From Ramlibacter sp. WS9 (GTDB lineage: Bacteria; Pseudomonadota; Gammaproteobacteria; Burkholderiales; Burkholderiaceae_C): a stretch of DNA of 64,000 nucleotides. The translations under genes were made by a program, and so were the position numbers. Positions 1 through 64,000 of the stretch are shown piece by piece. The DNA lies in NCBI RefSeq assembly GCF_003797765.1, contig NZ_RKMB01000017.1, positions 1 through 64,000 on the forward strand, read 5' to 3'. The first letter of the stretch is position 1. Every line of letters starts with the position of its first letter. The notes beneath the pieces were generated by a model, which saw only the letters and a program-made list of their open reading frames with translations, ran no database searches and was not told where the DNA came from.

Positions 1-313
1 CCCGTACCCGCCCGATGTGCCCGGCCTGCAAGCCGTCCAGCGTTTCCTGCAGGCGCTGGCTCTCGCTGATGGCCAGGCGCGCGTGCTGCACGGCGGCGGA
101 GCCGACCTGCGTCGCTGTTACGCCTTTCGGGTGGCGCTCGAACAGCGTGGCGCCCATCTGCGACTCGATCTCCTGCAGCGCCTTGGTGACGGCGGGCTGC
201 GAAATCGCGAGCTGCTCCGCGGCCTTGCGCAGATTGCCGAGGTCATTCAGCGCCACGAGGATCTCGCAGTGGCGCAGCCGCATGAAGCGCAATCGGGGTG
301 GAACACCGGTCAT
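1..313 (-). CDS. LysR-family transcriptional regulator (N-terminal part, cut by window edge)
   Basis: The reverse strand reads from an ATG at 313 to the window edge and gives about 104 residues of a LysR N-terminal helix-turn-helix. The run around LRHCEILVALNDLGNLRKAA and then AISQPAVTKALQEIE is the LysR recognition-helix pattern, and ATLFERHPKGVTATQVG is the usual wing. The effector domain lies outside the window. It is divergent from the Bug protein gene at 413 with about 100 bp between, the normal arrangement for a LysR protein that controls the adjacent catabolic operon. The N-terminus resembles the GbpR subgroup linked to sugar uptake, which would suit the downstream genes; that assignment is inference. 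Confidence 0.85.
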   Translation of the reverse strand, partial: MTGVPPRLRFMRLRHCEILVALNDLGNLRKAAEQLAISQPAVTKALQEIESQMGATLFERHPKGVTATQVGSAAVQHARLAISESQRLQETLDGLQAGHIGRVR

Positions 314-412
314 GAAAGCGATTCTATTTGGTTATCAAGATTTTCCAATTATTCAGTGGATCGTTATTGCGTGGCTGCCTAAGCTTGCGTCCATAAACAG
401 GAGACAAGCAGT
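314..412. promoter_or_regulatory. Divergent LysR/Bug intergenic promoter region
   Basis: This is a noticeably AT-rich stretch (around 320-365) between divergent genes in an otherwise GC-rich region. It should hold both promoters and the LysR operator. A clear Shine-Dalgarno AGGAGA lies at 399-404, 8 bp before the ATG at 413. I could not fix a unique T-N11-A box. Confidence 0.4.
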
Positions 413-1369
413 ATGTTGTTCAAGTTCCTAGCCCTTGCGTTGGGTGTGTTCGCGGCCACCGCGCAGGCCCAGACCTATCCCAGCAAGCCCATCCGGATGC
501 TGGTGGGATCAGCGCCTGGCGGCGGGACCGATCTGATGGCGCGGGTTATCGGCGACAAGCTCGCCATCGACCTCAAGAACCCGGTGGTGGTGGAAAACCG
601 TCCTGGCGTTTCCAACACCCTGGCCGCCGACGTGGCCGCCAAATCGCCGGCCGACGGCCACACGCTGCTGATGGGCGTGGTCACGTCCCAGGCCATCGCG
701 CCGCATCTCTACAAGCTGAATTTCGACGTCAACAAGGACCTGGCGCCGATCGCGCTCGTATCCAACGTGCCGAACGTGCTCGTGGTCAACAACGCGGTGG
801 CGGCCAAGTCGGTGAAGGAACTGGTCGCGCTGGCCAAGGCACAGCCGGGCAAGCTGTCCTATGCCTCCTCGGGTTCGGGCAGCACGCAGCACATCGCAGG
901 CGAATCGTTCAAGCAATTGACGGGCACTTTCATCACGCACATCCCGTATCGCGGCTCCGGCCCGGCGCTGGTCGACCTGATCGGCGGCCAGACCCAGCTG
1001 AGTTTCGACACCATGCCTTCGGTCATCGGGCAGATCCAGGCCGGCAAGCTGCGCGCGCTGGCCGTCACGGGCTCCAAACGCTCGCCGCTGTTGCCCGACG
1101 TGCCGACGATGGCCGAGGCCGGGCTGCCGGCCCTGCAGGTTTCGGCCTGGTACGGCATCTATGCGCCGGCCGCGACGCCCAGGGCCATCCAGGAGCAGCT
1201 GCACAAGGAAGTCACGGCCATCCTGGCGATGCCCGACACCATCAAGAAGCTGGAAGCCGCCGGCGCCGAGCCGGGCCGCCTGAGCCAGGCGGCATTCGCC
1301 GAATTCCAGGCCAGCGAGTTCAAGCGCTACGGCAAGCTGATCAAAGACAACAACCTCAAGGTCGACTGA
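413..1369 (+). CDS. Bug-family (tripartite tricarboxylate transporter) substrate-binding protein
   Basis: A 318-residue periplasmic solute receptor. A signal peptide of about 19 residues ends in ATAQA, and the mature protein opens with the family's YPSKPIRMLVG strand, followed by APGGGTDLMARV, the family's Asp-containing ligand loop. HIPYRGSGPALVDLIGGQ and LPDVPTMAEAG are further Bug signatures. Such receptors bind carboxylates, often sugar acids or aromatic acids. No TctA/TctB membrane genes are nearby, so it is an orphan receptor, which is common in Burkholderiales. It is first in a sugar-acid operon; the PdxA-like gene follows within 20 bp. The ligand cannot be read from the sequence. Confidence 0.92.
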   Translation: MLFKFLALALGVFAATAQAQTYPSKPIRMLVGSAPGGGTDLMARVIGDKLAIDLKNPVVVENRPGVSNTLAADVAAKSPADGHTLLMGVVTSQAIAPHLYKLNFDVNKDLAPIALVSNVPNVLVVNNAVAAKSVKELVALAKAQPGKLSYASSGSGSTQHIAGESFKQLTGTFITHIPYRGSGPALVDLIGGQTQLSFDTMPSVIGQIQAGKLRALAVTGSKRSPLLPDVPTMAEAGLPALQVSAWYGIYAPAATPRAIQEQLHKEVTAILAMPDTIKKLEAAGAEPGRLSQAAFAEFQASEFKRYGKLIKDNNLKVD

Positions 1370-1386
1370 GCGTGAAGGAAACCGAC

Positions 1387-2430
1387 ATGAAACCGCGTAT
1401 TGCATTGCTGCTGGGCGACCCCGCCGGCATCGGCCCCGAGCTGGTGGCTCGCCTGCTGGCCGACGAAACGAACCGCCAGCGCGCAGACATCTTCCTGGTC
1501 GACGACCGTGACGAACTCGAGCACGGCATGAAGATCGCCGGCCTGCGATTCGACTACCTCACCGCGTCGTCGGCCGAACATGTTCGCTTCGAGGCAGGCG
1601 TGCCCGTACTGCTGCCGCTGCCGCGCCCCGCGGGGCTGGCGTTCAAGCGCTCGGTTGCGACGAAGGAAGGCGGCGCCCACACCCTGCGCACGCTGGCGGC
1701 CGCGATGGACCTCACGCGCAATGGCTTGGCCGACGCCGTCCTGTTCGCACCGCTGAACAAGACCTCGCTGCATCTGGCTGGCATGGACCACAACGACGAA
1801 CTGCACTGGTTCGCGCAGTACCTGGGCCACGAAGGCCCGTTCTGCGAATTCAACACGCTGGATGGACTGTGGACTTCGCGCGTTACCTCGCATGTGGCGA
1901 TCAAGGACGTGCCGAGCCTCATCACGCAAGCCGGCATCGTCGATGCGATCCGTCTGATCCACGACGGGCTGCAGCGCTTCGGCATTGCGACTCCACGAAT
2001 CGGTGTGTGCGGCCTCAACCCGCACAACGGCGACAACGGCAGCTTCGGCCGCGAAGAGATCGACCTGATCGCACCGGCAGTGCAGACCGCGCGTGCCGCT
2101 GGCCTGAATGCCGAAGGCCCGTTCCCGGCCGACACCATCTTCCTCAAGGTGCAGGGCGAGCCGCACCAGCGCCAGTACGACGCCATCGTCACCATGTACC
2201 ACGACCAGGGCCAGATAGCGATCAAGCTGATGGGCTTCTCGCGCGGCGTCACCGTGCAGGGCGGCCTGCCCATCCCCATCGTCACACCCGCCCACGGTAC
2301 CGCGTTCGACATCAGCCAGAAAGGCATCGCCAACGTCGGCGCGATGGCCCAGGCCTTCGACGTGGCCTGTCGCATGGGCATCCATCACCGGACGCGGCGC
2401 GAAGAGCGCCCCGCCACCCAACCCGCTTAA
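1387..2430 (+). CDS. PdxA/PdxA2-family 4-phospho-hydroxyacid dehydrogenase
   Basis: A 347-residue protein of the 4-hydroxythreonine-4-phosphate dehydrogenase family. GDPAGIGPEL at the N-terminus, TSHVAIKDV, LNPHNGDNGSFGREE, MYHDQGQ and TPAHGTAFDI carry the family's three metal-binding His residues and phosphate-binding loops. The operon context (sugar-acid genes, no other pdx genes) points to a PdxA2-type catabolic role on a phosphorylated four-carbon acid rather than vitamin B6 synthesis, but the kinase usually paired with PdxA2 (DUF1537) is not seen here. I chose the ATG at 1387 because AAGGAA lies 8 bp upstream; a GTG at 1372 is in frame but overlaps that ribosome site. Confidence 0.85.
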   Translation: MKPRIALLLGDPAGIGPELVARLLADETNRQRADIFLVDDRDELEHGMKIAGLRFDYLTASSAEHVRFEAGVPVLLPLPRPAGLAFKRSVATKEGGAHTLRTLAAAMDLTRNGLADAVLFAPLNKTSLHLAGMDHNDELHWFAQYLGHEGPFCEFNTLDGLWTSRVTSHVAIKDVPSLITQAGIVDAIRLIHDGLQRFGIATPRIGVCGLNPHNGDNGSFGREEIDLIAPAVQTARAAGLNAEGPFPADTIFLKVQGEPHQRQYDAIVTMYHDQGQIAIKLMGFSRGVTVQGGLPIPIVTPAHGTAFDISQKGIANVGAMAQAFDVACRMGIHHRTRREERPATQPA

Positions 2431-2445
2431 TCCAGGAGAAATGAA

Positions 2446-3621
2446 TTGAAGATCACCCAGGTCCGCGCCCGCGTATTCGAATGGAAGGGAACCGTCGTTC
2501 CCCCGCAGGCGCACTTCTGCACCAACGCCACCGACATCCTGTTCGAGCGCGGCGACGCCATGGGCTCGTTCCGCTTTCACGGCTGGCTGGTCGTCGAAGT
2601 CGAAACCGACACGGGCCTGGTCGGCCTGGGCAACTGCGCCCTGGCTCCGCGCGTGGCCAAGGAAATTGTCGACCAGTACCTCGCCCCCGTCGTCATTGGC
2701 GAGGACCCGTTCGACAACGAATACCTGTGGCAGAAGATGTACCGCCGCACGCATGCATGGGGCCGCAAGGGCATCGGCATGGCCGCGATCTCCGCGGTGG
2801 ACATCGCGCTGTGGGACCTGATGGGCAAGGCCGTCGGCAAGCCCGTGTTCAAGCTGCTGGGCGGGCGCACCAAGGAAAAGATCTGGTGCTACGCATCCAA
2901 GCTCTATAACAACGACAACCGCGACGCCTTCCTGGCCGAAGCCAAGGGCTACCTGGACCAGGGCTTCACCGCGATGAAGATGCGCTTCGGCTACGGCCCG
3001 AAGGACGGCCCCGCCGGCATGAAGAAGAACCTCGAGCAGGTCCGCCTGTTGCGCGAATTGGTGGGCGACGAGGTCGACATCATGCTGGAGTGCTACATGG
3101 GCTGGACACTGGAGTACGCCCGCCGCATGATCCCGCGCCTGGCGGAGTTCAATCCGCGCTGGCTGGAAGAGCCGGTGATCGCCGATGACATCGAAGGCTA
3201 CGCTGAGCTCAAGAAGATGAGCCCGTTCCCGATCTCTGGCGGCGAGCACGAGTTCACCAGCTACGGCTTCAAGGACCTGCTGGAGCGCAGGGCCGTGGAC
3301 GTGATCCAGTACGACACGAATCGCGTGGGCGGCATCACGGCCGCGCAGAAGGTCAACGCCATGGCCGAGGCCTACAGCGTGCCCGTGATCCCGCACGCCG
3401 GCCAGATGCACAACTACCACCTGACGATGGCCAGCACCGCGAGCCCGATGTCGGAGTTCTTCCCGGTGTTCGACGTCGAAGTCGGCAACGAGCTGTTCTA
3501 TTACATCTTCGAGGGCGAGCCGCAGCCGGACAACGGCTACCTGCAGCTCGACGACAACCTGCCGGGCCTGGGCCTCACGTTGTCGACCAAGCACCTCAAG
3601 AACTTCAACATCATCGAGTAA
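2446..3621 (+). CDS. Mandelate racemase/enolase-family sugar-acid dehydratase (L-rhamnonate dehydratase-like)
   Basis: A 391-residue enolase-superfamily enzyme that should remove water from an aldonic acid to give a 2-keto-3-deoxy acid. The C-terminal barrel shows the acidic metal ligands in [19 protein letters not shown] and [11 protein letters not shown], and the catalytic His region [19 protein letters not shown] is the expected second-strand base region. The length and the GEHE/HAGQ motifs fit the rhamnonate dehydratase group, though substrate calls in this superfamily are unsafe. The start is TTG at 2446 with AGGAG at 2434-2438. An ATG at 2441 is out of frame and terminates after two codons. 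It sits between the PdxA2-like and AraD1-like genes. Confidence 0.85.
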
Positions 3622-3626
3622 TCCCG

Positions 3627-4622
3627 ATGCGACTCATTCAATTCGAAACGGCCAAGGGCCAGCGCCAGGTCGGCGTGGTGGAAGGCCTCAGCATCCTCGC
3701 GGTGAAGGGCGCGACCACCATGGTTGAACTCGCTACGCAGGCCATCGCCGAAAAGCGCAGCCTGGAGCAACAGGTCATGGCGCTGGGTACCGGCGCATCG
3801 CACGACTACGAAACCCTGCTGGCCGAGATGCGCGTGCTCGCACCGCTGGACCACGCGGACCCGGCCCACCTGCTGGTGTCTGGCACGGGCCTCACGCACC
3901 TGGGCAGCGCCGCCACGCGCGACAAGATGCACCAGAAGGCGGGCGTTGCGGAGGAAGAACTCACCGACTCCATGCGCATGTTCAAGTGGGGCGTCGAAGG
4001 CGGCCAGCCCGTGCGCGGCAAGGTGGGTGCCCAGCCGGAATGGTTCTACAAGGGCGACGGCGGCATCGTCGTGCGGCCGGGCCAGGCCTTTCCGGTGCCC
4101 GAGTTCGCGCAGGACGCGGGGGAAGAGCCGGAGATCGCAGGGCTTTACCTGGTGGGCCCCGACGGCACGCCGCATCGCCTTGGCTTCGCGGTGGGCAACG
4201 AGTTCTCCGACCACGTGATGGAGCGCCGCAACTACCTGTACCTGGCGCATTCGAAGCTGCGCTACTGCAGCTTCGGGCCCGAGCTGCGCACCGGGCCGCT
4301 ACCGGTGCACCTGTCGGGCATCAGCCGCATCCGCCGCAACGGCCGCGTGATCTGGGAGAAGGAGTTCCTCTCCGGCGAAAAGAACATGTGCCACACGCTG
4401 GAGAACCTGGAGTTCCACCACTTCAAGTACGCGCAGTTCCTGCGGCCCGGCGACGCGCACGTGCATTTCTTCGGCACGGCCACGCTGTCTTTCGCCGACG
4501 GATTGGCGACGCAAGCCGGCGACGCGTTCGAGATCAGCGTGCCGGAGTTCGGCGCCACCCTCGTCAACGGAATCGAGTACCGAGAGAAGCCCCTGCCGCC
4601 CGGCGGCGTCGCATCCCTCTGA
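3627..4622 (+). CDS. AraD1/GguC-family protein (fumarylacetoacetase-like fold)
   Basis: A 331-residue protein matching the AraD1/GguC family, which has a fumarylacetoacetase C-terminal-like domain and acts in non-phosphorylative sugar-acid pathways; L-2-keto-3-deoxyarabonate dehydratase is the named activity. Recognisable segments are LLVSGTGLTHLGSAATRDKMH, EPEIAGLYLVGPDG with the paired acidic residues, and VGNEFSDHVMERRNYLYLAHSKLR. It starts 5 bp after the dehydratase stop, so the two probably act in sequence: acid to 2-keto-3-deoxy acid, then further dehydration or cleavage. The ketoglutarate-semialdehyde-type dehydrogenase at 9396 fits as a later step. The family call is firm; the exact substrate is inferred. 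Confidence 0.82.
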   Translation: MRLIQFETAKGQRQVGVVEGLSILAVKGATTMVELATQAIAEKRSLEQQVMALGTGASHDYETLLAEMRVLAPLDHADPAHLLVSGTGLTHLGSAATRDKMHQKAGVAEEELTDSMRMFKWGVEGGQPVRGKVGAQPEWFYKGDGGIVVRPGQAFPVPEFAQDAGEEPEIAGLYLVGPDGTPHRLGFAVGNEFSDHVMERRNYLYLAHSKLRYCSFGPELRTGPLPVHLSGISRIRRNGRVIWEKEFLSGEKNMCHTLENLEFHHFKYAQFLRPGDAHVHFFGTATLSFADGLATQAGDAFEISVPEFGATLVNGIEYREKPLPPGGVASL

Positions 4623-4653
4623 ATCACACAACACGACATTGGAGACAGACAAC

Positions 4654-5637
4654 ATGAAGACACGTACCCTGTTCAAGCTGGCACTGGTCGCCGTTCTTGC
4701 CTGCGGCGGTCTGACGGCCCAGGCCCAGGCGACGAAAATCCGCTTTGCCCATGCCGGCCCCGAAACCGCGTCGCAGCACGTGGCCGCGCTGGAGTTCGCG
4801 CGCCTGGTCAAGGAGCGCAGCAAGGGCCAGCTGGAAGTGCAGGTCTACCCCAGCAGCCAGCTGGGCAACGACTCCACCACGCTGGGCGCGGTGCGCGGCG
4901 GCACCATCGACATGATGATGGCGGGCAGCGGCAACTTCTCGGGGCTGGTCTCCAAGTACGAGGTGCTGGACATCCCGTTCCTGTTCCGCAGCCCGGCGCA
5001 TGCGTACAGCACCGTCGACGGTGACATCGGCCAGGGCCTGACGAAAGAGCTGGAGACGCACGGGCTGAAGCAGCTGGCGTTCTGGGAAGTGGGTTTTCGC
5101 TCCATCACCACCAAGAACCGGCCGGTGCGCACGCCCGACGACGTCAAGGGGCTGAAGATCCGCACCATGCCCAACCCGATCCACATCCAGGCGTGGAAGC
5201 TGCTCGGCAGCAACCCGCTGCCCATGCCGCTGGGTGAGTTGTACCAGGCGCTGGAGTCGGGTGCCGTGGACGCGCAGGAACATCCGGTCGACATCACCTA
5301 CGCCGCCAAGTTCTACGAGGTGCAGAAGTACCTGACGATGACGCGGCATGCGTTCACGGCGATGCCGGTGGTGTTCAGCAAGCAGAAGTTCGATGCGCTC
5401 AAGCCCGAACTGCAGAAGGTGCTGCTGGAAAGCGCCAACGACGCCAAGCTGTTCCAGCGCGCGTCGAACCAGCGCAACGAGGCCGGCATCATCGCCGACC
5501 TGCGCAAGAACGGCATGACCGTGCTGGAGACCTACGACGCCACGCCGTTCAAGGCGATTGTCGGTGACACGGTGCGCAAGGCGTACGTCACCAAGAACGG
5601 GCCCGAGCTGCTGGCGGCAGTCGACGCCGTCAAGTAA
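4654..5637 (+). CDS. dctP: TRAP transporter periplasmic substrate-binding protein (DctP)
   Basis: A 327-residue periplasmic receptor of the DctP family, with a signal peptide ending around LTAQAQA. ATKIRFAHAGPETASQH is the family's first strand, LEVQVYPSSQLGN and DIPFLFRSPAHA are typical, and GLKIRTMPNPIHIQAWKLLG carries the conserved Arg that pairs with a carboxylate ligand. ALESGAVDAQEHP is the usual hinge helix. The ATG at 4654 is preferred because GGAG lies at 4641-4644; an in-frame TTG at 4639 would lie upstream of that site. It is followed by DctQ and DctM genes, forming a complete TRAP system that probably takes up a sugar acid. Confidence 0.92.
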   Translation: MKTRTLFKLALVAVLACGGLTAQAQATKIRFAHAGPETASQHVAALEFARLVKERSKGQLEVQVYPSSQLGNDSTTLGAVRGGTIDMMMAGSGNFSGLVSKYEVLDIPFLFRSPAHAYSTVDGDIGQGLTKELETHGLKQLAFWEVGFRSITTKNRPVRTPDDVKGLKIRTMPNPIHIQAWKLLGSNPLPMPLGELYQALESGAVDAQEHPVDITYAAKFYEVQKYLTMTRHAFTAMPVVFSKQKFDALKPELQKVLLESANDAKLFQRASNQRNEAGIIADLRKNGMTVLETYDATPFKAIVGDTVRKAYVTKNGPELLAAVDAVK

Positions 5638-5677
5638 TCAGAAAAACAAGAACAGCACACCGCTGTCGGAGACAACC

Positions 5678-6181
5678 ATGAAGTTCAACCTGCTCACGCG
5701 AGGCGTGGAGTGGCTGCTCATCGCCTTGCTCGCCACCATGGTGGTGCTGGTGTTCGGCAACGTCGTGCTGCGCTACGCGTTCAACTCAAGCATCGTGTTT
5801 TCAGAGGAAGTGTCGCGCTTCGTCTTCATGTGGCTCACCCTCATCGGTGCGCTGGTGGTGATGAAGGACAAAGCCCATCTGGGCATGTCGAGCGTCGTCG
5901 ACCGGCTGGGCGAGACCGGCCAGCGTGTCTGCCGCTTTGCCTCCGACTCGCTGGTCTTCGCCTGCTGTGTCCTGCTCGCCCACGGCACCTGGAAGCAGGT
6001 CGTCATCGGCATGGACAATCGCGCGCCCGTCACCGACGTGCCCCTGGGCCTGGTCTACCTGTGCCTGCTGATCAGCAGTGCCGGCATGGCCATGCTGGTC
6101 GCGCATTCGATGTGGCGGCAATTGGCGGGGCGCATGACGCGCGAAGAGCTGGTGCCGAACGCGGCCGCGGCTGTCGAATGA
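5678..6181 (+). CDS. dctQ: TRAP transporter small permease (DctQ)
   Basis: A 167-residue membrane protein with four predicted hydrophobic helices (roughly residues 10-32, 45-65, 85-105 and 125-148). SEEVSRFVFMWLTLIGALVV is the DctQ signature between the first helices. The ATG at 5678 follows GGAGACAACC. It lies between the receptor and the large permease, the standard DctPQM order, and is essential for assembly of the Na+-coupled transporter. Confidence 0.92.
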   Translation: MKFNLLTRGVEWLLIALLATMVVLVFGNVVLRYAFNSSIVFSEEVSRFVFMWLTLIGALVVMKDKAHLGMSSVVDRLGETGQRVCRFASDSLVFACCVLLAHGTWKQVVIGMDNRAPVTDVPLGLVYLCLLISSAGMAMLVAHSMWRQLAGRMTREELVPNAAAAVE

Positions 6182-6197
6182 TCGGGGGAGCGCTTTC

Positions 6198-7475
6198 ATG
6201 ACCATCTCCGTCTTCCTCTTCTCGCTGCTGGGCGCCATGGCGCTGGGCATGCCCATCGCCTTCGCGCTGCTGGCCTGCGGCGTGGCCCTGATGGTGCATC
6301 TCAACACCTTCGACACGCAGATCCTCGCGCAGAACCTGCTCGAGGGCGTCAACAACTACCCGCTGATGGCCGTGCCATTCTTCATGCTGGCGGGTGAACT
6401 GATGAATGCCGGCGGTCTCTCGCGCCGCATCGTCACCGTGGCCGAAGCCCTGGTGGGGCATGTGCGCGGCGGCCTGGGCTACGTGGCCATCCTGGCCTGC
6501 GTGATCGTCGCCAGCATCTCGGGCTCGGCCGTGGCCGATACGGCCGCCGTCGCGGCGCTGCTGATCCCCATGATGCGCACTGCCGGCTACGACGTGCCGC
6601 GCTCGGCCGGATTGATCGCCGCCGGCGGCATCATCGCGCCCATCATCCCGCCCTCGATCGCATTCGTGGTGTTCGGTGTGGCGGCGCAGGTGTCGATCAC
6701 CAAGCTGTTCCTGGCCGGCATCTTCCCGGGCCTGATGATGGCGGTGGCGCTGGCGTTTACCTGGTGGATCTGCGCCAAGAAGCAGCCGCTCGCACCCGGC
6801 GCGAAGTTCGATTTCGGCAAGCTCCGCAGCGCGCTGGTGGACGGTGTGTGGGCGCTGGCCCTGCCCGGCGTGATCATCGGCGGCATGAAGGTCGGCGTGT
6901 TCACGCCGACGGAAGCCGCGGTGGTTGCCGTCGTCTATGCATTGCTGGTCGGCCGCTTCGTCTACGGCGAGCTCAAGTGGCACGCGCTGCCGGAGTTGAT
7001 GGTCACCTCCGCAAAGACCTCGGCGACCGTCATGTTCCTGGTGGCCTGCGCGCTGGTGTCGGCCTGGTTGATCACCATCGCAGATATCCCGGCGCAGGCC
7101 ACCGCGCTCCTGGAGCCCTTCATGGGCAACAAGATCGCCTTGATGTTCGTCATCATGATCCTGGTGATCCTGGTCGGCACCGCGCTGGACCTGATGCCCA
7201 CGGTGCTGATCCTCACGCCGATCCTGATGCCGGTGATCAAGCAGGCCGGCATCGACCCGATCTACTTCGGCGTGATGTTCATCATGAACAACGCGATCGG
7301 GCTGCTCACTCCGCCGGTGGGCACGGTGCTCAACGTCGTCGCCGGCGTCGGCAAGGTCAGCCTGGACTCGGTGATCAAGGGTGTCTGGCCGTTCCTGCTG
7401 GCGCAGACCACGCTGATGTTCCTGTTCGTCCTGTTTCCCCAATTGGTGATGGTCCCAGCCGGCTGGTTCCGTTAA
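6198..7475 (+). CDS. dctM: TRAP transporter large permease (DctM)
   Basis: A 425-residue, about twelve-helix membrane protein of the DctM family. SISGSAVADTAAVAALLIPMM and AAGGIIAPIIPPSIAFVVFG are the first conserved re-entrant region, and MNNAIGLLTPPVGTVLNVV is the second; both contribute to the transport and sodium sites. The ATG at 6198 is 17 bp after the dctQ stop, with GGGGGAG at 6184-6190. It completes the TRAP system. The length is normal for the family. Confidence 0.95.
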   Translation: MTISVFLFSLLGAMALGMPIAFALLACGVALMVHLNTFDTQILAQNLLEGVNNYPLMAVPFFMLAGELMNAGGLSRRIVTVAEALVGHVRGGLGYVAILACVIVASISGSAVADTAAVAALLIPMMRTAGYDVPRSAGLIAAGGIIAPIIPPSIAFVVFGVAAQVSITKLFLAGIFPGLMMAVALAFTWWICAKKQPLAPGAKFDFGKLRSALVDGVWALALPGVIIGGMKVGVFTPTEAAVVAVVYALLVGRFVYGELKWHALPELMVTSAKTSATVMFLVACALVSAWLITIADIPAQATALLEPFMGNKIALMFVIMILVILVGTALDLMPTVLILTPILMPVIKQAGIDPIYFGVMFIMNNAIGLLTPPVGTVLNVVAGVGKVSLDSVIKGVWPFLLAQTTLMFLFVLFPQLVMVPAGWFR

Positions 7476-7487
7476 AGCATTCCAGCC

Positions 7488-8450
7488 ATGAATTCCATGA
7501 CCGACCCCACATCCCGCGAAACCTTGTTGCTGGTGCAGAAATGCGCCCATACCTTCAGCTTCTACGATTTGGCCACCGGCCAGCCGGAAAAACACATCGT
7601 GCTGCCGAATTTTCCGCACGAGTTCACCGTCGATCCGGTGCGCAAGCTCGCCTACGTCGGCCACTACGGCATCGAGACGGCCAACCACCTCGGTGACATG
7701 GGCGGCCACTCCGTCTTCGTCATCGACCTCGAAGCGCGCGAGCACGTGGACACGCTCAACCTCTGGCCCTTCTACCGGCCCCACGGCCTGCACGTGGACG
7801 GGCAGGGCCGCCTGTTCGTGATGTCCGAGGCGCACAACACGCTGCTGCGCTTCTCCGACCCGCTGGCCCGCCAGGTGCCGGACCTCGCCGTGGCGAGCGG
7901 CGGCCACAAGACCCACTTGTTCGCGTTGACGCGGGACGCGGAAACCGCTTACGCATTGAACCTGCTGTCGAACACCGTCACCAAGATCAAGCCCAACGAC
8001 CCGGCGTTCCAGCCCGTCGCCGTGGTCCCCGGGCCTACGCCCGAGGGCAACGTGCTGTCGTCGGACGAGTCGTTGCTCTACGTGGCCAACCGCGGCGACG
8101 ACACCATTGTGGCGATCGACACCGCGACCATGAAGGTGGTGGCCGGCGGCAAGACCCGGCGCGACCCGAATCGCGTCTATCGCACGACGGACAGCGAAGG
8201 CCGCGACCGGCTCCTGGCCACCAACTCGGGCGAGCAGAGCCTGTCGGTGTTCGACACCAACCTGAAGGAGCGGCGCTGCGTGGAACTGCCGGCCAATCCG
8301 CTGGCCCTGTCGTTCCACCCGACCGAGCGCGCGGCCTTCATCTCATTCCAGGACGAGAAAGTGCGGCGGCTGAACCTGGACACCTTCGAGTTCGAGCAGC
8401 AGATCGCCACGCTGCGCGAGCCCGATTCGTCCTACGCCTGGATCCAGTGA
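7488..8450 (+). CDS. YncE-like beta-propeller protein (paralogue 1)
   Basis: A 320-residue protein with repeated blades of the YncE/cytochrome d1-like propeller type, for example LAYVGHYGIETANH, GRLFVMSEAHNTLLRF, TAYALNLLSNTVTKI, LLYVANRGDDTIVAIDT and RLLATNSGEQSLSVFDT. No signal peptide is visible, so it is probably cytoplasmic. It is closely related to the gene at 11755 across the whole length (both contain LPxFPHEF, YVGHYG and SHLFALTRD-like runs). Placement beside an amidohydrolase lactonase and an SMP-30 lactonase suggests a role in sugar-lactone handling, possibly lactonase or epimerase-like, but no catalytic residues are known to me for it. An ATG at 7497 is an alternative start. Confidence 0.75.
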   Translation: MNSMTDPTSRETLLLVQKCAHTFSFYDLATGQPEKHIVLPNFPHEFTVDPVRKLAYVGHYGIETANHLGDMGGHSVFVIDLEAREHVDTLNLWPFYRPHGLHVDGQGRLFVMSEAHNTLLRFSDPLARQVPDLAVASGGHKTHLFALTRDAETAYALNLLSNTVTKIKPNDPAFQPVAVVPGPTPEGNVLSSDESLLYVANRGDDTIVAIDTATMKVVAGGKTRRDPNRVYRTTDSEGRDRLLATNSGEQSLSVFDTNLKERRCVELPANPLALSFHPTERAAFISFQDEKVRRLNLDTFEFEQQIATLREPDSSYAWIQ

Positions 8451-8451
8451 C

Positions 8452-9399
8452 ATGCAGATCGTCGACGCGCACCATCACCTGTGGGATCTGTCGCGCGGGC
8501 GCTATCCCTGGTTGCAGCAGGACTACGACGCGGACAAGTTCTTCCTCGGCGACTACCGGCCGCTGTGCACCAACTTCCTTCCCGCGGACTTCTGTGCGGC
8601 CGCGGGCGGCTGCGACGTTTTGGCGACGGTGCATGTGGAAGCCGAGCGCGACCGTGCTGAACAGGTTGCCGAGACCGCCTGGCTGCACGAGCAGCATGCG
8701 GCGCACGGTTTTCCGAATGCCATCGTCGCGCATGCCTGGCTGGACCAGCCCGAGACGGAGGAGCGCCTGCGGGAACACCTGAAGTTTCCCCTGGTGCGTG
8801 GTATCCGCAGCAAACCGGTGACCTCCTCGTCGCCGGATGAATCGGTCCAGGGGCAGCGCGGCACGATGCAGGACGACAACTGGCTGCGTGGCCTGGCACT
8901 GTTGCCGCGACTGGGCCTGAGCTGGGACCTGCGTGTTCCGTATTGGCACCTGGCCGAAGCGGCGGAGGTTGCGGCGCAGCTTCCCAAGCTGCCCATCGTG
9001 CTGAACCACCACGGCTTTGCCTGGGACCGCAGCGAGCAGGGCCTGAAGCACTGGCGCGACGCAATGGCCGTGCTCGCGCGGCAACCCAACGTGCACGTGA
9101 AGCTGTCGGAGTTCGGGTTGCGCGACCGGCCGTGGAGCTGGGAAGACAACGCCTATGTCGTCCGCGAAACGCTTGCCATCTTCGGCTGGGAGCGCTGCAT
9201 GTTCGCCAGCAACTTTCCCGTCGCGGGGCTGCGCATCGGGTACGGGCCCCTGGTCCAGGGAATGCTGCGCATGCTGGACGGTTTGCCACTGGAACAGCGC
9301 TGCGCCGTCATGGGCGGCAACGCGCTGCGCTTCTACCGGATCGACACGACGACGACAACAACAACCACAACAGCCACTACGGCTGAATGCGCCTCATGA
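8452..9399 (+). CDS. Amidohydrolase-2 family lactonase (COG3618, L-fucono/rhamnono-lactonase-like)
   Basis: A 315-residue TIM-barrel hydrolase. VDAHHHLWD at the N-terminus is the first-strand metal motif, HVEAERD follows, LNHHGF supplies a further His, and MFASNFPV ends the barrel where related lactonases carry the catalytic Asp (FASNxPV/FGSDxPV). The family contains L-fuconolactonase and L-rhamnono-lactonase, so hydrolysis of a sugar lactone to the acid is the likely role, feeding the dehydratase at 2446. It starts 2 bp after the propeller gene and its stop overlaps the next start (ATGA at 9396). The C-terminus is odd: a run of Thr codons (about 9346-9381) gives a poly-Thr tail outside the conserved fold. 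Confidence 0.85.
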   Translation: MQIVDAHHHLWDLSRGRYPWLQQDYDADKFFLGDYRPLCTNFLPADFCAAAGGCDVLATVHVEAERDRAEQVAETAWLHEQHAAHGFPNAIVAHAWLDQPETEERLREHLKFPLVRGIRSKPVTSSSPDESVQGQRGTMQDDNWLRGLALLPRLGLSWDLRVPYWHLAEAAEVAAQLPKLPIVLNHHGFAWDRSEQGLKHWRDAMAVLARQPNVHVKLSEFGLRDRPWSWEDNAYVVRETLAIFGWERCMFASNFPVAGLRIGYGPLVQGMLRMLDGLPLEQRCAVMGGNALRFYRIDTTTTTTTTTATTAECAS

Positions 9400-10829
9400 A
9401 CAACTTCAAGAACTACATCAACGGTGAATGGGTGGCCGGCGTTGCCGAAGCGCCCAACATCAATCCCTCCGACACCTCAGACGTGATCGGCCTGTACGCG
9501 CAGGGTAACCAGGCGCATGCGGAGGCCGCCATCGCGGCAGCGCGCTCGGCCATTCCGCGTTGGGCGTTCTCGACGCCGCAGCAGCGCTTCGATGTGCTGG
9601 ACGCGGTGGGCAACGAGATTCTGGCGCGCAAGGACGAGATCGGCAGGCTGCTGTCGCGGGAGGAGGGCAAGACTTTGCCTGAAGGCATCGGCGAAACCGT
9701 GCGTGCCGCGATGATCTTCAAGTTCTTCGCCGGCGAGGCGCTGCGGGTCGGCGGCGAGTCGCTGCCTTCGGTGCGGCCGGGCGTGGGCGTGGAGATGTCG
9801 CGCGAGCCGGTCGGCGTCGTCGGCTTGATCACGCCGTGGAACTTCCCGATCGCCATCCCCGCCTGGAAGATCGCACCGGCGCTGGCCTACGGCAACTGCG
9901 TGGTGTTCAAACCGGCTGAGCTGGTGCCCGGCTGTGCTTGGACGATCGCCGAAATCCTGAGCCGCACGGCCCTGCCCAAGGGCGTGTTCAACCTGGTGAT
10001 GGGCCCAGGCTCCAAGGTGGGCAATACCTTCGTCAACTCGCCGCAGGTGGATGCCATCAGCTTCACCGGGTCCCAGGCCACGGGGCAGCGCATCATCGCC
10101 GCCTGCGCCGCGCGCCAGGCCAAGATGCAGTGCGAGATGGGCGGCAAGAACCCGATGATCGTGCTTGACGACGCCGACCTGGACGTGGCCGTGAACGCCG
10201 CGGTGCAAAGCGCGTACTTTTCCACCGGGCAGCGCTGCACCGCGTCGAGCCGCATCATCGTGACCGAGGGCGTCCACGACGCCTTCGTGGGCGCGGTGCT
10301 GGGGAAGATGGCCAAGCTCAAGATCGACAACGCGGTGCTGCCGGGCACCGACATCGGCCCGGTGGTGGACGAACGCCAACTCGCCGGCAACCTGGGGTAT
10401 GTCGCCAAGGCGCGCGAAGAGGGCGGCAACGTCGTCGGCGGAGAAGCGGTGGAGCGCGCGACACGCGGTTTCTACCAATTGCCGGCGCTGGTCACCGAAA
10501 CGACCGCAGCGATGACGATCAACCGCGAAGAGGTGTTCGGGCCGGTGGCCAGCGTCATCCGCGTCAAGAACTACGACGAGGCCCTGGCCATGGCCAACGA
10601 CACGCCGTTCGGCCTGTCCGCAGGCATCGCCACCACCAGCCTGAAGTACGCCACGCATTTCAAGCGCCACAGCCAGGCGGGCATGGTGATGGTCAACCTG
10701 CCCACTGCCGGGGTGGACTACCACGTGCCGTTCGGCGGCCGCAAGGGTTCCAGCTATGGGCCGCGCGAGCAGGGCCGCTACGCGCAGGAATTCTTCACCA
10801 CGGTGAAGACGGCATACACGTTGGCTTGA
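9396..10829 (+). CDS. Aldehyde dehydrogenase, 2-ketoglutarate-semialdehyde dehydrogenase type
   Basis: A 477-residue NAD(P)-dependent aldehyde dehydrogenase. TPWNFPIAIPAWKIAPAL and FTGSQATGQRI form the nucleotide site, Glu247 in EMGGKNP is the general base and Cys281 in TGQRCTASS is the nucleophile. The C-terminal VDYHVPFGGRKGSSYGPREQ run is characteristic of ketoglutarate-semialdehyde dehydrogenases of the non-phosphorylative arabinose/xylose pathways. With the AraD1-like gene this suggests a Weimberg-type route to 2-oxoglutarate. The ATG at 9396 overlaps the upstream stop and gives the family's NYINGEWV start; the ATG at 9387 is an alternative. Confidence 0.88.
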   Translation: MNNFKNYINGEWVAGVAEAPNINPSDTSDVIGLYAQGNQAHAEAAIAAARSAIPRWAFSTPQQRFDVLDAVGNEILARKDEIGRLLSREEGKTLPEGIGETVRAAMIFKFFAGEALRVGGESLPSVRPGVGVEMSREPVGVVGLITPWNFPIAIPAWKIAPALAYGNCVVFKPAELVPGCAWTIAEILSRTALPKGVFNLVMGPGSKVGNTFVNSPQVDAISFTGSQATGQRIIAACAARQAKMQCEMGGKNPMIVLDDADLDVAVNAAVQSAYFSTGQRCTASSRIIVTEGVHDAFVGAVLGKMAKLKIDNAVLPGTDIGPVVDERQLAGNLGYVAKAREEGGNVVGGEAVERATRGFYQLPALVTETTAAMTINREEVFGPVASVIRVKNYDEALAMANDTPFGLSAGIATTSLKYATHFKRHSQAGMVMVNLPTAGVDYHVPFGGRKGSSYGPREQGRYAQEFFTTVKTAYTLA

Positions 10830-10837
10830 AGACGGCC

Positions 10838-11758
10838 ATGATCGACATCCTCGACGACCGTTTCGCCCCCGTGGCCGAAGGCGCAAGCCTGGAGCGCTTG
10901 TGCACCGGCGCGGTCTGGAGCGAAGGGCCGGTGTGGCTGGCCGAGGAAGACGCCGTGCTGTGGAGCGACATCCCGAACAACCGCATGCTGCGGTGGTCGG
11001 AGCGTGACGGCATGACGGTGTGGCGCGAGGGCGTGGAGTTCACCAACGGCCACACGCGCGACCGCAATGGCGACCTGCTGCATTGCTCGCACGGGCTGCG
11101 CGCCATCGCGCGCACGCCGATGGTGGGCGGGCGCGTCCTGCCCGCCACACCCGATGAAATCGTGGTGGACCGCTACCGGGGCAAACGCCTGAATTCGCCC
11201 AACGACATCGTGGTCAAGCGCGACGGCACGATCTGGTTCACCGATCCGCCCTACGGCATCGCGAGCGACCGCGAGGGGCATCGGGCTGAAAGCGAACTGG
11301 GCGCCAACCACGTCTTTCGCTATGACCTGGCGACACGAGAGCTCGCGATCGCCAGCGACTTCATCGAAGAACCCAACGGCCTGGCGTTCTCACCCGACGA
11401 GTCGCTGCTGTACGTCAGCGACACGTCGGCGGCGCTGCGCAGTGACGACGGCGGCAACCACCACATCGTCGTATTCGATGTCGCCGGCAACGTTCTGCTG
11501 AATCCGCGCGTCTTCGCGGTGATCGAGCCGGGCCTGGCCGATGGCTTCAGGCTGGACGCGCAGGGCTGGGTCTACACCAGCAGCGAAGACAGCGTCCAGG
11601 TGTTTCACCCCGATGGCTCCCGCCTGGCCAAGATCCGCGTGCCCGAAAAGGTGGGCAACCTGTGCTTCGGCGGGCCCGAACACAACCAGCTTTTCATCGC
11701 GGCCAGCAGCTCGCTCTACCGCATCACCCTGAACACTCAAGGAGCGCAACCCGCATGA
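10838..11758 (+). CDS. SMP-30/gluconolactonase-family sugar lactonase
   Basis: A 306-residue six-bladed propeller lactonase. The metal-site residues appear in order: Glu in WSEGPVW, Asn in RLNSPNDIVV, Asn in EEPNGLAFSPDESLLYVSD and the Asp of that last motif. WFTDPPYGI is also typical of the family. It should hydrolyse an aldonolactone to the aldonic acid. This is the second lactonase type in the operon, besides the amidohydrolase at 8452. The ATG at 10838 is likely; a TTG at 10826 overlapping the aldehyde dehydrogenase stop is possible. The stop overlaps the next ATG (ATGA), indicating translational coupling. Confidence 0.9.
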   Translation: MIDILDDRFAPVAEGASLERLCTGAVWSEGPVWLAEEDAVLWSDIPNNRMLRWSERDGMTVWREGVEFTNGHTRDRNGDLLHCSHGLRAIARTPMVGGRVLPATPDEIVVDRYRGKRLNSPNDIVVKRDGTIWFTDPPYGIASDREGHRAESELGANHVFRYDLATRELAIASDFIEEPNGLAFSPDESLLYVSDTSAALRSDDGGNHHIVVFDVAGNVLLNPRVFAVIEPGLADGFRLDAQGWVYTSSEDSVQVFHPDGSRLAKIRVPEKVGNLCFGGPEHNQLFIAASSSLYRITLNTQGAQPA

Positions 11759-12684
11759 CGCGAGAAATCCTTCTGCTCGTGGAAAAGTGCAGCCACTGCT
11801 TCAGCTACTACGACATCGCCAGCGGCGAGCGGCTGCACAGCATTGGTTTGCCGGAGTTCCCGCACGAATTCGTGGTCGATGCGGCCAGCCGCTATGCGTA
11901 CGTCGGCCACTACGGCGTGGAAACGTCCGGCCATCCGGGTGCGGGCGGCACCAGCATCTTCCAGATCGACCTGGCCCAGCGCAAGCTCGCGCGCACCATC
12001 GACATCGCGCCTTTCAACCGCTTGCACGGCATGCAGATGGACTCGCACGGCCGCCTGTACGCGCTGAGCGAGGAGAAGGCGCAGCTGGTGGTGCTGGACC
12101 AGCCAGAGACCGACTCTGCGCCGCGCCGCGCCGTGCCCACAGGCGGCGTCAAGAGCCACCTGTTCGCCCTGACGCGCGACGGCCAGACGGCCTATGCGAT
12201 GAACTTGCTCTCGCACACGGTGACCAAGATCCGCCCCCACGACGCAACGTTCACACCCGTGGCCTGTTCGCCCGGCGAGAAGCCCGAAGGCTACGCGCTG
12301 AGCGACGACGAGAAGACGCTCTACGTCACCTGCCGCTGGAGCAACACGCTGTGCGCCATCGACACGGACAGCATGCAGGTGAAGTACAGCGCGCCGTCTC
12401 GCGACGACGCAACGCGGTTGTACCTGCATGCGAGCGGGCGCCTCGTCGCCACCAATTACGGCGAACGCAGCCTGTCGGTTCTGGACCCGGCAACCCTGAA
12501 AGAAACCGCGCACATCAAGATGGAGGCACGCGCCATCGCGCTCAGCTACCACCCGAGCAAGCCGCTGGCCTTCGTGAGCCAGGACAACGACAAGCTGGGC
12601 TACTTCAACATGGAAACGCTGGCGTTCGAGCGTTTCATCGGGACGCAGCGCGAGCCCGACGTGTCCCGGGTGGTGATGCTGTGA
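11755..12684 (+). CDS. YncE-like beta-propeller protein (paralogue 2)
   Basis: A 309-residue paralogue of the protein at 7488, with matching blade motifs: LLLVEKCSHCFSYYDIASG, FPHEFVVDAASRYAYVGHYG, SHLFALTRDGQTAYAMNLLS and LVATNYGERSLSVLDP. No signal peptide is seen. It is coupled by ATGA to the SMP-30 lactonase upstream and by GTGA to the ABC ATPase downstream, so it belongs to the same transcript as sugar uptake and lactone hydrolysis. The function is not established. It may be a lactonase-like enzyme, since the fold is shared with 6-phosphogluconolactonase. Confidence 0.75.
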   Translation: MTREILLLVEKCSHCFSYYDIASGERLHSIGLPEFPHEFVVDAASRYAYVGHYGVETSGHPGAGGTSIFQIDLAQRKLARTIDIAPFNRLHGMQMDSHGRLYALSEEKAQLVVLDQPETDSAPRRAVPTGGVKSHLFALTRDGQTAYAMNLLSHTVTKIRPHDATFTPVACSPGEKPEGYALSDDEKTLYVTCRWSNTLCAIDTDSMQVKYSAPSRDDATRLYLHASGRLVATNYGERSLSVLDPATLKETAHIKMEARAIALSYHPSKPLAFVSQDNDKLGYFNMETLAFERFIGTQREPDVSRVVML

Positions 12685-14210
12685 GCGCCGATCCCGTACT
12701 TCGCATCCAGAACCTGGGCAAGCGCTTCGGTGGCACTCAGGCTGTCGACGCGGTGTCGCTCGACCTGCATGCCGGCGAAATCCTCGCGCTGCTGGGCGAA
12801 AACGGCGCGGGCAAGTCCACGCTCATCAAGATTTTGGCCGGCGTGGTGCGGCAGGACACCGGCAGCGTGGAACTGCTGGGCATGGGCGAGCACGAATGGC
12901 GCGCCCGGCCCAAGGCCGACATTCCTATGGCCTTCATACACCAGGACCTGGGCCTGGTGGAGTGGATGACCGTGGCTGAGAACGTGGCGCTGGGCATGGG
13001 TTTCCCCATGCGGCTGGGCCGCATCGACTGGCGCGAGGCCGACGCCTTGGCGCGGCGCGTGCTGGAACACGTGGGTTGCGACATCGATCCGCGCCGGCGC
13101 GTCTTCACGCTCACGCGTGCCGAGAAGTCGCTGCTGGCCATCGGCCGCGCCCTGGAAACGAAAGCCAAAGTCCTGGTGCTGGACGAGCCGACCGCGAGCC
13201 TGCCGATGGCCGACGTGCAGCGCATGTTCGCGCTGCTGCGCAAACTGCGCGGCATGGGCGTGGCGATGATCTACGTCTCGCACCGGCTCGACGAGATCAT
13301 GGACATCTCCGACCGTGCCGCCGTCATGCGCGACGGCAAGCTGGTCGGCGTGCGCCAGACCGCGCAGGCCACTGAGCATGAACTGGTGGAACTGATCATC
13401 GGCCGCAAGTTCGAAGGTTCTGCGGTCAAGGCGCGCACGCATGGTGGCGAGGAGCTGCTGCGGCTGGAGGGCGTCTACACCGCCAATGCCGGGCCGGTGA
13501 CGTTCACAGCCCACAAGGGCGAGGTGCTGGGCCTGATCGGCCTGCGTGGCGCCGGCCACGAAGCGGTGAGCCGCGCGCTGTTTGGTCTGGCCGAGATCGC
13601 GCGGGGCACTGTGCGGCTCAATGGTGAAGTCGTCCGCCCGCGCAATCCGGCCCAGGCCGTCGCGCTCGGCATCGCCTTGGTAGCTGCCGACCGGCTGGAA
13701 GAAAACCTCGCGGGCTCGCTCACCGTCAAGGAAAACCTGTTCCCGCACCCGGCCCTGATCTTCGGCCGGCTGATGGCGCGGCTCTCGCGCGGCGCCGAGA
13801 GTGCGCAGGCGCAGGCGCTGATCCAGCGCTTCGACGTGAACCCGCCGGCGCCCCAAGCCGACGTGCAGACCCTCAGCGGCGGCAACCAGCAGAAGGTGGT
13901 GCTGGCGCGCTGGATGCACCTGAACAAGCCGCTGCTGATCCTCGAAGAGCCCACGGCCGGTGTCGATGTGGGCGCCAAGCGGCAGATTTACGAAATCCTG
14001 CGCCAGCAGGCCGAAGCCGGCGTGTGCGTGCTGGTGGTCTCCACCGATTTCGAAGAGATCGCCAACGTCTGCAACCGTGCCCTGGTGTTCCGCGACGGCC
14101 TGGTGGCCGACGAACTCAGCGGTGAGCGGCTCAGCATCGGCGGTTTGCTCGTGGCCGCGTCGGGCCAGGGTTCACCGCTTCCCAACTCCAAAGAAGAGCA
14201 AGAGACATGA
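12681..14210 (+). CDS. CUT2-family sugar ABC transporter ATPase (two NBDs; GguA/XylG-like)
   Basis: A 509-residue double-cassette ATPase of the ribose/galactose/xylose class. The first half has Walker A GENGAGKST (near residue 39), IHQDLGLVEWMTVAENV and Walker B VLVLDEPTAS. The second half has the usual degenerate nucleotide loop (GLRGAGHEAV) but an intact LSGGNQQKVVLARW signature and LLILEEPTAGVDVGAKRQIYE. It starts at GTG 12681, overlapping the upstream stop, and its own stop overlaps the permease ATG. With the permease and the receptors that follow it forms a monosaccharide importer. The neighbourhood of an AraD1/GguC-like gene recalls the gguABC locus of Agrobacterium. Confidence 0.93.
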   Translation: MSADPVLRIQNLGKRFGGTQAVDAVSLDLHAGEILALLGENGAGKSTLIKILAGVVRQDTGSVELLGMGEHEWRARPKADIPMAFIHQDLGLVEWMTVAENVALGMGFPMRLGRIDWREADALARRVLEHVGCDIDPRRRVFTLTRAEKSLLAIGRALETKAKVLVLDEPTASLPMADVQRMFALLRKLRGMGVAMIYVSHRLDEIMDISDRAAVMRDGKLVGVRQTAQATEHELVELIIGRKFEGSAVKARTHGGEELLRLEGVYTANAGPVTFTAHKGEVLGLIGLRGAGHEAVSRALFGLAEIARGTVRLNGEVVRPRNPAQAVALGIALVAADRLEENLAGSLTVKENLFPHPALIFGRLMARLSRGAESAQAQALIQRFDVNPPAPQADVQTLSGGNQQKVVLARWMHLNKPLLILEEPTAGVDVGAKRQIYEILRQQAEAGVCVLVVSTDFEEIANVCNRALVFRDGLVADELSGERLSIGGLLVAASGQGSPLPNSKEEQET

Positions 14211-15304
14211 CCACATCCATCAAGGCGACGGCGCTCGAGCCCGATCCCTCTTTCGACGGCGCCGTGCGCGGCATCGCGCGCCTGGGCCAGTACCTGCCGG
14301 TGTATGGCCTGCCCGTGCTCACCGTGGCGCTCATCGTGCTGTTTTCGCTGCTGTTGCCGCAGTCTTTCCCGACGCTGTTCAACCTGCGTTCGATTCTCGC
14401 CGACAAGTCCGTGATCGCCTTGCTGGCCTTGGCCGCAACCATCCCGATGATGACGGGCAAGATCGACCTGACGGTGGGCTACGGCATCGTGCTGTGGCAC
14501 ATCCTGGCGATCAGTTTGCAGACGCAGTTCGGGCTGTCCTGGCCGGTGGCCGTGGCCATCGTGCTGATGTGCGGCGCGTTGTTCGGCCTGCTCAACGGCG
14601 TGCTGGTGGAACAGGCGCAGATCGATTCCTTCATCGCGACGCTGGGCACAGGCACCGTGCTGTACGCCATCGCTCTGTGGCACAGCGGCGGCCGGCAAGT
14701 GCTGGGCGACCTGCCCAACGGTTTTCTTGCCATCGCGGGCGGCGAGTTGTTCGGCTTGCCCGTCACGGCCTTCTACGTGCTGGCGATCGCGCTGGCGATG
14801 TGGATCGTCAGCGAGCACATGCCCATCGGCCGCGCGCTGTACGTGATCGGCTCCAACCCGAAGGCAGCCGTGCTCAACGGCATCCCGCTGCAGAAGTGCG
14901 TGATGGGCGCGTTCGTCGCATCGGGCACGCTGTCGGCCTTCGCCGGTGTGGTGCTGGCCTCGCGCCTACAGATCGGCCAGGCGGGCGTGGGCCTGGAGTT
15001 CCTGCTGCCGGCCCTGGTCGGCGCCTTCCTGGGCTCTACGACCATCCGGCCCGGGCGCGTCAACGTCTGGGGCACGCTGGTCGGCGTGGCAATCCTGGCC
15101 GTCGGCATCTCGGGCATCCAGCAATTCGGCGGCGCCTTCTTCGTCGAGCCGCTGTTCAACGGCCTGACCTTATTGGTGTCCATCGGCATCGCGGGCTATG
15201 CGCAGCGCAGGCGCGGCCAGTCGATCCGCCGGCGCATCGCGCAGCAGCAGATGGCCGCTTCCCCAACCCCCTCGGTGCCGGCGCAGTCAGCCGGCACCGT
15301 TTGA
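14207..15304 (+). CDS. CUT2-family sugar ABC transporter permease
   Basis: A 365-residue inner-membrane permease with about nine to ten hydrophobic helices. IPMMTGKIDLTVGYGIVLWHILA near residue 85 and SFIATLGTGTVLYAIALW are the family's RbsC/GguB-type motifs. ALYVIGSNPKAAVLNGIPLQKCVMGAFVASG is the coupling-helix region. It is coupled to the ATPase by ATGA. A sugar receptor follows 38 bp downstream. Confidence 0.92.
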   Translation: MTTSIKATALEPDPSFDGAVRGIARLGQYLPVYGLPVLTVALIVLFSLLLPQSFPTLFNLRSILADKSVIALLALAATIPMMTGKIDLTVGYGIVLWHILAISLQTQFGLSWPVAVAIVLMCGALFGLLNGVLVEQAQIDSFIATLGTGTVLYAIALWHSGGRQVLGDLPNGFLAIAGGELFGLPVTAFYVLAIALAMWIVSEHMPIGRALYVIGSNPKAAVLNGIPLQKCVMGAFVASGTLSAFAGVVLASRLQIGQAGVGLEFLLPALVGAFLGSTTIRPGRVNVWGTLVGVAILAVGISGIQQFGGAFFVEPLFNGLTLLVSIGIAGYAQRRRGQSIRRRIAQQQMAASPTPSVPAQSAGTV

Positions 15305-15342
15305 CAAACCGCCTCGTCGAGGCAATTCACGGAGACAAGAAG

Positions 15343-16452
15343 ATGAAGAACGGATTCCATTTCACGCGCCGCGCCCTGACGGCGGCCATCGCAGCTGTTG
15401 GCCTGGCCGGCTTGGCCGGCATGGCCCACGCCGACGACTTCCTGGCACTCGCCAAGCAGAAGGTGACGGCGGCCACCGCTTCCAAAACCAAGTGGGATGG
15501 CCCCACCACCGGCCCCAAGGCCGTGGCCGACAAGACCATCGTCTTCGTCGCCTCCGACATGCGCAACGGCGGCGTGCTCGGCGTGTCCAAGGGCGTTGAA
15601 GAAGCTGCCAAGGCCATCGGCTGGAAGGTGCGCGTGCTCGACGGCCAGGGTTCGGTGCAGGGCCGCACCGCGGCCTTCAACCAGGCCATCGCTCTCAAGC
15701 CGGTGGGCATCCTGCTGGGCGGCTTCGACGCCAAGGAGCAGGCCACGGGCGTGAAGGCCGCGACCGAAAGCAAGATTCCCGTCGTCGGCTGGCACGCCGC
15801 CAAAGAAGCGGGCGCGGTGGACGGCATGTTCTTCAACGTGACCACCAACGCGCAGGACGTGGCCGAGATCGCAGCGCTGCACGCAGTCGCGACGTCCAAC
15901 GGCAAGGCCGGTGTGGTCGTGTTCACCGATTCGGCTTACGCGGTCGCCATCGCCAAGTCCAACGCCATGGCCGAGGTCATCAAGAAGTGCGTGGGCTGCA
16001 CGCTGCTGGGCATCGAAGACACGCCGCTGGCCGACACCTCCAACCGCATGCCGCAGCTCACCACGTCGCTGATCCAGCGCCATGGCGCCAAGTGGACGCA
16101 CTCGCTGGGCATCAATGACCTGTACTTCGACTTCATGGGCCCCACGCTGCAATCCGCCGGCGGCACGGCCAAGGACCTGAAGAACCTGTCGGGCGGCGAC
16201 GGTTCCGAATCGGCCTACCAGCGCATCCGCAACAACCGCTTCCAGGCCGGCACCGTGCCGGAGCCGCTGAACCTGCACGGCTGGCAGATGGTCGACGAGA
16301 TCAACCGCGCGCTCGCCGGGCAGAAGGCCAGCGGCTATTCGACGCCCGTGCACCTGGTCACGGCCGACAACATCAAGGGGGACGGCGGGCCGAAGAACAG
16401 TTTCGACCCGGACAACGGCTACCGCGACGCCTACAAGAAGATCTGGAAGTAG
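15343..16452 (+). CDS. Sugar ABC transporter periplasmic binding protein (first of a tandem pair)
   Basis: A 369-residue type I periplasmic receptor with a signal peptide ending in AGMAHA. TIVFVASDMRNGGVLGVSKGVEE is the first strand and helix, GQGSVQGRTAAFNQAI is the hinge region, and LGGFDAKEQATG and NLSGGDGSESAYQRIR are ligand-side loops. GGPKNSFDPDNGYRDAYKKIWK forms the C-terminus. It follows its own ATPase and permease, so it should be the receptor of that importer. A second, clearly homologous receptor is next at 16546; the two share many long identical blocks, consistent with tandem duplication. Confidence 0.92.
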   Translation: MKNGFHFTRRALTAAIAAVGLAGLAGMAHADDFLALAKQKVTAATASKTKWDGPTTGPKAVADKTIVFVASDMRNGGVLGVSKGVEEAAKAIGWKVRVLDGQGSVQGRTAAFNQAIALKPVGILLGGFDAKEQATGVKAATESKIPVVGWHAAKEAGAVDGMFFNVTTNAQDVAEIAALHAVATSNGKAGVVVFTDSAYAVAIAKSNAMAEVIKKCVGCTLLGIEDTPLADTSNRMPQLTTSLIQRHGAKWTHSLGINDLYFDFMGPTLQSAGGTAKDLKNLSGGDGSESAYQRIRNNRFQAGTVPEPLNLHGWQMVDEINRALAGQKASGYSTPVHLVTADNIKGDGGPKNSFDPDNGYRDAYKKIWK

Positions 16453-16545
16453 TTTCGCGCCCGTAGACCCGCGCCTCACGGTTTGGGGCTCTGTCGATCC
16501 GCGGCTGCAGTGCGGGGCCGAGTGTTCACGTTCATGGAGACTCAC

Positions 16546-17724
16546 ATGCATTCATTGTTTTCGCGTCTTACGCTCGCCGGCGGCCTGCTGGCAGGCCTGT
16601 TGCTCTCATTGCCGGCGGCGGCGCAACAGCAGCCGGCCGCGGCTTCCCAGAAAAAGGACAAAGCCACCGTCACGGCCCCCGCCGATGGCACCCCATTGCG
16701 CGACAGCTCCGCGCGCGACACCGAGCGAAAGGTGCTCGCCGCGTTGGCTCGCAAGAAGGTGTGGGATGGTCCGACGACCGGGCCCAAGGCGCAGCCCGGA
16801 AAGACCGTGATCTTCATCGCGGCCGACATGAAGAATGGCGGCATCGTCGGCGTCTCCAAGGGCGTCGAGGAAGCAACCAAAGCCATCGGCTGGCAACTGC
16901 GTATCCTCGACGGCCAGGGCAGCGTGCAGGGCCGCACGGCCGCCATGAACCAGGCATTGACCGTCAAACCGGACGGCATCGTGCTGGGCGGCTTCGATGC
17001 CGAGGAGCAGGCAACAGCGCTGCGCGAAGCCGCGAGGAACAAGGTGCCTGTTGTCGGCTGGCATGCCGGCCGCGAGGCCACCGGCAACAACGGCCTGTTC
17101 TACAACGTCACGACCAAGGCGCAGGACGTGGCCGACATCGCCGCGCTCTATGCGGTGATGGAGTCCAAAGGCAAGGCGGGCGTGGTGATCTTCACCGACT
17201 CGGCCTACTCGGTCGCGATCGCCAAGTCGGACGCCATGGCCGAGGTCATCCGCAACTGCAAGGGCTGCACGCTGCTGGGCATCGAGGACACGCCGCTGGC
17301 CGACACCTCCAAGCGGATGCCCGGCCTGACGGCGGCGCTGCTGCAGAAATATGGCGACAAGTGGACGCATTCGCTGGGCATCAACGACCTGTACTTCGAC
17401 TTCATGGGGCCCACACTGGCAGCGGCTGGCACTGCGGGCAAGCGGCTGGTCAATCTCTCGGGCGGCGACGGGTCCGAGTCGGCATATGCCCGCATCCGCA
17501 AGAGCCAGTTCCAGGCCGGTACCGTGCCCGAGCCGCTGAACCTGCATGGGTGGCAGGCGGTGGACGAACTCAATCGCGCCATCGCCGGCCAGCCACCCAG
17601 CGGTTACATGACGCCCGTGCATCTGGTGACGCCGCAGACCATCGTCTTCGATGGCGGCCCGAAGAACAGCTTCGACCCGGATAACGGGTACCGCGAGGCC
17701 TACAAGAAGATCTGGAAAAAGTAG
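16546..17724 (+). CDS. Sugar ABC transporter periplasmic binding protein (second of a tandem pair)
   Basis: A 392-residue paralogue of the preceding receptor, with the same WDGPTTGPKA, GQGSVQGRTAA, GIEDTPLADTS, NLSGGDGSESAY and NSFDPDNGYREAYKKIWK blocks. It has a signal peptide (ending near LPAAAQQ) and a longer Gln/Lys-rich linker of about 30 residues before the conserved core that the first copy lacks. The ATG at 16546 follows GGAGA at 16536-16540. There is no second ATPase or permease, so the two receptors probably share one channel and differ in ligand range or affinity. Confidence 0.9.
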   Translation: MHSLFSRLTLAGGLLAGLLLSLPAAAQQQPAAASQKKDKATVTAPADGTPLRDSSARDTERKVLAALARKKVWDGPTTGPKAQPGKTVIFIAADMKNGGIVGVSKGVEEATKAIGWQLRILDGQGSVQGRTAAMNQALTVKPDGIVLGGFDAEEQATALREAARNKVPVVGWHAGREATGNNGLFYNVTTKAQDVADIAALYAVMESKGKAGVVIFTDSAYSVAIAKSDAMAEVIRNCKGCTLLGIEDTPLADTSKRMPGLTAALLQKYGDKWTHSLGINDLYFDFMGPTLAAAGTAGKRLVNLSGGDGSESAYARIRKSQFQAGTVPEPLNLHGWQAVDELNRAIAGQPPSGYMTPVHLVTPQTIVFDGGPKNSFDPDNGYREAYKKIWKK

Positions 17725-17781
17725 AGCTCCCCCCGAGGCGCCTGCGGCGCTTCCCCCGCGAATTCTTTGAAAGGCGTGTTC

Positions 17782-18534
17782 ATGGCTGGCGAATGGTCGG
17801 CTTGGCTGCTCACGCCCGTGAGCGGCCGGGCCGTGCACGAAATTGCTCTCTGGGCTTCCTGGCATGGCCGGCTCATGGTGCTGGCCTGGGGCGTCGCGCT
17901 GCCGCTCGGCGTGCTGGTGGCGCGGTTTTTCAAGGTGACGCCGCGGCAGGACTGGCCGCGGGAACTGGACAACAAGCTGTGGTGGCACGCGCATCGCGGC
18001 TTGCAGTGGGGTGGGGTGCTGCTGATGACGGCGGGCGCGTGGCTGGCGTGGGGGCAGGGCCGAGGCGCCACCGCGGCGGCGCAGTGGCACGCCGCGCTGG
18101 GCTGGACGCTGCTGGCACTGGGATGGCTGCAGGTGATGGGCGGTCTCGCGCGCGGCAGCAAGGGCGGGCCGACCGATGCGCAATTGCGCGGAGACCACTA
18201 CGACATGACGCGGTGGCGTTGCGTGTTCGAGCGGCTGCACAAGGGGCTCGGCTATACGGCGCTGCTGGCGGCGGCGGTGGCCATCACGCTGGGCCTGTGG
18301 GTGGCGGACGCGCCGCGCTGGATGTGGCTGGGCATTGGCCTGTGGTGGGTGGTGTGGATCGGCGCATTCGCGGTCTTGCAGCTGCGGGGCCGCTGCGTCG
18401 ACACCTACCAGGCGATCTGGGGGCCGGCGCTGGAGCATCCGGGCAACCGGCGGCCGGCGATTGGATGGGGCGTGCGGCGTATCGCCGCGCATCCGGTGAA
18501 GAGAACGACAACAAGAGACAAGGACTCGATATGA
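17782..18534 (+). CDS. Cytochrome b561-domain membrane protein
   Basis: A 250-residue protein with five to six hydrophobic helices and the His pattern of b561 proteins: WASWHGRLMVLAWGVALPLG, KLWWHAHRGLQWGG, AQWHAALGW and FERLHKGLGY. These could ligate two haems. The last 40 residues are hydrophilic. The ATG at 17782 follows AAAGG at 17770-17774. Its stop overlaps the ATG of the next ABC ATPase (ATGA at 18531), so it is co-translated with a sugar ABC importer. That is an odd pairing; it could serve periplasmic sugar oxidation by passing electrons to the respiratory chain, but no partner dehydrogenase is adjacent. Confidence 0.8.
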   Translation: MAGEWSAWLLTPVSGRAVHEIALWASWHGRLMVLAWGVALPLGVLVARFFKVTPRQDWPRELDNKLWWHAHRGLQWGGVLLMTAGAWLAWGQGRGATAAAQWHAALGWTLLALGWLQVMGGLARGSKGGPTDAQLRGDHYDMTRWRCVFERLHKGLGYTALLAAAVAITLGLWVADAPRWMWLGIGLWWVVWIGAFAVLQLRGRCVDTYQAIWGPALEHPGNRRPAIGWGVRRIAAHPVKRTTTRDKDSI

Positions 18535-19631
18535 ATCAAACCGCTTCCGCCGGCCTTTCGCTGCGCGGCGTGGTCAAGCGCTTCGGCGATGTGGCCGTGG
18601 TGCAGGAGCTGGACCTGGAGGTAGAGCAGGGCGAATTCGTGGTGCTGCTGGGCGAATCGGGCTGCGGCAAGTCGACCACGCTGCGCATGATCGCGGGGCT
18701 GGAGAGCGTGACCGAAGGCAGCATCTCCATCGGCGGGCGCGACGTGACGCACGCCGGGCCGGTGCAACGCGACATCGCCATGGTGTTCCAGAACTACGCG
18801 CTGTACCCGCACATGGACGTGGCGCAGAACATGTCGTTCGCGCTGCGCCTGGCCGGCCAGCCCAAGGCGGAGATCGACAGGCGTGTGCAGGACGCCGCGC
18901 GAATCCTCAACATCACGCCGCTGCTGTCGCGCAAGCCGCGCGAGTTGTCGGGCGGGCAGCGCCAGCGCGTGGCCATTGGCCGCTGCATCGTGCGCGAGCC
19001 CAAGCTGTTCCTGTTCGACGAGCCGCTGTCCAATCTGGACGCCAAGCTGCGCGGCCACATGCGCACCGAGCTGGCCGTGCTGCACGAGCGGCTGGGCAAG
19101 ACGACGGTGTACGTGACGCACGACCAGGTCGAGGCCATGACGCTGGCCTCGCGCATAGTGATTTTCGACAAGGGACGCATCCAGCAGGTGGGCACGCCGT
19201 CGGAGGTGTTCAACCGCCCGGCCAACCTGTTCGTGGCCGGCTTCATCGGATCGCCCGGCATGAACTTCATCCAGTGCCATGCGGCGCAAGGTCCCGCCGG
19301 CGTCGTGTTGCAGGCGGAGGGCGTGAGCCTGTCGGTGCTGCCCGCCATGGGCACGCTGAAGATCGGCAAGGACTACGTCGCCGGTGTTCGGCCGCAAGCG
19401 CTGCGGCTGGCCGAGGGGGCGAGCCAACTGGTGCTGCAGGTCGACGTGGTCGAGTACCTGGGCACCGAGACCGTGCTGGTGGGCCAGCTTGCCGGCCAGC
19501 CTGGAAGCCGTATCACGGCGGTGGTGCCTGGCGACCGGCACGACCTGCTGCACACCCGCGTGGAGCTGCAAGCCGACCCTTCGCGCATCAACGTGTTCGA
19601 CCCGCAGTCGCAGCGCAATTTGTGCCTGTGA
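18531..19631 (+). CDS. CUT1-family sugar ABC transporter ATPase (UgpC/MalK-like)
   Basis: A 366-residue ATPase. Walker A is GESGCGKST, the Q-loop region is MVFQNYALYPHMDV, the signature is LSGGQRQRVAIGR and Walker B is LFLFDEPLSNLDAKLR, followed by YVTHDQVEAMTLA. The C-terminal 130 residues form the TOBE/OB regulatory domain of UgpC/MalK proteins (VAGVRPQALRLAEG, EYLGTETVLVG). It is the energy subunit for the receptor and two permeases that follow, and is coupled to the cytochrome b561 gene upstream. The sugar is unknown. Confidence 0.94.
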   Translation: MNQTASAGLSLRGVVKRFGDVAVVQELDLEVEQGEFVVLLGESGCGKSTTLRMIAGLESVTEGSISIGGRDVTHAGPVQRDIAMVFQNYALYPHMDVAQNMSFALRLAGQPKAEIDRRVQDAARILNITPLLSRKPRELSGGQRQRVAIGRCIVREPKLFLFDEPLSNLDAKLRGHMRTELAVLHERLGKTTVYVTHDQVEAMTLASRIVIFDKGRIQQVGTPSEVFNRPANLFVAGFIGSPGMNFIQCHAAQGPAGVVLQAEGVSLSVLPAMGTLKIGKDYVAGVRPQALRLAEGASQLVLQVDVVEYLGTETVLVGQLAGQPGSRITAVVPGDRHDLLHTRVELQADPSRINVFDPQSQRNLCL

Positions 19632-19662
19632 CTGTTCATTCCCAACCAAGAGGAGACAAACC

Positions 19663-20997
19663 ATGAAACGCAGAGAACTTCTTCAAACCGCGGCCCTGTC
19701 GGTGTTCGGCGCGGGCCTGCCCATCGCATCCAGCTGGGCACAAGACCGCTTCGCCAAGTACAAGGGCCAGACCCTGGTGATGAGCATCCCATCGCATCCG
19801 CACTACGACGCGATGGTCAAGCTGCTGCCCGAGTTCACGAAGCAGACCGGCATCAAGGTGGAAGTGGACCGCCTGGCCGTGCCGCGCATGAAGGACAAGC
19901 AGTTGCTCGAGATGGCCAAGTCGCAGGGCGACTACGACCTGGTGTGCTACGTGGTGATGTGGAAAGGCGAGTACGTCAAGAAGAACCTGATCCGCGAGAT
20001 CGAGCCCTTCTTCAAGAACGCGGCGCTGGCCGACCCGGCCTACGACATGAAGGACATCGTGCCCGGCTACCTGGAGAACCTGGGACTGGTCGGCGGCTGG
20101 CGCGGCTACCTCGCCGGCCCGACGGCCAAGCTGTACGGCCTGCCGTACGGCGCCGAAACCTCGATCCTGGCCTACCGCCGCGACATCTTCGAGAAGCACA
20201 AGCTAAAAGCCCCGGAAACGTACTACGAGCTGCAGAAGCTGCTGCCGCAGATCAAGGAGAAGGAAGGCATCGGCGCGCTCACATCGCGCGGCCAGGCCGG
20301 CCACCAGTGCGTACACGCCTGGCTGCTGCACCTGAACCCCATGGGCGGCAAGGTGTTTGACGTGGCGTGGCGCCCGCGCTTCAATGACGAAGCCGGCGTG
20401 CGCGCGCTGAAGTTCCTGAAGGACGTCGTGGACACGGGCCCCGTGGGCATCCCCGGCTACGGCCAGGGCGAGATGATGACGGCCTTCCTGCAAGGGCAAG
20501 CCGCGATGTACCTGGACGCCACGGTGATCTTTGGGCCTGTGAAAGACCCGGCCCGTTCCAAGATCGACGGCAAGGTGAGCTATGCGCGCCATCCCAAGGG
20601 TTCGAAGTACGCGTCGCAAACCGGCGGCCTGGGCCTGGCCATCCCCAAGAACGCGAAGAACGCCGACGCCGCCTTCCTGCTGATGCAGTGGCTCACTTCG
20701 AAGGAGCAGGACAAGGCGGTGTGCCGCCTGGGTGGTGGACCGACCCGCATGTCCACGTTGCAAGACGTGGACCTGATTCGCCAGTACCCCGAGTACATCA
20801 TCCTGCGCGACCAGCTGCGCGATGCCGATCCGGACTGGCGGCCGATCATCGCCGAGTGGGACGAGATCAACATCCAGGCGCTGGGCGTCGCGATCTCCGA
20901 GGCGTTGACCGGCAAGAAAACGCCGGAGGAAGCGCTGAACGGCATGGTGCCCAAGGTGACGGACATCATGAAGCGCGGCGGCTACATCAAGGCCTGA
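19663..20997 (+). CDS. Extracellular solute-binding protein, CUT1 ABC transporter
   Basis: A 444-residue family 1 receptor. The N-terminus MKRRELLQTAALSVFGAG is a possible Tat-type or Sec signal (RR at residues 3-4, no full SRRxFLK) ending in SSWAQ. TLVMSIPSHPHYDAMVKLLPEF and GIKVEVDRLAVPRMKDKQ are the first lobe, TSRGQAGHQCVHAWLLHLNP and LQGQAAMYLDATVIFGPV line the cleft, and TGGLGLAIPKNAKN is a typical C-terminal motif. AGGAGACAAA precedes the ATG. It is the receptor for the permeases at 21002 and 21880. Confidence 0.93.
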   Translation: MKRRELLQTAALSVFGAGLPIASSWAQDRFAKYKGQTLVMSIPSHPHYDAMVKLLPEFTKQTGIKVEVDRLAVPRMKDKQLLEMAKSQGDYDLVCYVVMWKGEYVKKNLIREIEPFFKNAALADPAYDMKDIVPGYLENLGLVGGWRGYLAGPTAKLYGLPYGAETSILAYRRDIFEKHKLKAPETYYELQKLLPQIKEKEGIGALTSRGQAGHQCVHAWLLHLNPMGGKVFDVAWRPRFNDEAGVRALKFLKDVVDTGPVGIPGYGQGEMMTAFLQGQAAMYLDATVIFGPVKDPARSKIDGKVSYARHPKGSKYASQTGGLGLAIPKNAKNADAAFLLMQWLTSKEQDKAVCRLGGGPTRMSTLQDVDLIRQYPEYIILRDQLRDADPDWRPIIAEWDEINIQALGVAISEALTGKKTPEEALNGMVPKVTDIMKRGGYIKA

Positions 20998-21001
20998 AAG
21001 C

Positions 21002-21883
21002 ATGCGCACTCCTTCCTGGGTTCTATGGGTATTTCTGGGCCCGGCGGCCGCCGTGATGGCGGCTGCCTGCCTGTATCCGGTCTTGACGTCCCTGCAACTG
21101 AGCTTTTACGACTGGAGCATGGGCACGCCCTGGTCCGAGGCGCGCTGGGTGGGGCTGGAAGCCTTCGTGCGCGCGTTCCAGGACGAGGCCGTCTGGCGCT
21201 CGCTGAAGACCACGCTGATGTTCGCCTTCGTCTCGGTGGCGAGCGAAATGGTGTTGGGCATCGCGCTCGCGCTGGCGCTGGAGGGCAACCTGCGCGGCAT
21301 GGCGGTGTACCGCACGCTGTTCATCCTGCCGATGATGATCGCGCCGATCGCGGTGGGCCTGACCTGGCGCTACCTGTTCGACGCGCAGTTCGGCTTGCTC
21401 AACGCGATTCTCGGCGTGGTCGGCGTGGAGCCGCTGGGTTGGCTCGCCAACGAGAACCTGGCGTTCGCGGCCATCATCGTCGCCGACATCTGGCAGTGGA
21501 CGCCGTTCGTCTTCATCATGATGATCGCGGCGCTGGCCAATGTGGATAGCGGCGTGCTGGAGGCCGCGCGCATCGATGGCGCGAGCTGGCTGCAGAGCAC
21601 CTTCCTGGTGAAGCTGCCGATGGTGATGCACGTCATCGCCATCACGTTGCTGATGCGGCTGATCGACGCCTTCCGCGTGCTCGAGGTGATCTACATCCTC
21701 ACGTTCGGCGGGCCGGGTGACTCCACGGAGATCCTCTCGCTGTTCATCTACAAGACGGCCTTCGTCGGCCAGAAGCTGGGATCGGCGGCGGCTATCTCGG
21801 TGCTGCTGCTGGCGGTGGTCGCGCTGCTGTCGTGGTTCGCGCTCAAGCTGTCCAACCCCCTGAAGAGAGAGGAGCGGCCATGA
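21002..21883 (+). CDS. CUT1 ABC transporter permease 1 (MalF/UgpA-like)
   Basis: A 293-residue permease with six predicted helices. YPVLTSLQLSFYDW follows the first helix, and ARIDGASWLQSTFLVKLPMV is the EAA coupling motif that contacts the ATPase. It starts 4 bp after the receptor stop and ends in ATGA with the second permease, as in standard CUT1 operons. Confidence 0.94.
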   Translation: MRTPSWVLWVFLGPAAAVMAAACLYPVLTSLQLSFYDWSMGTPWSEARWVGLEAFVRAFQDEAVWRSLKTTLMFAFVSVASEMVLGIALALALEGNLRGMAVYRTLFILPMMIAPIAVGLTWRYLFDAQFGLLNAILGVVGVEPLGWLANENLAFAAIIVADIWQWTPFVFIMMIAALANVDSGVLEAARIDGASWLQSTFLVKLPMVMHVIAITLLMRLIDAFRVLEVIYILTFGGPGDSTEILSLFIYKTAFVGQKLGSAAAISVLLLAVVALLSWFALKLSNPLKREERP

Positions 21884-22704
21884 ACCGGTCCACGTTCGCC
21901 GTCACGCTGCACTACGGCGCGCTGACGTTTCTCGCGCTGTTGTGCGTCGCGCCGATCGCGGTGATGTTCGCCACTTCGTTCAAGCTGCAGACGCAGATCT
22001 TCAACACCGGGCTGAACTTCCTGTTCACGCCCACGCTGGAGAACTACCGCGACGTGCTGGGCGAGAACAACTTCGACCGTTACCTGGTCAACAGCCTCGT
22101 CGTGGGCATCGTCTCCACGGTCATCACGCTGGTGCTTGGCGCCATGTCGGCGTATGCGCTGGTGCGCTTCCGCTTTGCCGGGCGTAAGACTCTCGCCTAC
22201 ACCACGCTGCTGCTGCGCACGGTGCCCCTGGCGGTGCTGGCGGTGCCGGTGTTCATGATCTGGAACCAGGCGGGCATCGCGGGTAGTCTCTCGGGGCTGG
22301 TTCTGTTGTACGTGGCCGTCAACCTGCCCTTCACGATCTGGCTGTTGTACGGCTTCATCCTGCAAGTGCCGATTGAACTGGAAGAGGCCGCCGCCATCGA
22401 CGGGTGCGGCCCGCTGCGGACCTTTTTCACCGTGGTGCTGCCGTTGATCAAGCCCGGCATTGCCGCAGCGTCGATCTTCACCTTCCGCATCGCCTGGAAC
22501 GAGTTCATCCTGGCGCTGGTGCTGACCGATCGCGGAACACGCACCTTGCCGGTGGCCGCATCGCTCTACATCACCGACATCGGGGTGGACTGGGGCAAGA
22601 TCATGGCGCTGGGCAGCCTGATCGCGATTCCGCCTTTGATTTTTACCCTGGTGGCCGCGAAGCAGATCATCACCGGGCTGACCGCGGGGGCAGTGAAGGG
22701 TTAG
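21880..22704 (+). CDS. CUT1 ABC transporter permease 2 (MalG/UgpE-like)
   Basis: A 274-residue permease with six helices. PIAVMFATSFKLQTQIF follows the first, ALVRFRFAGRKTLAYTTLLLR begins the core, and ELEEAAAIDGCGPLRTFFTVVLP is the EAA loop. The ATG at 21880 overlaps the upstream stop, with GGAG at 21871-21874. Its stop (TAG 22702-22704) overlaps the stop of the convergent minus-strand ORF at 22701. It is the last gene of the region-1 run. Confidence 0.94.
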   Translation: MNRSTFAVTLHYGALTFLALLCVAPIAVMFATSFKLQTQIFNTGLNFLFTPTLENYRDVLGENNFDRYLVNSLVVGIVSTVITLVLGAMSAYALVRFRFAGRKTLAYTTLLLRTVPLAVLAVPVFMIWNQAGIAGSLSGLVLLYVAVNLPFTIWLLYGFILQVPIELEEAAAIDGCGPLRTFFTVVLPLIKPGIAAASIFTFRIAWNEFILALVLTDRGTRTLPVAASLYITDIGVDWGKIMALGSLIAIPPLIFTLVAAKQIITGLTAGAVKG

Positions 22705-23141
22705 CGCGAGCGCGCGTTGTTCAGACTCTCCCTGGCCTGTCCCATGACGTAGTAGAGACTTTCACGACGCAGTTCAACGAATACGTCATCGAAACGGACC
22801 AGGACTGTACGGGGCGAGCAGAGCGTTTGCACGATCCCCTCTTGTCCTGCCAGCAAAGTGGAGGACCATTCCACCGGTACCGTCCTCAGCGTGACCCGGT
22901 TGCCCGTCGCAAGCGGTGCCCAGCACGGAAAGCACATGAGAATCGTGCCACCGTATCGGGACCAGTCGGAGAGGGTTTCTTGCTCCCAAGCTACCGCACC
23001 GTTGTTGGCCGTCGCGTTGAAGAACTCCATGCAAGACGGGCACCGCGACCAGTGTGTCTGATTTCCCCGCGTGGACGATGGGGGCGGACTCGCCCGAAAC
23101 CCGGTGTCGGAGCAGGGACTCTTCAGATCAGCGAGCAACAT
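22701..23141 (-). CDS. Hypothetical protein with two CxxC pairs and an SH3-like C-terminus
   Basis: A 146-residue reading frame without a family I can name. SRCPSCMEFF and MCFPCWAP give two CxxC pairs about 33 residues apart, which could bind one zinc ion. GNRVTLRTVPVEW, VLVRFDDVFVELRRESLYYV and the Gly spacing look like a small beta-barrel (KOW/SH3 type). The start is uncertain; translation may begin later than the ATG at 23141, because the first 30 residues are low-complexity (ASPPPSSTRG). It ends tail-to-tail on the permease gene and has no partner. The stretch from 22705 to 23286 holds nothing else I can support. Confidence 0.5.
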   Translation of the reverse strand: MLLADLKSPCSDTGFRASPPPSSTRGNQTHWSRCPSCMEFFNATANNGAVAWEQETLSDWSRYGGTILMCFPCWAPLATGNRVTLRTVPVEWSSTLLAGQEGIVQTLCSPRTVLVRFDDVFVELRRESLYYVMGQARESLNNARSR

Positions 23142-23286
23142 GCCTCGCCTTTCGCTTCCGGATCGTGTGGTTCGCTACCATTCGCGGCAGGCTACGACAA
23201 TGCCCAGCTTTCGTCCAATGAGGCTTTAGGTCACTCCATGTCAAAGCCGCATAGGCAGCTGCGGCAGGGTCAACCAGGATCGCACC

Positions 23287-24201
23287 ATGAATCTCCGGCA
23301 GGTAGAGGTATTTCAGGCCGTCATGCAGACGGGCAGCATGAGTGCGGCCGGGCGCCTGATACATCTGAGTCAGCCGGCCGTGAGCCGAATCATTTCCAGC
23401 GCGGAAGCTTCGCTTGGGTACGCGCTTTTCCAGCGCACCGGCGGACGCCTGGCCCCAACGCAGGAAGGACTGGTGCTGTTCGAGGCGAGCACCGCCCTCC
23501 TGGAGAAAATGCAGGCCTTCACTCGCGTGTCGAGCCAACTTCGAGGCGGCGACAAGGGGCGCCTCAGCATTTCAGCAATTCCGGCGATTTGCCACAGGCT
23601 ACTCCCGTGGGTGATAGCCGAATTCCGCCGCAGTCATCCCGATGTCGTTTGCGAGGTCCATGTGCTGCACAAGCGCCAGATCGTCGAGGATCTGCTTGGC
23701 GGAGGTGTGGATATGGGTTTCGACTTCTACGGAATCAGCCATCCGGGAATTGATTCGCGCGTTCTTGGTACGGGGCCACTGTACGTTCAGCTGCCCGTGG
23801 CGATGTTGCCGCGGAAGATTGCCGGAGCCGAGGCGGATTCCTGGCTGCGTGCGTTCATGACGAGAACTCCGATGATCGCGTTGGTCGACGCCGACCCCAT
23901 TGCCATCGCATTCACACAGTACTGTGATCGGATCGGTTTGCAGATTTCTTCCCGCACGCAAGTCCAGACGTCAGAACTCGCGGAGGAGCTCGTGTCGGCT
24001 GGGCTTGGCTGGACCGTCACGGATTTCATCAGTGCCGTCACGTCGCGTGAAGGTGTTGCGGCCTGGCCCCTGCAACCCCTTATGACGTGCACTCTGAATT
24101 CGTTTGTTGTGCGAGGAGGCTCGCCTTCTCTCGTGGCGCGCAAGTTCGCGGCCCTGGTGCAATCGCGTGTTTCAGATCTCGCGGCGCGCAAGGCTCCCTA
24201 G
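23287..24201 (+). CDS. LysR-family transcriptional regulator
   Basis: A 304-residue LysR protein. The DNA-binding domain shows MNLRQVEVFQAVMQTGSMSA, SQPAVSRIISSAEASLG and LFQRTGGRLAPTQEG. The effector domain starts at GRLSISAIPAICHRLLP and includes VDMGFDFYGI and the cysteine-bearing QYCDRIGLQ. The sequence resembles the regulators of opine or nopaline-type amino-acid catabolism (NocR/OccR group) in general layout, but the effector is unknown. Its last 30 bases overlap the convergent fumarylacetoacetase gene. No divergent target lies upstream, so its regulon may be remote. Confidence 0.88.
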   Translation: MNLRQVEVFQAVMQTGSMSAAGRLIHLSQPAVSRIISSAEASLGYALFQRTGGRLAPTQEGLVLFEASTALLEKMQAFTRVSSQLRGGDKGRLSISAIPAICHRLLPWVIAEFRRSHPDVVCEVHVLHKRQIVEDLLGGGVDMGFDFYGISHPGIDSRVLGTGPLYVQLPVAMLPRKIAGAEADSWLRAFMTRTPMIALVDADPIAIAFTQYCDRIGLQISSRTQVQTSELAEELVSAGLGWTVTDFISAVTSREGVAAWPLQPLMTCTLNSFVVRGGSPSLVARKFAALVQSRVSDLAARKAP

Positions 24202-25485
24202 CACGGTCCCCCGGCATTCGCCAAAACCGATGCGCGCATGGCCGGCGCGCTCGCACCAGCCGCGCATGATGACGGTGTCGCCGTCCTCGAGGAAGGTTCG
24301 CGTCTCGCCATTGGCGAGGCGCACCGGCTCGCGCCCGCCCCAGCTCAGTTCCAGCAGGCAGCCTTCCTCGCCGCGCGTAGGCCCCGATTGCGTGCCGGTG
24401 CCGATCAGGTCACCCGGCCGCAGGTTGCAGCCGCCCTCGGTGTGGTGAGCGAGCATCTGCGCCAATGACCAATAGCCGTGGCTGGCGCTGCTGCGGCTCA
24501 GTGGCATTTCGGTGGTGCCGGACGACAGCGTTTGCAGCGAGACTTCGAGCTGGATGTCGAGGCCGCCTTGCACATGCCCGTCGCGCGGCTGCAGGTGCGC
24601 GAGGGTGGGTGGGTCGCTCGCCTCGCGCGGCAGCGCACAGCGGTAGGGTGCCAGCGCTTCCATCGTCACGATCCACGGTGAAACGCTGGTCATGAAGTTC
24701 TTCGCCAGGAAGGGGCCGAGCGGCATCGACTCCCAGGCCTGCACGTCGCGCGCCGACCAGTCGTTGAGCAGGCACACGCCGAAGATGTGGTCCTCCGCCT
24801 CGTCGATGGCAATGGGCTCGCCGCGCCGATTGCCCGCGCCGACGAAGAAGCCTAACTCCATCTCATAGTCCAATCGCTTGCTGGGCCCGAACACCGGTTG
24901 GCCGGCGCCCGGCGGGCGCGTCTGCCCCAGAGGCCGATGGAAGTTCGCGCCGCTCACCTCCACCGAAGACGAGCGGCCGTGATACGCGATCGGCAACCAC
25001 TTGAAATGCGGCAGTTCCGGCGCGTCGGGCTGGAAGATCTTGCCGGCGTTGCGCATGTGGTGCGCCGACGTGAGGAAGTCGGTGTAGTCGCCGATCTGCG
25101 CCGGCACCGCGTGCTCGGCCGACTCTTGCGCGACGAGGCAGGAGCGAAGCGAGTCCGCCTCGGTCCCGCCCGTGCGCAGCGTTCGCGAGAGGGCCAGGCG
25201 CAGCGCCGACCAGGCGGTGGGGCCCATCGCCATCAAGCCATTGAGCGTCGACGCGCTGGCCGCTTCAGCTGCTTGCCCTGCCAGCCCGTTGAACACGCCC
25301 AGGCCGCAAGCCGCACGCAGGTCCACGATCATGTCGCCGATCGCCACACCGCCGCGCCAGGGCTCATAGGCGCCACGCGTACGGAACACGCCGAACGGCA
25401 AATTCTGGACAGGGAAGTCGCCGCCCGATCGATCGGCGCCGGGCACCCAGCTTGTCAACTTCGGGTCGTGGGTTTCGTTCAACAT
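24172..25485 (-). CDS. fahA: Fumarylacetoacetase
   Basis: A 437-residue enzyme that hydrolyses fumarylacetoacetate to fumarate and acetoacetate in the homogentisate pathway. The motifs are all present: FLTSAHHMRNAGKIF, PIAYHGRSSSV, the metal ligands in LDYEMELGFFVG, LLNDWSARDVQAWE and the Lys loop LGPFLAKNFMTSVSPW, then DLIGTGTQSGP. The length fits the family. The start is ATG at 25485, preceded by GGAGACACC; an upstream in-frame codon at 25524 would run through the promoter. It is divergent from the Bug/TetR/cyclase operon across two palindromes and probably shares their control. No homogentisate dioxygenase is in the window. Confidence 0.93.
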   Translation of the reverse strand: MLNETHDPKLTSWVPGADRSGGDFPVQNLPFGVFRTRGAYEPWRGGVAIGDMIVDLRAACGLGVFNGLAGQAAEAASASTLNGLMAMGPTAWSALRLALSRTLRTGGTEADSLRSCLVAQESAEHAVPAQIGDYTDFLTSAHHMRNAGKIFQPDAPELPHFKWLPIAYHGRSSSVEVSGANFHRPLGQTRPPGAGQPVFGPSKRLDYEMELGFFVGAGNRRGEPIAIDEAEDHIFGVCLLNDWSARDVQAWESMPLGPFLAKNFMTSVSPWIVTMEALAPYRCALPREASDPPTLAHLQPRDGHVQGGLDIQLEVSLQTLSSGTTEMPLSRSSASHGYWSLAQMLAHHTEGGCNLRPGDLIGTGTQSGPTRGEEGCLLELSWGGREPVRLANGETRTFLEDGDTVIMRGWCERAGHARIGFGECRGTVLGSLARREI

Positions 25486-25508
25486 GGTGTCTCCTGGTGG
25501 CCTAGGGT

Positions 25509-25544
25509 TTGCACGAGTGTACAAGTAATTGTACGAACGTACAA
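25509..25544. promoter_or_regulatory. Two tandem 16-bp palindromic operators, probably for the TetR protein at 26534
   Basis: TTGCACGAGTGTACAA (25509-25524) and TTGTACGAACGTACAA (25529-25544) agree at 13 of 16 positions. The second has perfect 7-base arms around an AA centre. Their starts are 20 bp apart, about two helical turns, so two dimers could bind on one face. They lie between the divergent fahA (start 25485) and Bug (start 25569) genes, and the Bug operon encodes a TetR protein. Autoregulation and joint control of both operons is the natural inference. Confidence 0.7.
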
Positions 25545-25568
25545 TTAACGCATCGCCAGGAGAAACGC

Positions 25569-26534
25569 ATGCTCAATCGCCGCCAATTCACTTACCTCGC
25601 CGCCGGCGCCTTCGCGCCGTTCGCTCACGCTCAGCCCTCGTTGGACACGGCCCGCATCATCTCGGGCTTCCCGCCCGGCGGCACCATCGACGTGCTGGCC
25701 CGCCGCGTCGCTGACAAGCTGCGCGGCAACTACGCGGCCAACATGCTGGTCGAAAACAAGCCTGGCGCCGCCGGCCAGATCGGCATCCTCACGGTCAAGG
25801 ACGCCAACCCCGACGGCAGCGCGATGCTGCTCACGCCCTCGTCGATGCTGTCGATCTACCCGTACACCTATCCCAAGCTGCAGTACAAGCTCGACGACGT
25901 GGCGCCGGTGTCGCTGGGCGGGTACATCAACCACGGCATCGCGGTGGGGCCGGGCGTTCCCGCCACGGTCAAGACGCTCAAGGACTTCCTGGCCTGGGCC
26001 AAGGCCAACGACGCCAAGGCCAACTTCGGCAGCCCCGGCGCGGGCTCGATGCCGCACATGATCGGCATCCTGTTGGGCAAGTTCACCGGCGTGGACCTGA
26101 AGCACATCCCGTATCGCGGCACCGTGCCCGGCGTGCAGGATCTGCTGGGTGGCCAGATCTCCTCGTTCTGCGGGCCGACGGGTGACTACCTGCCGCACGT
26201 CAAGACCGGCAAGCTGCGTGTGCTCGCGATCTCCGGCAAGGGTCGCTCACCGTTCCTGCCCGAAACGCCGACGTTGCGCGAACTGGGCCACCCGCTCACG
26301 GTGCGCGAGTGGTATGGCTTCTTCCTGCCGGGCAAGGCCAGTGCGGACGTAGCGCGGCGCGCCGCCGCCTACCTGCAGCCGGCCCTGGCGCATCCGGATC
26401 TCGCGGAATTCGGCAAGCAGTACGCGCTCGACGTTCAATCGTCTTCGGCGTCCGCGCTGGCCGACCTGCTCAAGGCCGATGCGGAAGAATGGCGCAGGCT
26501 GATCAAACAAGTGGGCTTTACCGCGGAATCCTGA
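25569..26534 (+). CDS. Bug-family substrate-binding protein
   Basis: A 321-residue orphan receptor of the tripartite tricarboxylate type. The signal peptide MLNRRQFTYLAAGAFAPFAHA has a twin-Arg near its start. ARIISGFPPGGTIDVLARR, ENKPGAAGQIG, HIPYRGTVPGVQDLLGGQ and LPETPTLRELG are family motifs. AGGAGA sits 6 bp before the ATG. Its stop shares one base with the TetR start (TGATG), so the two are co-expressed. The ligand is probably an aromatic or related acid, given the flanking fumarylacetoacetase and cyclase; that is inference. Confidence 0.92.
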   Translation: MLNRRQFTYLAAGAFAPFAHAQPSLDTARIISGFPPGGTIDVLARRVADKLRGNYAANMLVENKPGAAGQIGILTVKDANPDGSAMLLTPSSMLSIYPYTYPKLQYKLDDVAPVSLGGYINHGIAVGPGVPATVKTLKDFLAWAKANDAKANFGSPGAGSMPHMIGILLGKFTGVDLKHIPYRGTVPGVQDLLGGQISSFCGPTGDYLPHVKTGKLRVLAISGKGRSPFLPETPTLRELGHPLTVREWYGFFLPGKASADVARRAAAYLQPALAHPDLAEFGKQYALDVQSSSASALADLLKADAEEWRRLIKQVGFTAES

Positions 26535-27265
26535 TGGCAACGACACCGAAGACCACCCTCAAGGCAACCGCCCCGCGCGCCGCTGCGCGCCCCGCAGTAG
26601 CGGCCAAGCCGGACCGCCGGCAGAACATCCTGCTGGCGGCGGAAAAGCTCTTCGCCAAGTTCGGCTACCACGCGGTGTCGATCCGCAACATCGCCGACGA
26701 GGCGGAGGTGCCGCTCGCCCTGGTGGGCTACTACTTCGGCGCCAAACAGGACCTGTACCGTGCGATCTTCGAGCACTGGAGCACGATGATCGGCGAGCGA
26801 CTGGCCGGGCTGAAGGAGGCCATGGCGCAAAAGGACGGCGACCGGCTCACGCGCCTGGTCGAGGCCTTCATCTCGCCGGTGATCCGCCTGCGCGCCAGCG
26901 CCGAGGGCGAGTACTACGCGCTGCTGATGACGCGCGGCCTGACGCACCAGAGCGAGGAAGAAGACCTGATCATCCGCGAGTTCTTCGACCCCATGGCCAA
27001 GGCGTTCATCGACGCCTTCCACACCACCCTGGCGGCGGAGTTCAAGGGCGTGACGCGCGCCCAGGTCGCTTGGTGCTACCAATTCGCGCTGGGCTCGCTG
27101 CTGCACCACATCAGCGACTCGCGCGTGCATCGCCTGTCGCAAGGCGAGAACCGCCCGAGCGATCCGGCGGTGATGCCGCAACTGGTCGCCTTCATCGCGC
27201 ACGGCATTCGCGGCGCGGTCATGCAATGGCATCCCCCGGCAGCAACCAGAAAGAAGAAGGCATGA
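26534..27265 (+). CDS. TetR-family transcriptional regulator
   Basis: A 243-residue TetR protein. A basic, Ala/Pro-rich tail of about 27 residues precedes the helix-turn-helix: RQNILLAAEKLFAKFGYHAVSIRNIADEAEVPLALVGYYFGAKQDL, with the standard TetR pattern. The ligand domain includes LLMTRGLTHQSEEEDL and the WCYQFALGSLLHHIS helix. It lies inside the operon it probably controls, between the Bug receptor and the cyclase, overlapping both neighbours by 1 and 4 bp. The two palindromes at 25509-25544 are the obvious candidate operators. Confidence 0.92.
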   Translation: MATTPKTTLKATAPRAAARPAVAAKPDRRQNILLAAEKLFAKFGYHAVSIRNIADEAEVPLALVGYYFGAKQDLYRAIFEHWSTMIGERLAGLKEAMAQKDGDRLTRLVEAFISPVIRLRASAEGEYYALLMTRGLTHQSEEEDLIIREFFDPMAKAFIDAFHTTLAAEFKGVTRAQVAWCYQFALGSLLHHISDSRVHRLSQGENRPSDPAVMPQLVAFIAHGIRGAVMQWHPPAATRKKKA

Positions 27266-28035
27266 CCCGCCGCATCGTCGACATCTCCATGCACCTCGAA
27301 AACGACGTGCAATCCGATCCGCCCGGCCTGGGCCCGAAGATCAGCTACATCAACCACCAGATGAGCTACCCGGATCTCGCGCAGTTCTTCCCCGGCATCA
27401 AGAAGGAAGACCTGCCCGACGGCGAAGCCTGGGCCGTGGAAGATGTGCAGCTCAACACGCACAACGGGACGCACCTGGACGCGCCGTACCACTTCGCATC
27501 GACGATGGATGGGGGCGAACGCGCTTTGACCATCGACGAGGTCAACCTGGACTGGTGCCTGCAGCCCGGCGTGAAACTGGACTTCCGCCACCTGCCCGAT
27601 GGCTATGTGGTGCAGCCTACCGACGTGCAAGCCGAACTCGCGCGGATCGACCATGAACTGAAGCCACTAGAGATCGTCGTCGTGAACACGCGCGCCGGCA
27701 CCGCCTACGGCAGCGCCGACTACACCCGCGCTGGCTGCGGCATGGGCTACGAAGCGACGATGTACCTGCTGGAGCGCGGCGTGCGCCTCACCGGCACCGA
27801 CGCCTGGAGCTGGGACGCGCCCTTTGCCTACACTGCGAAGAAGTACGCCGAGACCGGCGACGCCGGCCTGATCTGGGAAGGCCATAAGGCCGGCCGTGAC
27901 ATCGGCTATTGCCACCTCGAAAAATTGCACAACCTCGAGGCCCTACCGGGGCACGGGTTCACCATCGCCTGCTTCCCCGTGAAGATCCGCGGAGCCTCGG
28001 CGGGCTGGACACGCGCGGTCGCGATCTTCGACTGA
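27262..28035 (+). CDS. Cyclase/kynurenine formamidase-like family protein
   Basis: A 257-residue metal-dependent hydrolase of the cyclase family. LNTHNGTHLDAPYHF is the family's HxGTHxDxPxH zinc/manganese motif, and RIVDISMHLENDVQSDPPG is the typical N-terminus. GLIWEGHKAGRDIGYCHLEKL and FTIACFPVKIRGASAGWTR close the fold. Members open arylformamides or cyclic compounds. It is translationally coupled to the TetR gene (ATGA). With fumarylacetoacetase across the divergent promoter the locus looks like part of an aromatic or ring-cleavage pathway. Confidence 0.9.
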   Translation: MTRRIVDISMHLENDVQSDPPGLGPKISYINHQMSYPDLAQFFPGIKKEDLPDGEAWAVEDVQLNTHNGTHLDAPYHFASTMDGGERALTIDEVNLDWCLQPGVKLDFRHLPDGYVVQPTDVQAELARIDHELKPLEIVVVNTRAGTAYGSADYTRAGCGMGYEATMYLLERGVRLTGTDAWSWDAPFAYTAKKYAETGDAGLIWEGHKAGRDIGYCHLEKLHNLEALPGHGFTIACFPVKIRGASAGWTRAVAIFD

Positions 28036-28158
28036 CGCACACATCAGCGCTAACGGCTGAGCCTCAAAGGGCTACCAAGAAACCGCGCGGCGCGGCCCCA
28101 CGCGCTGCCCGGCCGTTCGATAATTTGGCTGTCGTCTCACTCGTGGAGAACACAGAGC

Positions 28159-28371
28159 GTGGCCCCCGAAACACAGCCATCCCTGCGCGCCAGCCGCGGC
28201 CAAGAATGGATCGCGCGCTTGCGGCGCCTTCGCCTGCCGCGCGCGCGATGGGTGTATGTGCTCGTCGCCTTGGCGCTGCTCGCAGCGTCGCAGGTGCTCT
28301 GGCTCTGGCATTCGTGGCCGGTGCGCGAAATCCTCGAAAGCGAAAAGCTCGTGGTTGGGGCGACGGTATGA
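28159..28371 (+). CDS. Small single-pass membrane protein
   Basis: A 70-residue protein starting at GTG 28159 with GGAG about 12 bp upstream. A basic N-terminus (ARLRRLRLPRARW) is followed by one membrane segment (YVLVALALLAASQVLWLW) and a short tail ending ESEKLVVGATV, so it is probably anchored in the inner membrane. Its stop overlaps the next start (ATGA at 28368), meaning it is made together with the large protein. I cannot name a family. A -10-like GATAAT lies near 28118. Confidence 0.6.
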   Translation: MAPETQPSLRASRGQEWIARLRRLRLPRARWVYVLVALALLAASQVLWLWHSWPVREILESEKLVVGATV

Positions 28372-30494
28372 AGCTTGTCGTGCCGCGCGACTGGCTGGCG
28401 ATGCTGGCACCGCGGCGCTGGCCGCTGCGCCACATCGCGGCGGCATTGCTGGGCACGTGGATGGTGGGGCTGGTCGTGGCCGCGGTTCAACTGAGCGCAT
28501 GGAACGACGAACTGGTGCGTCTGCTGGTGCAGATTCGCGCGGATGCAGTGTTCCGCACGCGCATGGCGCAGTACCACGAGACGATTCCGCGCGAGTGGTA
28601 CCGAAGCAAGGCGCTGTCGCTGCTGGCGGCCAGCGACAAACTTCAGGACGACGGGCGCTGGATGCTCTTCCTGCCCGGGTCGTGGCGGCCGTTCGACGAC
28701 CTGCGCGAGCGCCTGGCCGTGCGCATCGAACGCGAGTTCAGCGAGATCGCGGTGGACACGATGCGGCGCGAGCTGTTCTTCCGCGCCAGCCGGCTCACGG
28801 GCATGCCGCAGGACAGCAAGACCGCGCAATTGCTTCCCGGCGGCAACTGCGCACAGCCGGCGGTGCCCACGGATGCCGCCTCTTCGGCCCGCGGCCTGCC
28901 TGAACTCATTGCAGTGCAAACGCACCTGGACGCGCTGGAGCAGCTCGACCAGGCGGTGCGCGCTCTGCTGGCGCTGCAGGATCCCGCGACGGCGGATGCG
29001 CAGCATCTGCGGGCGCTGGTGCACTACACGCTGGGCGCCGAAGTGCCGGGCCGTCTTTCGCGCGGCGCTGCGTTCTTTCGCAACGCGCGCACGCCTGGTG
29101 ACGACCTCCAGAACGCGATGACCCTGGCTCAGCTGCAGTACGCCGCACGCTGCAGCGTGGGCAAGGCCATGGCGGCGCTGGACACCCGCTTGTTCGAGCG
29201 CAACGACCTGCTGGCGGCGGAATCGTTCATAGCGCAGCGGGCGGCCCGCCTGTTCGCGCCCGGCGCCAAACCGCACCTGCTGCCCTATGCGGAAAGGGTG
29301 CAGGGGTTGCGCGAGGTGGTTGCCGCCATCGACCAGCAGCAGGCGTTGCTGGAGCAGGGCACCTATGCGTGGTTGAACCGGGGCAAACCCAGCCTCGGCT
29401 CGGCGCACGAAGCGCTGCTGACGCGTGTGGCCGGCATGCGGCTGCTGGGGCCGGAGGCGGTGGAGCAGGTCCGGCGGCGCTCGGATGGGATGCTCATGCA
29501 GTTTCGCGGCCAGTTCACGCAGGCGTTCAAGGGCACGGCAGAACCCGGGCTGGCCTGGGACGAAGCTCGCGGGCGCCTTGCGCTGTCTCCGCAACGCATC
29601 GCCTTGCGCGAGGGCCTGGCGGCGCTGCTGCGCGAACCTTTCATGGCCGAACCGGCGGGCCGCGACATTCCCGCGACCGCACCCCCGCCGCTCACGTGGG
29701 AGCCGCGCCGGCTCGAGCAGGCCTTGGTGGCGGCCGAAGTGCGCAAGCGGTTCGCGGCCGAAAGCCTGGTGCAGTTCCCCGCCTCGGTGCAGCCCGGGAT
29801 CGCCCAGCTTGTCAACCACCAGTTGGCGCAACTGGTGCAGGACGTGACGGTGGAGGCGATGATCGCGGGCAGCGCCACGGAAACCGCCGTCGCATTCGAC
29901 GCCGCGGCCTACCGGGCGCAGCGCGAGCAGCTGGCCAAAGTGCAGGCGCTGCTGGCGCAACTGGGCAGCCAAGCCCGGGCCGAGAAGCTGCGCGCCTTGC
30001 TCGCGAACGACGTCCGGGAGCGGCTGGCGCTGGCAGAGCGGGCGCTGTGGCACTCACCGATCTTCTCGGCGCGCACACAAGATTTTTCGTGGTGGCAGGG
30101 GGAGGGCTCGCCGATCCTGCAGGCTTTCGGGGCCATGGACGGCCTGGGCCTGCGTGCCTCGCTGGCGCAGCAGATCGCCGAGATGGAGCAACCCGCGCGG
30201 CAAGCCACCGCCTTGCTGCCTTTCGTCGATGCTTCCATTGCTTCCAATCCGGGTGTGCTGCGCTGGAAGGGCATGCTGCCGGAGCTGGAACGCTATCGCG
30301 CGCGCACGGGCAGCCTGTTCGCGCTGGAGCGCTATTTGCTGATCGGCCCGGAGCTGAACCGGGCGAACTGCCTGGAGCGCCTGGCGCTGGTGCCGGTGGC
30401 GGAAGCCCCGGCCGACGAATTCGGCCGGCGGCAGCTGCACATCCATCGCGCGCTGGCGGCGCGGTGCGCGGAATTACGCGGCCTGCGGAGTTGA
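28368..30494 (+). CDS. Large membrane-anchored helical protein of unknown function (faint IcmF/TssM resemblance)
   Basis: A 708-residue protein with one clear membrane segment near residues 22-42 (IAAALLGTWMVGLVVAAVQ) and then a long, mostly helical, Ala/Leu/Arg-rich soluble part. The layout faintly recalls the periplasmic half of TssM/IcmF proteins, but I see no Walker A motif and no other type VI secretion genes, so I do not assign that function. CAQPAV, RCSVGKAM and the Cys near the C-terminus (ANCLERLA, ARCAELRG) could form disulfides, which would suit the DsbG-like gene 24 bp downstream. It is coupled to the 70-residue membrane protein. Confidence 0.6.
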   Translation: MKLVVPRDWLAMLAPRRWPLRHIAAALLGTWMVGLVVAAVQLSAWNDELVRLLVQIRADAVFRTRMAQYHETIPREWYRSKALSLLAASDKLQDDGRWMLFLPGSWRPFDDLRERLAVRIEREFSEIAVDTMRRELFFRASRLTGMPQDSKTAQLLPGGNCAQPAVPTDAASSARGLPELIAVQTHLDALEQLDQAVRALLALQDPATADAQHLRALVHYTLGAEVPGRLSRGAAFFRNARTPGDDLQNAMTLAQLQYAARCSVGKAMAALDTRLFERNDLLAAESFIAQRAARLFAPGAKPHLLPYAERVQGLREVVAAIDQQQALLEQGTYAWLNRGKPSLGSAHEALLTRVAGMRLLGPEAVEQVRRRSDGMLMQFRGQFTQAFKGTAEPGLAWDEARGRLALSPQRIALREGLAALLREPFMAEPAGRDIPATAPPPLTWEPRRLEQALVAAEVRKRFAAESLVQFPASVQPGIAQLVNHQLAQLVQDVTVEAMIAGSATETAVAFDAAAYRAQREQLAKVQALLAQLGSQARAEKLRALLANDVRERLALAERALWHSPIFSARTQDFSWWQGEGSPILQAFGAMDGLGLRASLAQQIAEMEQPARQATALLPFVDASIASNPGVLRWKGMLPELERYRARTGSLFALERYLLIGPELNRANCLERLALVPVAEAPADEFGRRQLHIHRALAARCAELRGLRS

Positions 30495-30518
30495 GGCTGT
30501 CTTTGGTATCGTCGGGGG

Positions 30519-31109
30519 ATGAAAAGACGCCTCCTCCTCACCACCCCCCTGGCCGCAGCCCTGGTGCTTGCCGGCTGCAAGGACGCTCCCTCCTCTGGCA
30601 CACCCGCCAAGGCTGCTGCGGTACCGGTCTCCATCGCGGCGATCGAGGCCGAAGGCAAGGGGTTCGTGCTGGGCTCGCCGATGAGCGTGCGCACGGTCTA
30701 TGTGTTCTTCGATGCGCAGTGCTCGCACTGCGCCGCGCTGTGGCGTGCGGCCAAGCCGCTCAAGTCGCAGGCAAAGTTCGTCTGGATGCCCGTGGGCATC
30801 CTCAACAAGGCGAGCGAAGCGCAGGGCGCCGCGCTGCTGGCGGCCAAGGACCCGGTGGCCACGATGGACGAGCACGAAGCGTCGATGAACGCCAAACAGG
30901 GCGGCATCTCGGCGACGGGCGATCTCGACGCGCAGCGTGAGATCGTGAAGAAGAACACCGCGCTCATGAACCGGTTCGGCTTCGCGTCCATTCCAACGGT
31001 CGTCGGGCTGCATGCACAGACCGGCGCGCTCGTCTCGCGGGAAGGGTCGATGCCGACGGCGGAACTGGCAGCCCTGCTGGGCCTGCAGGTTCCGGCCGCG
31101 GGATCTTAA
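30519..31109 (+). CDS. DsbG/DsbC-like thiol:disulfide interchange lipoprotein
   Basis: A 196-residue lipoprotein. Residues 1-20 are a lipobox signal ending LAGC (Cys20). The thioredoxin-fold domain has VYVFFDAQCSHCAALW with the CxxC pair at Cys68 and Cys71, and SIPTVVG is the cis-Pro loop. KFVWMPVGILNKASEAQGAAL fits the DsbG group rather than DsbA. The usual N-terminal dimerisation domain of DsbC/DsbG is mostly missing, so the protein is shorter than the family norm. It probably acts as a periplasmic disulfide reductase/isomerase, perhaps for the protein encoded just upstream. Its last 4 bp overlap the convergent gene. Confidence 0.85.
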   Translation: MKRRLLLTTPLAAALVLAGCKDAPSSGTPAKAAAVPVSIAAIEAEGKGFVLGSPMSVRTVYVFFDAQCSHCAALWRAAKPLKSQAKFVWMPVGILNKASEAQGAALLAAKDPVATMDEHEASMNAKQGGISATGDLDAQREIVKKNTALMNRFGFASIPTVVGLHAQTGALVSREGSMPTAELAALLGLQVPAAGS

Positions 31110-31672
31110 ACGCCGCTCGCGGGGCCGATCTGCGAGACGCTGCGGCTGTTGCCGAAGGCGAAGTCGCTGCCGGTTTCGCGCCAAGGCTGGCGCGCATCGC
31201 CGATCACTTCGCGGCAGATGTCGATCATCTCGCCGATCAGATCTTCCTGGGCGCCGCGCAGTTGCTGGTACTGCGGATCTTCATAGGCGGGGCGCCAACC
31301 TGAGCCCTGGCTCAGCCGCAGCAGGTTCTGCTGCCAGAGGTATTCGATCACCCGGCTGTGGGCTTGCAGCAGCCGCACCATGTGTTGCCCGAGCGTGGGG
31401 AAGTGTTCGCGCTTGATGCGGCGGGCTTCGGTGAGCGGTTCGGGTGAGGTGAGCTCGTCCAGGCTGCGGGCGGTGAAGGGCAGGTCGCGCTGGTATTCGA
31501 TCCAGGCCGAATACTCGCGCAGGGCAAATATGAGGCGGTAGCCCTGCTGCTTGACCTGTTCGGCGCGCACGCGGCTCAGGTGACGCATCCAGCGGTAGAC
31601 CCCGCCCGCGGCCAGCACGAGGCTCAATGCCCCGATCAGGGCTGCAAGGAGGGTGTCGTCGACAGGTTGCAT
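31106..31672 (-). CDS. Hypothetical protein with one N-terminal membrane helix
   Basis: A 188-residue protein from ATG 31672. Residues 6-26 (LLAALIGALSLVLAAGGVYRW) form one membrane helix; the rest is a charged helical domain with many Arg, Glu and Trp residues (RLIFALREYSAWIEYQRDL, HMVRLLQAHSRVIEYLWQQN). No family is recognised. A TTG four codons upstream is a less likely start. It is a single gene, convergent with the DsbG-like gene and in the same direction as the SDR gene upstream of it, from which it is separated by about 75 bp. Confidence 0.7.
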   Translation of the reverse strand: MQPVDDTLLAALIGALSLVLAAGGVYRWMRHLSRVRAEQVKQQGYRLIFALREYSAWIEYQRDLPFTARSLDELTSPEPLTEARRIKREHFPTLGQHMVRLLQAHSRVIEYLWQQNLLRLSQGSGWRPAYEDPQYQQLRGAQEDLIGEMIDICREVIGDARQPWRETGSDFAFGNSRSVSQIGPASGV

Positions 31673-31749
31673 ACGGGGCGCCAAGCTCTATGCTGAGCCC
31701 GGGCGATGGAGCGGCTTGTAGGACAAGACGCCGTCCGCTGCCGGCGCCA

Positions 31750-32541
31750 TCATGTCGGCACGGTGTAGTTGAGCGTCATCCGCCCGCCATCCACCACCAC
31801 GATCTCGCCGGTGATGTAGCTGGCCGCGTCGCTGGCCAGGTAGGCCACCGTGTCAGCGATCTCCTCCGGCTCGCCCAGCCGCTTCATCGGCGTGCGGCTC
31901 ATGATGCGGGCCTTGGCCTCTTCGCTGGTCAGCACGGCTTTGGCGGCCAGCTCGGTCGCGATGGTCCCAGGCGCCACCGCGTTCACACGCACGCCCTTGT
32001 CGGCCAGCGCCAGCGCCATCACGCGCGTGAGCTGGTTGATGCCGCCCTTGCTGACGTTGTAGCTGGAGATGGTGGGAATGGTGAGCACGCCGTTGACCGA
32101 GCTCATGTTGACGATGGCGCCGCGCGCCGCCTTCACCATCTCGCGCGCGACGGCCTGCCCCATCAGAAAAGCGCCCTTGAGGTTGACGCGCAGCACCGCG
32201 TCGAAGTCCGCCTCGGTCACGTCCAGGAAATCGGCGGCCTTGAAGATGCCCGCATTGTTGACCAGCACGTCGATGCGGCCATGGGCCTGAATGGTCTTGG
32301 CCACCAGCGCGTCAACCTGCGCCTTGTCGCCCACGTCGCAATGCACGTAGAGCCCGCCCAGTTCGGCGGCCAGCGCCTCGCCGTGGGCATCGTCGACGTC
32401 GGCGATCACGGGCTTGCCGCCCTCGCGCGCAAAGCGCCGCGCGCATGCCGCGCCGATGCCTTGCGCACCGCCAGTGACGATGCAGACGCGGCCGGCGAGG
32501 CCGAACGAAATAGGGGAGGCGGGTGCAGTACTGGGGTTCAT
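31750..32541 (-). CDS. Short-chain dehydrogenase/reductase, probably a sugar dehydrogenase
   Basis: A 263-residue SDR. GGAQGIG is the Rossmann glycine loop, NNAG follows, and the catalytic set is Ser in NMSSVNG with SSYNVSKGG (YxxxK). ASYITGEIVVVDGG is the C-terminal family motif. It is coupled to the KDPGal aldolase gene upstream (ATGA at 32538-32541), so oxidation of galactose or a galactonate-pathway intermediate is plausible. The substrate cannot be settled from motifs. Confidence 0.9.
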   Translation of the reverse strand: MNPSTAPASPISFGLAGRVCIVTGGAQGIGAACARRFAREGGKPVIADVDDAHGEALAAELGGLYVHCDVGDKAQVDALVAKTIQAHGRIDVLVNNAGIFKAADFLDVTEADFDAVLRVNLKGAFLMGQAVAREMVKAARGAIVNMSSVNGVLTIPTISSYNVSKGGINQLTRVMALALADKGVRVNAVAPGTIATELAAKAVLTSEEAKARIMSRTPMKRLGEPEEIADTVAYLASDAASYITGEIVVVDGGRMTLNYTVPT

Positions 32542-33176
32542 GCGGGAATGGTACCCGCCCAGGCGGCCAGAAAGTCTTGGGCGTTGCTGCGCACCTCGGC
32601 CGCTTGCATGCCCGGCTTGTAGAGCGCCGACCCGATGCCGAAACCATCGGCACCGGCCGCGCGATACACAGCCATGTTCGTGGGCGTCACCCCGCCCACG
32701 GGCAGCAGCAGTGTTTGCGGTGGCAGCACCGCACGCAGCGCCTTCACCGCGGCGGGCGGAATCATCTCGGCCGGGAACAGCTTCAAGCCGTTGGCGCCGG
32801 CTTCCAGCGCAGCGAAGGCCTCGGTCGCGGTACCCACGCCGGGCAGGCAGACCATGCCCAGCCGCACGGCTTCGTGCACCACATCGGCATTGAAGTTGGG
32901 GGACACGATCAGCTCGCCACCGGCCGAATGGACGTCGCGCACTTGCTGCGCGGTGAGCACCGTGCCGGCGCCGACCAGCGCATCGGGATGCGCCTTCGCG
33001 AGCAGGGCGATGCTCACCAGCGGTTCCGGCGAGTTGAGCGGCACCTCGATGAGATTCCAGCCGCTGTCGACCAGCGCTTCACCGATGGCGGGTGCATCCG
33101 CAGGCGTCAGACCGCGCAGGATGGCGACGAGGGGGCAGGCCGCGAGGGCGGCAGAGAATTTTTTCGATGGTGTCAT
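32538..33176 (-). CDS. dgoA: 2-dehydro-3-deoxy-6-phosphogalactonate aldolase
   Basis: A 212-residue KDPG/KDPGal aldolase. Glu in WNLIEVPLNSPEPL and the Schiff-base Lys in NGLKLFPAEMI are present, with VGAGTVL and the phosphate loop GGVTPTNM. EVPLNSP (instead of EITLRTP) points to the KDPGal branch (DgoA). It splits KDPGal to pyruvate and glyceraldehyde 3-phosphate. The kinase that would feed it, DgoK, is encoded at 44037, about 11 kb away across the cassette region. The start overlaps a 31-codon ORF at 33173-33268. Confidence 0.92.
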   Translation of the reverse strand: MTPSKKFSAALAACPLVAILRGLTPADAPAIGEALVDSGWNLIEVPLNSPEPLVSIALLAKAHPDALVGAGTVLTAQQVRDVHSAGGELIVSPNFNADVVHEAVRLGMVCLPGVGTATEAFAALEAGANGLKLFPAEMIPPAAVKALRAVLPPQTLLLPVGGVTPTNMAVYRAAGADGFGIGSALYKPGMQAAEVRSNAQDFLAAWAGTIPA

Positions 33177-33268
33177 GGTGTGCCGAGATTTTTGTACCAG
33201 AGCAATTGGATTTCGTCGGGGAAGGCTGGGTAAGCCGGGCCGTGGACGCGCTTGATCTCCAGCGTCAC
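33173..33268 (-). CDS. Possible 31-residue ORF bridging the VOC and dgoA genes
   Basis: From GTG 33268 the minus strand encodes 31 residues (begins MTLEIKRVHG, ends LLWYKNLGTP). The start overlaps the VOC stop (GTGA) and the stop overlaps the dgoA start (ATGA), so the three frames are seamlessly coupled. The composition is protein-like, with GPAYPAFPDEIQ in the middle. It may be a genuine micro-protein or the tail of a decayed gene. No family is recognised. Confidence 0.4.
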   Translation of the reverse strand: MTLEIKRVHGPAYPAFPDEIQLLWYKNLGTP

Positions 33269-33654
33269 TTCGGCGCGCGGGCGTAGCTGGCCGTGAGGAT
33301 TTCCCACTGGTGGCCGTCGGGCTCGTTCCAGTAGAGCATGCGGCCGCCGTAGTCGGTGTTGATCTTCATGTTCACCGGGCCGCGCACGTCGCTGCGGTAG
33401 TCGATGCCGGCCATCTGGATGCGGCCGAGGATGCGGTCGAAATCCTGTTCGGTGACGCGAAACGCGAAGTGGTAGATCGGGAAATCCTCATCTGTCTGGA
33501 TGAAGTCCAGCGTCAGGCCGTCGTTGACGTAGACCGCGAAGAACGGGCCGGCCTGCGCCGGGCCGCAGGGCACGTCCAGCAACTCGGCCAACTGCTTTGC
33601 GGATTCATCGCGAGTGTGGGACGGGACGATGGTGTGGTCGAGATGGATGGTCAT
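33265..33654 (-). CDS. VOC-family (glyoxalase/dioxygenase-fold) protein
   Basis: A 129-residue single VOC domain. LDHTIVPS carries the first metal His, IYHFAFRV the second region and MLYWNEPDGHQWEILT the C-terminal Glu motif. The FAVYVNDGLTLDF strand is typical. The reaction is unknown. The start at ATG 33654 overlaps the stop of the ABM-domain gene (ATGA), so the two are a pair. Confidence 0.85.
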   Translation of the reverse strand: MTIHLDHTIVPSHTRDESAKQLAELLDVPCGPAQAGPFFAVYVNDGLTLDFIQTDEDFPIYHFAFRVTEQDFDRILGRIQMAGIDYRSDVRGPVNMKINTDYGGRMLYWNEPDGHQWEILTASYARAPK

Positions 33655-33941
33655 AGTCCATGGCCTCCCATTGGCTCCGTCGTGTTGAATTCGCCGAAGC
33701 TCGCGATCAACGGCTTGCCGCGTGCGATGGCCTGCTGCACCGACGGCAGCGAGAGCGATGCTCGGTGACTTTGCTGGCTGTCCCACACCTCGGTGACCCA
33801 GATCGCGTCGGCATCCTTGGCGTCCTTCGCCACCACGTAGCTGTGGCATCCAGGCATCTGCCCGGCGTTTTCCAGCAGGATGGCGATCAGCGCATCGCGC
33901 TGGCCGGCGACGGCGTTGAATTTTCCGATTAGTCCGAACAT
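33651..33941 (-). CDS. Antibiotic-biosynthesis-monooxygenase (ABM) domain protein
   Basis: A 96-residue ferredoxin-like ABM domain. MFGLIGKFNAVAGQRDALIAILLENA and MPGCHSYVVAKDAKDADAIWVTEVWDSQQSH are the family pattern of small quinone-type monooxygenases. It probably forms a dimer and needs no cofactor. It overlaps the VOC gene by 4 bp. Confidence 0.88.
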   Translation of the reverse strand: MFGLIGKFNAVAGQRDALIAILLENAGQMPGCHSYVVAKDAKDADAIWVTEVWDSQQSHRASLSLPSVQQAIARGKPLIASFGEFNTTEPMGGHGL

Positions 33942-33963
33942 TCGTGATTCTCTTTCAAGGGTG

Positions 33964-34566
33964 TCAGGAAGAAACGGTCTTCATCAATTGCTCCCGCTCG
34001 CCGCGAGCGAGAACCGTCGGCGGCACGATGGGGCCTTCCCCGCCAGGCTTGAAGAAGGGGTTGGTTTTGTAGCTTCCATCCAGCCGTGCGCCCAACAGCA
34101 ACTTCATGAATCGCAGCACCGCCTTGGCCGTGCTCACCGGCATGGCCTTGGGTTTGCCCTTTGCATGCTTCGTGTTCACCCGCAGGCGGACCGGACCGAA
34201 CGGCTCGTCCAGGCTTCTTCTCCCATCTTCCAGGCAGGTGTGGATCAGCCCGACGTGGCACAACTTGATGTCGCGTGCCGTGTTACCGATGGCTGTGTTG
34301 CAGCAACGCGCGTACCACCGATACATGCCCTTGTCGGTGAGGGACATGCAGGCGAGTTGCTCCAGCCCGTGGGTGAAGCTCACGTACTTGGGAAGGGTTG
34401 CAACAACGTCCGTGCCACCCATTTCGTCCAGGACGTCATCGGGCTTGCCCAGGAAGTGCGCAAATGCCTGGCAGTCCCTGCAGTAGCAGACGCCGCGGCT
34501 CACTTTTTCGGGATGGCTGACGTTGCCCTTCAGGGTGCCGCAGCGGCAGCGCAGTGGGTGGATCAT
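33964..34566 (-). CDS. GFA-like Cys-rich protein (DUF6151-type)
   Basis: A 200-residue protein with zinc-binding Cys: RCRCGTLKG near the N-terminus, GVCYCRDCQAFAHFLG, and WYARCCNTAIGNT. This is the pattern of the glutathione-dependent formaldehyde-activating (GFA) fold, and the remaining length fits the DUF6151 group. The Cys spacing (CxCG, CxxC, CC) suggests a structural and a catalytic zinc. The function is unknown. A second, broken GFA-like gene lies at 35394-35616. Confidence 0.75.
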   Translation of the reverse strand: MIHPLRCRCGTLKGNVSHPEKVSRGVCYCRDCQAFAHFLGKPDDVLDEMGGTDVVATLPKYVSFTHGLEQLACMSLTDKGMYRWYARCCNTAIGNTARDIKLCHVGLIHTCLEDGRRSLDEPFGPVRLRVNTKHAKGKPKAMPVSTAKAVLRFMKLLLGARLDGSYKTNPFFKPGGEGPIVPPTVLARGEREQLMKTVSS

Positions 34567-34590
34567 CGGGGTAGCCTGCAGGTGGAGAGT

Positions 34591-34689
34591 TCAGAGAGTA
34601 CGTTCGCGCATCTGGATGACGTTTCCTTCGGTGTCGTGCCCATCGCATATCTTGTACGAACCGAACAGCCATTCGCGGTCGTCAGGCAT
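34591..34689 (-). CDS. Possible 32-residue ORF coupled to the M50 protease gene
   Basis: ATG 34689 lies inside the last codons of the M50 gene (ATGCCTGA), and the frame runs to TGA at 34591. The product (begins MPDDREWLFG, ends VIQMRERTL) has a natural amino-acid mix. It may be a micro-protein or a fragment of a lost gene. No homologue is recognised. Confidence 0.3.
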   Translation of the reverse strand: MPDDREWLFGSYKICDGHDTEGNVIQMRERTL

Positions 34690-35344
34690 CTTCATTGCGG
34701 CTTCGCGTGTTCCGGGAGAGCTTCTCCAGCAGTGCAGCCGCTTCCTTCGCCGATGCATCTTCCAGCTCGCGGCGTTTCGCCTTCGAGAGACCCTTCTCAG
34801 GATCCACCTTGCGCGCGTTCGCCGCTTTCCGGCGCTGGCGCATCCTGTCGCGCGTCCGCGGGATCACGGCCCAGGCGCGGCGGCCGTCGAAGGGGCCGAT
34901 GGGCAGCAAAGCCACGACCATCATGAAGATGTTGACCTGGATGAAGACGAACAGCACCGGCACGGCAATGGTCGAGACGATCGGCGTGCTGGAAATGCCC
35001 GGCACAAAGCTGATGGCGATCGCGACAAGGAGCAGCACCAGTTGCGCCGCGACGCCGCCCCAGGCGATGAGGATCTCGTTGACGGCGGATGCCCAGGAGT
35101 ATTCCGTCGAACCATGCAGCCCGAAGAACGTGATGCGCTCCACTTCGATCTTCTTCCAGCGGAGCATCGCGGCGTGCCCCAGCTCGTGCACCACCAGCAG
35201 CCCGAAGAACGCGAACGACGCGATGACCGTCGCCAGGAAATCGCGGAAGAAGAAGTACAGCCAGACGAACACGAACAGCACCGTCCAGTGCAAGGCGACG
35301 GGCACACCGCGCCATGCGCCCAATTGCCAGAAGTTCTTGTCCAT
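34682..35344 (-). CDS. M50 site-2-protease-like metalloprotease
   Basis: A 220-residue membrane protein. The zinc motif HELGH is at residues 53-57 inside a hydrophobic helix, and LLPIGPFDGRRAW supplies the second-site Asp. About four to five membrane segments precede a basic, charged C-terminal tail (RQRRKAANARKVDPEKG...). Members cut membrane-embedded substrates such as anti-sigma factors. The ATG at 35344 is preceded by GGAGG. No sigma or anti-sigma gene is adjacent. Confidence 0.88.
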   Translation of the reverse strand: MDKNFWQLGAWRGVPVALHWTVLFVFVWLYFFFRDFLATVIASFAFFGLLVVHELGHAAMLRWKKIEVERITFFGLHGSTEYSWASAVNEILIAWGGVAAQLVLLLVAIAISFVPGISSTPIVSTIAVPVLFVFIQVNIFMMVVALLPIGPFDGRRAWAVIPRTRDRMRQRRKAANARKVDPEKGLSKAKRRELEDASAKEAAALLEKLSRNTRSRNEDA

Positions 35345-35393
35345 GCGCGCCTCCGTGACTGCAGGCAATCACTATAGCGCGCTATGGACAGCA

Positions 35394-35616
35394 TTACAGG
35401 TGCCGTGTCTCGGCAGCTTCCACCCACCAGGCGTTGTCGCGACCATTCGCAACCCGCACCGGCGCCGCGATCAGCTCTTCGGGCGTAGCGTCGTCCAGCG
35501 TGCTGAGCATGATGGCGACGTAATCGCCACCGATCTGCTCGACGTAGCCGCGGCCGAAGGGGCGGATGCCGCAGTGCTTGCAGAAGAGGGGCGGCCCGTC
35601 GTAACTTTTGGTGAAA
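35394..35616 (-). pseudogene. GFA-family protein remnant (C-terminal part only)
   Basis: The minus strand here encodes the C-terminal half of a GFA-family protein: LFCKHCGIRPFGRGYVEQIGG with the CxxC zinc pair, then LDDATPEELIAAPV and WWVEAAETRHL to the stop. The N-terminal half with the CxC/CxxC zinc motifs is missing, because the LysE gene ends about 10 bp upstream. An open frame continues to 35654 but adds no family residues. It looks like a truncated remnant. Confidence 0.65.
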
Positions 35617-35625
35617 GCTGTCGGC

Positions 35626-36261
35626 CTAGCGGTCCCGCCCCGAAAGCGCGACATAGGCGCCCAGAAGCATCAGGGTGACGCCCGAGCCCGCGGCCAGGAT
35701 TCTCGCCCTCACGGCGCTGGCGGCTGAACTGCGAGAGAGCCGCGACACTCCCGCGACTGCCAGCAGATCGGCGGAGGTGTTGAGGGCGACGCAGATCGTT
35801 CCGAGAAAGATGAACTGCGAGGCCGGTGAGGCATTCGCGTCGACGAACTGCGGGATGAACGCCAGAAAGAACAGGGCGGTTTTCACGTTAAGCAATTCGA
35901 CCAACACGCCTTCCCAGAACGCACGGGCCGGGCCAGCGGCGCGTACGGCCACGCTTGCCGGCGCCGGCTCGCTGGCGAACAGGATGCGCATGCCGAGATA
36001 AAGCAAGTAGCAGGCGCCGACGTACTTGACGACGGTGAATGCGGTCGCGGACTGCGCGACGAGCGCCGACAGGCCGAGCGCTGCCGCAACGACGTGGCCC
36101 ATGCCGCCCAAGGCCGTGCCGAGCGAGGAGGCGACGCCTTCGCGGGCGCCTCCCGCCGCGGTGCGTGCGACGACATAGGCAAGTCCCGGGCCGGGCGTGA
36201 TGGCCAGGACGACGGCGGCGGCGAGGAACACGGCAAAGTGGGTGGACATCAGGTTCTGCAT
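35626..36261 (-). CDS. LysE-family amino-acid/metabolite exporter
   Basis: A 211-residue inner-membrane protein with about six helices. ITPGPGLAYVVARTAAGGAREGVASSLG is the LysE/RhtB signature after the first helix, and FWEGVLVELLNVKTALFFLAFIPQFVD is the conserved central loop. It exports small metabolites, often amino acids. The start at ATG 36261 was chosen for the conserved N-terminus (STHFAVFLAAAVVLA). Confidence 0.9.
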   Translation of the reverse strand: MQNLMSTHFAVFLAAAVVLAITPGPGLAYVVARTAAGGAREGVASSLGTALGGMGHVVAAALGLSALVAQSATAFTVVKYVGACYLLYLGMRILFASEPAPASVAVRAAGPARAFWEGVLVELLNVKTALFFLAFIPQFVDANASPASQFIFLGTICVALNTSADLLAVAGVSRLSRSSAASAVRARILAAGSGVTLMLLGAYVALSGRDR

Positions 36262-36278
36262 GGTGCTCGATTCTGCAT

Positions 36279-36929
36279 TCACTCGAGCGGAAAGCGCTCG
36301 CGCCAGAACGCTGCGAGACGAGGTTCCTGGTCGACGAGCCGGACCACCGGTGTCATCCGGGGCGCGACCTCGTAGAAGCGATCCCGCCAGGGGCCGAAAC
36401 GGGAGACGACGGTGACATACAGGTCGAGCACCGACAGTTGATCGCCCAGCAGGTACCGGCCGGGCTGCAACTGGCTGTCCATATTGGCCCAGCAGAAAGC
36501 GATCCGCTCGTGCACGGCGTTGACGACCGACTCTCGTGCGCTTGCCGGCGCGCCTATGCGCGCAACTTCCGGCTTGATCCAGTGCAGGGAGTAGATGGCG
36601 GACGAGACGTAAAGCATCCATCGCAGGAACTGCCGCCGCGCGGGGTCTTGCGGCAAAGGGGCGAGCCGCGCATCGGGGTACATGTCGGCGAGGTAGATCA
36701 GGATCGCGGCGCTCTCGGTCATGACTTCGCCGTCCGGCATGACCAGGGTGGGGATCTGCCGCATCGGGTTGACGGGCGCGACACGGTCCCTGGCCTCTTC
36801 TTCGGCCCAGGTCGCCCCCTCGACGAGCGTGTAAGGCATGTTCAGCAGCGTCAGTGCCGCTTCGACGGCAATCGATCCCGATGCCTGCGCGCCGTAGAGG
36901 GTGAGCCGGGGCTGTTCTGTCTTCTTCAT
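36279..36929 (-). CDS. Glutathione S-transferase family protein
   Basis: A 216-residue GST. The thioredoxin-like N-domain has LTLYGAQASGSIAVEAALTL, NPMRQIPTLVMPDGEVMTESAAIL (cis-Pro and the Glu-Ser glutathione site) and YLADMYPD. The helical C-domain has YLLGDQLSVLDLYVTVVSRFGPW. The stop lies 17 bp from LysE, and the start overlaps the acyltransferase stop (ATGA at 36926), suggesting an operon of acyltransferase, GST and LysE. Confidence 0.9.
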   Translation of the reverse strand: MKKTEQPRLTLYGAQASGSIAVEAALTLLNMPYTLVEGATWAEEEARDRVAPVNPMRQIPTLVMPDGEVMTESAAILIYLADMYPDARLAPLPQDPARRQFLRWMLYVSSAIYSLHWIKPEVARIGAPASARESVVNAVHERIAFCWANMDSQLQPGRYLLGDQLSVLDLYVTVVSRFGPWRDRFYEVAPRMTPVVRLVDQEPRLAAFWRERFPLE

Positions 36930-38083
36930 GGCCGAGCGGTTGCAGGCAGCAGGGGTTTGGCGGCGAATGTGCTGGGGAAGTAGCGGTCCCGAACGGCCAT
37001 GAATGGGCTTTCGATCAGCCAATACAGAGCCGCGCCGGTCATCACCGAGAGCAAGGTGACGGCAACGGCAGTCGTTGTGGGCGAGAGCGACTGGGCCTGG
37101 GCATAGCCATTGAATACATGGCCCACGGCCTTGTGGGTGAGGTAGATCGAGTACGACCAGAGGGCCAGATGGTAGGCGCCGGGGATGCGGACTCTGGCCA
37201 GCAGCGAGACCGGGCTCTGCGCGGCGATGATCAGCAACGAGAAGGCGACCGCGGCCAGCGAATAGCCGAACACCGACATGAAGAATCCATACCCGTAGCC
37301 GTCGATGTAGTAGAAGTTGTAGGCGCCATAGAAGATGGCTCCGCACGCGGCCAGGCCGACGAGCAGCAGCAACTGCCCGTGCCGTTGAACCCGACTCCAC
37401 GCTCCGGGGTGGAAGTTCTTGAGCAACGCCACGGCAATGCCCGGCAGGAATTCGTCGAAGCGGCACAGCGTGGCGTAGTACACGTTGGGGTAGTAGCGCT
37501 CGATCTGCCCGCTTTCCTCTCGGCCATAGGCGGACCACAACACCGCCCGAGAAATGACGCCCACGGCGAGCAGCGCCGCGAGAAGCATCCAGGCCCTGGC
37601 CCGCCCGCCGCCGACGCGCAGGGCGATGAGCACGAACAAGGGCAGAACGAAGTAGAACTGCTCCTCGATGCACAGCGACCAGGCATGCGAAAACGCCGTG
37701 CCCGGTTGCAAGCCGAAGTTCTGCGTGAACGTCAGGAACGACCAGAGCGGCGGCGGTTGCTTCCCACCCATGACCGCGGGAAAGAGGAAGTACAGCGCGA
37801 GCACGACCCAGAACGCCGGCCATGTGCGCAAACCCCTGCGCGCATAGAAATTCTTGAGCGACAACTGCTCCCCGCGCACCATGCCGGCGAAGAGCTGGTT
37901 GCCGATCAGGTAGCCGCTGAGAACGAAGAACAGGTCGACGCCCAGCCAGCCGACGACGCTCACCCAGCCGAACGTGGGCTCGCGGCTGACGAAGACCATG
38001 TAGTGGTAGGTGAAGACCAGCGCGATGGCCAGCGCGCGGAGGGTGTCGAGGCCGGTGGAGCGGCGTTGCAGGTGATTTGGCAT
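36926..38083 (-). CDS. Acyltransferase-3 family (OafA/YrhL-like) membrane protein
   Basis: A 385-residue, about ten-helix membrane acyltransferase. STGLDTLRALAIALVFTYHYMVF carries the catalytic Arg and His, WLGVDLFFVLSGYLIG is the second motif and AWSLCIEEQFYFVLPLF is the third. Members O-acetylate surface polysaccharides or other glycans. I chose ATG 38083 because translation from there gives the normal short lead; the in-frame ATG at 38155 adds 24 residues (MMTMPSIAAS...), and neither has a strong ribosome site. It borders the AT-richer cassette region. Confidence 0.88.
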   Translation of the reverse strand: MPNHLQRRSTGLDTLRALAIALVFTYHYMVFVSREPTFGWVSVVGWLGVDLFFVLSGYLIGNQLFAGMVRGEQLSLKNFYARRGLRTWPAFWVVLALYFLFPAVMGGKQPPPLWSFLTFTQNFGLQPGTAFSHAWSLCIEEQFYFVLPLFVLIALRVGGGRARAWMLLAALLAVGVISRAVLWSAYGREESGQIERYYPNVYYATLCRFDEFLPGIAVALLKNFHPGAWSRVQRHGQLLLLVGLAACGAIFYGAYNFYYIDGYGYGFFMSVFGYSLAAVAFSLLIIAAQSPVSLLARVRIPGAYHLALWSYSIYLTHKAVGHVFNGYAQAQSLSPTTTAVAVTLLSVMTGAALYWLIESPFMAVRDRYFPSTFAAKPLLPATARP

Positions 38084-38182
38084 TTCGTTAATAGTGATGC
38101 GGTTCGGGCGCGGAGTTCCGCCCACGGACGCCGCAATTGACGGCATCGTCATCAACCTTTGCGATTCAACGGTTCGGCGCCG

Positions 38183-38803
38183 TCACCAGAAGCGCCACCA
38201 GGGCTTGACCACCGGTGCAATGCTTGCCAGCACTTGGGGCGAAACTGGCGGCGGGCCGGTTGCTTCGTCGCGGTCAATGCCGTTCCAGTCGTCAAGCCAG
38301 TCAGTGAGGCGATAGTGTTTCGCGACCGCGCGAGCAGACTCGCGAGCATCGATCATCGGGTAGCTCTCAGAAGCTCTAATGAGGCGCTGGCCATAGATCT
38401 CGGACAGTCGTTCGTAGTCCGGATCGTCAGGACGGCAGTCGGCCAGAACTTCCATTGAACTTGGAGGGAAGAACGCTGGCGTCTCCCAAGGCTCGGAGCC
38501 TCCGGCTACTTCTTCCCAAAGCCCTTGCTCAACGTACATCCCGTACTGAATGTGTCGCAAGGTCTTGCCGTGCATGGAATGCGTGAACTGAAGCGAGTCA
38601 GTGACGCTTGAGAATGCCAGATAAATAATCTCGGTGTTGAGCTCGTGTGAATTGCGCTCGCCGTCTGATGGCGTAAAGCGCTCGGCGGGTTCAACGACGG
38701 TACTGGCAAACAAGGACGGCGCTTCAATGTGCGCTTCCGGATAGCGAGCGCGAATCGTCGCAAGGAACGATTCGTTTTCGCACCTTATGTAGAGTCGGGT
38801 CAT
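38183..38803 (-). CDS. Cassette-borne hypothetical protein (last gene of the array)
   Basis: A 206-residue protein from ATG 38803. MTRLYIRCENESFLATIRARYPEAH looks like a small alpha/beta start and EIIYLAFSSVTDSLQFTH a central strand. No family is recognised, and no signal peptide or membrane segment is seen. Codon use is visibly less GC-biased than in flanking genes. An attC-like half-site lies 15 bp upstream. Downstream there is no full attC, only a GTTGAAT heptamer near 38163-38169. The open frame continues upstream to 38893 through the attC, which is not a credible start. Confidence 0.65.
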   Translation of the reverse strand: MTRLYIRCENESFLATIRARYPEAHIEAPSLFASTVVEPAERFTPSDGERNSHELNTEIIYLAFSSVTDSLQFTHSMHGKTLRHIQYGMYVEQGLWEEVAGGSEPWETPAFFPPSSMEVLADCRPDDPDYERLSEIYGQRLIRASESYPMIDARESARAVAKHYRLTDWLDDWNGIDRDEATGPPPVSPQVLASIAPVVKPWWRFW

Positions 38804-38817
38804 GGAGCCCATATGAC

Positions 38818-38903
38818 GCCTAAACATGAAGATGACCGAACCACCAACACACGCGGCGAAGCCGCAGATTTCTGCCTTGGCCGCGCGATCCATCCGAGAG
38901 TCG
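38818..38903 (-). repeat. attC-like site with intact R'/L' half and decayed R'' half
   Basis: Read on the minus strand, the 3' half has GCGGCTTCGCCGC, then TGTTGGTGGTTCGGTCATC and the end box GTTTAGGC (38825-38818). It matches the 3' half of the site at 40543-40629 almost base for base. The 5' half has no RYYYAAC box and has diverged. It sits between the stop of the gene at 38904 and the start at 38803. Confidence 0.55.
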
Positions 38904-39323
38904 TCATTGATTCACCTCGAGAGGTTTGATCTCAAATGCAACCTTTGCCGCCCCAACTCTTGAGCGAAGCTTCTCGAGCAACTTGAAGATTTTGGGATCT
39001 GATCTTGGATGAATGTGCACGACGATAGCCGTATTCTTTGGCGTTGGCTGCCCAAATTGGGCAGAGTAGCCATTTGAGTTGATAGCGCGGAGATAGTTTT
39101 CGATTTTCCTAGTGAGCCTTTGCCGCGAATGCTCGTCGCCCTGGAGGGGCGTTGCTATTACAACGTTCAGGTCCGAGCCACCGCCCTTGCGAACGGCGTG
39201 AACGTCAACGACACCCAAATGGGGGATAGGATGCCCCGGTTCTTCATCAGAAAAGTCCGGCGTGGCCATTGCGACAGCTGCGCTCAGTGCAGTAGTTGTG
39301 AGGAGGGTGAAGACGCGAAACAT
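38904..39323 (-). CDS. Cassette-borne secreted hypothetical protein
   Basis: A 139-residue protein with a signal peptide (MFRVFTLLTTTALSAAVAMA, cleavage before TPDF). The mature part has HLGVVDVHAVRKGG, RQRLTRKIENYLRAINSNGY and PTPKNTAIVVHIHPRSDPKIF: a small alpha/beta domain, mixed charge, no Cys. It may be a periplasmic protein with an ACT- or ferredoxin-like fold, but I recognise no family. A TTG three codons upstream is an alternative start. An attC-like site lies directly upstream. Confidence 0.65.
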   Translation of the reverse strand: MFRVFTLLTTTALSAAVAMATPDFSDEEPGHPIPHLGVVDVHAVRKGGGSDLNVVIATPLQGDEHSRQRLTRKIENYLRAINSNGYSAQFGQPTPKNTAIVVHIHPRSDPKIFKLLEKLRSRVGAAKVAFEIKPLEVNQ

Positions 39324-39334
39324 TTCTGGCAAGG

Positions 39335-39419
39335 CCTAGCGTAAAGCTGACCGGACCACGACACTTGCGGCGGAGCCGCCTACCTGCTGTTGTGGGGCCG
39401 AGTCGAGCGACCAGTTACG
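39335..39419 (-). repeat. attC-like recombination site
   Basis: On the minus strand: GTAAC near the gene stop, then GACTCGGCCCCACAACAGC, a central GGCGGCTCCGCCGC hairpin, TGTCGTGGTCCGGTCAGC and the end box GCTAGGC (39341-39335, one base from GTTAGGC). The two arms pair imperfectly with an extra base, as attC arms do. The stop codon of the gene at 39415 lies at its 5' edge. Boundaries are good to a base or two. Confidence 0.7.
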
Positions 39420-39753
39420 AGTTCTCAAATTGTTTTCTCCGCGCCAAAAACATGCGCCATGCCACAAAGACCAATGCAACAGGTAATGCGACAGATAGGC
39501 ATATTCCGAGTACTGGCGTCACATTTACTGAAAGCGCAAAAAGCCCAAAACAGCCAAAAGCAATTAAGGCGCAAATGAAACACTGTATTAGGCGACTTCC
39601 CTTTGGCGCGGAAACAAGCAGAAGAGTGGTCGACACAAGTAGCGAAATAGGCCATAGAAAATAGCCAAGGACCATGACAAGAGTCGGTCCTCCATGGGCA
39701 TGTGCAACCGACGCCCAACTTAGGCTTAAAACGGCTAGCGAGAGCCTTTTGAT
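39415..39753 (-). CDS. Cassette-borne small membrane protein, probable ATC start
   Basis: The certain part is an 86-residue frame from ATG 39675 with two to three membrane helices (YFLWPISLLVSTTLLLVSA, ALIAFGCFGLFALSV, LSVALPVALVFVAWRMF). Upstream in the same frame, 26 more codons read as a good signal peptide (KRLSLAVLSLSWASVAHA, then HGGP). AGGAGA sits 5 bp before an ATC codon at 39753-39751, with no ATG, GTG, TTG or CTG in frame between. Either ATC is a non-standard start or an original ATG has mutated. A stop codon lies four codons above. No family is recognised. Confidence 0.55.
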   Translation of the reverse strand: MKRLSLAVLSLSWASVAHAHGGPTLVMVLGYFLWPISLLVSTTLLLVSAPKGSRLIQCFICALIAFGCFGLFALSVNVTPVLGICLSVALPVALVFVAWRMFLARRKQFENS

Positions 39754-39767
39754 TCCAGTCTCCTAAA

Positions 39768-39926
39768 GAGGTTGTGCAAAAAGGTTGGCTTCGGGACAAC
39801 ACGGTCGATTTCCGGGGTCCTTGGCCCCTTCCAAGGTGCACGATCGTCGCTTGTAGGCCGTTCTGAGAGGTCGAATTTCTTGGCGCATCGATGTCATTGC
39901 CTTCGTTTTAGTTTTTGCACAACCTC
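39768..39926. mobile_element. MITE-like element, 159 bp, 15-bp perfect inverted repeats
   Basis: GAGGTTGTGCAAAAA at 39768-39782 is repeated as its exact reverse complement at 39912-39926, enclosing 129 bp with no ORF. On the minus strand the flanks read ACGTT before and TTTAGG after; joining them with loss of one TT copy gives ACGTTTAGG, the end box seen in neighbouring attC sites. So it appears to have inserted into an attC R' box with a 2-bp duplication. The parent transposon is unknown. It fills most of the 39754-39989 gap. Confidence 0.6.
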
Positions 39927-39960
39927 AACGTGCGTGTGACCGGCGACTAGCTTGTTAGCC
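39927..39960 (-). repeat. Shortened attC-like site interrupted by the MITE
   Basis: On the minus strand, GGCTAAC (39960-39954, one mismatch to RYYYAAC) is followed by GTCGCCGGTCACACGCACGTT, which matches the 3' end of the other attC sites (CCGGTCA...CACGTTTAG). The 5' arm and centre are missing, so it is much shorter than a working attC, and the MITE splits its last box. Confidence 0.45.
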
Positions 39961-39989
39961 CTCAGTTGCACGGCGGCGCCTCGCGATGG

Positions 39990-40160
39990 CTACTCGATGT
40001 ACACAACCTTCTCCGGTAGCGACCGGAAATCAGACGGGTGCATGTCTCCGACGTACGCACGGGGGCCGACTGGACTGCGCTCTACCACCCAGACCTGCAA
40101 GTCGCCTCCATGCGCGGCTCGAAGTTGCAGCAACTGTGCGATGAATTCGTTGAGAGTCAT
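39990..40160 (-). CDS. Cassette-borne 56-residue hypothetical protein
   Basis: From ATG 40160 to TAG 39990 the minus strand encodes 56 residues: MTLNEFIAQLLQLRAAHGGD, then a strand LQVWVVERSPVG and a Pro-rich turn before VVYIE. AGGAAAA lies about 8 bp upstream. The helix-strand layout is typical of small cassette proteins. It starts 21 bp after the stop of the 113-residue gene with no attC between, so the two share one cassette. Confidence 0.6.
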   Translation of the reverse strand: MTLNEFIAQLLQLRAAHGGDLQVWVVERSPVGPRAYVGDMHPSDFRSLPEKVVYIE

Positions 40161-40181
40161 AGGGGTATTTTCCTAGGCCGG

Positions 40182-40523
40182 CTAGCTGCCGTTGACTGTT
40201 GGCGAGACTGAAATGCCATTCCGCCCGAGGACTGCGGCCTGGACGGGCTTCTTCACGAACGGATCGTTGCAGGGACTATCAATGGTGAGCACGTTCGCTG
40301 CCACCTTCGACAAATATGACTTGACTGCGACGATCGCCTCATTGAATGCGACTTCCGCAGATGCGTGAACAATTGGCACGTCGACTCTACTGAGTGCGAA
40401 CTGCGGCTCCCGCCAGAAGACTTCCAGTTCGAATTGCGTACTGCCTTGGGCGCTCGAGATGTAGACGGTGAATCGACTGCCGTCGGTAACCGTAACGATG
40501 ACTTCTTGGACATACGTGCTCAT
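40182..40523 (-). CDS. Cassette-borne 113-residue hypothetical protein
   Basis: From ATG 40523, preceded by GGAGGA. The first half is strand-rich (YVQEVIVTVTDGSRFTVYISS, STQFELEVFWREP), then a helix (AEVAFNEAIVAVKSYLSKVAANVLTID) and a Cys/Pro-containing tail (SPCNDPFVKKP). Predicted cytoplasmic. No family is recognised. The attC-like site at 40543-40629 lies directly upstream, marking the cassette start. Confidence 0.65.
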   Translation of the reverse strand: MSTYVQEVIVTVTDGSRFTVYISSAQGSTQFELEVFWREPQFALSRVDVPIVHASAEVAFNEAIVAVKSYLSKVAANVLTIDSPCNDPFVKKPVQAAVLGRNGISVSPTVNGS

Positions 40524-40542
40524 TATGTGCTTCCTCCTGAGG

Positions 40543-40629
40543 GCTAAACGTGAAGATGACCGGACCACCAACATGAGCGGCGAAGCCGCAGCCTGCTGTT
40601 GTGGGTCCGTGTCGATTGACAAGTTAAGC
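40543..40629 (-). repeat. attC-like recombination site (best preserved)
   Basis: On the minus strand: R'' box GCTTAAC (40629-40623, exact RYYYAAC), GACACGGACCCACAACAGC, the central hairpin GCGGCTTCGCCGC, TGTTGGTGGTCCGGTCATC, and end box GTTTAGC (40549-40543). The arms pair imperfectly with an unpaired base, and the length (87 bp) is in the attC range. The stop codon of the gene at 40624 is inside the R'' box, as often seen in cassettes. Confidence 0.75.
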
Positions 40630-41508
40630 CTCGCGGATTTTCGGTTCTGTGACGAAGACAACTTGCCCACCTTCGCCTTCCTTGTACACGATGACGAATT
40701 TCCCCTTCACGGAGCCCAGGTCCATTTCAGCAATTGCCGCCTCGGTGATGAGACCTCCAGGCGTGTCGTTCGTGTAGCTTGCTAGTTTGAACGGTTCGAA
40801 CTTGTCCAGAACTTCATAGTGGACCACCGCCTCCGCGTGCCCAATCCTGTGGCGAATCCCTGTAGTTCGATCAAGCAAGAACAGCCCAGGTGTGCCGAAA
40901 GTGAAACGGTGCAAATGGTCACCCGGTGCCTGATGCTCTTGTCGAGTGAGATTCGTGAACGCCTCCTGGACGGAGGGGGCAAACGCATTCGATTTCAGAT
41001 CCCTTCCATCTTCGGTCTGGATGCCGAAGTCAGTTGGCGCTGGATTCAGCAGCACTTCAGGATAGAAAGTCCAATTGGTGTGCTTCGGTCGCCGAATTCG
41101 CATTCGCATTCCCCGAGCCAACAGCCAATTGAAAGCTTGCGCCTCGACGACACGAAGACAGCGAATGCTCCGGTGCGCTGATTTGGCCAGTGCGGCCTTT
41201 GTGAATCCCCTTGGCGATACCATGACACCTTGGCTCACACCTGTGTCTAGGCACTTGGTCCAGAAGGACTCCACGTCATTCACGGTGACCTTCCTTGATC
41301 GGTCACGGCACTCGAAAGCGATTGTCAATGTGTGATGGCTACCTTGGATCGTAAGTAGGACGTCGTGCTCACGTGGCTCACCCGTAATGCGGTCTGAGAG
41401 ATGCGCCGGCGATTGGACGCTAATGTTCGAGCCGACTCCAAGCGCACGTTCGATTGTCGATATGAGCACCTCAAGAGAACGGCCAGGACGTCGGGTTCTT
41501 TTGGGCAT
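40624..41508 (-). CDS. Cassette-borne Mrr-like (PD-(D/E)xK) nuclease
   Basis: A 294-residue protein. The N-terminal 125 residues match the Mrr/type IV restriction endonuclease fold: ITGEPREHDVLLTIQ (Asp49), TLTIAFECRDRSRKVTVNDV (Glu66) and VSQGVMVSPRGFTKAALAKS, the usual last helix. The third active-site residue is Arg68 rather than the expected Lys (E-x-R instead of E-x-K), so activity may be altered. The C-terminal 170 residues are unassigned and strand-rich. It may cleave modified or foreign DNA. It lies between two cassette junctions, and its stop is inside the attC. Confidence 0.72.
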   Translation of the reverse strand: MPKRTRRPGRSLEVLISTIERALGVGSNISVQSPAHLSDRITGEPREHDVLLTIQGSHHTLTIAFECRDRSRKVTVNDVESFWTKCLDTGVSQGVMVSPRGFTKAALAKSAHRSIRCLRVVEAQAFNWLLARGMRMRIRRPKHTNWTFYPEVLLNPAPTDFGIQTEDGRDLKSNAFAPSVQEAFTNLTRQEHQAPGDHLHRFTFGTPGLFLLDRTTGIRHRIGHAEAVVHYEVLDKFEPFKLASYTNDTPGGLITEAAIAEMDLGSVKGKFVIVYKEGEGGQVVFVTEPKIREA

Positions 41509-41525
41509 GGCGAGTTCTTGCTAGC

Positions 41526-41532
41526 GCCTAAC
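41526..41532 (-). other. Cassette junction: exact GTTRRRY heptamer
   Basis: GTTAGGC on the minus strand, 18 bp upstream of the Mrr-like gene start, matches the integron core site exactly. The sequence before it (TTGC and the end of a small ORF) shows no clear attC arms, so it could be the end of an older attC or an attI. Confidence 0.5.
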
Positions 41533-41689
41533 GCAATGCAGCCAGCCGTCTAGTCTGGCATTTCCAGAATAGCCCGTCGCCCAACTTCGGGTAGTCCGGC
41601 CGGAAGTAAGGGGGAACTCCTTGCGCAAGCTTGAACACGGGCGGCGTAGGCCCCTTGCCGCCTGCAGTTTCAGTCTTTGACGTTGCCAC
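41528..41689 (-). CDS. Small 53-residue ORF at the array edge
   Basis: From GTG 41689, with AGGAGA 6 bp upstream, to a TAG that is formed by the GTTAGGC core site itself. The product is Gly/Pro-rich at first (SKTETAGGKGPTPPVFKLA) and basic at the end (WKCQTRRLAALR). Its good ribosome site supports translation. No family is recognised. Confidence 0.45.
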   Translation of the reverse strand: MATSKTETAGGKGPTPPVFKLAQGVPPYFRPDYPKLGDGLFWKCQTRRLAALR

Positions 41690-41834
41690 GTTGGGTCTCC
41701 TCCCTATCACCAGCAATGTTGGTCACTATAGCCCGGCTCGTGTGGTGACTGTGCACATCAACCTTTGCTGGATTGGGGTGGTAGGGCGCTCTGCGCGGCG
41801 AAGTAAAGGAGGAGGCCCCTCCCGGGCCGGGGGA

Positions 41835-43908
41835 GTGTGTCTGGCATGACCAGCAAACAGGAGGTGAAAGTCCAAACCTGAGGCCCTGGCAAAGGGAACT
41901 CAACACCGAGGAGGCAAGTGCGCTGCTGTGGGGTACCACGGCTCGGCCAGAGGGATGCCAAACGCTGGAAGGCCCGCGAGGGGGTGTGCGGTAGAAGCCG
42001 TAGGTGCGAACACCTGTCGAACGAGAGTGAAACGCCGTAAGGCGTGTGCGGCGGATGAGCCCGCTCCCAGGGGCGAAATCCGATATTTGCCGCTGGCCGC
42101 ATGCGTAGTGGCGACGACAGGGGATCGAAGTTTGCGTGAGTCTTACCCAGAGAGATCTGCTGGGCTGCGCTGGAAGCGCAAGTTTCCAGCGCTAACCCTT
42201 AGGACGCAAGAACGAGGGGCCAGTGGCCCAGCAGAAGTCAGACGACTGTGTAGTAGCGCAAGGCCGGTGAAAGCCGGTCCAAACCCGAACTGGCGCAGCC
42301 CATGAGGGGGAGCGAAGGCGGTCGCGGTCGAAAGAATGTCGATGCAACTTGAGTTGTCATTTGAGTCAGCCGAAGGGGAGGCAAGAGCTCCCGGCAACGG
42401 CGCAAGGGCTGTCCAGCCAAGGACGGCGCGAGCGTGCGAGCCGCCAGTGTCAAAGGACAAACGAGAGAGTGCAGAGGCAGCGATGCTGCAAGAGGTGACA
42501 GGGCGGTTGGAAAGCGCGTTTGAGGCAGTGGCGGCGAACAAGGGTGCCGGTGGTCCGGACGGGCAAAGCATCGAACAGGTGCGCCAGCACCTGCCGGTGT
42601 TGCTGCCCGTGCTGCGCCAAGACCTGCTGCAGGGCAAGTACGAGCCCGGAGACATCCGGCGAGTATGGATACCCAAGGCAGGAGGAGGCCAGCGGGGGCT
42701 GGGCATTCCCAACGTGATCGACCGGGTGGTGCAGGAGGCGGTGCGGCAGGTATTGGAGCCGCTGTACGAGCCGACCTTCCATCCGGGCAGCCATGGGTTT
42801 CGAGCCGGGCGAAGCTGTCACACGGCAATACGGCAAGCGCTGGAGCACCTGGCACAGGGGCGCGACTGGGTGGTGGACATCGACCTGGAGAATTTCTTCA
42901 ACGCAGTCAACCACCAGCGGCTGATGTCAAGGCTCGCGTTGCGGGTCCAGGACAAGAGGCTGTTGCGGCTCATAAGCCGGATGCTCAAGGCGCGAGTTGT
43001 GATGCCGGACGGCTTGGTGGTGGGCAACGATGAGGGGGTGCCGCAAGGCGGCCCGCTCAGCCCGCTGCTGAGCAACATCGTGCTGGACGAACTCGATTGG
43101 GAGCTGCACGCACGGGGCCTGAGCTTCGTGCGGTACGCGGATGACGCCAACATCTATGTGCGAAGCGAACGCGCCGGGCAGCGCGTCATGGCCAGTGTGA
43201 GCCGGTTCATAGAAGGGCGGTTGCGCCTGAAGGTGAACCCCGGCAAGAGTGCCGTGGCGCGGCCAGAAGAACGCCACTTCCTGGGCTTCAGCCTTCGGTG
43301 GGAGCCACTGGACGGGAGCGTGCGAGTGGGGCTGTCGCAGCGAACGAAAGATCGCATGGACGACAAGCTGCGCGAGCTGACTCCCCGACCGTGGGGGAAC
43401 TCACTGAAGGCCTGCGTGAAGGCGATCAACGTCTACGTGACGGGGTGGATAGGGTTCTTTGGCATCTGCACGGTGCAAATCGAGCCAGCGCTGCAAAGGT
43501 GGGATGCGCACATCCGAAGACGGCTAAGGGCTATCGAGCTCAAGCACTGGAAAAGCAGACGAAGCATCGCCAGGAAACTGATCAAGTGCGGAGTGGGGCG
43601 CAGAACCGCGTGGCGAACAGTCCAGTCGGGGCGTCGCTCCATCTGGGCCTTGAGCCACACGCCGGCAGTCGACAGAGCACTGAAGAACTCCCTGTGGGAG
43701 GAACGCGGGCTCACGACGCTGTCGCAACGGTACTGGGCACACCCCGCACGGCAGCACGCCCTCGAACCGGAGCCATATGCTCTGGCCTGGGGATAGTCGA
43801 GATCGAAAGGTCAGCTGCGGGGTTTAGAACCCGCAGTTCCGAAGAGCCGTATGTGAACAGCACAAGTACGGTTCTGTGAGAGGGGCCCGCAGTGATGCGG
43901 GTCCCTAC
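41835..43908 (+). mobile_element. Group II intron with encoded reverse transcriptase
   Basis: The 5' end GTGTG at 41835 fits GUGYG and is followed by the TCTGGCATGACCAGC stem and AGGAGGTGAAAGTCC typical of domain I. The intron RNA occupies 41835-42335 ahead of the RT gene. After the gene, GAGCCGTATG...AGTACGGTTC at about 43840-43874 is the domain V hairpin, and GGGGCCCGCAGTGATGCGGGTCCCTAC is domain VI, ending in AC at 43908. The 5' exon has a GC-rich hairpin (GGCCC/GGGCC) just before the intron. It runs opposite to the cassette genes. Ends are good to a few bases. Confidence 0.8.
42336..43796 (+). CDS. ltrA: Group II intron reverse transcriptase/maturase
   Basis: A 486-residue intron protein. 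The RT domain has RVWIPKAGGGQRGLGIPNVIDRVVQ, SHGFRAGRSCHTA, VVDIDLENFFNAV, GVPQGGPLSPLLSNIVLDELD and the catalytic FVRYADDANIYV (YADD at residues 267-270), then LKVNPGKSAV and FLGF. The maturase X domain follows (GWIGFFGIC, WDAHIRRRLRAIELKHWK). I see no HNH endonuclease at the C-terminus, so it belongs to an endonuclease-lacking class. The frame is intact, so the intron may be active. An ATG at 42342 is an alternative start. Confidence 0.94.
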   Translation: MSMQLELSFESAEGEARAPGNGARAVQPRTARACEPPVSKDKRESAEAAMLQEVTGRLESAFEAVAANKGAGGPDGQSIEQVRQHLPVLLPVLRQDLLQGKYEPGDIRRVWIPKAGGGQRGLGIPNVIDRVVQEAVRQVLEPLYEPTFHPGSHGFRAGRSCHTAIRQALEHLAQGRDWVVDIDLENFFNAVNHQRLMSRLALRVQDKRLLRLISRMLKARVVMPDGLVVGNDEGVPQGGPLSPLLSNIVLDELDWELHARGLSFVRYADDANIYVRSERAGQRVMASVSRFIEGRLRLKVNPGKSAVARPEERHFLGFSLRWEPLDGSVRVGLSQRTKDRMDDKLRELTPRPWGNSLKACVKAINVYVTGWIGFFGICTVQIEPALQRWDAHIRRRLRAIELKHWKSRRSIARKLIKCGVGRRTAWRTVQSGRRSIWALSHTPAVDRALKNSLWEERGLTTLSQRYWAHPARQHALEPEPYALAWG

Positions 43909-43977
43909 TCGATCATTCGCTGCGCAGAGTGCCCTGCCGCCCCAATCTCGCCCACGGCCTAGGCGCGCAAAGATGGA

Positions 43978-44033
43978 TTGCGGATCAAGTCCGCAATGAC
44001 AGCCTGGGATGGATGGCAGATCGAGTCCGCAAT
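43978..44033. repeat. Two REP-like hairpins (GCGGATCAAGTCCGC type)
   Basis: TTGCGGATCAAGTCCGCAA at 43978-43996 is a perfect 7-bp stem with a TCAAG loop. A decayed second copy (GATCGAGTCCGCAA) ends near 44033. A related hairpin occurs at 62774-62795. Such intergenic repeats are common in Comamonadaceae. The rest of the 43909-44036 stretch shows nothing further. Confidence 0.6.
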
Positions 44034-44036
44034 GAG

Positions 44037-44930
44037 CTACGCAGCCTCCAAACCCTTCGCAATCCCCCACAACCCCCGCCAAGTCGCCTCCGCCCCCACC
44101 GCTTTCGCCGGAATATCCAGCAGTTGCATCGCCAGCTCATACCGCTTCGAAAGCCCTGGCCCCGCCACGATCACGATCGGGTCGGCGATGCGGCTCAGGT
44201 GCTGCGAACGCAATTCCTCACCGATCACCAGGCCCGAGAGGTAGCTGGGCATGGCCGCCGCCGCCATCTTGTCGAACAGCGCCAGCGCACGCACGCTGAA
44301 GGCGGTGTGCATCAGGTTGCCGGTGTGCATGGCGTAGTGCACGCCGCGCTCGAAGGCATGGACGTCGATCTCACCGTCTTCCGGCGGCAGTGTGCGCGAC
44401 AGGATCGAATGCTGGCGCAGCAACGCGTAGAACTCGCCCGTCATGAAGGTCGAGAAGCTCTTGATCCGGCCGTCCGACACATGCGCCCACTTGCTGTGTG
44501 TGCCGGGCAGCACGAACAGGCCCTTCGTGATGCCGAGCAATTGCATCGCGCCGAACACTTGTGTCTCTTCGCCGCGCATCACGTCCGGCACGCCCTCCTG
44601 CTCATAGGACATACCGGGGACGATGGCGATGCGGCCGGGCTCGACCCATGCCAAGGCGGCCGCGATGTCGCCGAAACCGGCGGGGCAGGGGCAGTAGGGC
44701 GCTTCTTTCCAGCCCTGGCGGCTGCCGACCATGCCGCTCAAAAGGAACAGGGTGTCCTTGTCGGCGGGCCATTGCGCCGTAGCCTCTGCAAACACCTTGG
44801 GAAACTCGCCGGCCGGCACGGTGAGAATGCCGCGCGGCAGCGAACGCTCTTCAATCACGCCGCCTTGTGCATCCAGCCGCGCGGCGCGCAGCGACGAAGT
44901 TCCCCAATCCAGCGCGACGAGTTGTTTCAT
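44037..44930 (-). CDS. dgoK: 2-dehydro-3-deoxygalactonokinase
   Basis: A 297-residue kinase of the DgoK family. ALDWGTSSLRAARLD is the N-terminal phosphate loop, LLSGMVGSRQGWKEAPYCPCPAG and VMRGEETQVFGAMQLLG are the family hallmarks, and VLPGTHSKWAHV follows. It phosphorylates 2-keto-3-deoxygalactonate to the substrate of DgoA (encoded at 32538). The start overlaps the stop of the PfkB kinase gene by 4 bp. Some related proteins use other 2-keto-3-deoxy acids. Confidence 0.93.
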   Translation of the reverse strand: MKQLVALDWGTSSLRAARLDAQGGVIEERSLPRGILTVPAGEFPKVFAEATAQWPADKDTLFLLSGMVGSRQGWKEAPYCPCPAGFGDIAAALAWVEPGRIAIVPGMSYEQEGVPDVMRGEETQVFGAMQLLGITKGLFVLPGTHSKWAHVSDGRIKSFSTFMTGEFYALLRQHSILSRTLPPEDGEIDVHAFERGVHYAMHTGNLMHTAFSVRALALFDKMAAAAMPSYLSGLVIGEELRSQHLSRIADPIVIVAGPGLSKRYELAMQLLDIPAKAVGAEATWRGLWGIAKGLEAA

Positions 44931-45844
44931 AGCAAAGCCCTCACTTGATCCGCGCGCGGCAGCGGCGCGACCGCGCCGAAACCTTGCACCGCAATGGCCG
45001 CCGCGGCATTGGCATAGCGCGCCGCATCGAACAGCGAATCGCCCAGCGCGATGCGCGCGAGCAAGTTGCCGCAGAAGCAGTCGCCCGCGCCGGTGGCATC
45101 GACCAGTTCCACCCGATGGCCCTTGACCATCTCGCGGCGCTTGCCGTCGCTGACCAGTGCGCCGTCGGCGCCGAGCTTCAGCACCACCTGTTTCGCGCCG
45201 AGTTGATGGCTCCAGTCGATGATGGCTTGCGGATCGCTGTGGCCCGAAAGTACATTGACGTCGTCTACACTGGGCAGGAAGAGGTCGCACAGGCCGATGG
45301 CACGGGTGATCCCGGCGCGCGCGTCTTCCAGCGACCAGAGCTTGAGGCGCAGGTTGGAATCGAACGACACCAGTGTGCCTGCTTCGCGTGCCTGCGCCAT
45401 CGCCTCAAAAGCGGTTTCGCGCGCTGTCGCCGAGATGGCCAGCGAGATGCCAGACACATGCAGTATCTTCGATTGGGCCACCCGCTCGCGCGGCAACCAT
45501 GCCGGCGTCATCCGGCTCGCCGCCGAGCCGGCGCGCAGGTAGCTGAACTCGTGGCCGGTGGCGCCGTGCGTGACGAAGTAGATGCCCGTCGGTGCCTGCG
45601 TGTCGCGCTCGATGCTCGATGTGTCCACGCCTTCGCCTTGCCACAGGCCCATCAGCAGATCGCCGAAACGATCCGCGCCGAGCCGCGTGATGTAGGTGGT
45701 TTTCACGCCTGCGCGCGCCGCGGCGATCACGGCATTGCTGGTGTCCCCACCGAAGCCCTGCAGGTATTGGGGCTGGCCCGGGTGCGTCTGGTTGAGTTCC
45801 ACCATCGCCTCGCCCAGCGCCGCAACATCGAAGATCTTTTCCAT
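44927..45844 (-). CDS. kdgK: PfkB-family sugar kinase, 2-dehydro-3-deoxygluconokinase-like
   Basis: A 305-residue ribokinase-fold enzyme. VAALGEAMVELNQ and QGFGGDTSNAVIAAARAG form the substrate lid and site typical of KDG kinases; VELVDATGAGDCFCGNLL holds the GAGD anion hole and catalytic Asp. It probably makes KDPG from 2-keto-3-deoxygluconate. With DgoK next to it, two stereoisomeric keto-deoxy acids are handled by one operon. Starts at ATG 45844. Confidence 0.9.
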   Translation of the reverse strand: MEKIFDVAALGEAMVELNQTHPGQPQYLQGFGGDTSNAVIAAARAGVKTTYITRLGADRFGDLLMGLWQGEGVDTSSIERDTQAPTGIYFVTHGATGHEFSYLRAGSAASRMTPAWLPRERVAQSKILHVSGISLAISATARETAFEAMAQAREAGTLVSFDSNLRLKLWSLEDARAGITRAIGLCDLFLPSVDDVNVLSGHSDPQAIIDWSHQLGAKQVVLKLGADGALVSDGKRREMVKGHRVELVDATGAGDCFCGNLLARIALGDSLFDAARYANAAAAIAVQGFGAVAPLPRADQVRALL

Positions 45845-45870
45845 CCGAAGACTCCCCGGTGGACGAGCGC

Positions 45871-46263
45871 TCAGCCGCGCGGCTTGTAGGCAGTCACATC
45901 GATCTCGACCTTGGCATCGATCATCAGCCGCGCTTCCACGGTCGAGCGCGCGGGCCGGTGGTCACCGAAGCACTCCATGTAGACACGGTTGAAGCTGCCG
46001 AAGTCGCGCGCATCGTCGAGCCACACGCTCGCCTTGCACACGTCGGACAGCGTGCAACCGGCCAGCGCCAGTGCCGCCTCGATGCGCTTGAAGACCTGGC
46101 GCGTCTGGGCTTCGATGCCGCCCGCGATCACCTGGCCCTGGTCATCCGTGGGCACCTGGCCCGAAACAAAGACGAAGTCACCGGCGCGGGTGGCAGGGGA
46201 CAGGGGCCGGGCCAGCCGGTCGGACGCCACGGGGGCTTGGCCGAGCATTTCTACAGACGACAT
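45871..46263 (-). CDS. RidA/YjgF-family protein
   Basis: A 130-residue RidA-type deaminase. RAGDFVFVSGQVPTDDQG, GGIEAQTRQVFKRIEAAL and FNRVYMECFGDHRPARSTVEARLM (with the conserved Arg that binds the imine carboxylate) are clear. It would hydrolyse reactive enamine/imine products of PLP enzymes. A PLP-type D-amino-acid enzyme is divergently encoded at 46377, which fits. It also heads the DgoK/KdgK direction, separated by 26 bp. Confidence 0.9.
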   Translation of the reverse strand: MSSVEMLGQAPVASDRLARPLSPATRAGDFVFVSGQVPTDDQGQVIAGGIEAQTRQVFKRIEAALALAGCTLSDVCKASVWLDDARDFGSFNRVYMECFGDHRPARSTVEARLMIDAKVEIDVTAYKPRG

Positions 46264-46376
46264 GAATTTCTCCGTTGATGCAAGAACACGGCGGCGAGAG
46301 GGCGCATCAATGACTCGACCGCGAAAATGGGATGAACTAGCATCCGTGACTGTAATGTTTTACTGCGGGAGCCGCC

Positions 46377-47648
46377 GTGTCATCCGATTTTCTGATCGAC
46401 CATCGCTGCAAGAGCTATCCACTGTCGGCCCAGCCGTGCCGCGCGAGCGAAATCGGCGCCAAGGGCTGGAACGTGCTGGCCGGCGACTTGCCGCTTCCGC
46501 TCGCGGTGCTGCGCCGCAGCGCGCTGGATCACAACCTGGCATGGATGCAGGACTTTTCCGCGCGCAAGGGTGTCTCGTTCGCACCGCATGGCAAGACAAC
46601 CATGTCGCCGGAACTGTTTGCCAAGCAGCTGGCCGCGGGAGCCTGGGGTTTGACCTTCGCCACGATGTTCCAGGCGGCCATCGGCATCGATGCGGGAGCC
46701 CGCCGCATCGTCATCGCCAACCAGGTGGTCTGCGATGCGGACTTCAACGCGCTGGCGCTGCTGCTGAAGCAGCACGCCGATCTGCGCGTGTGGTTCCTCG
46801 TCGATTCGCTGGCGCAGTTGACGCTGATCGAGCAGTGGGCACAAACGCATCCGAGCGCGCCGTGTTTCGATGTACTGCTGGAGATGGGCATCCCGGGCCA
46901 ACGCACGGGGTGCCGCACCCTGCAACAGGCTGTCGAGCTTGCACAGGCCATCTCGCGATCTGCAGCCGTGAAGCTGGGCGGCATCGAATGCTATGAAGGC
47001 GGTGTCGCCACTTGCGACAGCGAACACGATTCGCTGGAAGTCACGGCGCTGGTGCGACGGGTCATCGAAGCCGCGAAGGCATGCGACGCGGAAGGCCTGT
47101 TCGCGGGCGACGAAGTGCTCATCACGGCCGGCGGCTCAGCGGTGTTCGACCTCGTGATACCGCTGCTGCGTATGCAAGGCCTCTCCAAGCCCGTGCGTGG
47201 CGTGCTGCGCTCGGGTTGCTACATCACCCATGACCACGGCAACTACTCACGCTTTCTGAAGCAGGTCGAGCGGCGCGAAGGCCTGGATGAATCGCTGCGC
47301 CCCGCGCTGGAGGTGTGGTCCATGGTGCAGTCCGTGCCCGAGCCGGGCCTGGCACTGCTGACGTGTGGTCGGCGCGACATTTCGTACGACCTGGAGATGC
47401 CGATCCCGTTGCGGCACGCTGCGCGCGGGACGCGGCAGGCCGATGCCGTCCCCGCCGGATGGAAAATCAGCGCGCTGAACGACCAGCACGCCTATCTGCG
47501 ATTCGATCCCGCGACGCCGCCGCCGCAAGTTGGCGACCGGGTGGTGCTGGGCATCTCCCATCCCTGTACGACGTTCGACAAGTGGCGTTGGTTGCCGGTC
47601 ATCGAAGACGACGGCGCGGTCAGCAGCGCGGTTCAGACCTGTTTCTGA
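46377..47648 (+). CDS. D-threonine aldolase/D-serine dehydratase-like PLP enzyme (DSD1 type)
   Basis: A 423-residue alanine-racemase-fold PLP enzyme. FAPHGKTTMSPELFAKQLAAG holds the PLP Lys region, EVLITAGGSAVFDL is the phosphate loop and ISHPCTTFDKWRWLPVI is the HxC metal site of D-serine dehydratases. It should deaminate or cleave a D-hydroxy-amino acid. GTG start at 46377 in a 113-bp divergent gap with the RidA gene. The RidA neighbour could deal with the enamine product. Confidence 0.88.
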   Translation: MSSDFLIDHRCKSYPLSAQPCRASEIGAKGWNVLAGDLPLPLAVLRRSALDHNLAWMQDFSARKGVSFAPHGKTTMSPELFAKQLAAGAWGLTFATMFQAAIGIDAGARRIVIANQVVCDADFNALALLLKQHADLRVWFLVDSLAQLTLIEQWAQTHPSAPCFDVLLEMGIPGQRTGCRTLQQAVELAQAISRSAAVKLGGIECYEGGVATCDSEHDSLEVTALVRRVIEAAKACDAEGLFAGDEVLITAGGSAVFDLVIPLLRMQGLSKPVRGVLRSGCYITHDHGNYSRFLKQVERREGLDESLRPALEVWSMVQSVPEPGLALLTCGRRDISYDLEMPIPLRHAARGTRQADAVPAGWKISALNDQHAYLRFDPATPPPQVGDRVVLGISHPCTTFDKWRWLPVIEDDGAVSSAVQTCF

Positions 47649-47688
47649 AATCTTCATTGGCCACGGCGGCCAAGCCGTGCAGTAAGCT

Positions 47689-48723
47689 TCAGCCGAAGTC
47701 CAGCAGCACCTTCATCGCCTGCGAGCGGTCGGCCGCCAGGGCGAAAGCCCGCCCCGCGTCACGGTAAGACACGGTGGCCGATATCAAGGGCTTGACGTCC
47801 ACCAGGCCCTTGTTCAGCAGCTCCACCGCCATCGCGAACTCTTCGTGGAAGCGGAAGGTGCCGCGCAGGTCGAACTCCTTGGCGACGATGGCGTTGATCG
47901 GCAATGTCATCTCGCCGCCCAGACCCACCTGCACGATGATGCCGCGAGGACGCAGCGCGTCGAATGCCGCTCGCAGCGCCCGCTCGTTGCCGCTGGCTTC
48001 GAACAGCACGTCGAACTGGCCCTTGTCCACCGCGAAGGGCGTCATCAACTCAGGTTGACGCGCCACGTTGATGGCCTGGTCGGCGCCGATCTTCATCGCA
48101 CTGCGCAGCGGGTAGTCGCCGATGTCGGTGACGACGATGTTGGTGGCGCCGGCGCGCCGCGCCGCGATCACCACCAGCGCGCCGATGGGCCCGCAGCCGG
48201 TGACCAGCACGTTCTTGCCCAGCAGCGGGCCGGCCCGGCGAACCGCGTGCAGCGCCACAGCCAGCGGCTCGGCCATTGCGCCTTCTTCGTCGCTCACCGA
48301 ATCCGCCAGCTTGTGCGCTTGCCCCTTCTCCACCACGATCTCGCGGCGGAAGGCGCCTTGCACGTGCGGCGTGCGCATGGCGCTGCCGAAGTAGCGCATG
48401 TCGAGGCAATGGTTTTGCAAGCCCTGCTGGCAGTAGCGGCACATGCCGCAGGGCAGGCTGGGGCTGATGGCGATGCGCTCGCCGGACGCGAAGCCCGAGA
48501 CGGCACTGCCCACTTCTTCGATCATGCCCGCCACTTCATGGCCCAGCACCATGGGCTCTTTCACGCGGATGGTGCCGAAGCCGCCATCCTGGAAGTAGTG
48601 CAGATCGGAGCCGCAGATGCCGCCGAAGCGAACCTTCACGCGCAGCTGGTGCGCCAGGACTTCGGGGGTGGGCACGTCCTCGACGCGAAGGTCGCGGGCG
48701 GCGTGGATGACGAGAGCGTCCAT
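47689..48723 (-). CDS. L-idonate 5-dehydrogenase-like zinc alcohol dehydrogenase
   Basis: A 344-residue medium-chain dehydrogenase. Catalytic-zinc residues are in GGICGSDLHYF and MVLGHEVAGMIEEVG; structural zinc Cys are in LPCGMCRYCQQGLQNHC. VLVTGCGPIGALVVIAARRAG is the NAD site. The closest pattern is idonate/sorbitol dehydrogenase (IdnD). The start lies 13 bp after the SDR gene stop. Together IdnD and the SDR would turn idonate into gluconate. Confidence 0.88.
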   Translation of the reverse strand: MDALVIHAARDLRVEDVPTPEVLAHQLRVKVRFGGICGSDLHYFQDGGFGTIRVKEPMVLGHEVAGMIEEVGSAVSGFASGERIAISPSLPCGMCRYCQQGLQNHCLDMRYFGSAMRTPHVQGAFRREIVVEKGQAHKLADSVSDEEGAMAEPLAVALHAVRRAGPLLGKNVLVTGCGPIGALVVIAARRAGATNIVVTDIGDYPLRSAMKIGADQAINVARQPELMTPFAVDKGQFDVLFEASGNERALRAAFDALRPRGIIVQVGLGGEMTLPINAIVAKEFDLRGTFRFHEEFAMAVELLNKGLVDVKPLISATVSYRDAGRAFALAADRSQAMKVLLDFG

Positions 48724-48736
48724 GCTTTGTGTCTTC

Positions 48737-49510
48737 TTAAAGGGTGGCGGTCACGCCGCCATCCACGTACAGGATGTGGCCGTTGACGAAGTTCGATGCC
48801 TCGCTGGCCAGGAAGACGGCCGCGCCGACCAGGTCGTCCAGGTCGCCCCAGCGGCGCGACGGCGTGCGATTGACGAGCCAGCCGCTGAATTCGGGATTGT
48901 TCACCAGCGCCTCGTTGAGTTCGGTCTTGAAGTAGCCTGGGCCCAGGCCGTTGACCTGGATGCCGTGCGGACCCCAGTCGATCGCCATGCCCTTGGTCAG
49001 CATCTTCACGGCGCCTTTGCTGGCCGCATAGGGCGCGATGTTGGGGCGGCCGAGTTCACTTTGCACCGAGCAGATATTGATGATCTTGCCGCGGCCACGT
49101 GGGATCATCTGACGCGCCACGGCTTGGCCGACCAGGAACACGCTGTCGACGTTGGTCTTCATCAGTTCGTGCCAGTGCGCTTCCTCGAACTGTTCCAGCG
49201 GCGCGCGGCGCTGCATGCCAGCGTTGTTGACGAGGATGTCGATAGCACCGATCTCAGCCTCGATCTTCGCGATGGCGGCCGTGACGGCAGCACCGTCGGT
49301 GACGTCGAATGGCATGGCAACCACGTTCGCGCCTTCAGCCCGCAGCTTCTCCGCGGCGCGTTCCAGCTTGGCCGCATCGCGGCCATTCAGCACGATGCGC
49401 GCACCCGCGCCGGCAAGCCCGACGGCCAATGCATGGCCGATGCCGGAACTCGATCCGGTGATGAGGGCCGTGCGGCCGGTGAGGTCGAATTTCTGAAGTA
49501 CGGGATTCAC
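48737..49510 (-). CDS. SDR-family oxidoreductase, gluconate 5-dehydrogenase-like
   Basis: A 257-residue SDR. TGSSSGIG is the cofactor loop, NNAGMQRRAPLEQF and ICSVQSELGRPNIAPYAASKGAVK (Ser and YxxxK) are the active site, and this last run is characteristic of gluconate 5-dehydrogenase (IdnO). The GTG at 49510 has AAGGAG 4 bp upstream. It lies 38 bp beyond a terminator that ends the gluconokinase operon, so it probably has its own promoter. Confidence 0.88.
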   Translation of the reverse strand: MNPVLQKFDLTGRTALITGSSSGIGHALAVGLAGAGARIVLNGRDAAKLERAAEKLRAEGANVVAMPFDVTDGAAVTAAIAKIEAEIGAIDILVNNAGMQRRAPLEQFEEAHWHELMKTNVDSVFLVGQAVARQMIPRGRGKIINICSVQSELGRPNIAPYAASKGAVKMLTKGMAIDWGPHGIQVNGLGPGYFKTELNEALVNNPEFSGWLVNRTPSRRWGDLDDLVGAAVFLASEASNFVNGHILYVDGGVTATL

Positions 49511-49541
49511 ACAACTCCTTTTTTTTGACGACGGGCCGCCC

Positions 49542-50105
49542 CTAGGCAAAAAAGCCCCCTCGGGGGGCAGCGAAGCGTGGGGGCGAATTCATTTCCGTGA
49601 TGCTACGGCTAAGCCAGTCCATGATCGTACCCGCCTGCATCGGCAAAGCCCGGTGGGCCGGCAGTTGCAGGACGTCGGCCTCACCAAGAGGCGCCTCGAG
49701 CGATGCGAACTGGCTCACCACCAGGCCCGGCGGAAAAAAATGATCCTTGCGGGCCGCCACGCGGCAGTGCGCCTCGGCCAGCGAGATTTCCAGGTAGACG
49801 ATACGCAGATCAGGCTCGGCCGCGCGCAGCCGGTCGCGATAGCTCCGCTTGAGCGCGGAGCAGGCCAATACGGCGCTGCCCGGGGCCTGCGCGAGCAGCG
49901 CGCCCAGCTTGTCCAGCCACGGCTCGCGATCGCTGTCCAGCAGGGCAATGCCGGCCCGCATCTTTTCCTGGCTGAGCCGCGGATGATGCTCGTCGCCCTC
50001 GATCAAGGTTGCGCCCAGTTGCGCGGCCAGCATGCCGGCAACAGTCGACTTGCCGCATCCGGCCACGCCCATGACCAGCACTTTGTGACGCGGGGCGGCG
50101 TTCAT
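49542..50105 (-). CDS. gntK: Gluconokinase
   Basis: A 187-residue kinase of the GntK family. VMGVAGCGKSTVAGMLA is Walker A, EGDEHHPRLSQEKMRAGIALLDSDREPWLDKL is the gluconate-binding region and ACSALKRSYRDRLR is typical. It makes 6-phosphogluconate. The start overlaps the hydroxyacid dehydrogenase stop by 4 bp. The last residues (PRGGFFA) are encoded by the arm and U-tract of the intrinsic terminator at 49548-49568, so the gene may have gained a tail. Confidence 0.92.
   Translation of the reverse strand: MNAAPRHKVLVMGVAGCGKSTVAGMLAAQLGATLIEGDEHHPRLSQEKMRAGIALLDSDREPWLDKLGALLAQAPGSAVLACSALKRSYRDRLRAAEPDLRIVYLEISLAEAHCRVAARKDHFFPPGLVVSQFASLEAPLGEADVLQLPAHRALPMQAGTIMDWLSRSITEMNSPPRFAAPRGGFFA
49548..49568 (-). 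terminator. Intrinsic terminator inside the 3' end of gntK
   Basis: The minus strand reads GCCCCCCGAGGGGGCTTTTTT: a GC-only stem and six T residues, a textbook Rho-independent terminator. It lies just before the gntK stop codon at 49542, so the last codons of the gene overlap it. It separates gntK from the SDR gene. Confidence 0.8.
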
Positions 50106-51097
50106 GAGAGAAGCACCTGTGGATTGACCGGCGTCAGCGGGCGGCCGGCATTGGGCCCGTGGCCGAGCGCCGCGACCAGGTTGTCCGCGGTCAGTTGCGC
50201 CATGGCGCGCCGGGTGCGCACCGATGCGCTGCCGATGTGCGGCGTGAGGACGATGTTGGGCACTTCCAGCAGATCCGGGTGAACACGGGGCTCGCCCTCG
50301 AACACATCCAGCCCGGCGGCGGCGATGGTGCCCGCGCGCAGCGCCGCGGCCAGTGCGGCGTCGTCGACGATGCCGCCACGGGCGATGTTCGTCAGCGTGG
50401 CGGTGGGCTTCATCATTGCCAGCTCGTTCGCGCCGATGGCGTGGTGGGACTGCGGCGAATAGGGCAGCACCAGCACCAGATGGTCGGCTTCGCGCAGCAG
50501 CGTGTCCTTGTCCACGTACTCCGCTTGCGAACCGTCCTCCAGCTCGGGCGCCAGGCGGCTGCGGTTGTGATAGATCACGCGCATGCCGAAGCCCACCGCG
50601 CCACGCCGCGCGATGGCCTGGCCGATGCGGCCCATGCCGAGGATGCCGAGGGTGGCGCCGTAGACGTCGCCGCCCGCGAACTGATCGTAGATGCCCGTCT
50701 TGGTCCACTCGCCGCGGCGCACGAATCGTTCGGCCTCCGCTATCCGCCGGGCAGTCGCCATCATGAGCGCGAAGCCGAAGTCGGCGGTGGTCTCGGTCAG
50801 CACGTCGGGCGTGTTGGTGACGAGCACGCCGCGCGCGGTGCACGCCGCCACGTCGACGTTGTTGTAGCCGACGCCGACGTTGCAGACGGCCTTCAGTTGC
50901 GGGCAGGCATCGAGCAGCGCGGCGTCGATCCGCTCGCTGCCGGTGCTCATTACGCCCTGCTTGCCTTGCAGACGGTCCGTCAGCTCCGCGGGGCTCAGTA
51001 CCGTGTCACCTGGGTTGTCCGTGACGTCGAAGTGCTGGCGCAGGCGATCGGCGATATCGGGGAAGGTCGCGCGGGTGACGAGGATCGCAGGGCGCAT
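50102..51097 (-). CDS. D-isomer-specific 2-hydroxyacid dehydrogenase (2-ketogluconate/glyoxylate reductase type)
   Basis: A 331-residue NAD(P)H-dependent dehydrogenase. TLGILGMGRIGQAIARRG is the Rossmann loop; catalytic Arg in NIARGGIVDD, Glu in GLDVFEGEP and His in LTPHIGSAS are all in place. VGVGYNNVDVAAC is also conserved. It probably reduces 2-keto(5-)gluconate or glyoxylate. Downstream gntK overlaps it, which favours a ketogluconate-to-gluconate-to-6-phosphogluconate route. Confidence 0.9.
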   Translation of the reverse strand: MRPAILVTRATFPDIADRLRQHFDVTDNPGDTVLSPAELTDRLQGKQGVMSTGSERIDAALLDACPQLKAVCNVGVGYNNVDVAACTARGVLVTNTPDVLTETTADFGFALMMATARRIAEAERFVRRGEWTKTGIYDQFAGGDVYGATLGILGMGRIGQAIARRGAVGFGMRVIYHNRSRLAPELEDGSQAEYVDKDTLLREADHLVLVLPYSPQSHHAIGANELAMMKPTATLTNIARGGIVDDAALAAALRAGTIAAAGLDVFEGEPRVHPDLLEVPNIVLTPHIGSASVRTRRAMAQLTADNLVAALGHGPNAGRPLTPVNPQVLLS

Positions 51098-51107
51098 GGA
51101 ATGGCTT

Positions 51108-51782
51108 TCAGTTGTTGCAGCGCGCTTCCAGCGCGTCGATGAAGGAGCGGTCCCAGCGGCCTTCCTTCATGGCCTGGATGGTGTTCGCCTCGGCCTGAAG
51201 GTGGGCGAGCGCCTTTTCGATCAGCGCTTCGATGCCTTGCTGCGGGATCGCCAGCAAGCCGTCCTGGTCGCCGACAACGATGTCGCCAGGGTTCACCACC
51301 ATGCCGCCGACACAGATGGGCACGTTGATTTCGCCCGGACCGTCTTTGTACGGGCCGCGATGCGTGACGCCGCGCGCATACACGGGGAAGTCCCGCTCCC
51401 TGATCTCGGCCACGTCACGCAGCGCCCCATCGAGCACGACACCTGCAACGCCGACGTGGGCGGCGTAGAACGACAAGATGCCGCCCACGCCCGCGTTGTT
51501 GAGGTCGCCGCCGGCGTCAATTACCAGCACGTCACCGGGGCGGCAATACTCCAGAGCACGCAGGTAGGTCAGGTTGTCGCCGCAGCGCGAGCGCGCCGTG
51601 ACGGCCGTGCCCGCCATCGTCTGTTTGCCCGGGCGGTGGTAAGGGTGAAGGCCCACGGTCCCGATGTTGCGGTGCATGTTGTCGCTGAGTGCGGCGACGG
51701 GGATGTCGCGCAGCGCGGCGAGGACCTTGGCGTTCGCTTGAGGAGCGGAAGGGACTTTGCGGATGGCTTTGTAGGTGCTCAT
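51108..51782 (-). CDS. RraA-family protein (HMG/CHA aldolase-like)
   Basis: A 224-residue RraA-fold protein. PVAALSDNMHRNIG at the N-terminus, PGDVLVIDAGGDLNNAGVGGI and GVVLDGALRDVAEIRERDFPVYARG (Arg-Asp pair that binds metal and pyruvate) are the class II aldolase signature. It may cleave or decarboxylate an oxo-acid. It follows the aminotransferase by 30 bp and precedes the dehydrogenase by 10 bp, so all are one transcript. Confidence 0.88.
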   Translation of the reverse strand: MSTYKAIRKVPSAPQANAKVLAALRDIPVAALSDNMHRNIGTVGLHPYHRPGKQTMAGTAVTARSRCGDNLTYLRALEYCRPGDVLVIDAGGDLNNAGVGGILSFYAAHVGVAGVVLDGALRDVAEIRERDFPVYARGVTHRGPYKDGPGEINVPICVGGMVVNPGDIVVGDQDGLLAIPQQGIEALIEKALAHLQAEANTIQAMKEGRWDRSFIDALEARCNN

Positions 51783-51812
51783 GGGGCTTCCTGCGGGTAT
51801 GCGGATGAAAAA

Positions 51813-53021
51813 TCAGTGCAGCGCCGCAACCGCGCGTGCGATGCGGGTGCAACCTTCTTCCAGGATGTCGATCGATGTCGCGATCGACAGGCGGAAGTAC
51901 GGCGACAGGCCATAAGCAGTGCCGGCGACGACGGCCACGCCCACGCTTTCCAGCAGGTACATCACCACGTCGCCGTCTTCGGCCAGCACCTTGCCTTCGG
52001 GCGTCGTCTTGCCGATGAGGCCCGCGCAGTTGATGTAGAGGTAGAAGGCGCCGTCGGGGCAGAGGCAGCTCAAACCGGGGATGGCGTTGATGCGGGCCAA
52101 CGTGGCATCGCGTCGCTGCCGGTAAACCGCCAGGCTCTCGGCGACGAAGCCCTGGTCGCCGTTCAAGGCGGCGGCCGCTGCGGCCTGGCTGACCGAGCAG
52201 CAGTTGCCTGCGGACTGGGACAGCAGGGTGTCCATGGCCTGCACCAGGTCGCGCGGGCCGGCGGCCCAGCCGATGCGCCAGCCGGTCATCGCGTAGGTCT
52301 TGGACACACCGTTGATCGCCAGCGTCCGGTCGCGCAGCTCGGGCGCGGCGTTCAGCAGATGGGGCGTGCGCTCGCCGTCGAAGCGGATGTGTTCGTAGAT
52401 GTCGTCGGTCATCACCAGCACATCGGGATGCGCGGCCAGCACTTCGGCGAGGGCGCGGTACTCGGCGACCGTATAGCTCGCACCGGTGGGGTTGCTGGGC
52501 GAATTGAGCAGCAGCCAGCGCGTGCGCGGCGTGATCGCCGCCGCCAGCTGCGCGGGGGTGATCTTGAAGCCGTTGGCTTCGGGGCAGGCCACCGTGACGG
52601 GCACGCCGTCGCTGGCGAGCACCATGTCCGGGTAAGACACCCAATACGGCGCGGGAATGATCACCTCGTCGCCCGGCTGCAGCGTGATCGCTAGCGCCGT
52701 GTAGATCGCGCTCTTGGCGCCGCTGGTGGCGATGATCTCGTTGAGTGCGTAGGCCAGGCCATTCTCGCGCTCGAGCTTGGCGGCGATCGCCTGGCGCAAC
52801 TCGACCGTACCGGCCATCAGCGTGTAGCGGGTGGCGCCTTTCTCCATCGCTTCGGCAGCCGCGCGGCGGATATGGGCCGGCGTATCGAAGTCCGGCTCGC
52901 CGACGACGAGGTTGACGATGGACTTGCCCTGGCGCCGCAGCTCGTTGGCGCGGTCGGCGGCCGAGGTGCTTGGCGATGGCTTGATGCGCCTGACGCGCTC
53001 GGCAATGCGGGACGGATTCAC
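51813..53021 (-). CDS. Class I/II PLP aminotransferase (aspartate aminotransferase-like)
   Basis: A 402-residue aminotransferase. VNLVVGEPDFDTPAHIRRAA, RYTLMAGTVELRQAI, NSPSNPTGASYTVAEY and the PLP Lys in GVSKTYAMTGWRIGW are present. It has the Arg region (FRLSIATSID) for the substrate carboxylate near the C-terminus. The GTG at 53021 gives the family start (NPSRIAERVRRIKPS); longer frames extend into the promoter. It is the first gene of the operon driven by the Nac-type promoter at 53049-53120, which suggests nitrogen-linked control. Confidence 0.9.
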   Translation of the reverse strand: MNPSRIAERVRRIKPSPSTSAADRANELRRQGKSIVNLVVGEPDFDTPAHIRRAAAEAMEKGATRYTLMAGTVELRQAIAAKLERENGLAYALNEIIATSGAKSAIYTALAITLQPGDEVIIPAPYWVSYPDMVLASDGVPVTVACPEANGFKITPAQLAAAITPRTRWLLLNSPSNPTGASYTVAEYRALAEVLAAHPDVLVMTDDIYEHIRFDGERTPHLLNAAPELRDRTLAINGVSKTYAMTGWRIGWAAGPRDLVQAMDTLLSQSAGNCCSVSQAAAAAALNGDQGFVAESLAVYRQRRDATLARINAIPGLSCLCPDGAFYLYINCAGLIGKTTPEGKVLAEDGDVVMYLLESVGVAVVAGTAYGLSPYFRLSIATSIDILEEGCTRIARAVAALH

Positions 53022-53048
53022 GGAGGTCCTTTTGGCGGCCTTGGAGAC

Positions 53049-53120
53049 AGGCGTAACAGTAAGACGCCTTCGCATCGCGCGCCAAGACGAGTTCGGTCTG
53101 CCCAAATAGGCAACGCTTAT
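53049..53120 (-). promoter_or_regulatory. Nac-type promoter for the aminotransferase operon
   Basis: On the minus strand: ATAAGCGTTGCCTAT (53120-53106; ATA-N9-TAT), 20 bp, TTGGCG (53085-53080), 18 bp, TACTGT (53061-53056). Both spacings are the same as in the promoters at 54103 and 58815. The ATA-N9-TAT element fits the Nac consensus, with its centre near -64 from the expected start point. Confidence 0.75.
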
Positions 53121-53173
53121 GGATAGCGCGGGGTTCGTGGCATCATCAGGAATCACTCCGCCCGCCGGACCGC

Positions 53174-54106
53174 ATGAACCTCAGGCGCCTGAAATATTTC
53201 GTGAAAATCGTGGACGTCGGCAGCCTCACGCAGGCCGCCGACCTCTTGCACATTGCCCAGCCGGCCCTGAGTCAGCAACTGGCGACGCTCGAAGGCGAAG
53301 TGCGCCAGCAGCTGCTGGTGCGAACCAAGCGCGGCGTCACGCCCACGGAGGCCGGCAAGGTGCTCTACCGCCATGCCCAGCTGATCCTTCGCCAATGCGA
53401 GCAGGCACGCGTCGACATGGAGGCGGCCGGGCGGGGGTTGTCAGGCGCGGTGTCGGTCGGCCTGGCGCCGGGCACCGCCGCGGCGGCACTGGCCTTGCCT
53501 TTGATACGCACGGTGCGGGCTCGCCATCCCGGCATCCTGCTCTACCTGAACGAAACCTACGGCACCACGCTGTCGGAATTGATCATGAACGGTCGCATGG
53601 ATCTGGCCGTGCTCTACGGCGGCAAGATTTCGGTCCATGGCCTGTCGTTCCTGCCGTTGCTTAAAGAGCCGCTCTTCGTGGTCGGCCCCAACAGCATGCC
53701 GTCCCCGCCCGACCAGGTGCCGCTGCGCATGCTGGGCGAGATGGACCTGTATCTGGCGCGTCCTTACAACGTGGTGCGCCGGATGGTGGACGAAGCTTTC
53801 GCCGCCGCCGGCATGGTGCCGCGGGTCGTCGGCGAGATCGAATCCGCCAGCACGCTCAAGGCAGTGATCGCCGATGGGCTCGGTGCCACCATCCTTCCGG
53901 CGTCGATGGCAGCCGAAGTGGTCGCGTCCTGCGACGCTTGGCAATGCCGCATCATCGAGCCGGTGATAGAAGCGCCATTGGCGCTGTGCCAGTCGGACCA
54001 CCTGCCGCTGTCAGAACCGGCGCAGGCCGTGAAGGAAATCCTGCTCGAGCTCGTGACGGGTCTGCCGCACAGCCTGCTCGCTGGCGAGCATCACGCCGCG
54101 TCATAA
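53174..54106 (+). CDS. Nac-type LysR-family nitrogen regulator
   Basis: A 310-residue LysR protein whose N-terminus, MNLRRLKYFVKIVDVGSLTQ, is very close to enterobacterial Nac; LHIAQPALSQQLATLEGE, LVRTKRGVTPTEAGKVLY and the effector-domain start VSVGLAPGTAAAALALPLIRTVRA also follow Nac. In enteric bacteria Nac adjusts nitrogen-source genes. It is flanked by two promoters carrying ATA-N9-TAT sites, and a third such promoter lies 4.7 kb on. The site at 54103 overlaps its own stop codon. I infer that it controls these three operons; autoregulation from the 53106 site is possible. Confidence 0.88.
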   Translation: MNLRRLKYFVKIVDVGSLTQAADLLHIAQPALSQQLATLEGEVRQQLLVRTKRGVTPTEAGKVLYRHAQLILRQCEQARVDMEAAGRGLSGAVSVGLAPGTAAAALALPLIRTVRARHPGILLYLNETYGTTLSELIMNGRMDLAVLYGGKISVHGLSFLPLLKEPLFVVGPNSMPSPPDQVPLRMLGEMDLYLARPYNVVRRMVDEAFAAAGMVPRVVGEIESASTLKAVIADGLGATILPASMAAEVVASCDAWQCRIIEPVIEAPLALCQSDHLPLSEPAQAVKEILLELVTGLPHSLLAGEHHAAS

Positions 54107-54174
54107 GCCTCCCTTATCGGGGTAGAGACATTCCGTCTTGGCGCACCGGCGCCCGCGCCGCTACTGTTGCGGGC
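54103..54174 (+). promoter_or_regulatory. Nac-type promoter for the carboxylase/Pxp operon
   Basis: ATAAGCCTCCCTTAT (54103-54117; ATA-N9-TAT with ATAAG/CTTAT arms), 20 bp, TTGGCG (54138-54143), 18 bp, TACTGT (54162-54167). The flank TCCGTCTTGGCGCA is identical to that at 58815. The start point would be near 54174, only a few bases before the ATG at 54177, so the mRNA may be leaderless or nearly so. Confidence 0.75.
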
Positions 54175-54176
54175 AT

Positions 54177-54617
54177 ATGGAGCTGCAGCAGATCAAGGCA
54201 TTCATCGACGCGATGGCCTCATCGGACGTCGCCGAGATGGAGTTCAGCCAGGACGGCTGGACGCTGCGCCTGGCGCGGGGGACGGGCGGCACGCAAGTGG
54301 CTGCGCCACGCGTCGCTGCGGCCCGTGCGAGGCCGGCGACCACCATCGCTGCGGCGCCACGTGAAGACGCCGTTCGCCCTGGAGAAAACTTGGTTCGCGC
54401 GCCGCTCTATGGCGTCGTCCACCTGCAGCCTACGCCCGGCGAGCCACCTTTTGTGGCGCCGGGACTGGCCGTGAAGGCGGGCCAGACGCTGTGCGTGATC
54501 GAGGCCATGAAGGTCTTCAACGAAGTCCGGGCGGAGCATGACGCGACTGTCGACGCGGTGCTCGTCGCCTCCGGCCAGGAAGTGGAAGCCGGCCAGCCGC
54601 TGGTGCGCTTTGCCTGA
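54177..54617 (+). CDS. Biotin carboxyl carrier protein (AccB-like)
   Basis: A 146-residue BCCP. The N-terminal helix ([23 protein letters not shown]) and an Ala/Arg-rich linker precede the biotinyl domain; the attachment site is Lys112 in [29 protein letters not shown] and [13 protein letters not shown] are family strands. It is not next to accA or accD; the partner genes are the biotin carboxylase and PxpB/PxpC, so it probably serves a special carboxylase rather than fatty-acid synthesis. Confidence 0.9.
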
Positions 54618-54625
54618 GGCCGCTC

Positions 54626-55987
54626 ATGCCCGCCATGTTCGACACCGTCCTGATCGCCAATCGCGGTGAAATCGCGTTGCGCATCCAGCGCGCCTGCAAA
54701 GGGCTGGGTCTGCGCACGGTCGCCGTCCATTCCGAAGCGGATCGAGACGCGGTCTATGTGCGCCAGGCCGACCAGGCCTTGTGCATCGGGCCTGCAGCGC
54801 CGGGGCGCAGCTACCTGAACCAGGCGGCGATCCTGTTCGCCGCGCAGGTGAGTGGTGCCCAGGCGATCCACCCCGGCTACGGGTTCCTGTCGGAGAACGC
54901 GGGCTTCGCCGAGCGGGTGGAGCAGGCCGGGCTGACCTTCGTAGGGCCGAGCGCCGCCTGCATCCGGACCATGGGCGACAAGGTTGCAGCCAAACACGCC
55001 ATGCGGGCGGCCGGCGTGCCTTGTGTGCCCGGGCCCGACACCGCGCTGCCCGATGACCCCGACGCCGTACGCGCCGTGGCGCGGGACATCGGCTATCCGG
55101 TGATCGTCAAGGCGGCGGGTGGCGGCGGCGGCCGAGGTATGCGAGTTGTGCAGGGCGAGGCCGAACTGCTGGACGCGTTGTCGCTGACGCGCGAAGAAGC
55201 CCGCCGCGCCTTCGGCAACCCCGAGGTCTACATCGAGAAATTTCTGCTGCACCCGCGCCACGTCGAGATCCAGGTGCTGGCCGATAGCCACGGCAATGCG
55301 CTGTGGCTGGGCAGCCGCGACTGCTCGCTGCAGCGCCGCCATCAGAAGGTGCTGGAAGAGGCGCCGGCGCCGGGCATCGACGCGGCTGTGATCGCCGCCG
55401 TCGGCGAACGCTGCGCGCATGCCTGCCGGCAGATCGGCTACTGCGGCGTCGGAACCTTCGAGTTCCTCTACGAGAACGGCGCGTTCTATTTCATCGAGAT
55501 GAACACGCGGCTGCAGGTGGAGCACCCGGTCACCGAATTGACGGCGAACATCGACATCGTGCAGCAGCAGCTGCGCGTGGCGCGCGGTGAGCGGCTGGCC
55601 CTCACGCAGGCCGACATCGGCTGCCGCGGCCACGCCCTCGAATGCCGGATCAATGCCGAGGACCCGGACACCTTCGCACCGTCGCCGGGGCTCATCGGCG
55701 AGTGGGTGCTGCCCGGCGGCTACGGCGTTCGCGTGGACAGCCATGCCGGCACCGGCTACCGCGTGCCGCCGTACTACGACTCGATGATCGCCAAGCTGAT
55801 CGTGCACGGAGCGACGCGCGACGACGCGCTGCTGCGCATGCGCGCGGCGCTGGACGAGATGCGCGTCGGCGGCATCGCCACCAACCTCGCGCTGCACCGG
55901 CAGATCGTGCGGGACGTGGGCTTCTCCGCGGGCGGCGTCGACATCCATCACCTCGAGCGCTGGCTGCAGCAACGGAGCGCCGCATGA
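54626..55987 (+). CDS. Biotin carboxylase (AccC-like)
   Basis: A 453-residue ATP-grasp enzyme. [16 protein letters not shown] is the N-terminus, [31 protein letters not shown] (ATP glycine loop), [23 protein letters not shown] and [16 protein letters not shown] are all present. It loads CO2 on the biotin of the BCCP encoded 8 bp upstream. It is coupled to PxpB by ATGA. No canonical carboxyltransferase follows. Confidence 0.93.
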
Positions 55988-56643
55988 AGCGGGACATTGC
56001 GACCATCAGCCTGCTGGGCACCAGCGCCTTGTTGTTCGAGGCCCCCGGCGAGATGGAGCTGTCCGTGCAGCAGCGCATCTGGATGCTGGCCCGCGAGGCG
56101 CGGGCCTGGCCCGAAGTTCGCGAGGCCGTTCCCGGCATGAACAACCTGATGCTGAGTTTTGGGCGACCACCGCACCGGCTCGATGAACTCCAGATGCGGC
56201 TGCATGCCGCGTGGGACGCGGCCCGGCCGCTGCCGCTGGATGGCCGCATCGTCGAATTGCCCGTGGTGTACGGCGGCGATGCCGGGCCGCACATGGCCGA
56301 TGTGGTCGCCCACACGGGGCTCAGCGTGGACGAGATCGTCGAGCGTCATTGCACGCCCCTCTATCCGGTCTACGCGCTTGGCAGCCATCCCGGCTATTGC
56401 TACCTGGGCGGCATGGACCCGCGCATCGCCACACCCCGGCGCAAGGTGCCCGTGGTCAGCATCCCGGGCGGCGCGGTATCGATCGGTGGCGTACAGACCG
56501 GCGTTTCAGCGTCTGCGGGGCCCAGTGGCTGGAACACCATCGGCAGCACGGCGATGCACTTCTTCGATCCGGCGCAGGACCCGCCTGCGCTGATGCAGCC
56601 CGGCGACAGCATCCGCTTTCGCGCCGAAAAGGTGATCCGATGA
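55984..56643 (+). CDS. pxpB: PxpB/KipI-family protein (AHS1 domain)
   Basis: A 219-residue protein with the AHS1/KipI domain. [30 protein letters not shown] and [21 protein letters not shown] are the signatures, followed by [21 protein letters not shown]. In PxpABC it forms, with PxpC, the ATP-dependent part of 5-oxoprolinase; the same two domains form the carboxyltransferase of urea carboxylase. ATGA overlaps on both sides put it under tight coupling with the biotin carboxylase and PxpC. Confidence 0.92.
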
Positions 56644-57632
56644 TCGAAGTCCTTTCCGCCGGCGCGCTGGCCACTGTGCAGGACCTGGGCCGCACGGGCG
56701 CTTTGCGCTGGGGCGTGGGCAGTTCGGGCGCGATGGACCCGCTGGCACTTGCGGCCGGCAACCTGCTGCTGGGCAATGAGGAAGGCGCAGCGGGGGTCGA
56801 GGTGCCGGTCTTTCCGTTCCAGATTCGTTTTACCGCCGACTGCGCGTTCGCGGTCACGGGCGCCGACTGTATGGCCCGCCTGGACGATGCGCCGATGCTG
56901 CCGTGGTGGAGCCACGAAGCCAAGGCCGGCCACGTGTTGCAGCTGGGTGTGCCGCGCCAGGATGGGCCGTGGCGCGCCAGCCGCGCCTACCTATGCCTGG
57001 CCGGGGGCATCGACGTGCCGAAAGTGCTGGGCTCTCGCAGCACGCAGCTGCGCGGCGCTTTCGGCGGCCTGGACGGGCGGCCCCTGCGCCGTGGAGACAC
57101 CCTGCGCGCCATGGCACCGGGCGCCGGCCAACGCATCACCGGATTCGGCCTGCGGCCGCCGGCGCTGGACCTGCCATTGCAGGCCGACGGCGTGACCGCG
57201 GTACGCGTGTTGCCCGCGGCCGAGTACGGCAACTACACGGAAGCTTCGCATGCGGCTTTCTGGTCGGAAGGCTGGAAGATCACGGCGCAAAGCGACCGGT
57301 ATGGCTATCGGCTCGCCGGCACACCGCTGGAGCCCATTGCGCACATCGAGACGCGTTCGCACGGCATCGTGCCCGGCGTCATCCAGGTGCCGGCCAGTGG
57401 CCAGCCCATCATCCAGATGTGCGACGCGCAGCCGTCGGGCGGCTATCCCAAGATCGGCACGGTGATCGAGGCCGACCTGTGGCGGCTGGGTCAGGCGCCG
57501 ATCGGCAGCAGCATCCGCTTCGTCGAGACCACGTGGGACGACGCGATCACCGCGCTCGACCAGACCCAGGAATGGCTGCACGAGGCACGCCGCCTGGTGG
57601 ACTTGTACCGCGACCAGCGGGCGAGGAGCTGA
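56640..57632 (+). CDS. pxpC: PxpC/KipA-family protein (AHS2 domain)
   Basis: A 330-residue AHS2/KipA protein. VLSAGALATVQDLGRTGALRWGV and GAMDPLALAAGNLLLGN are the family start, AYLCLAGGIDVPKVLGSRST and DRYGYRLAGTPLEP lie in the middle, and SHGIVPGVIQVPASGQPIIQMCDAQPSGGYPKIG is the conserved active region. It pairs with PxpB. It starts on the PxpB stop (ATGA). Confidence 0.93.
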   Translation: MIEVLSAGALATVQDLGRTGALRWGVGSSGAMDPLALAAGNLLLGNEEGAAGVEVPVFPFQIRFTADCAFAVTGADCMARLDDAPMLPWWSHEAKAGHVLQLGVPRQDGPWRASRAYLCLAGGIDVPKVLGSRSTQLRGAFGGLDGRPLRRGDTLRAMAPGAGQRITGFGLRPPALDLPLQADGVTAVRVLPAAEYGNYTEASHAAFWSEGWKITAQSDRYGYRLAGTPLEPIAHIETRSHGIVPGVIQVPASGQPIIQMCDAQPSGGYPKIGTVIEADLWRLGQAPIGSSIRFVETTWDDAITALDQTQEWLHEARRLVDLYRDQRARS

Positions 57633-57634
57633 CC

Positions 57635-58042
57635 ATGCGCATAGACGACGTGCGCCAACTGTCGGCCTGGCTGGAGGCCACCGACATCGACATGCTGGAG
57701 CTGCAAGGGCCGGGAGAGCGCCTATGCTTGCGGCGCAACGGCAACCGGATCGAAGTTGCCTCCGATGGTGCTGAGGAGTTGGCCGGGCCGCTCACCGTCG
57801 TGAAGGCCGAGTCGGTCGGTGTTTTCCTGGACGGACATCCGCAGCGCGCCGAACCCCTGGCGAGTCCGGGCACACGTGTGCGCGCCGGTCAGGCGGTGGG
57901 TTTGCTGCAGATCGGCGCGCTGCTGCTGCCCGTCGCTGCTCCGCACGACGGCACGGCCCTGGCGACGCTGGTCGCGCCGGGCACGGCCGTGGGCTACGGG
58001 ACGCCGCTGATTGAATTGCGGCCGTATGAGGAGAACACTTGA
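57635..58042 (+). CDS. BCCP-like protein without the biotin lysine
   Basis: A 135-residue protein with BCCP layout: an N-terminal helix (MRIDDVRQLSAWLEATDIDMLEL), a short linker and a lipoyl/biotinyl-like barrel (RVRAGQAVGLLQIGALLLPVAAPHDGT). Where the other BCCP has EAMK, this has GALL, so it cannot be biotinylated. The surrounding strands align with those of the protein at 54177. It may be a structural or regulatory subunit. It lies between pxpC and pxpA, 2 bp after the former. Confidence 0.75.
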   Translation: MRIDDVRQLSAWLEATDIDMLELQGPGERLCLRRNGNRIEVASDGAEELAGPLTVVKAESVGVFLDGHPQRAEPLASPGTRVRAGQAVGLLQIGALLLPVAAPHDGTALATLVAPGTAVGYGTPLIELRPYEENT

Positions 58043-58044
58043 TC

Positions 58045-58818
58045 ATGGACATCGACCTCAATGCCGATCTGGGCGAAGGCTACGGCGCCTGGCGCATGGG
58101 CGAGGATGAGGCACTGCTCGACATCCTTTCGTCCGCCAACGTGGCCTGCGGCTTTCATGCCGGCGACCCGGTCATCATGGAGCGGACGGCGCGACTCGCG
58201 CTGGCGCGCGGCGTCGATGTTGGCGCGCACGTGGGCTTTCCGGACCGCCAGGGGTTCGGGCGCCGTGTCATGCAGATCGAGACTGCGGAACTCGCCGCCA
58301 TGGTCACCTACCAGTTGGGCGCGCTTGCGGGAATCGCACGGGCCGTAGGGCATCGCATGACACACATGAGCTTCCACGGCGCGCTGGGCAACCTCGCCGC
58401 CGCGGACGCCGCCCTCGCGGGTCCGCTGGTGCGCGCGGTCGCCCAGTTCGACCCCAGCCTCATCATCAGTTCCTCGAGCAGCCGGGCCATCGAGACGGCG
58501 GCGGCCGAATGCGGTTTGCGCGTCGCCACCGCTTTCCTGGCCGACCGGGCCTATGACGACGAAGGCCTGCTGGTGCCGCGCAAACTGCCCGGCGCGGTGA
58601 TCCACGACGAGGCCGCGGTGCTGGAGCGGGTGCGCCACCTTCTTGCGCATGGGAGCATCGTCACCCAAAGCGGCCGGACTCTGGCGATGCACCCGCGCTC
58701 GATCCTGGTTCACGGCGACACGCCGGGGGCAGTCGAGCTGGCGCGGTCCGTACGGCGCGAAGTCGAAGCCGGCGGCGGCAGGATCGTCCCCATTTCCCAC
58801 CAGCTGGCCGTGACATAA
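58045..58818 (+). CDS. pxpA: PxpA/LamB/YcsF-family hydrolase (divergent)
   Basis: A 257-residue LamB/YcsF protein. MDIDLNADLGEGYGAWRMGED and SANVACGFHAGDPVIM are the family motifs. Others are altered: HVGFPDRQGFGRR instead of the usual HPGYPD, and MSFHGALGNLA instead of KPHGALYN. The changes are in the presumed active-site loops, so the substrate may differ from 5-oxoproline. ATG 58045 follows AGGAG; a TTG at 58039 is possible. It ends at the next Nac-type promoter. Confidence 0.85.
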   Translation: MDIDLNADLGEGYGAWRMGEDEALLDILSSANVACGFHAGDPVIMERTARLALARGVDVGAHVGFPDRQGFGRRVMQIETAELAAMVTYQLGALAGIARAVGHRMTHMSFHGALGNLAAADAALAGPLVRAVAQFDPSLIISSSSSRAIETAAAECGLRVATAFLADRAYDDEGLLVPRKLPGAVIHDEAAVLERVRHLLAHGSIVTQSGRTLAMHPRSILVHGDTPGAVELARSVRREVEAGGGRIVPISHQLAVT

Positions 58819-58886
58819 GGGCGGCTTATCGCACCACACCCAATCCGTCTTGGCGCAAGAGCCCCACGATCGATAAATTGACACAA
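58815..58886 (+). promoter_or_regulatory. Nac-type promoter for the SDR/amino-acid ABC operon
   Basis: ATAAGGGCGGCTTAT (58815-58829; ATA-N9-TAT), 20 bp, TTGGCG (58850-58855), 18 bp, TAAATT (58874-58879). The geometry is the same as at 54103 and 53120, and TCCGTCTTGGCGCA is shared with the 54103 promoter. The operator overlaps the pxpA stop codon. Confidence 0.75.
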
Positions 58887-58902
58887 AGCGTAAAGGAAAG
58901 CC

Positions 58903-59649
58903 ATGCCCTTCACTGACTACAAGACCGCCCTCGTGACAGGTGCCTCGTCCGGCATCGGCGCGGCCGTCGTCGAGCGGCTGTGCAAGGAAGGACTTCAGGT
59001 GCACGCCCTGGCGCGCGGCGCCCAGGCACTGGAGGCGCTGGCCCAGCGCACCGGCTGCGTTCCTCATGCCATGGACGTGAGCGACCTCGCCGGCATCACC
59101 CGGCTCACCGGCGAAGTCGAGTTCGACGTGCTGGTCAACAACGCGGGCGTCGACCGGCCCAAGCCCTTCCTGCAGGCCGATGCGCAAGACATCGACCTCT
59201 TGATCGATGTGAACCTGCGGGCCGTCCTGCACCTGTGCCGCCTGGTGGTGCCGGGGATGGTGCAACGCGACCGCGGCCATGTCGTCAACATCAGCTCCAT
59301 CGCCGGCGCCTACAACTTCGGCGGCAACTCGACCTACCACGCCACCAAGGCCGCAGTGAGCATGTTGTCGCGGCAGCTGCGCATCGACGCTTTCGGCAAG
59401 CGCGTCCGTGTGACCGAGATCTGCCCCGGCCGGGTAGCGACCGATATCTTTGCCCATGTGCATGGCGACTCCGCGGAAACCTACGAGCGCTTCGTCAAGG
59501 GCTTCGAGCTGCCCCAGGCCGAAGACATCGCCAACGCCATCGCCTTCGCGATCGCCGCGCCGGTGGCGGTGAACATCGGCCACATCGAGATCACGCCGAC
59601 CATGCAAGTCCCCGGCGGCCTGCAAACCACGCGTCCGGAGAGCGCATGA
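58903..59649 (+). CDS. SDR-family oxidoreductase
   Basis: A 248-residue SDR of the YdfG/serine-dehydrogenase-like group. TGASSGIG, NNAGVDRPKPFLQ, ISSIAGAYNFGGNSTYHATKAAV (Ser, YxxxK) and EICPGRVATDIF are present. It may oxidise a hydroxy-amino acid such as serine or a beta-hydroxy acid. AAAGGAAAG precedes the ATG. Its stop overlaps the permease start (ATGA), so it is the first gene of the ABC operon. Confidence 0.9.
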   Translation: MPFTDYKTALVTGASSGIGAAVVERLCKEGLQVHALARGAQALEALAQRTGCVPHAMDVSDLAGITRLTGEVEFDVLVNNAGVDRPKPFLQADAQDIDLLIDVNLRAVLHLCRLVVPGMVQRDRGHVVNISSIAGAYNFGGNSTYHATKAAVSMLSRQLRIDAFGKRVRVTEICPGRVATDIFAHVHGDSAETYERFVKGFELPQAEDIANAIAFAIAAPVAVNIGHIEITPTMQVPGGLQTTRPESA

Positions 59650-60347
59650 AGGGCTTCGATGTCATGGCGATCCTGCTGAACCCGGAGTTCGGCAGGATGC
59701 TCTGGCACGGCGTGCAGATGACGATGGTGATCGCGCTGTGTTCATGGCTGTTGGGGATGACCCTCGCGGTGATCCTGCTGGTCGTGCGGCTCACCCCGAG
59801 CCAGATCGCCGAGCGTGTCGTCAAGGCCTATATCTCCTACCACCAGAACGTGCCGACGCTGGTGCAATTGATGCTGTGGTACTTCGGTATCTCCAGCCTG
59901 ATGCCCGCTGCCGTGCAGGGCTGGCTCAGTGAGCACAACGGCGAAGCGGTGTTCGCAGTGATCGGCCTGGGCCTGTGCCAGGCGGCGTATTTCAGCGAGG
60001 ACTTGCGCTCGGGATTGCGCTCCATCCCTGCGGGCCAGGCCGAAGCGGCGCGCGCGCTGGGCCACAGCTACGTGAGCGCGATGCGCCATGTGCTGATGCC
60101 GCAGGCGGTGCGCAACGCCTTGCCTGCCCTCGTTAACCACAGCGTCTCGCTGTTCAAGAACAGCAGCCTGGCGATGGCCATCGGCGTCGCCGAGTTGACG
60201 CATGCGGTGAAGGAAGTCGAGAACCTCAGCTTCCGCGCGTTCGAGGCCTACCTGATCGCAACCATCGTGTATCTGGGGTTCTCGCTGCTGATCATGGTGG
60301 CGGGCGCCTCACTGGCGCGGCGCACGCGAATCCCGGGGGCGAGGTAG
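59646..60347 (+). CDS. Polar amino-acid ABC transporter permease 1 (HisM/GlnP family)
   Basis: A 233-residue permease with about five helices. GVQMTMVIALCSWLLGMTLA is the first, SYHQNVPTLVQLMLWYFG is the family loop, and AAYFSEDLRSGLRSIPAGQAEAARALGHS is the EAA motif typical of the polar amino-acid class. It is coupled to the SDR gene. With the next permease it makes the heterodimeric channel. Confidence 0.93.
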   Translation: MKGFDVMAILLNPEFGRMLWHGVQMTMVIALCSWLLGMTLAVILLVVRLTPSQIAERVVKAYISYHQNVPTLVQLMLWYFGISSLMPAAVQGWLSEHNGEAVFAVIGLGLCQAAYFSEDLRSGLRSIPAGQAEAARALGHSYVSAMRHVLMPQAVRNALPALVNHSVSLFKNSSLAMAIGVAELTHAVKEVENLSFRAFEAYLIATIVYLGFSLLIMVAGASLARRTRIPGAR

Positions 60348-60351
60348 CGCG

Positions 60352-61104
60352 ATGACATCCGTCTACGAAATCCTTCGCGACAACTGGCTGCTGATCCTGA
60401 TCGGCCAGTACCCCAACGGCCCCCTGGGCGGCATCGCCTGCACGTTGATCCTGTCGGTGCTCGGCATCGCGCTCGCGTTTCCGCTGAGCGTGCTCCTCGC
60501 GCTGGCCCGGCTGTCGCCTTGGCGCCTGCTGAACTGGCCGGCTACGGGCCTGGTGTACGTGGTGCGTGGCGTGCCGCTGCTGATGGTGATCCTCTGGGTC
60601 TACTTCCTGGTGCCGCTCGTGATCGGACACAACGTGTCCGGCTTCGTCACCATGTTGGTCACACTGGTGATCTACGAGGGTGCCTACTTGTCGGAAGTGG
60701 TGCGCGCCGGTATCGAGGCATTGCCCAAGGGCCAGATGGAAGCGGCGCGGTCGCTGGGCCACAGCCACCTGGGTGCCATGCGCCTGGTGATCCTGCCGCA
60801 GGCACTCTTCAACATGCTGCCCAGCATGCTCAGCCAGTTCGTCTCGACCATCAAGGAAACGACGCTGGGCTATGTGATCAACGTGCCCGAACTCACGTTC
60901 GCGGCCAACCAGATCAACAACCAGCTCCTGACCAAGCCGTTCGAGGTGTTCTTCATCCTTGCGGTCATCTACTACGTCGTCTGCTGGTCGCTGACCCGCG
61001 CGGCCACCGCCCTGGAGCGGCGCATCGAAGCCAAGCGCGCCGGAACGCGCGGCGCGGCGAAGGCACAAGCTCCGGTCCTGGCTCCGCTGGCGGCGGAGCC
61101 GTGA
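60352..61104 (+). CDS. Polar amino-acid ABC transporter permease 2 (HisQ/GlnP family)
   Basis: A 250-residue permease. [26 protein letters not shown] is the first helix, [21 protein letters not shown] the loop, and [30 protein letters not shown] the EAA motif. A basic C-terminal tail is cytoplasmic. Starts 4 bp after the first permease. Confidence 0.93.
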
Positions 61105-61129
61105 CATGGGCCAACCGGAGTCATCCAAC

Positions 61130-61864
61130 ATGATCGCTTTCTCCAACGTCAACAAGTGGTATGGCGACTACCAGGCGCTCACCAACATCAACGCCGAGGT
61201 CAAGAAGGGCGAAGTGGTGGTGGTCTGCGGGCCTTCGGGTTCGGGCAAGTCGACGCTGATCCGCACCGTGAACCGGCTCGAGGAGATCAAGTCCGGTGAG
61301 CTGATGTTCGACGGCCAGAGCGTGCACGCGCCGATGAGCAGCGCTCAGCTGAACCGCCTGCGCAGCCGGATCGGCTTCGTGTTCCAGAGCTTCAACCTGT
61401 TTCCCCACCTCTCGGCCCTGGACAACGTGCTGTTGTCGCCGGTGCACGTGCGCGGCGCCAAGCGAACCGAGGCGCGCGAGAAGGCGATGCAGCTGCTCGA
61501 ACGCGTGGGCCTGGCCGCGAAGGCACATTCTTTCCCGGCGCAGCTGTCCGGCGGCCAGCAGCAGCGTGTCGCCATCGCGCGGGCCTTGGCGATGGAGCCG
61601 CCGGCCATGCTGTTCGACGAGCCGACCAGCGCGCTCGACCCCGAGATGGTGGGCGAGGTGCTGGCCGTGATGCGAAGCCTCGCGGCCGATGGCATGACCA
61701 TGATGTGCGTGACCCACGAGATGGGTTTCGCGCGCGAGGTGGCCGACCGCGTCTGGTTCATGGACGCGGGCTCCATCCTCGAATCGGCCGAGCCCGAAGC
61801 GTTTTTCGGCAATCCCCAGCATCCGCGCGCGCAGCGCTTCCTATCGGACCTGCGCTCGCATTGA
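61130..61864 (+). CDS. Polar amino-acid ABC transporter ATPase (GlnQ/HisP family)
   Basis: A 244-residue ATPase. [18 protein letters not shown] is Walker [23 protein letters not shown] is the Q-loop region, [15 protein letters not shown] the signature, [19 protein letters not shown]alker B and [20 protein letters not shown] the switch. I prefer ATG 61130 because the family begins MIxFxxVNKWYG and GGAG lies 9 bp upstream; ATG 61106 would add eight residues and also has a GGAG. Confidence 0.93.
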
Positions 61865-61903
61865 CGTCAACCGCATCCCGCAACTCAACCCTAGGAGCCA
61901 GCC

Positions 61904-62749
61904 ATGTCTGTCCGCACATACACCGTTCGCCTCGCCGCCGCAGCCATCGGCCTCGGCGCTTTGTCATCCGCCGCGCTGGCCGACCAGCTGGGGGACATCC
62001 AGCAGCGCAAGGAGTTGCGCTGTGGAACCTTCGCCGACGTGCCGCCGTTCGCGGCGCCCGATCCCAAGACGCGCGAGATGGTGGGCTTCGACGTCGACCT
62101 GTGCATGGCCATCGCCAAGCGCATGGGCGTCAAGGCCACCGTCACGCCACTGTCGGTCGAAGCGCGTGTGCCCGAAGTGAAGATGGGCCGCGTCGACATC
62201 ACGGTGGCCAACCTGGCCTACACGCTGGGCCGCGCCGAGCAGATCCAGTTCAGCGACCCGTACTACCTGGCCAAGGAAATGCTGGCCGTGAAGGCGAGCG
62301 ATCCCGGCACCGGCAAGGCCGATTTCAAGGGCAAGCGGCTCGCTTCCACCAAGGGGTCGACGTCCGAACTCTCGATCAAGCTCAACGGCTCCGAGCCCGT
62401 GACGTTCCAGGACACCGGCTCCGCCTACATGGCGGTGCAGCAGAACAAGGCGCTGGGGATGGTGGCCAACACCATGACCATCACCAAACTCGTGAACCAG
62501 TCGAAGGCTTCCGGTGTCGAGCTCAAGATGATCGCGGAGCCGATGGCTTTCCAGCCGATCGGCGTTGGCATGAAGAAGGACGAGCCGGCACTGCTGGCGA
62601 AGATCAACACCACATTGGTGGAGATGGACAAGGCCGGCGAGATCAACCAGATCTGGAACAAGTGGCTGGGCCCGAACACCGAATTCAAGATGACGCGTGA
62701 GGACAAGGTCGTGCCGCTCAGCGAGCTGAAGTTCACTCCGCTGCCCTGA
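61904..62749 (+). CDS. Polar amino-acid ABC transporter binding protein (family 3)
   Basis: A 281-residue receptor. The signal peptide ends ALSSAALA. KELRCGTFADVPPFAAPDP is the first strand, MVGFDVDLCMAIAKRMGV is the family signature, RVDITVANLAYTLGRAEQIQFSDPYY contains the ligand Arg and Asp, and LASTKGSTSE follows. AGGAGCC precedes the ATG. The ligand is a polar amino acid or a related lactam/amide; the Nac-type control upstream supports a nitrogen source. Confidence 0.92.
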   Translation: MSVRTYTVRLAAAAIGLGALSSAALADQLGDIQQRKELRCGTFADVPPFAAPDPKTREMVGFDVDLCMAIAKRMGVKATVTPLSVEARVPEVKMGRVDITVANLAYTLGRAEQIQFSDPYYLAKEMLAVKASDPGTGKADFKGKRLASTKGSTSELSIKLNGSEPVTFQDTGSAYMAVQQNKALGMVANTMTITKLVNQSKASGVELKMIAEPMAFQPIGVGMKKDEPALLAKINTTLVEMDKAGEINQIWNKWLGPNTEFKMTREDKVVPLSELKFTPLP

Positions 62750-62773
62750 AAGGGCCGTAGCGCGCCACCGTGG

Positions 62774-62795
62774 ATGCCGGATCAAAGTCCGGCAT
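62774..62795. repeat. REP-like hairpin (GCCGGATCAAAGTCCGGC type)
   Basis: ATGCCGGATCAAAGTCCGGCAT is an 8-bp perfect stem with a six-base loop, related to the repeats at 43978-44033. It lies between two transport operons and may also help stop transcription. Confidence 0.55.
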
Positions 62796-62845
62796 GACGA
62801 TGCCGGGGATTCGGGTTTTCCCCTGAAGAAGTTAAGTTGTCTTAC

Positions 62846-62855
62846 ATCATATGAT
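62846..62855. promoter_or_regulatory. Palindrome ATCATATGAT upstream of the sugar-binding protein gene
   Basis: A perfect 10-bp palindrome within an AT-rich patch (TTGTCTTACATCATATGATA) in a GC-rich region, 62 bp before the ATG at 62918. The shape suits a GntR-type repressor site, but no such regulator is in the window. Confidence 0.4.
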
Positions 62856-62917
62856 ATCCACCTCGCGATGCCAACGGTCGCGGGCCCCTTTCGGAATCCA
62901 TGTTGAGGAGACAGCGA

Positions 62918-64000
62918 ATGAAAATCAGGACACTCTGTATCGCCATGGCCGCGGCTGGCGGCTTGCTCTGCACGGGTCAGGCGGCCGCGCAGCAGAAGCT
63001 GACCGTGTGGTGGCAAAAAGGCTTCTACAAGGCGGAAGACGACGCGCTCTACGCCGCCATCAAGAAGTTCGAAGCCAAGAACCCGAAGTACAAGATCGAT
63101 CTGTCGCTCTATGCGCCGCAGGAGATGATCCCGAAGGCGGTGGCCGCGCTCGACGCGGGCAACGTGCCCGACGTAACCTACGGCGACGTGTTCGACTTCC
63201 AGGTCACGGCCAAGTGGGCCTACGACGGCAAGTTGGAGGACGTGTCCAGCATCATCGACCCGATCCGCTCCAAGTTCGAGCCTTCGGCGCTGTCCACCAC
63301 GTTCCTGCTCAATAACACGACCGGCACGCGCGCCTACTACGCGTACCCGATCAAGCAGCAGACCATGCACATCCAGTACTGGAAGGACATGCTGGCCGAC
63401 GCGGGCTTCAAGGAAGCCGACATTCCGAAGGACTGGAAGGGCTACTGGAGCTTCTGGTGCGACAAGGTGCAGGCCGGCTACCGGGCGAAGAGCGGCCTGC
63501 GCTCGTTCGGCATCGGCCAGCCGCTGGGCGTCGACTCGAGCGACTCGTTCTACTCGTTCCTGACCTTCATGGACGCCCACAACGTGAAGCTGGTCAGCGA
63601 CTCCGGCAAGCTGCTGGTCGACGACCCGGCCGTGCGCACGGGCCTGATCAACACGCTGACCGACTACACGCAGATCTACGCGAAGGGCTGCACGCCGCCG
63701 TCCTCCACCAACTGGAAGGACCCGGACAACAACGTCGCCTTCCACAACAAGACCACGGTGCTCACGCACAACGCCACGATCTCCATCGCGGCCAAGTGGC
63801 TGGACGACATGAACAACAGCACGCTGACCGAGGCGCAGCGCGCGACGGCCAAGAAGAACTACACGGAGCTCATCGCCACGGCGGGTTTCCCGAACAAGCC
63901 GGACGGCACCAAGATGGTCTACCGCGCGGCTGTGAAAACCGGCGTGATCTTCAAGGACGCCAAGGACAAGGAAGGCGCCAAGAAGTTCGTGGCTTTCATG
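62918..64000 (+). CDS. Sugar ABC transporter substrate-binding protein (cut by window edge)
   Basis: The first 361 residues of a family 1 receptor. The signal peptide MKIRTLCIAMAAAGGLLCTG ends near GQAAAQ; QKLTVWWQKGFYKAEDDALYAAIKKFE is the first strand and helix, AGNVPDVTYGDVFDFQVTAKWAYDGK and GYWSFWCDKVQAGYRAKSG are lobe motifs. TGAGGAGACAG precedes the ATG. It opens a new operon that continues outside the window, probably with CUT1 permeases and an ATPase. Confidence 0.9.
   Translation, partial: MKIRTLCIAMAAAGGLLCTGQAAAQQKLTVWWQKGFYKAEDDALYAAIKKFEAKNPKYKIDLSLYAPQEMIPKAVAALDAGNVPDVTYGDVFDFQVTAKWAYDGKLEDVSSIIDPIRSKFEPSALSTTFLLNNTTGTRAYYAYPIKQQTMHIQYWKDMLADAGFKEADIPKDWKGYWSFWCDKVQAGYRAKSGLRSFGIGQPLGVDSSDSFYSFLTFMDAHNVKLVSDSGKLLVDDPAVRTGLINTLTDYTQIYAKGCTPPSSTNWKDPDNNVAFHNKTTVLTHNATISIAAKWLDDMNNSTLTEAQRATAKKNYTELIATAGFPNKPDGTKMVYRAAVKTGVIFKDAKDKEGAKKFVAFM

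Follow-up and report, generated by a model that had tools for sequence, protein, structure and literature searches.

Three predicted operator-promoters of identical spacing beside a Nac-family LysR gene in Ramlibacter sp. WS9

Are the operons around a Nac-like LysR gene of Ramlibacter sp. WS9 switched together, and by that gene's product? The question was raised by an earlier note on a 64,000-nucleotide stretch of this genome (contig NZ_RKMB01000017.1, positions 1 to 64,000; hereafter the window), which claimed three promoters with one fixed geometry. A pattern search of the window bore this out. The sequence ATA-N9-TAT, followed after exactly 20 bp by TTGGCG, was found at 53120-53080 (minus), 54103-54143 (plus) and 58815-58855 (plus), and a −10-like hexamer (TACTGT, TACTGT and TAAATT) stands exactly 18 bp after TTGGCG in all three:

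53056..53120, minus strand: P1 operator-promoter, before the aminotransferase operon and within the divergent region with the LysR gene; dyad 53120-53106, TCTTGG 53087-53082, TTGGCG 53085-53080, −10 TACTGT 53061-53056, predicted start ~53049.
54103..54167, plus strand: P2 operator-promoter, before the BCCP-BC-PxpB-PxpC-BCCP2-PxpA genes; dyad 54103-54117, TCTTGG 54136-54141, TTGGCG 54138-54143, −10 TACTGT 54162-54167, predicted start ~54174.
58815..58879, plus strand: P3 operator-promoter, before the SDR and ABC transporter genes; dyad 58815-58829, TCTTGG 58848-58853, TTGGCG 58850-58855, −10 TAAATT 58874-58879, predicted start ~58886.

The sequence said to be shared by two of the promoters, TCCGTCTTGGCGCA, is indeed present in P2 and P3; by itself, the core TTGGCGCA is no rarity in the window (8 matches vs 5.3 expected). 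If transcription starts 7 bp past the −10 element, the dyad centre falls at −64, in agreement with the earlier note, so that with these predicted starts the conserved −10 position fits an operator centred at −64 of a sigma-70 promoter.

The genes concerned are as follows:

53174..54106, plus strand: LysR-type regulator of the NAC family, 310 aa (NF008410, 487.5 bits, cut-off 309).
51813..53024, minus strand: class I/II aminotransferase, first after P1 (NF004769, 722.7 bits, cut-off 617; PF00155; start codon chosen).
51108..51782, minus strand: RraA-like aldolase-family protein, second after P1 (PF03737; NF004850, 303.6 bits, cut-off 231).
47689..51097, minus strand: rest of the probable P1 operon, open reading frames named from the closest models or from translation, comprising the next four.
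50102-51097, minus strand: 2-hydroxyacid dehydrogenase (closest model glyoxylate reductase, 322.3, below the cut-off of 455).
49542-50105, minus strand: gluconokinase-like protein, named from its translation.
48737-49528, minus strand: SDR (PRK07523, 403.5, cut-off 413; gluconate 5-dehydrogenase, 349.8, cut-off 408; both below).
47689-48723, minus strand: zinc-type dehydrogenase (L-idonate 5-dehydrogenase, 352.3, below the cut-off of 469).
54177..54617, plus strand: BCCP with biotinylation motif (TIGR00531, 98.4 bits, below the cut-off of 115.2).
54626..55987, plus strand: biotin carboxylase (TIGR00514, 660.2 bits, cut-off 626.5).
55984..56643, plus strand: PxpB (TIGR00370, 189 bits, cut-off 145.55).
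56640..57632, plus strand: PxpC/urea-amidolyase-related protein (TIGR00724, 305.4 bits, cut-off 230.2).
57635..58042, plus strand: second BCCP-like protein, which lacks the biotinylated-lysine motif (BCCP match weak, at 26.6 bits; no Pfam match).
58045..58818, plus strand: PxpA, LamB/YcsF family (NF003814, 329.3 bits, cut-off 226).
58903..59649, plus strand: short-chain dehydrogenase, first after P3 (PF00106).
59745..62749, plus strand: ABC transporter with a family-3 (amino-acid-type) binding protein (PF00528 twice, PF00005, PF00497), that is, two permeases, an ATPase and a solute-binding protein.

Against the PxpC equivalog model NF045499 the PxpC-type protein scored 294.5 bits, below the cut-off of 500, and the substrate of the Pxp proteins may differ from 5-oxoproline.

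The rarity of the pattern resides in its exact form. The window contains ATA-N9-TAT-N20-TTGGCG three times, and the rest of the 6.98 Mb genome has no match at spacer 20; allowing spacers of 19-21 added one match elsewhere (spacer 21), and the reversed control had none. When the window was shuffled 100 times with its dinucleotides preserved, no match arose. With up to 3 mismatches allowed, a longer pattern hit only P1-P3 in the genome (0, 0 and 1 mismatches; reversed control 2 hits), and the dyad alone, ATAAG-N5-CYTAT, occurs in four places, three of which are P1-P3 (reversed control 1). Once 2 mismatches to the originally described pattern are allowed, the three window hits become unremarkable, since 0.94 are expected and 9/100 shuffles reach three. 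The short exact pattern also gave 5 stray matches in 60 genomes of the genus.

Conservation was followed in the best 80 of 440 confirmed loci, ranked by LysR protein similarity. Because of this selection, and because 30 of the 80 are titled Variovorax, counts among them are not independent events; the weight matrix used was, moreover, trained on the sites of the same loci that it scored. With this matrix, a P1-type site was found before the aminotransferase in 79/79 of those loci where the gene is present and preceded by 150 bases or more, a P2-type site before the BCCP gene in 76/80, and a P3-type site before the SDR-transporter operon in all 72 with enough DNA, giving 249 hits in total vs 0 in the reversed control. 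The exact pattern had spacer 20 in 78 sites of the best 80 loci; no other spacer between 10 and 30 was seen in more than one site, and the reversed control gave 0. For the looser box TTG.C., spacer 20 was found in 148 sites and spacer 21 in another 21. In the same loci, TA-N3-T follows exactly 18 bp on in 74/77 BCCP, 69/73 SDR and 11/11 RraA promoters, and in 63/82 aminotransferase promoters, where another 16 have it at 19 bp. The spacing is thus kept in orthologous loci, as the earlier note had proposed to check, with spacer 20 dominant and the −10 element at 18 bp in most.

Over the relatives the conserved element reads ATAAG-N5-C(T/C)TAT-N5-CA-N-A-N3-A-N5-TCTTGG. It is longer than first described and is conserved well beyond the genus; TCTT is kept in 97-99% of the sites and the last G of TTGGCG in just 54%. 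In a symmetry test of the element for T-N11-A dyads, the dyad at position 8 was the sole one to stand out. A second dyad downstream, AGnC-N5-GTCT or CANAG-N9-CTTGG, looked plausible by eye but was dropped, as a column-shuffle test gave it no support: 1809/2000 shuffles of the downstream half were at least as symmetric. An activation site in this half is therefore suggested by conservation and position. The element also accompanies genes of the module where these are located separately (RraA, 11 sites; ADH, 2, weak; SDR1, 1), and in Polaromonas it is found at a hydroxyacid-dehydrogenase operon adjoining a second Nac-family gene. The biotinylation motif of BCCP is present in 81/81 rows compared; among the best 80 of the 440 loci, the gluconokinase-like gene was found in 11 besides the window, and also in locus L200.

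The regulator itself carries the PF00126 (HTH_1) and PF03466 (LysR substrate) domains and is 51% identical to E. coli Nac over 296 aa. In the first 65 residues, the DNA-binding domain, 55/65 are identical (85%), which together with the 487.5-bit NAC match upholds the earlier description of this domain as Nac-like. The closest matches among solved structures are remotely related LysR proteins (best E 2e-21). In its own genome the regulator alone exceeds the NF008410 cut-off, the next match scoring 219.7 bits.

The other check proposed in the earlier note, whether the motif tracks the LysR gene, likewise had a positive outcome. Co-occurrence was counted in a family-level draw with 1 mismatch allowed, in place of an order-level draw of 399 genomes, which says little because the exact long pattern was found there in the own genome only and missed P2 even in that genome. 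In the family draw of 299 genomes, the site and a Nac-family gene were found in the same 6 genomes, and in 0/293 others. For one of the six (G566) the counted Nac-family match scored 302.7 bits, short of the cut-off, and its contig is not that of the site; on the site's own contig, however, there is the end of a LysR gene with 80% identity to the window's regulator (L133). When up to 2 mismatches were allowed in 12 genomes that have the regulator, the pattern gave 43 hits, every one of them on the contig that carries the cluster, vs 1 in the reversed control.

From the elements observed, which have a fixed geometry, are conserved and co-occur with the regulator, we infer that P1, P2 and P3 are LysR-type operator-promoters of one local regulon, switched by the adjacent Nac-family regulator, and put the probability of this reading at about 0.87. 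The regulator, as the probable binder of the elements, would bind the ATAAG-N5-CYTAT dyad centred near −64 and contact the conserved CA-N-A-N3-A-N5-TCTTGG block running into the −35 region. It would activate, rather than repress, a sigma-70-type promoter whose −10 element lies 18 bp past TTGGCG. Since the same exactly spaced element stands at three promoters and is kept in relatives with the same genes, the aminotransferase, biotin-carboxylase/Pxp and SDR-transporter operons are very probably switched together, as one unit. The module may serve to take up and degrade an amino-acid or lactam compound.

A simpler reading would make TTGGCG and the −10 box merely strong promoter hexamers and leave the ATA-N9-TAT dyad as the only regulatory part. 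TTGGCG does match 4 of the 6 bases of the −35 consensus TTGACA, with the −10 element at the usual distance. However, the best-kept core, TCTTGG, begins two bases upstream of the −35 hexamer, CA-N-A-N3-A is kept between it and the dyad, and the last G of the hexamer is kept in just 54%, so we regard this reading as improbable. Still less probable is that another regulator of the cell binds the elements. Element and regulator are linked here by sequence evidence, and the genome has many LysR-type genes, 98 of which match the NAC model at E<=0.001. Yet only one of these passes the cut-off, its DNA-binding domain is close to that of E. coli Nac, element and Nac-family gene share the same 6/299 genomes, and in 12 genomes the sites are confined to the regulator's contig. 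A chance origin, or the recent duplication of a single promoter region, could account for the 14 bases that P2 and P3 have in common, but hardly for the 0/100 shuffles, the differing DNA between the boxes of the three sites, or the separate maintenance of each class in 72 to 79 loci (best 80 of 440); its likelihood is close to nil.

The earlier note also took the cluster for a single nitrogen-source module. An operator-promoter shared by the three operons and tied to the adjacent Nac-like LysR gene is supported; the nitrogen-source role is at most suggested, because the window's regulator gene is without a sigma-54-like promoter and the minus-strand operon holds idonate/gluconate-type dehydrogenases. 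The best sigma-54 match upstream of this gene was 7/12, which 82% of 50 shuffles reached, and no such site was found upstream of the Caenimonas soli regulator. E. coli nac and 10 other enteric genes have upstream matches of 9-12, and 27/80 cluster-linked rows (best 80 of 440 loci) have a match of 10 or 11. The expectation that cluster-linked regulators are without sigma-54 promoters had a mixed outcome: it is true for the window and not for many relatives. A nitrogen-limitation regulon controlled by NtrC, in which the regulator acts like enterobacterial Nac, would suit the NAC family of the regulator, the aminotransferase and amino-acid-type transporter in the regulon, and the sigma-54-like sites before the regulator in Variovorax, Pseudomonas and enteric relatives. 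This reading is rather unlikely, given the absence of such a site in the window and in C. soli, the confinement of the elements to one cluster, and the dehydrogenases after P1.

In a tree, enterobacterial Nac nests within the cluster-linked regulators (AU p 0.02). The ancestor of the global regulator may therefore have been a switch for a local pathway. We lean towards an origin of enterobacterial Nac by duplication of the local regulator of the Pxp/aminotransferase/transporter module. This regulator would already have used ATA-N9-TAT at −64 of sigma-70 promoters, and Nac would have kept the DNA-binding domain and operator, left the cluster and become genome-wide. The locus thereby offers a concrete route for the evolution of a global nitrogen regulator from a local one, and for a catabolic module that occurs in several groups of Proteobacteria it supplies an operator-promoter defined precisely enough to be tested. 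In the even draws of genomes, at least 8 of the 9 NAC-model genes that exceed the cut-off outside the one enteric family stand in this cluster; annotated automatically as 'nitrogen assimilation regulator NAC', they would be credited with the wrong regulon. In the open-licence literature no description of a Pxp/biotin-carboxylase cluster under a Nac-family regulator was found, which is weak evidence of absence.

Enterobacterial Nac works without a co-effector and recognises ATA-N9-TAT, in Klebsiella at about −64 of a sigma-70 promoter. The window's regulator resembles the E. coli and Klebsiella proteins in sequence (51% identity over 296 aa, same NCBI model) and in the predicted position of the operator. 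Unlike them, it is local and adjoins its putative targets. E. coli nac has cbl as its neighbour and this gene does not; enterobacterial nac is transcribed from an NtrC/sigma-54 promoter, the like of which is absent here; and Nac has many unlinked targets, whereas in this genome the full-element patterns find the full element at three local sites only. The downstream TCTTGG block, too, belongs to the element here. Operators of the OccR, BenM and CbnR type consist of recognition and activation sites, and are alike in the T-N11-A dyad at about −64, the second conserved block by the −35 region and the divergent target. They differ in that the second block here is not a recognisable dyad and in that the same promoter spacing recurs here at three or more operons. 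PxpABC 5-oxoprolinase clusters, for example that with PxpR of Corynebacterium glutamicum (PMC13274462), likewise combine PxpA, PxpB, a PxpC-type protein, a transporter and a dedicated regulator. PxpR of C. glutamicum is a GntR-type repressor (PMC13274462), whereas the window has a Nac-family LysR protein. The likeness to PxpABC 5-oxoprolinase is partial, with PxpA and PxpB over their cut-offs and PxpC below that of the equivalog, and the cluster described here also contains a biotin carboxylase, two BCCP-type proteins, an aminotransferase and an RraA-like protein.

The earlier note's coordinates for three promoters of one geometry match the window sequence exactly. Each carries the element ATA-N9-TAT-N20-TTGGCG, followed after 18 bp by a −10, and the dyad can be refined as ATAAG-N5-CYTAT. 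The features are as follows:

53056..53120, minus strand: P1, candidate operator-promoter reading into genes for an aminotransferase, an RraA-like protein, a 2-hydroxyacid dehydrogenase (HADH), a gluconokinase-like protein, an SDR and a zinc-type dehydrogenase, in that order
53174..54106, plus strand: LysR-type regulator gene of the NAC family, between P1 and P2 and divergent to P1
54103..54167, plus strand: P2, candidate operator-promoter reading into genes for biotin carboxyl carrier protein (BCCP), biotin carboxylase, PxpB, PxpC, a second BCCP-like protein and PxpA, in that order
58815..58879, plus strand: P3, candidate operator-promoter reading into genes for an SDR and then for an ABC transporter whose binding protein is of family 3

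In the strain's own genome (6.98 Mb), the element occurred at P1, P2 and P3 only, with one extra match at spacer 21 on a different contig. A longer pattern with up to three mismatches returned the same three sites only (0, 0 and 1 mismatches; reversed control 2), and the refined dyad alone was found at four places, three of them P1–P3 (reversed control 1). The −10 hexamers, TACTGT at P1 and P2 and TAAATT at P3, lie at an equal distance in all three. If transcription begins 7 bp past the −10, the predicted starts are 53049, 54174 and 58886, with the dyad centred at −64. The three-element finding is well beyond chance. The window regulator was the sole gene of the genome above the cut-off of the NAC model NF008410 (487 bits; next 220; cut-off 309).

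Conservation was measured in the best 80 of 440 confirmed loci, fetched by LysR-protein similarity (66–95% identity). Thirty are titled Variovorax; other titles are Caenimonas soli, Aquabacterium, Ralstonia, Cupriavidus, Polaromonas, Pseudomonas and Paraburkholderia, and MAGs labelled Acetobacteraceae, Rhodospirillales and other Alphaproteobacteria are included. Nearly all of these 80 have the aminotransferase and BCCP genes near LysR; in L074 the contig stops before the aminotransferase, and L050 has transporter genes inserted. The spacing, whose retention in relatives the earlier note had named as a check, prevails there: the exact pattern gave 78 matches in 58 of the 80 loci, all at spacer 20, against at most one at any other spacer from 10 to 30 and none for the reversed pattern. 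Loosening the box to TTG.C. gave 148 matches with spacer 20, spread over 73 loci, 21 matches with spacer 21 and at most 7 with each of the others.

A weight matrix trained on these same 80 loci (119 distinct sites) found 249 sites in them and the window (reversed control 0): 82 before the aminotransferase, 77 before BCCP, 73 before the SDR, 11 before RraA, 2 before ADH, 1 before SDR1 (in L035, a copy of its own) and 3 unassigned. Location before the same genes and the −10 lie outside the training. Among loci that have the gene with 150 or more bases ahead of it, sites preceded the aminotransferase in 79/79, BCCP in 76/80 and the SDR in 72/72, and all three occurred together in 68 of the best 80 loci. 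The four loci lacking a BCCP site are the four in which RraA and HADH genes lie between LysR and BCCP, and there the site sits at RraA. TA-N3-T stood exactly 18 bp past the element in 74/77 BCCP, 69/73 SDR, 11/11 RraA and 63/82 aminotransferase promoters, with 16 of the last at 19 bp.

At P2 and P3 the dyad and the preceding gene's stop codon overlap. Coding constraint does not account for the dyad, because in many relatives among the best 80 of 440 loci the P2 site lies some way past the LysR match. At P2 the first in-frame BCCP start after the −10 is an ATG (54162-54177; site position 75), about 3 bases past the predicted start, from which the BCCP transcript would be a nearly leaderless mRNA. 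In the best 80 of 440 loci this start falls at positions 72–76 in 15 of 77 sites including the window and differs elsewhere. The second BCCP-like protein (57635-58042) is without the biotinylated-lysine motif, as in 70 of 76 aligned rows including the window, while the motif is present in 81/81 BCCP rows.

Several loci show variations. Pseudomonas sp. T1-3-2 (L093:9915-10629) has a partial second regulator copy and an identical second element copy in tandem; in L072/L146 (G609:C7:24671-25558) a stop interrupts the regulator reading frame and the three elements are nonetheless kept. L119 (422.7 bits), a second Nac-family gene in a Polaromonas genome (G064), precedes HADH, gluconokinase-like and SDR genes, which have an element copy of their own in front (L200:16582). 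In Cupriavidus G063 an extra weaker element (L199:1176) lies some 340 bases ahead of a gene that reads, from its translation only, as an outer-membrane porin.

Element and regulator were found together. In an even draw of 299 family genomes the extended element (one mismatch allowed) was present in six; five of these carry a single block of exactly three sites (reversed control 1). A NAC-family protein (E ≤ 1e-75) was found in the same six and in 0/293 others; whether the motif tracks the LysR gene was a check named in the earlier note, and it comes out in favour. Five of the proteins exceed the cut-off; in the sixth, fragmented genome (G566) the match is just below it and on another contig than the site, whose own contig carries the end portion of a LysR gene with 80% identity to the window regulator, then BCCP (L133). 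Across 12 regulator-bearing genomes all 43 matches (up to two mismatches) were on the cluster's contig (reversed control 1). The exact long pattern hit the own genome alone in an order-level draw of 399. The short pattern occurred in 7/60 genomes of the genus; besides the own genome the element is genuine in G020 (three sites) and G028 (one); there were five stray matches, G020 contributing one.

The geometry proposed in the earlier note is right at sequence level, and its claim that the operons switch together very probably holds, judging from element conservation and co-occurrence. Each element would be a LysR-type operator-promoter: the dyad at −64 would serve for recognition, a second contact block without symmetry would reach into the −35, and the bound regulator would drive a sigma-70 promoter; the position suggests activation. 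The nitrogen-source role is one candidate interpretation. Speculatively, the combination of PxpA/PxpB with biotin carboxylase, aminotransferase and RraA-type aldolase would fit conversion of a lactam to a substituted glutamate, then transamination and cleavage. In the part of the P1 operon at 47689-51097 the closest models, all below cut-off, are glyoxylate reductase for the 2-hydroxyacid dehydrogenase, L-idonate 5-dehydrogenase for the zinc-type dehydrogenase, and a general SDR model followed by gluconate 5-dehydrogenase for the SDR; dehydrogenases nearest idonate/gluconate models fit poorly with a pure nitrogen-source role.

Sigma-54-like −24/−12 sites scored 9–12 of 12 before the nac gene of E. 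coli and 10 more enteric nac genes, 10–11 before three other enteric NAC-family genes, and 4–7 before four genes of another class, taken as alphaproteobacterial. In a set of 80 cluster-linked regulators, the window's among them, 27 had upstream scores of 10 or 11 (12 Variovorax, 14 Pseudomonas, 1 Herbaspirillum), each equalled in 0–10% of 50 shuffles; the window and Caenimonas soli upstreams scored 7, equalled by 82% of shuffles. Relatives may therefore have the regulator under NtrC control, for which the window gives no support. The site has a near-constant place, about −28 of the regulator, in the Variovorax loci among L024–L066, and lies at about −50 to −300 in the Pseudomonas loci L067–L085 and L093.

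In a phylum draw, 17 of 398 genomes had a NAC-family gene: the own genome, 12 of one same-class family (one with two such genes) and four of one other-class family, probably alphaproteobacterial. The 12 are taken as enterobacterial on two grounds: 10 of their genes fall with E. coli Nac in the tree, and 8 of these 10 adjoin a second LysR-type match, like Cbl beside Nac in E. coli. The same aminotransferase and SDR, together with Pxp genes and a weaker element form, adjoin two genes of this enteric-type family (L188, L194) and, in the other class, three of four (L190, L191, L193). The enterobacterial-type clusters L195 and L196 carry Pxp, aminotransferase, SDR and transporter genes, with no biotin-carboxylase/BCCP match within the 19 kb fetched.

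Maximum-likelihood trees unite the canonical Nac proteins in a single clade (100/100) nested in the cluster-linked regulators, the order outward being L188/L194 (with L189, their nearest relative, enteric-type and without the cluster, counted with them), Pseudomonas, the group that includes the window regulator, and lastly Paraburkholderia with the other class (four or three). Constraining all cluster-linked regulators to one clade without Nac was rejected (AU p 0.0215). Since this grouping was picked once the first tree was known, and the outgroups sit on long branches, the evidence that Nac arose inside these regulators is good but not final, and a tie between the local regulon and the origin of Nac is plausible. 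The window regulator has 51% identity to E. coli K-12 Nac, which shares 55 of its first 65 residues, versus 24% to Cbl. The module is of a known kind, a LysR regulon with a regulator of the NAC protein family, in a local form that is new.
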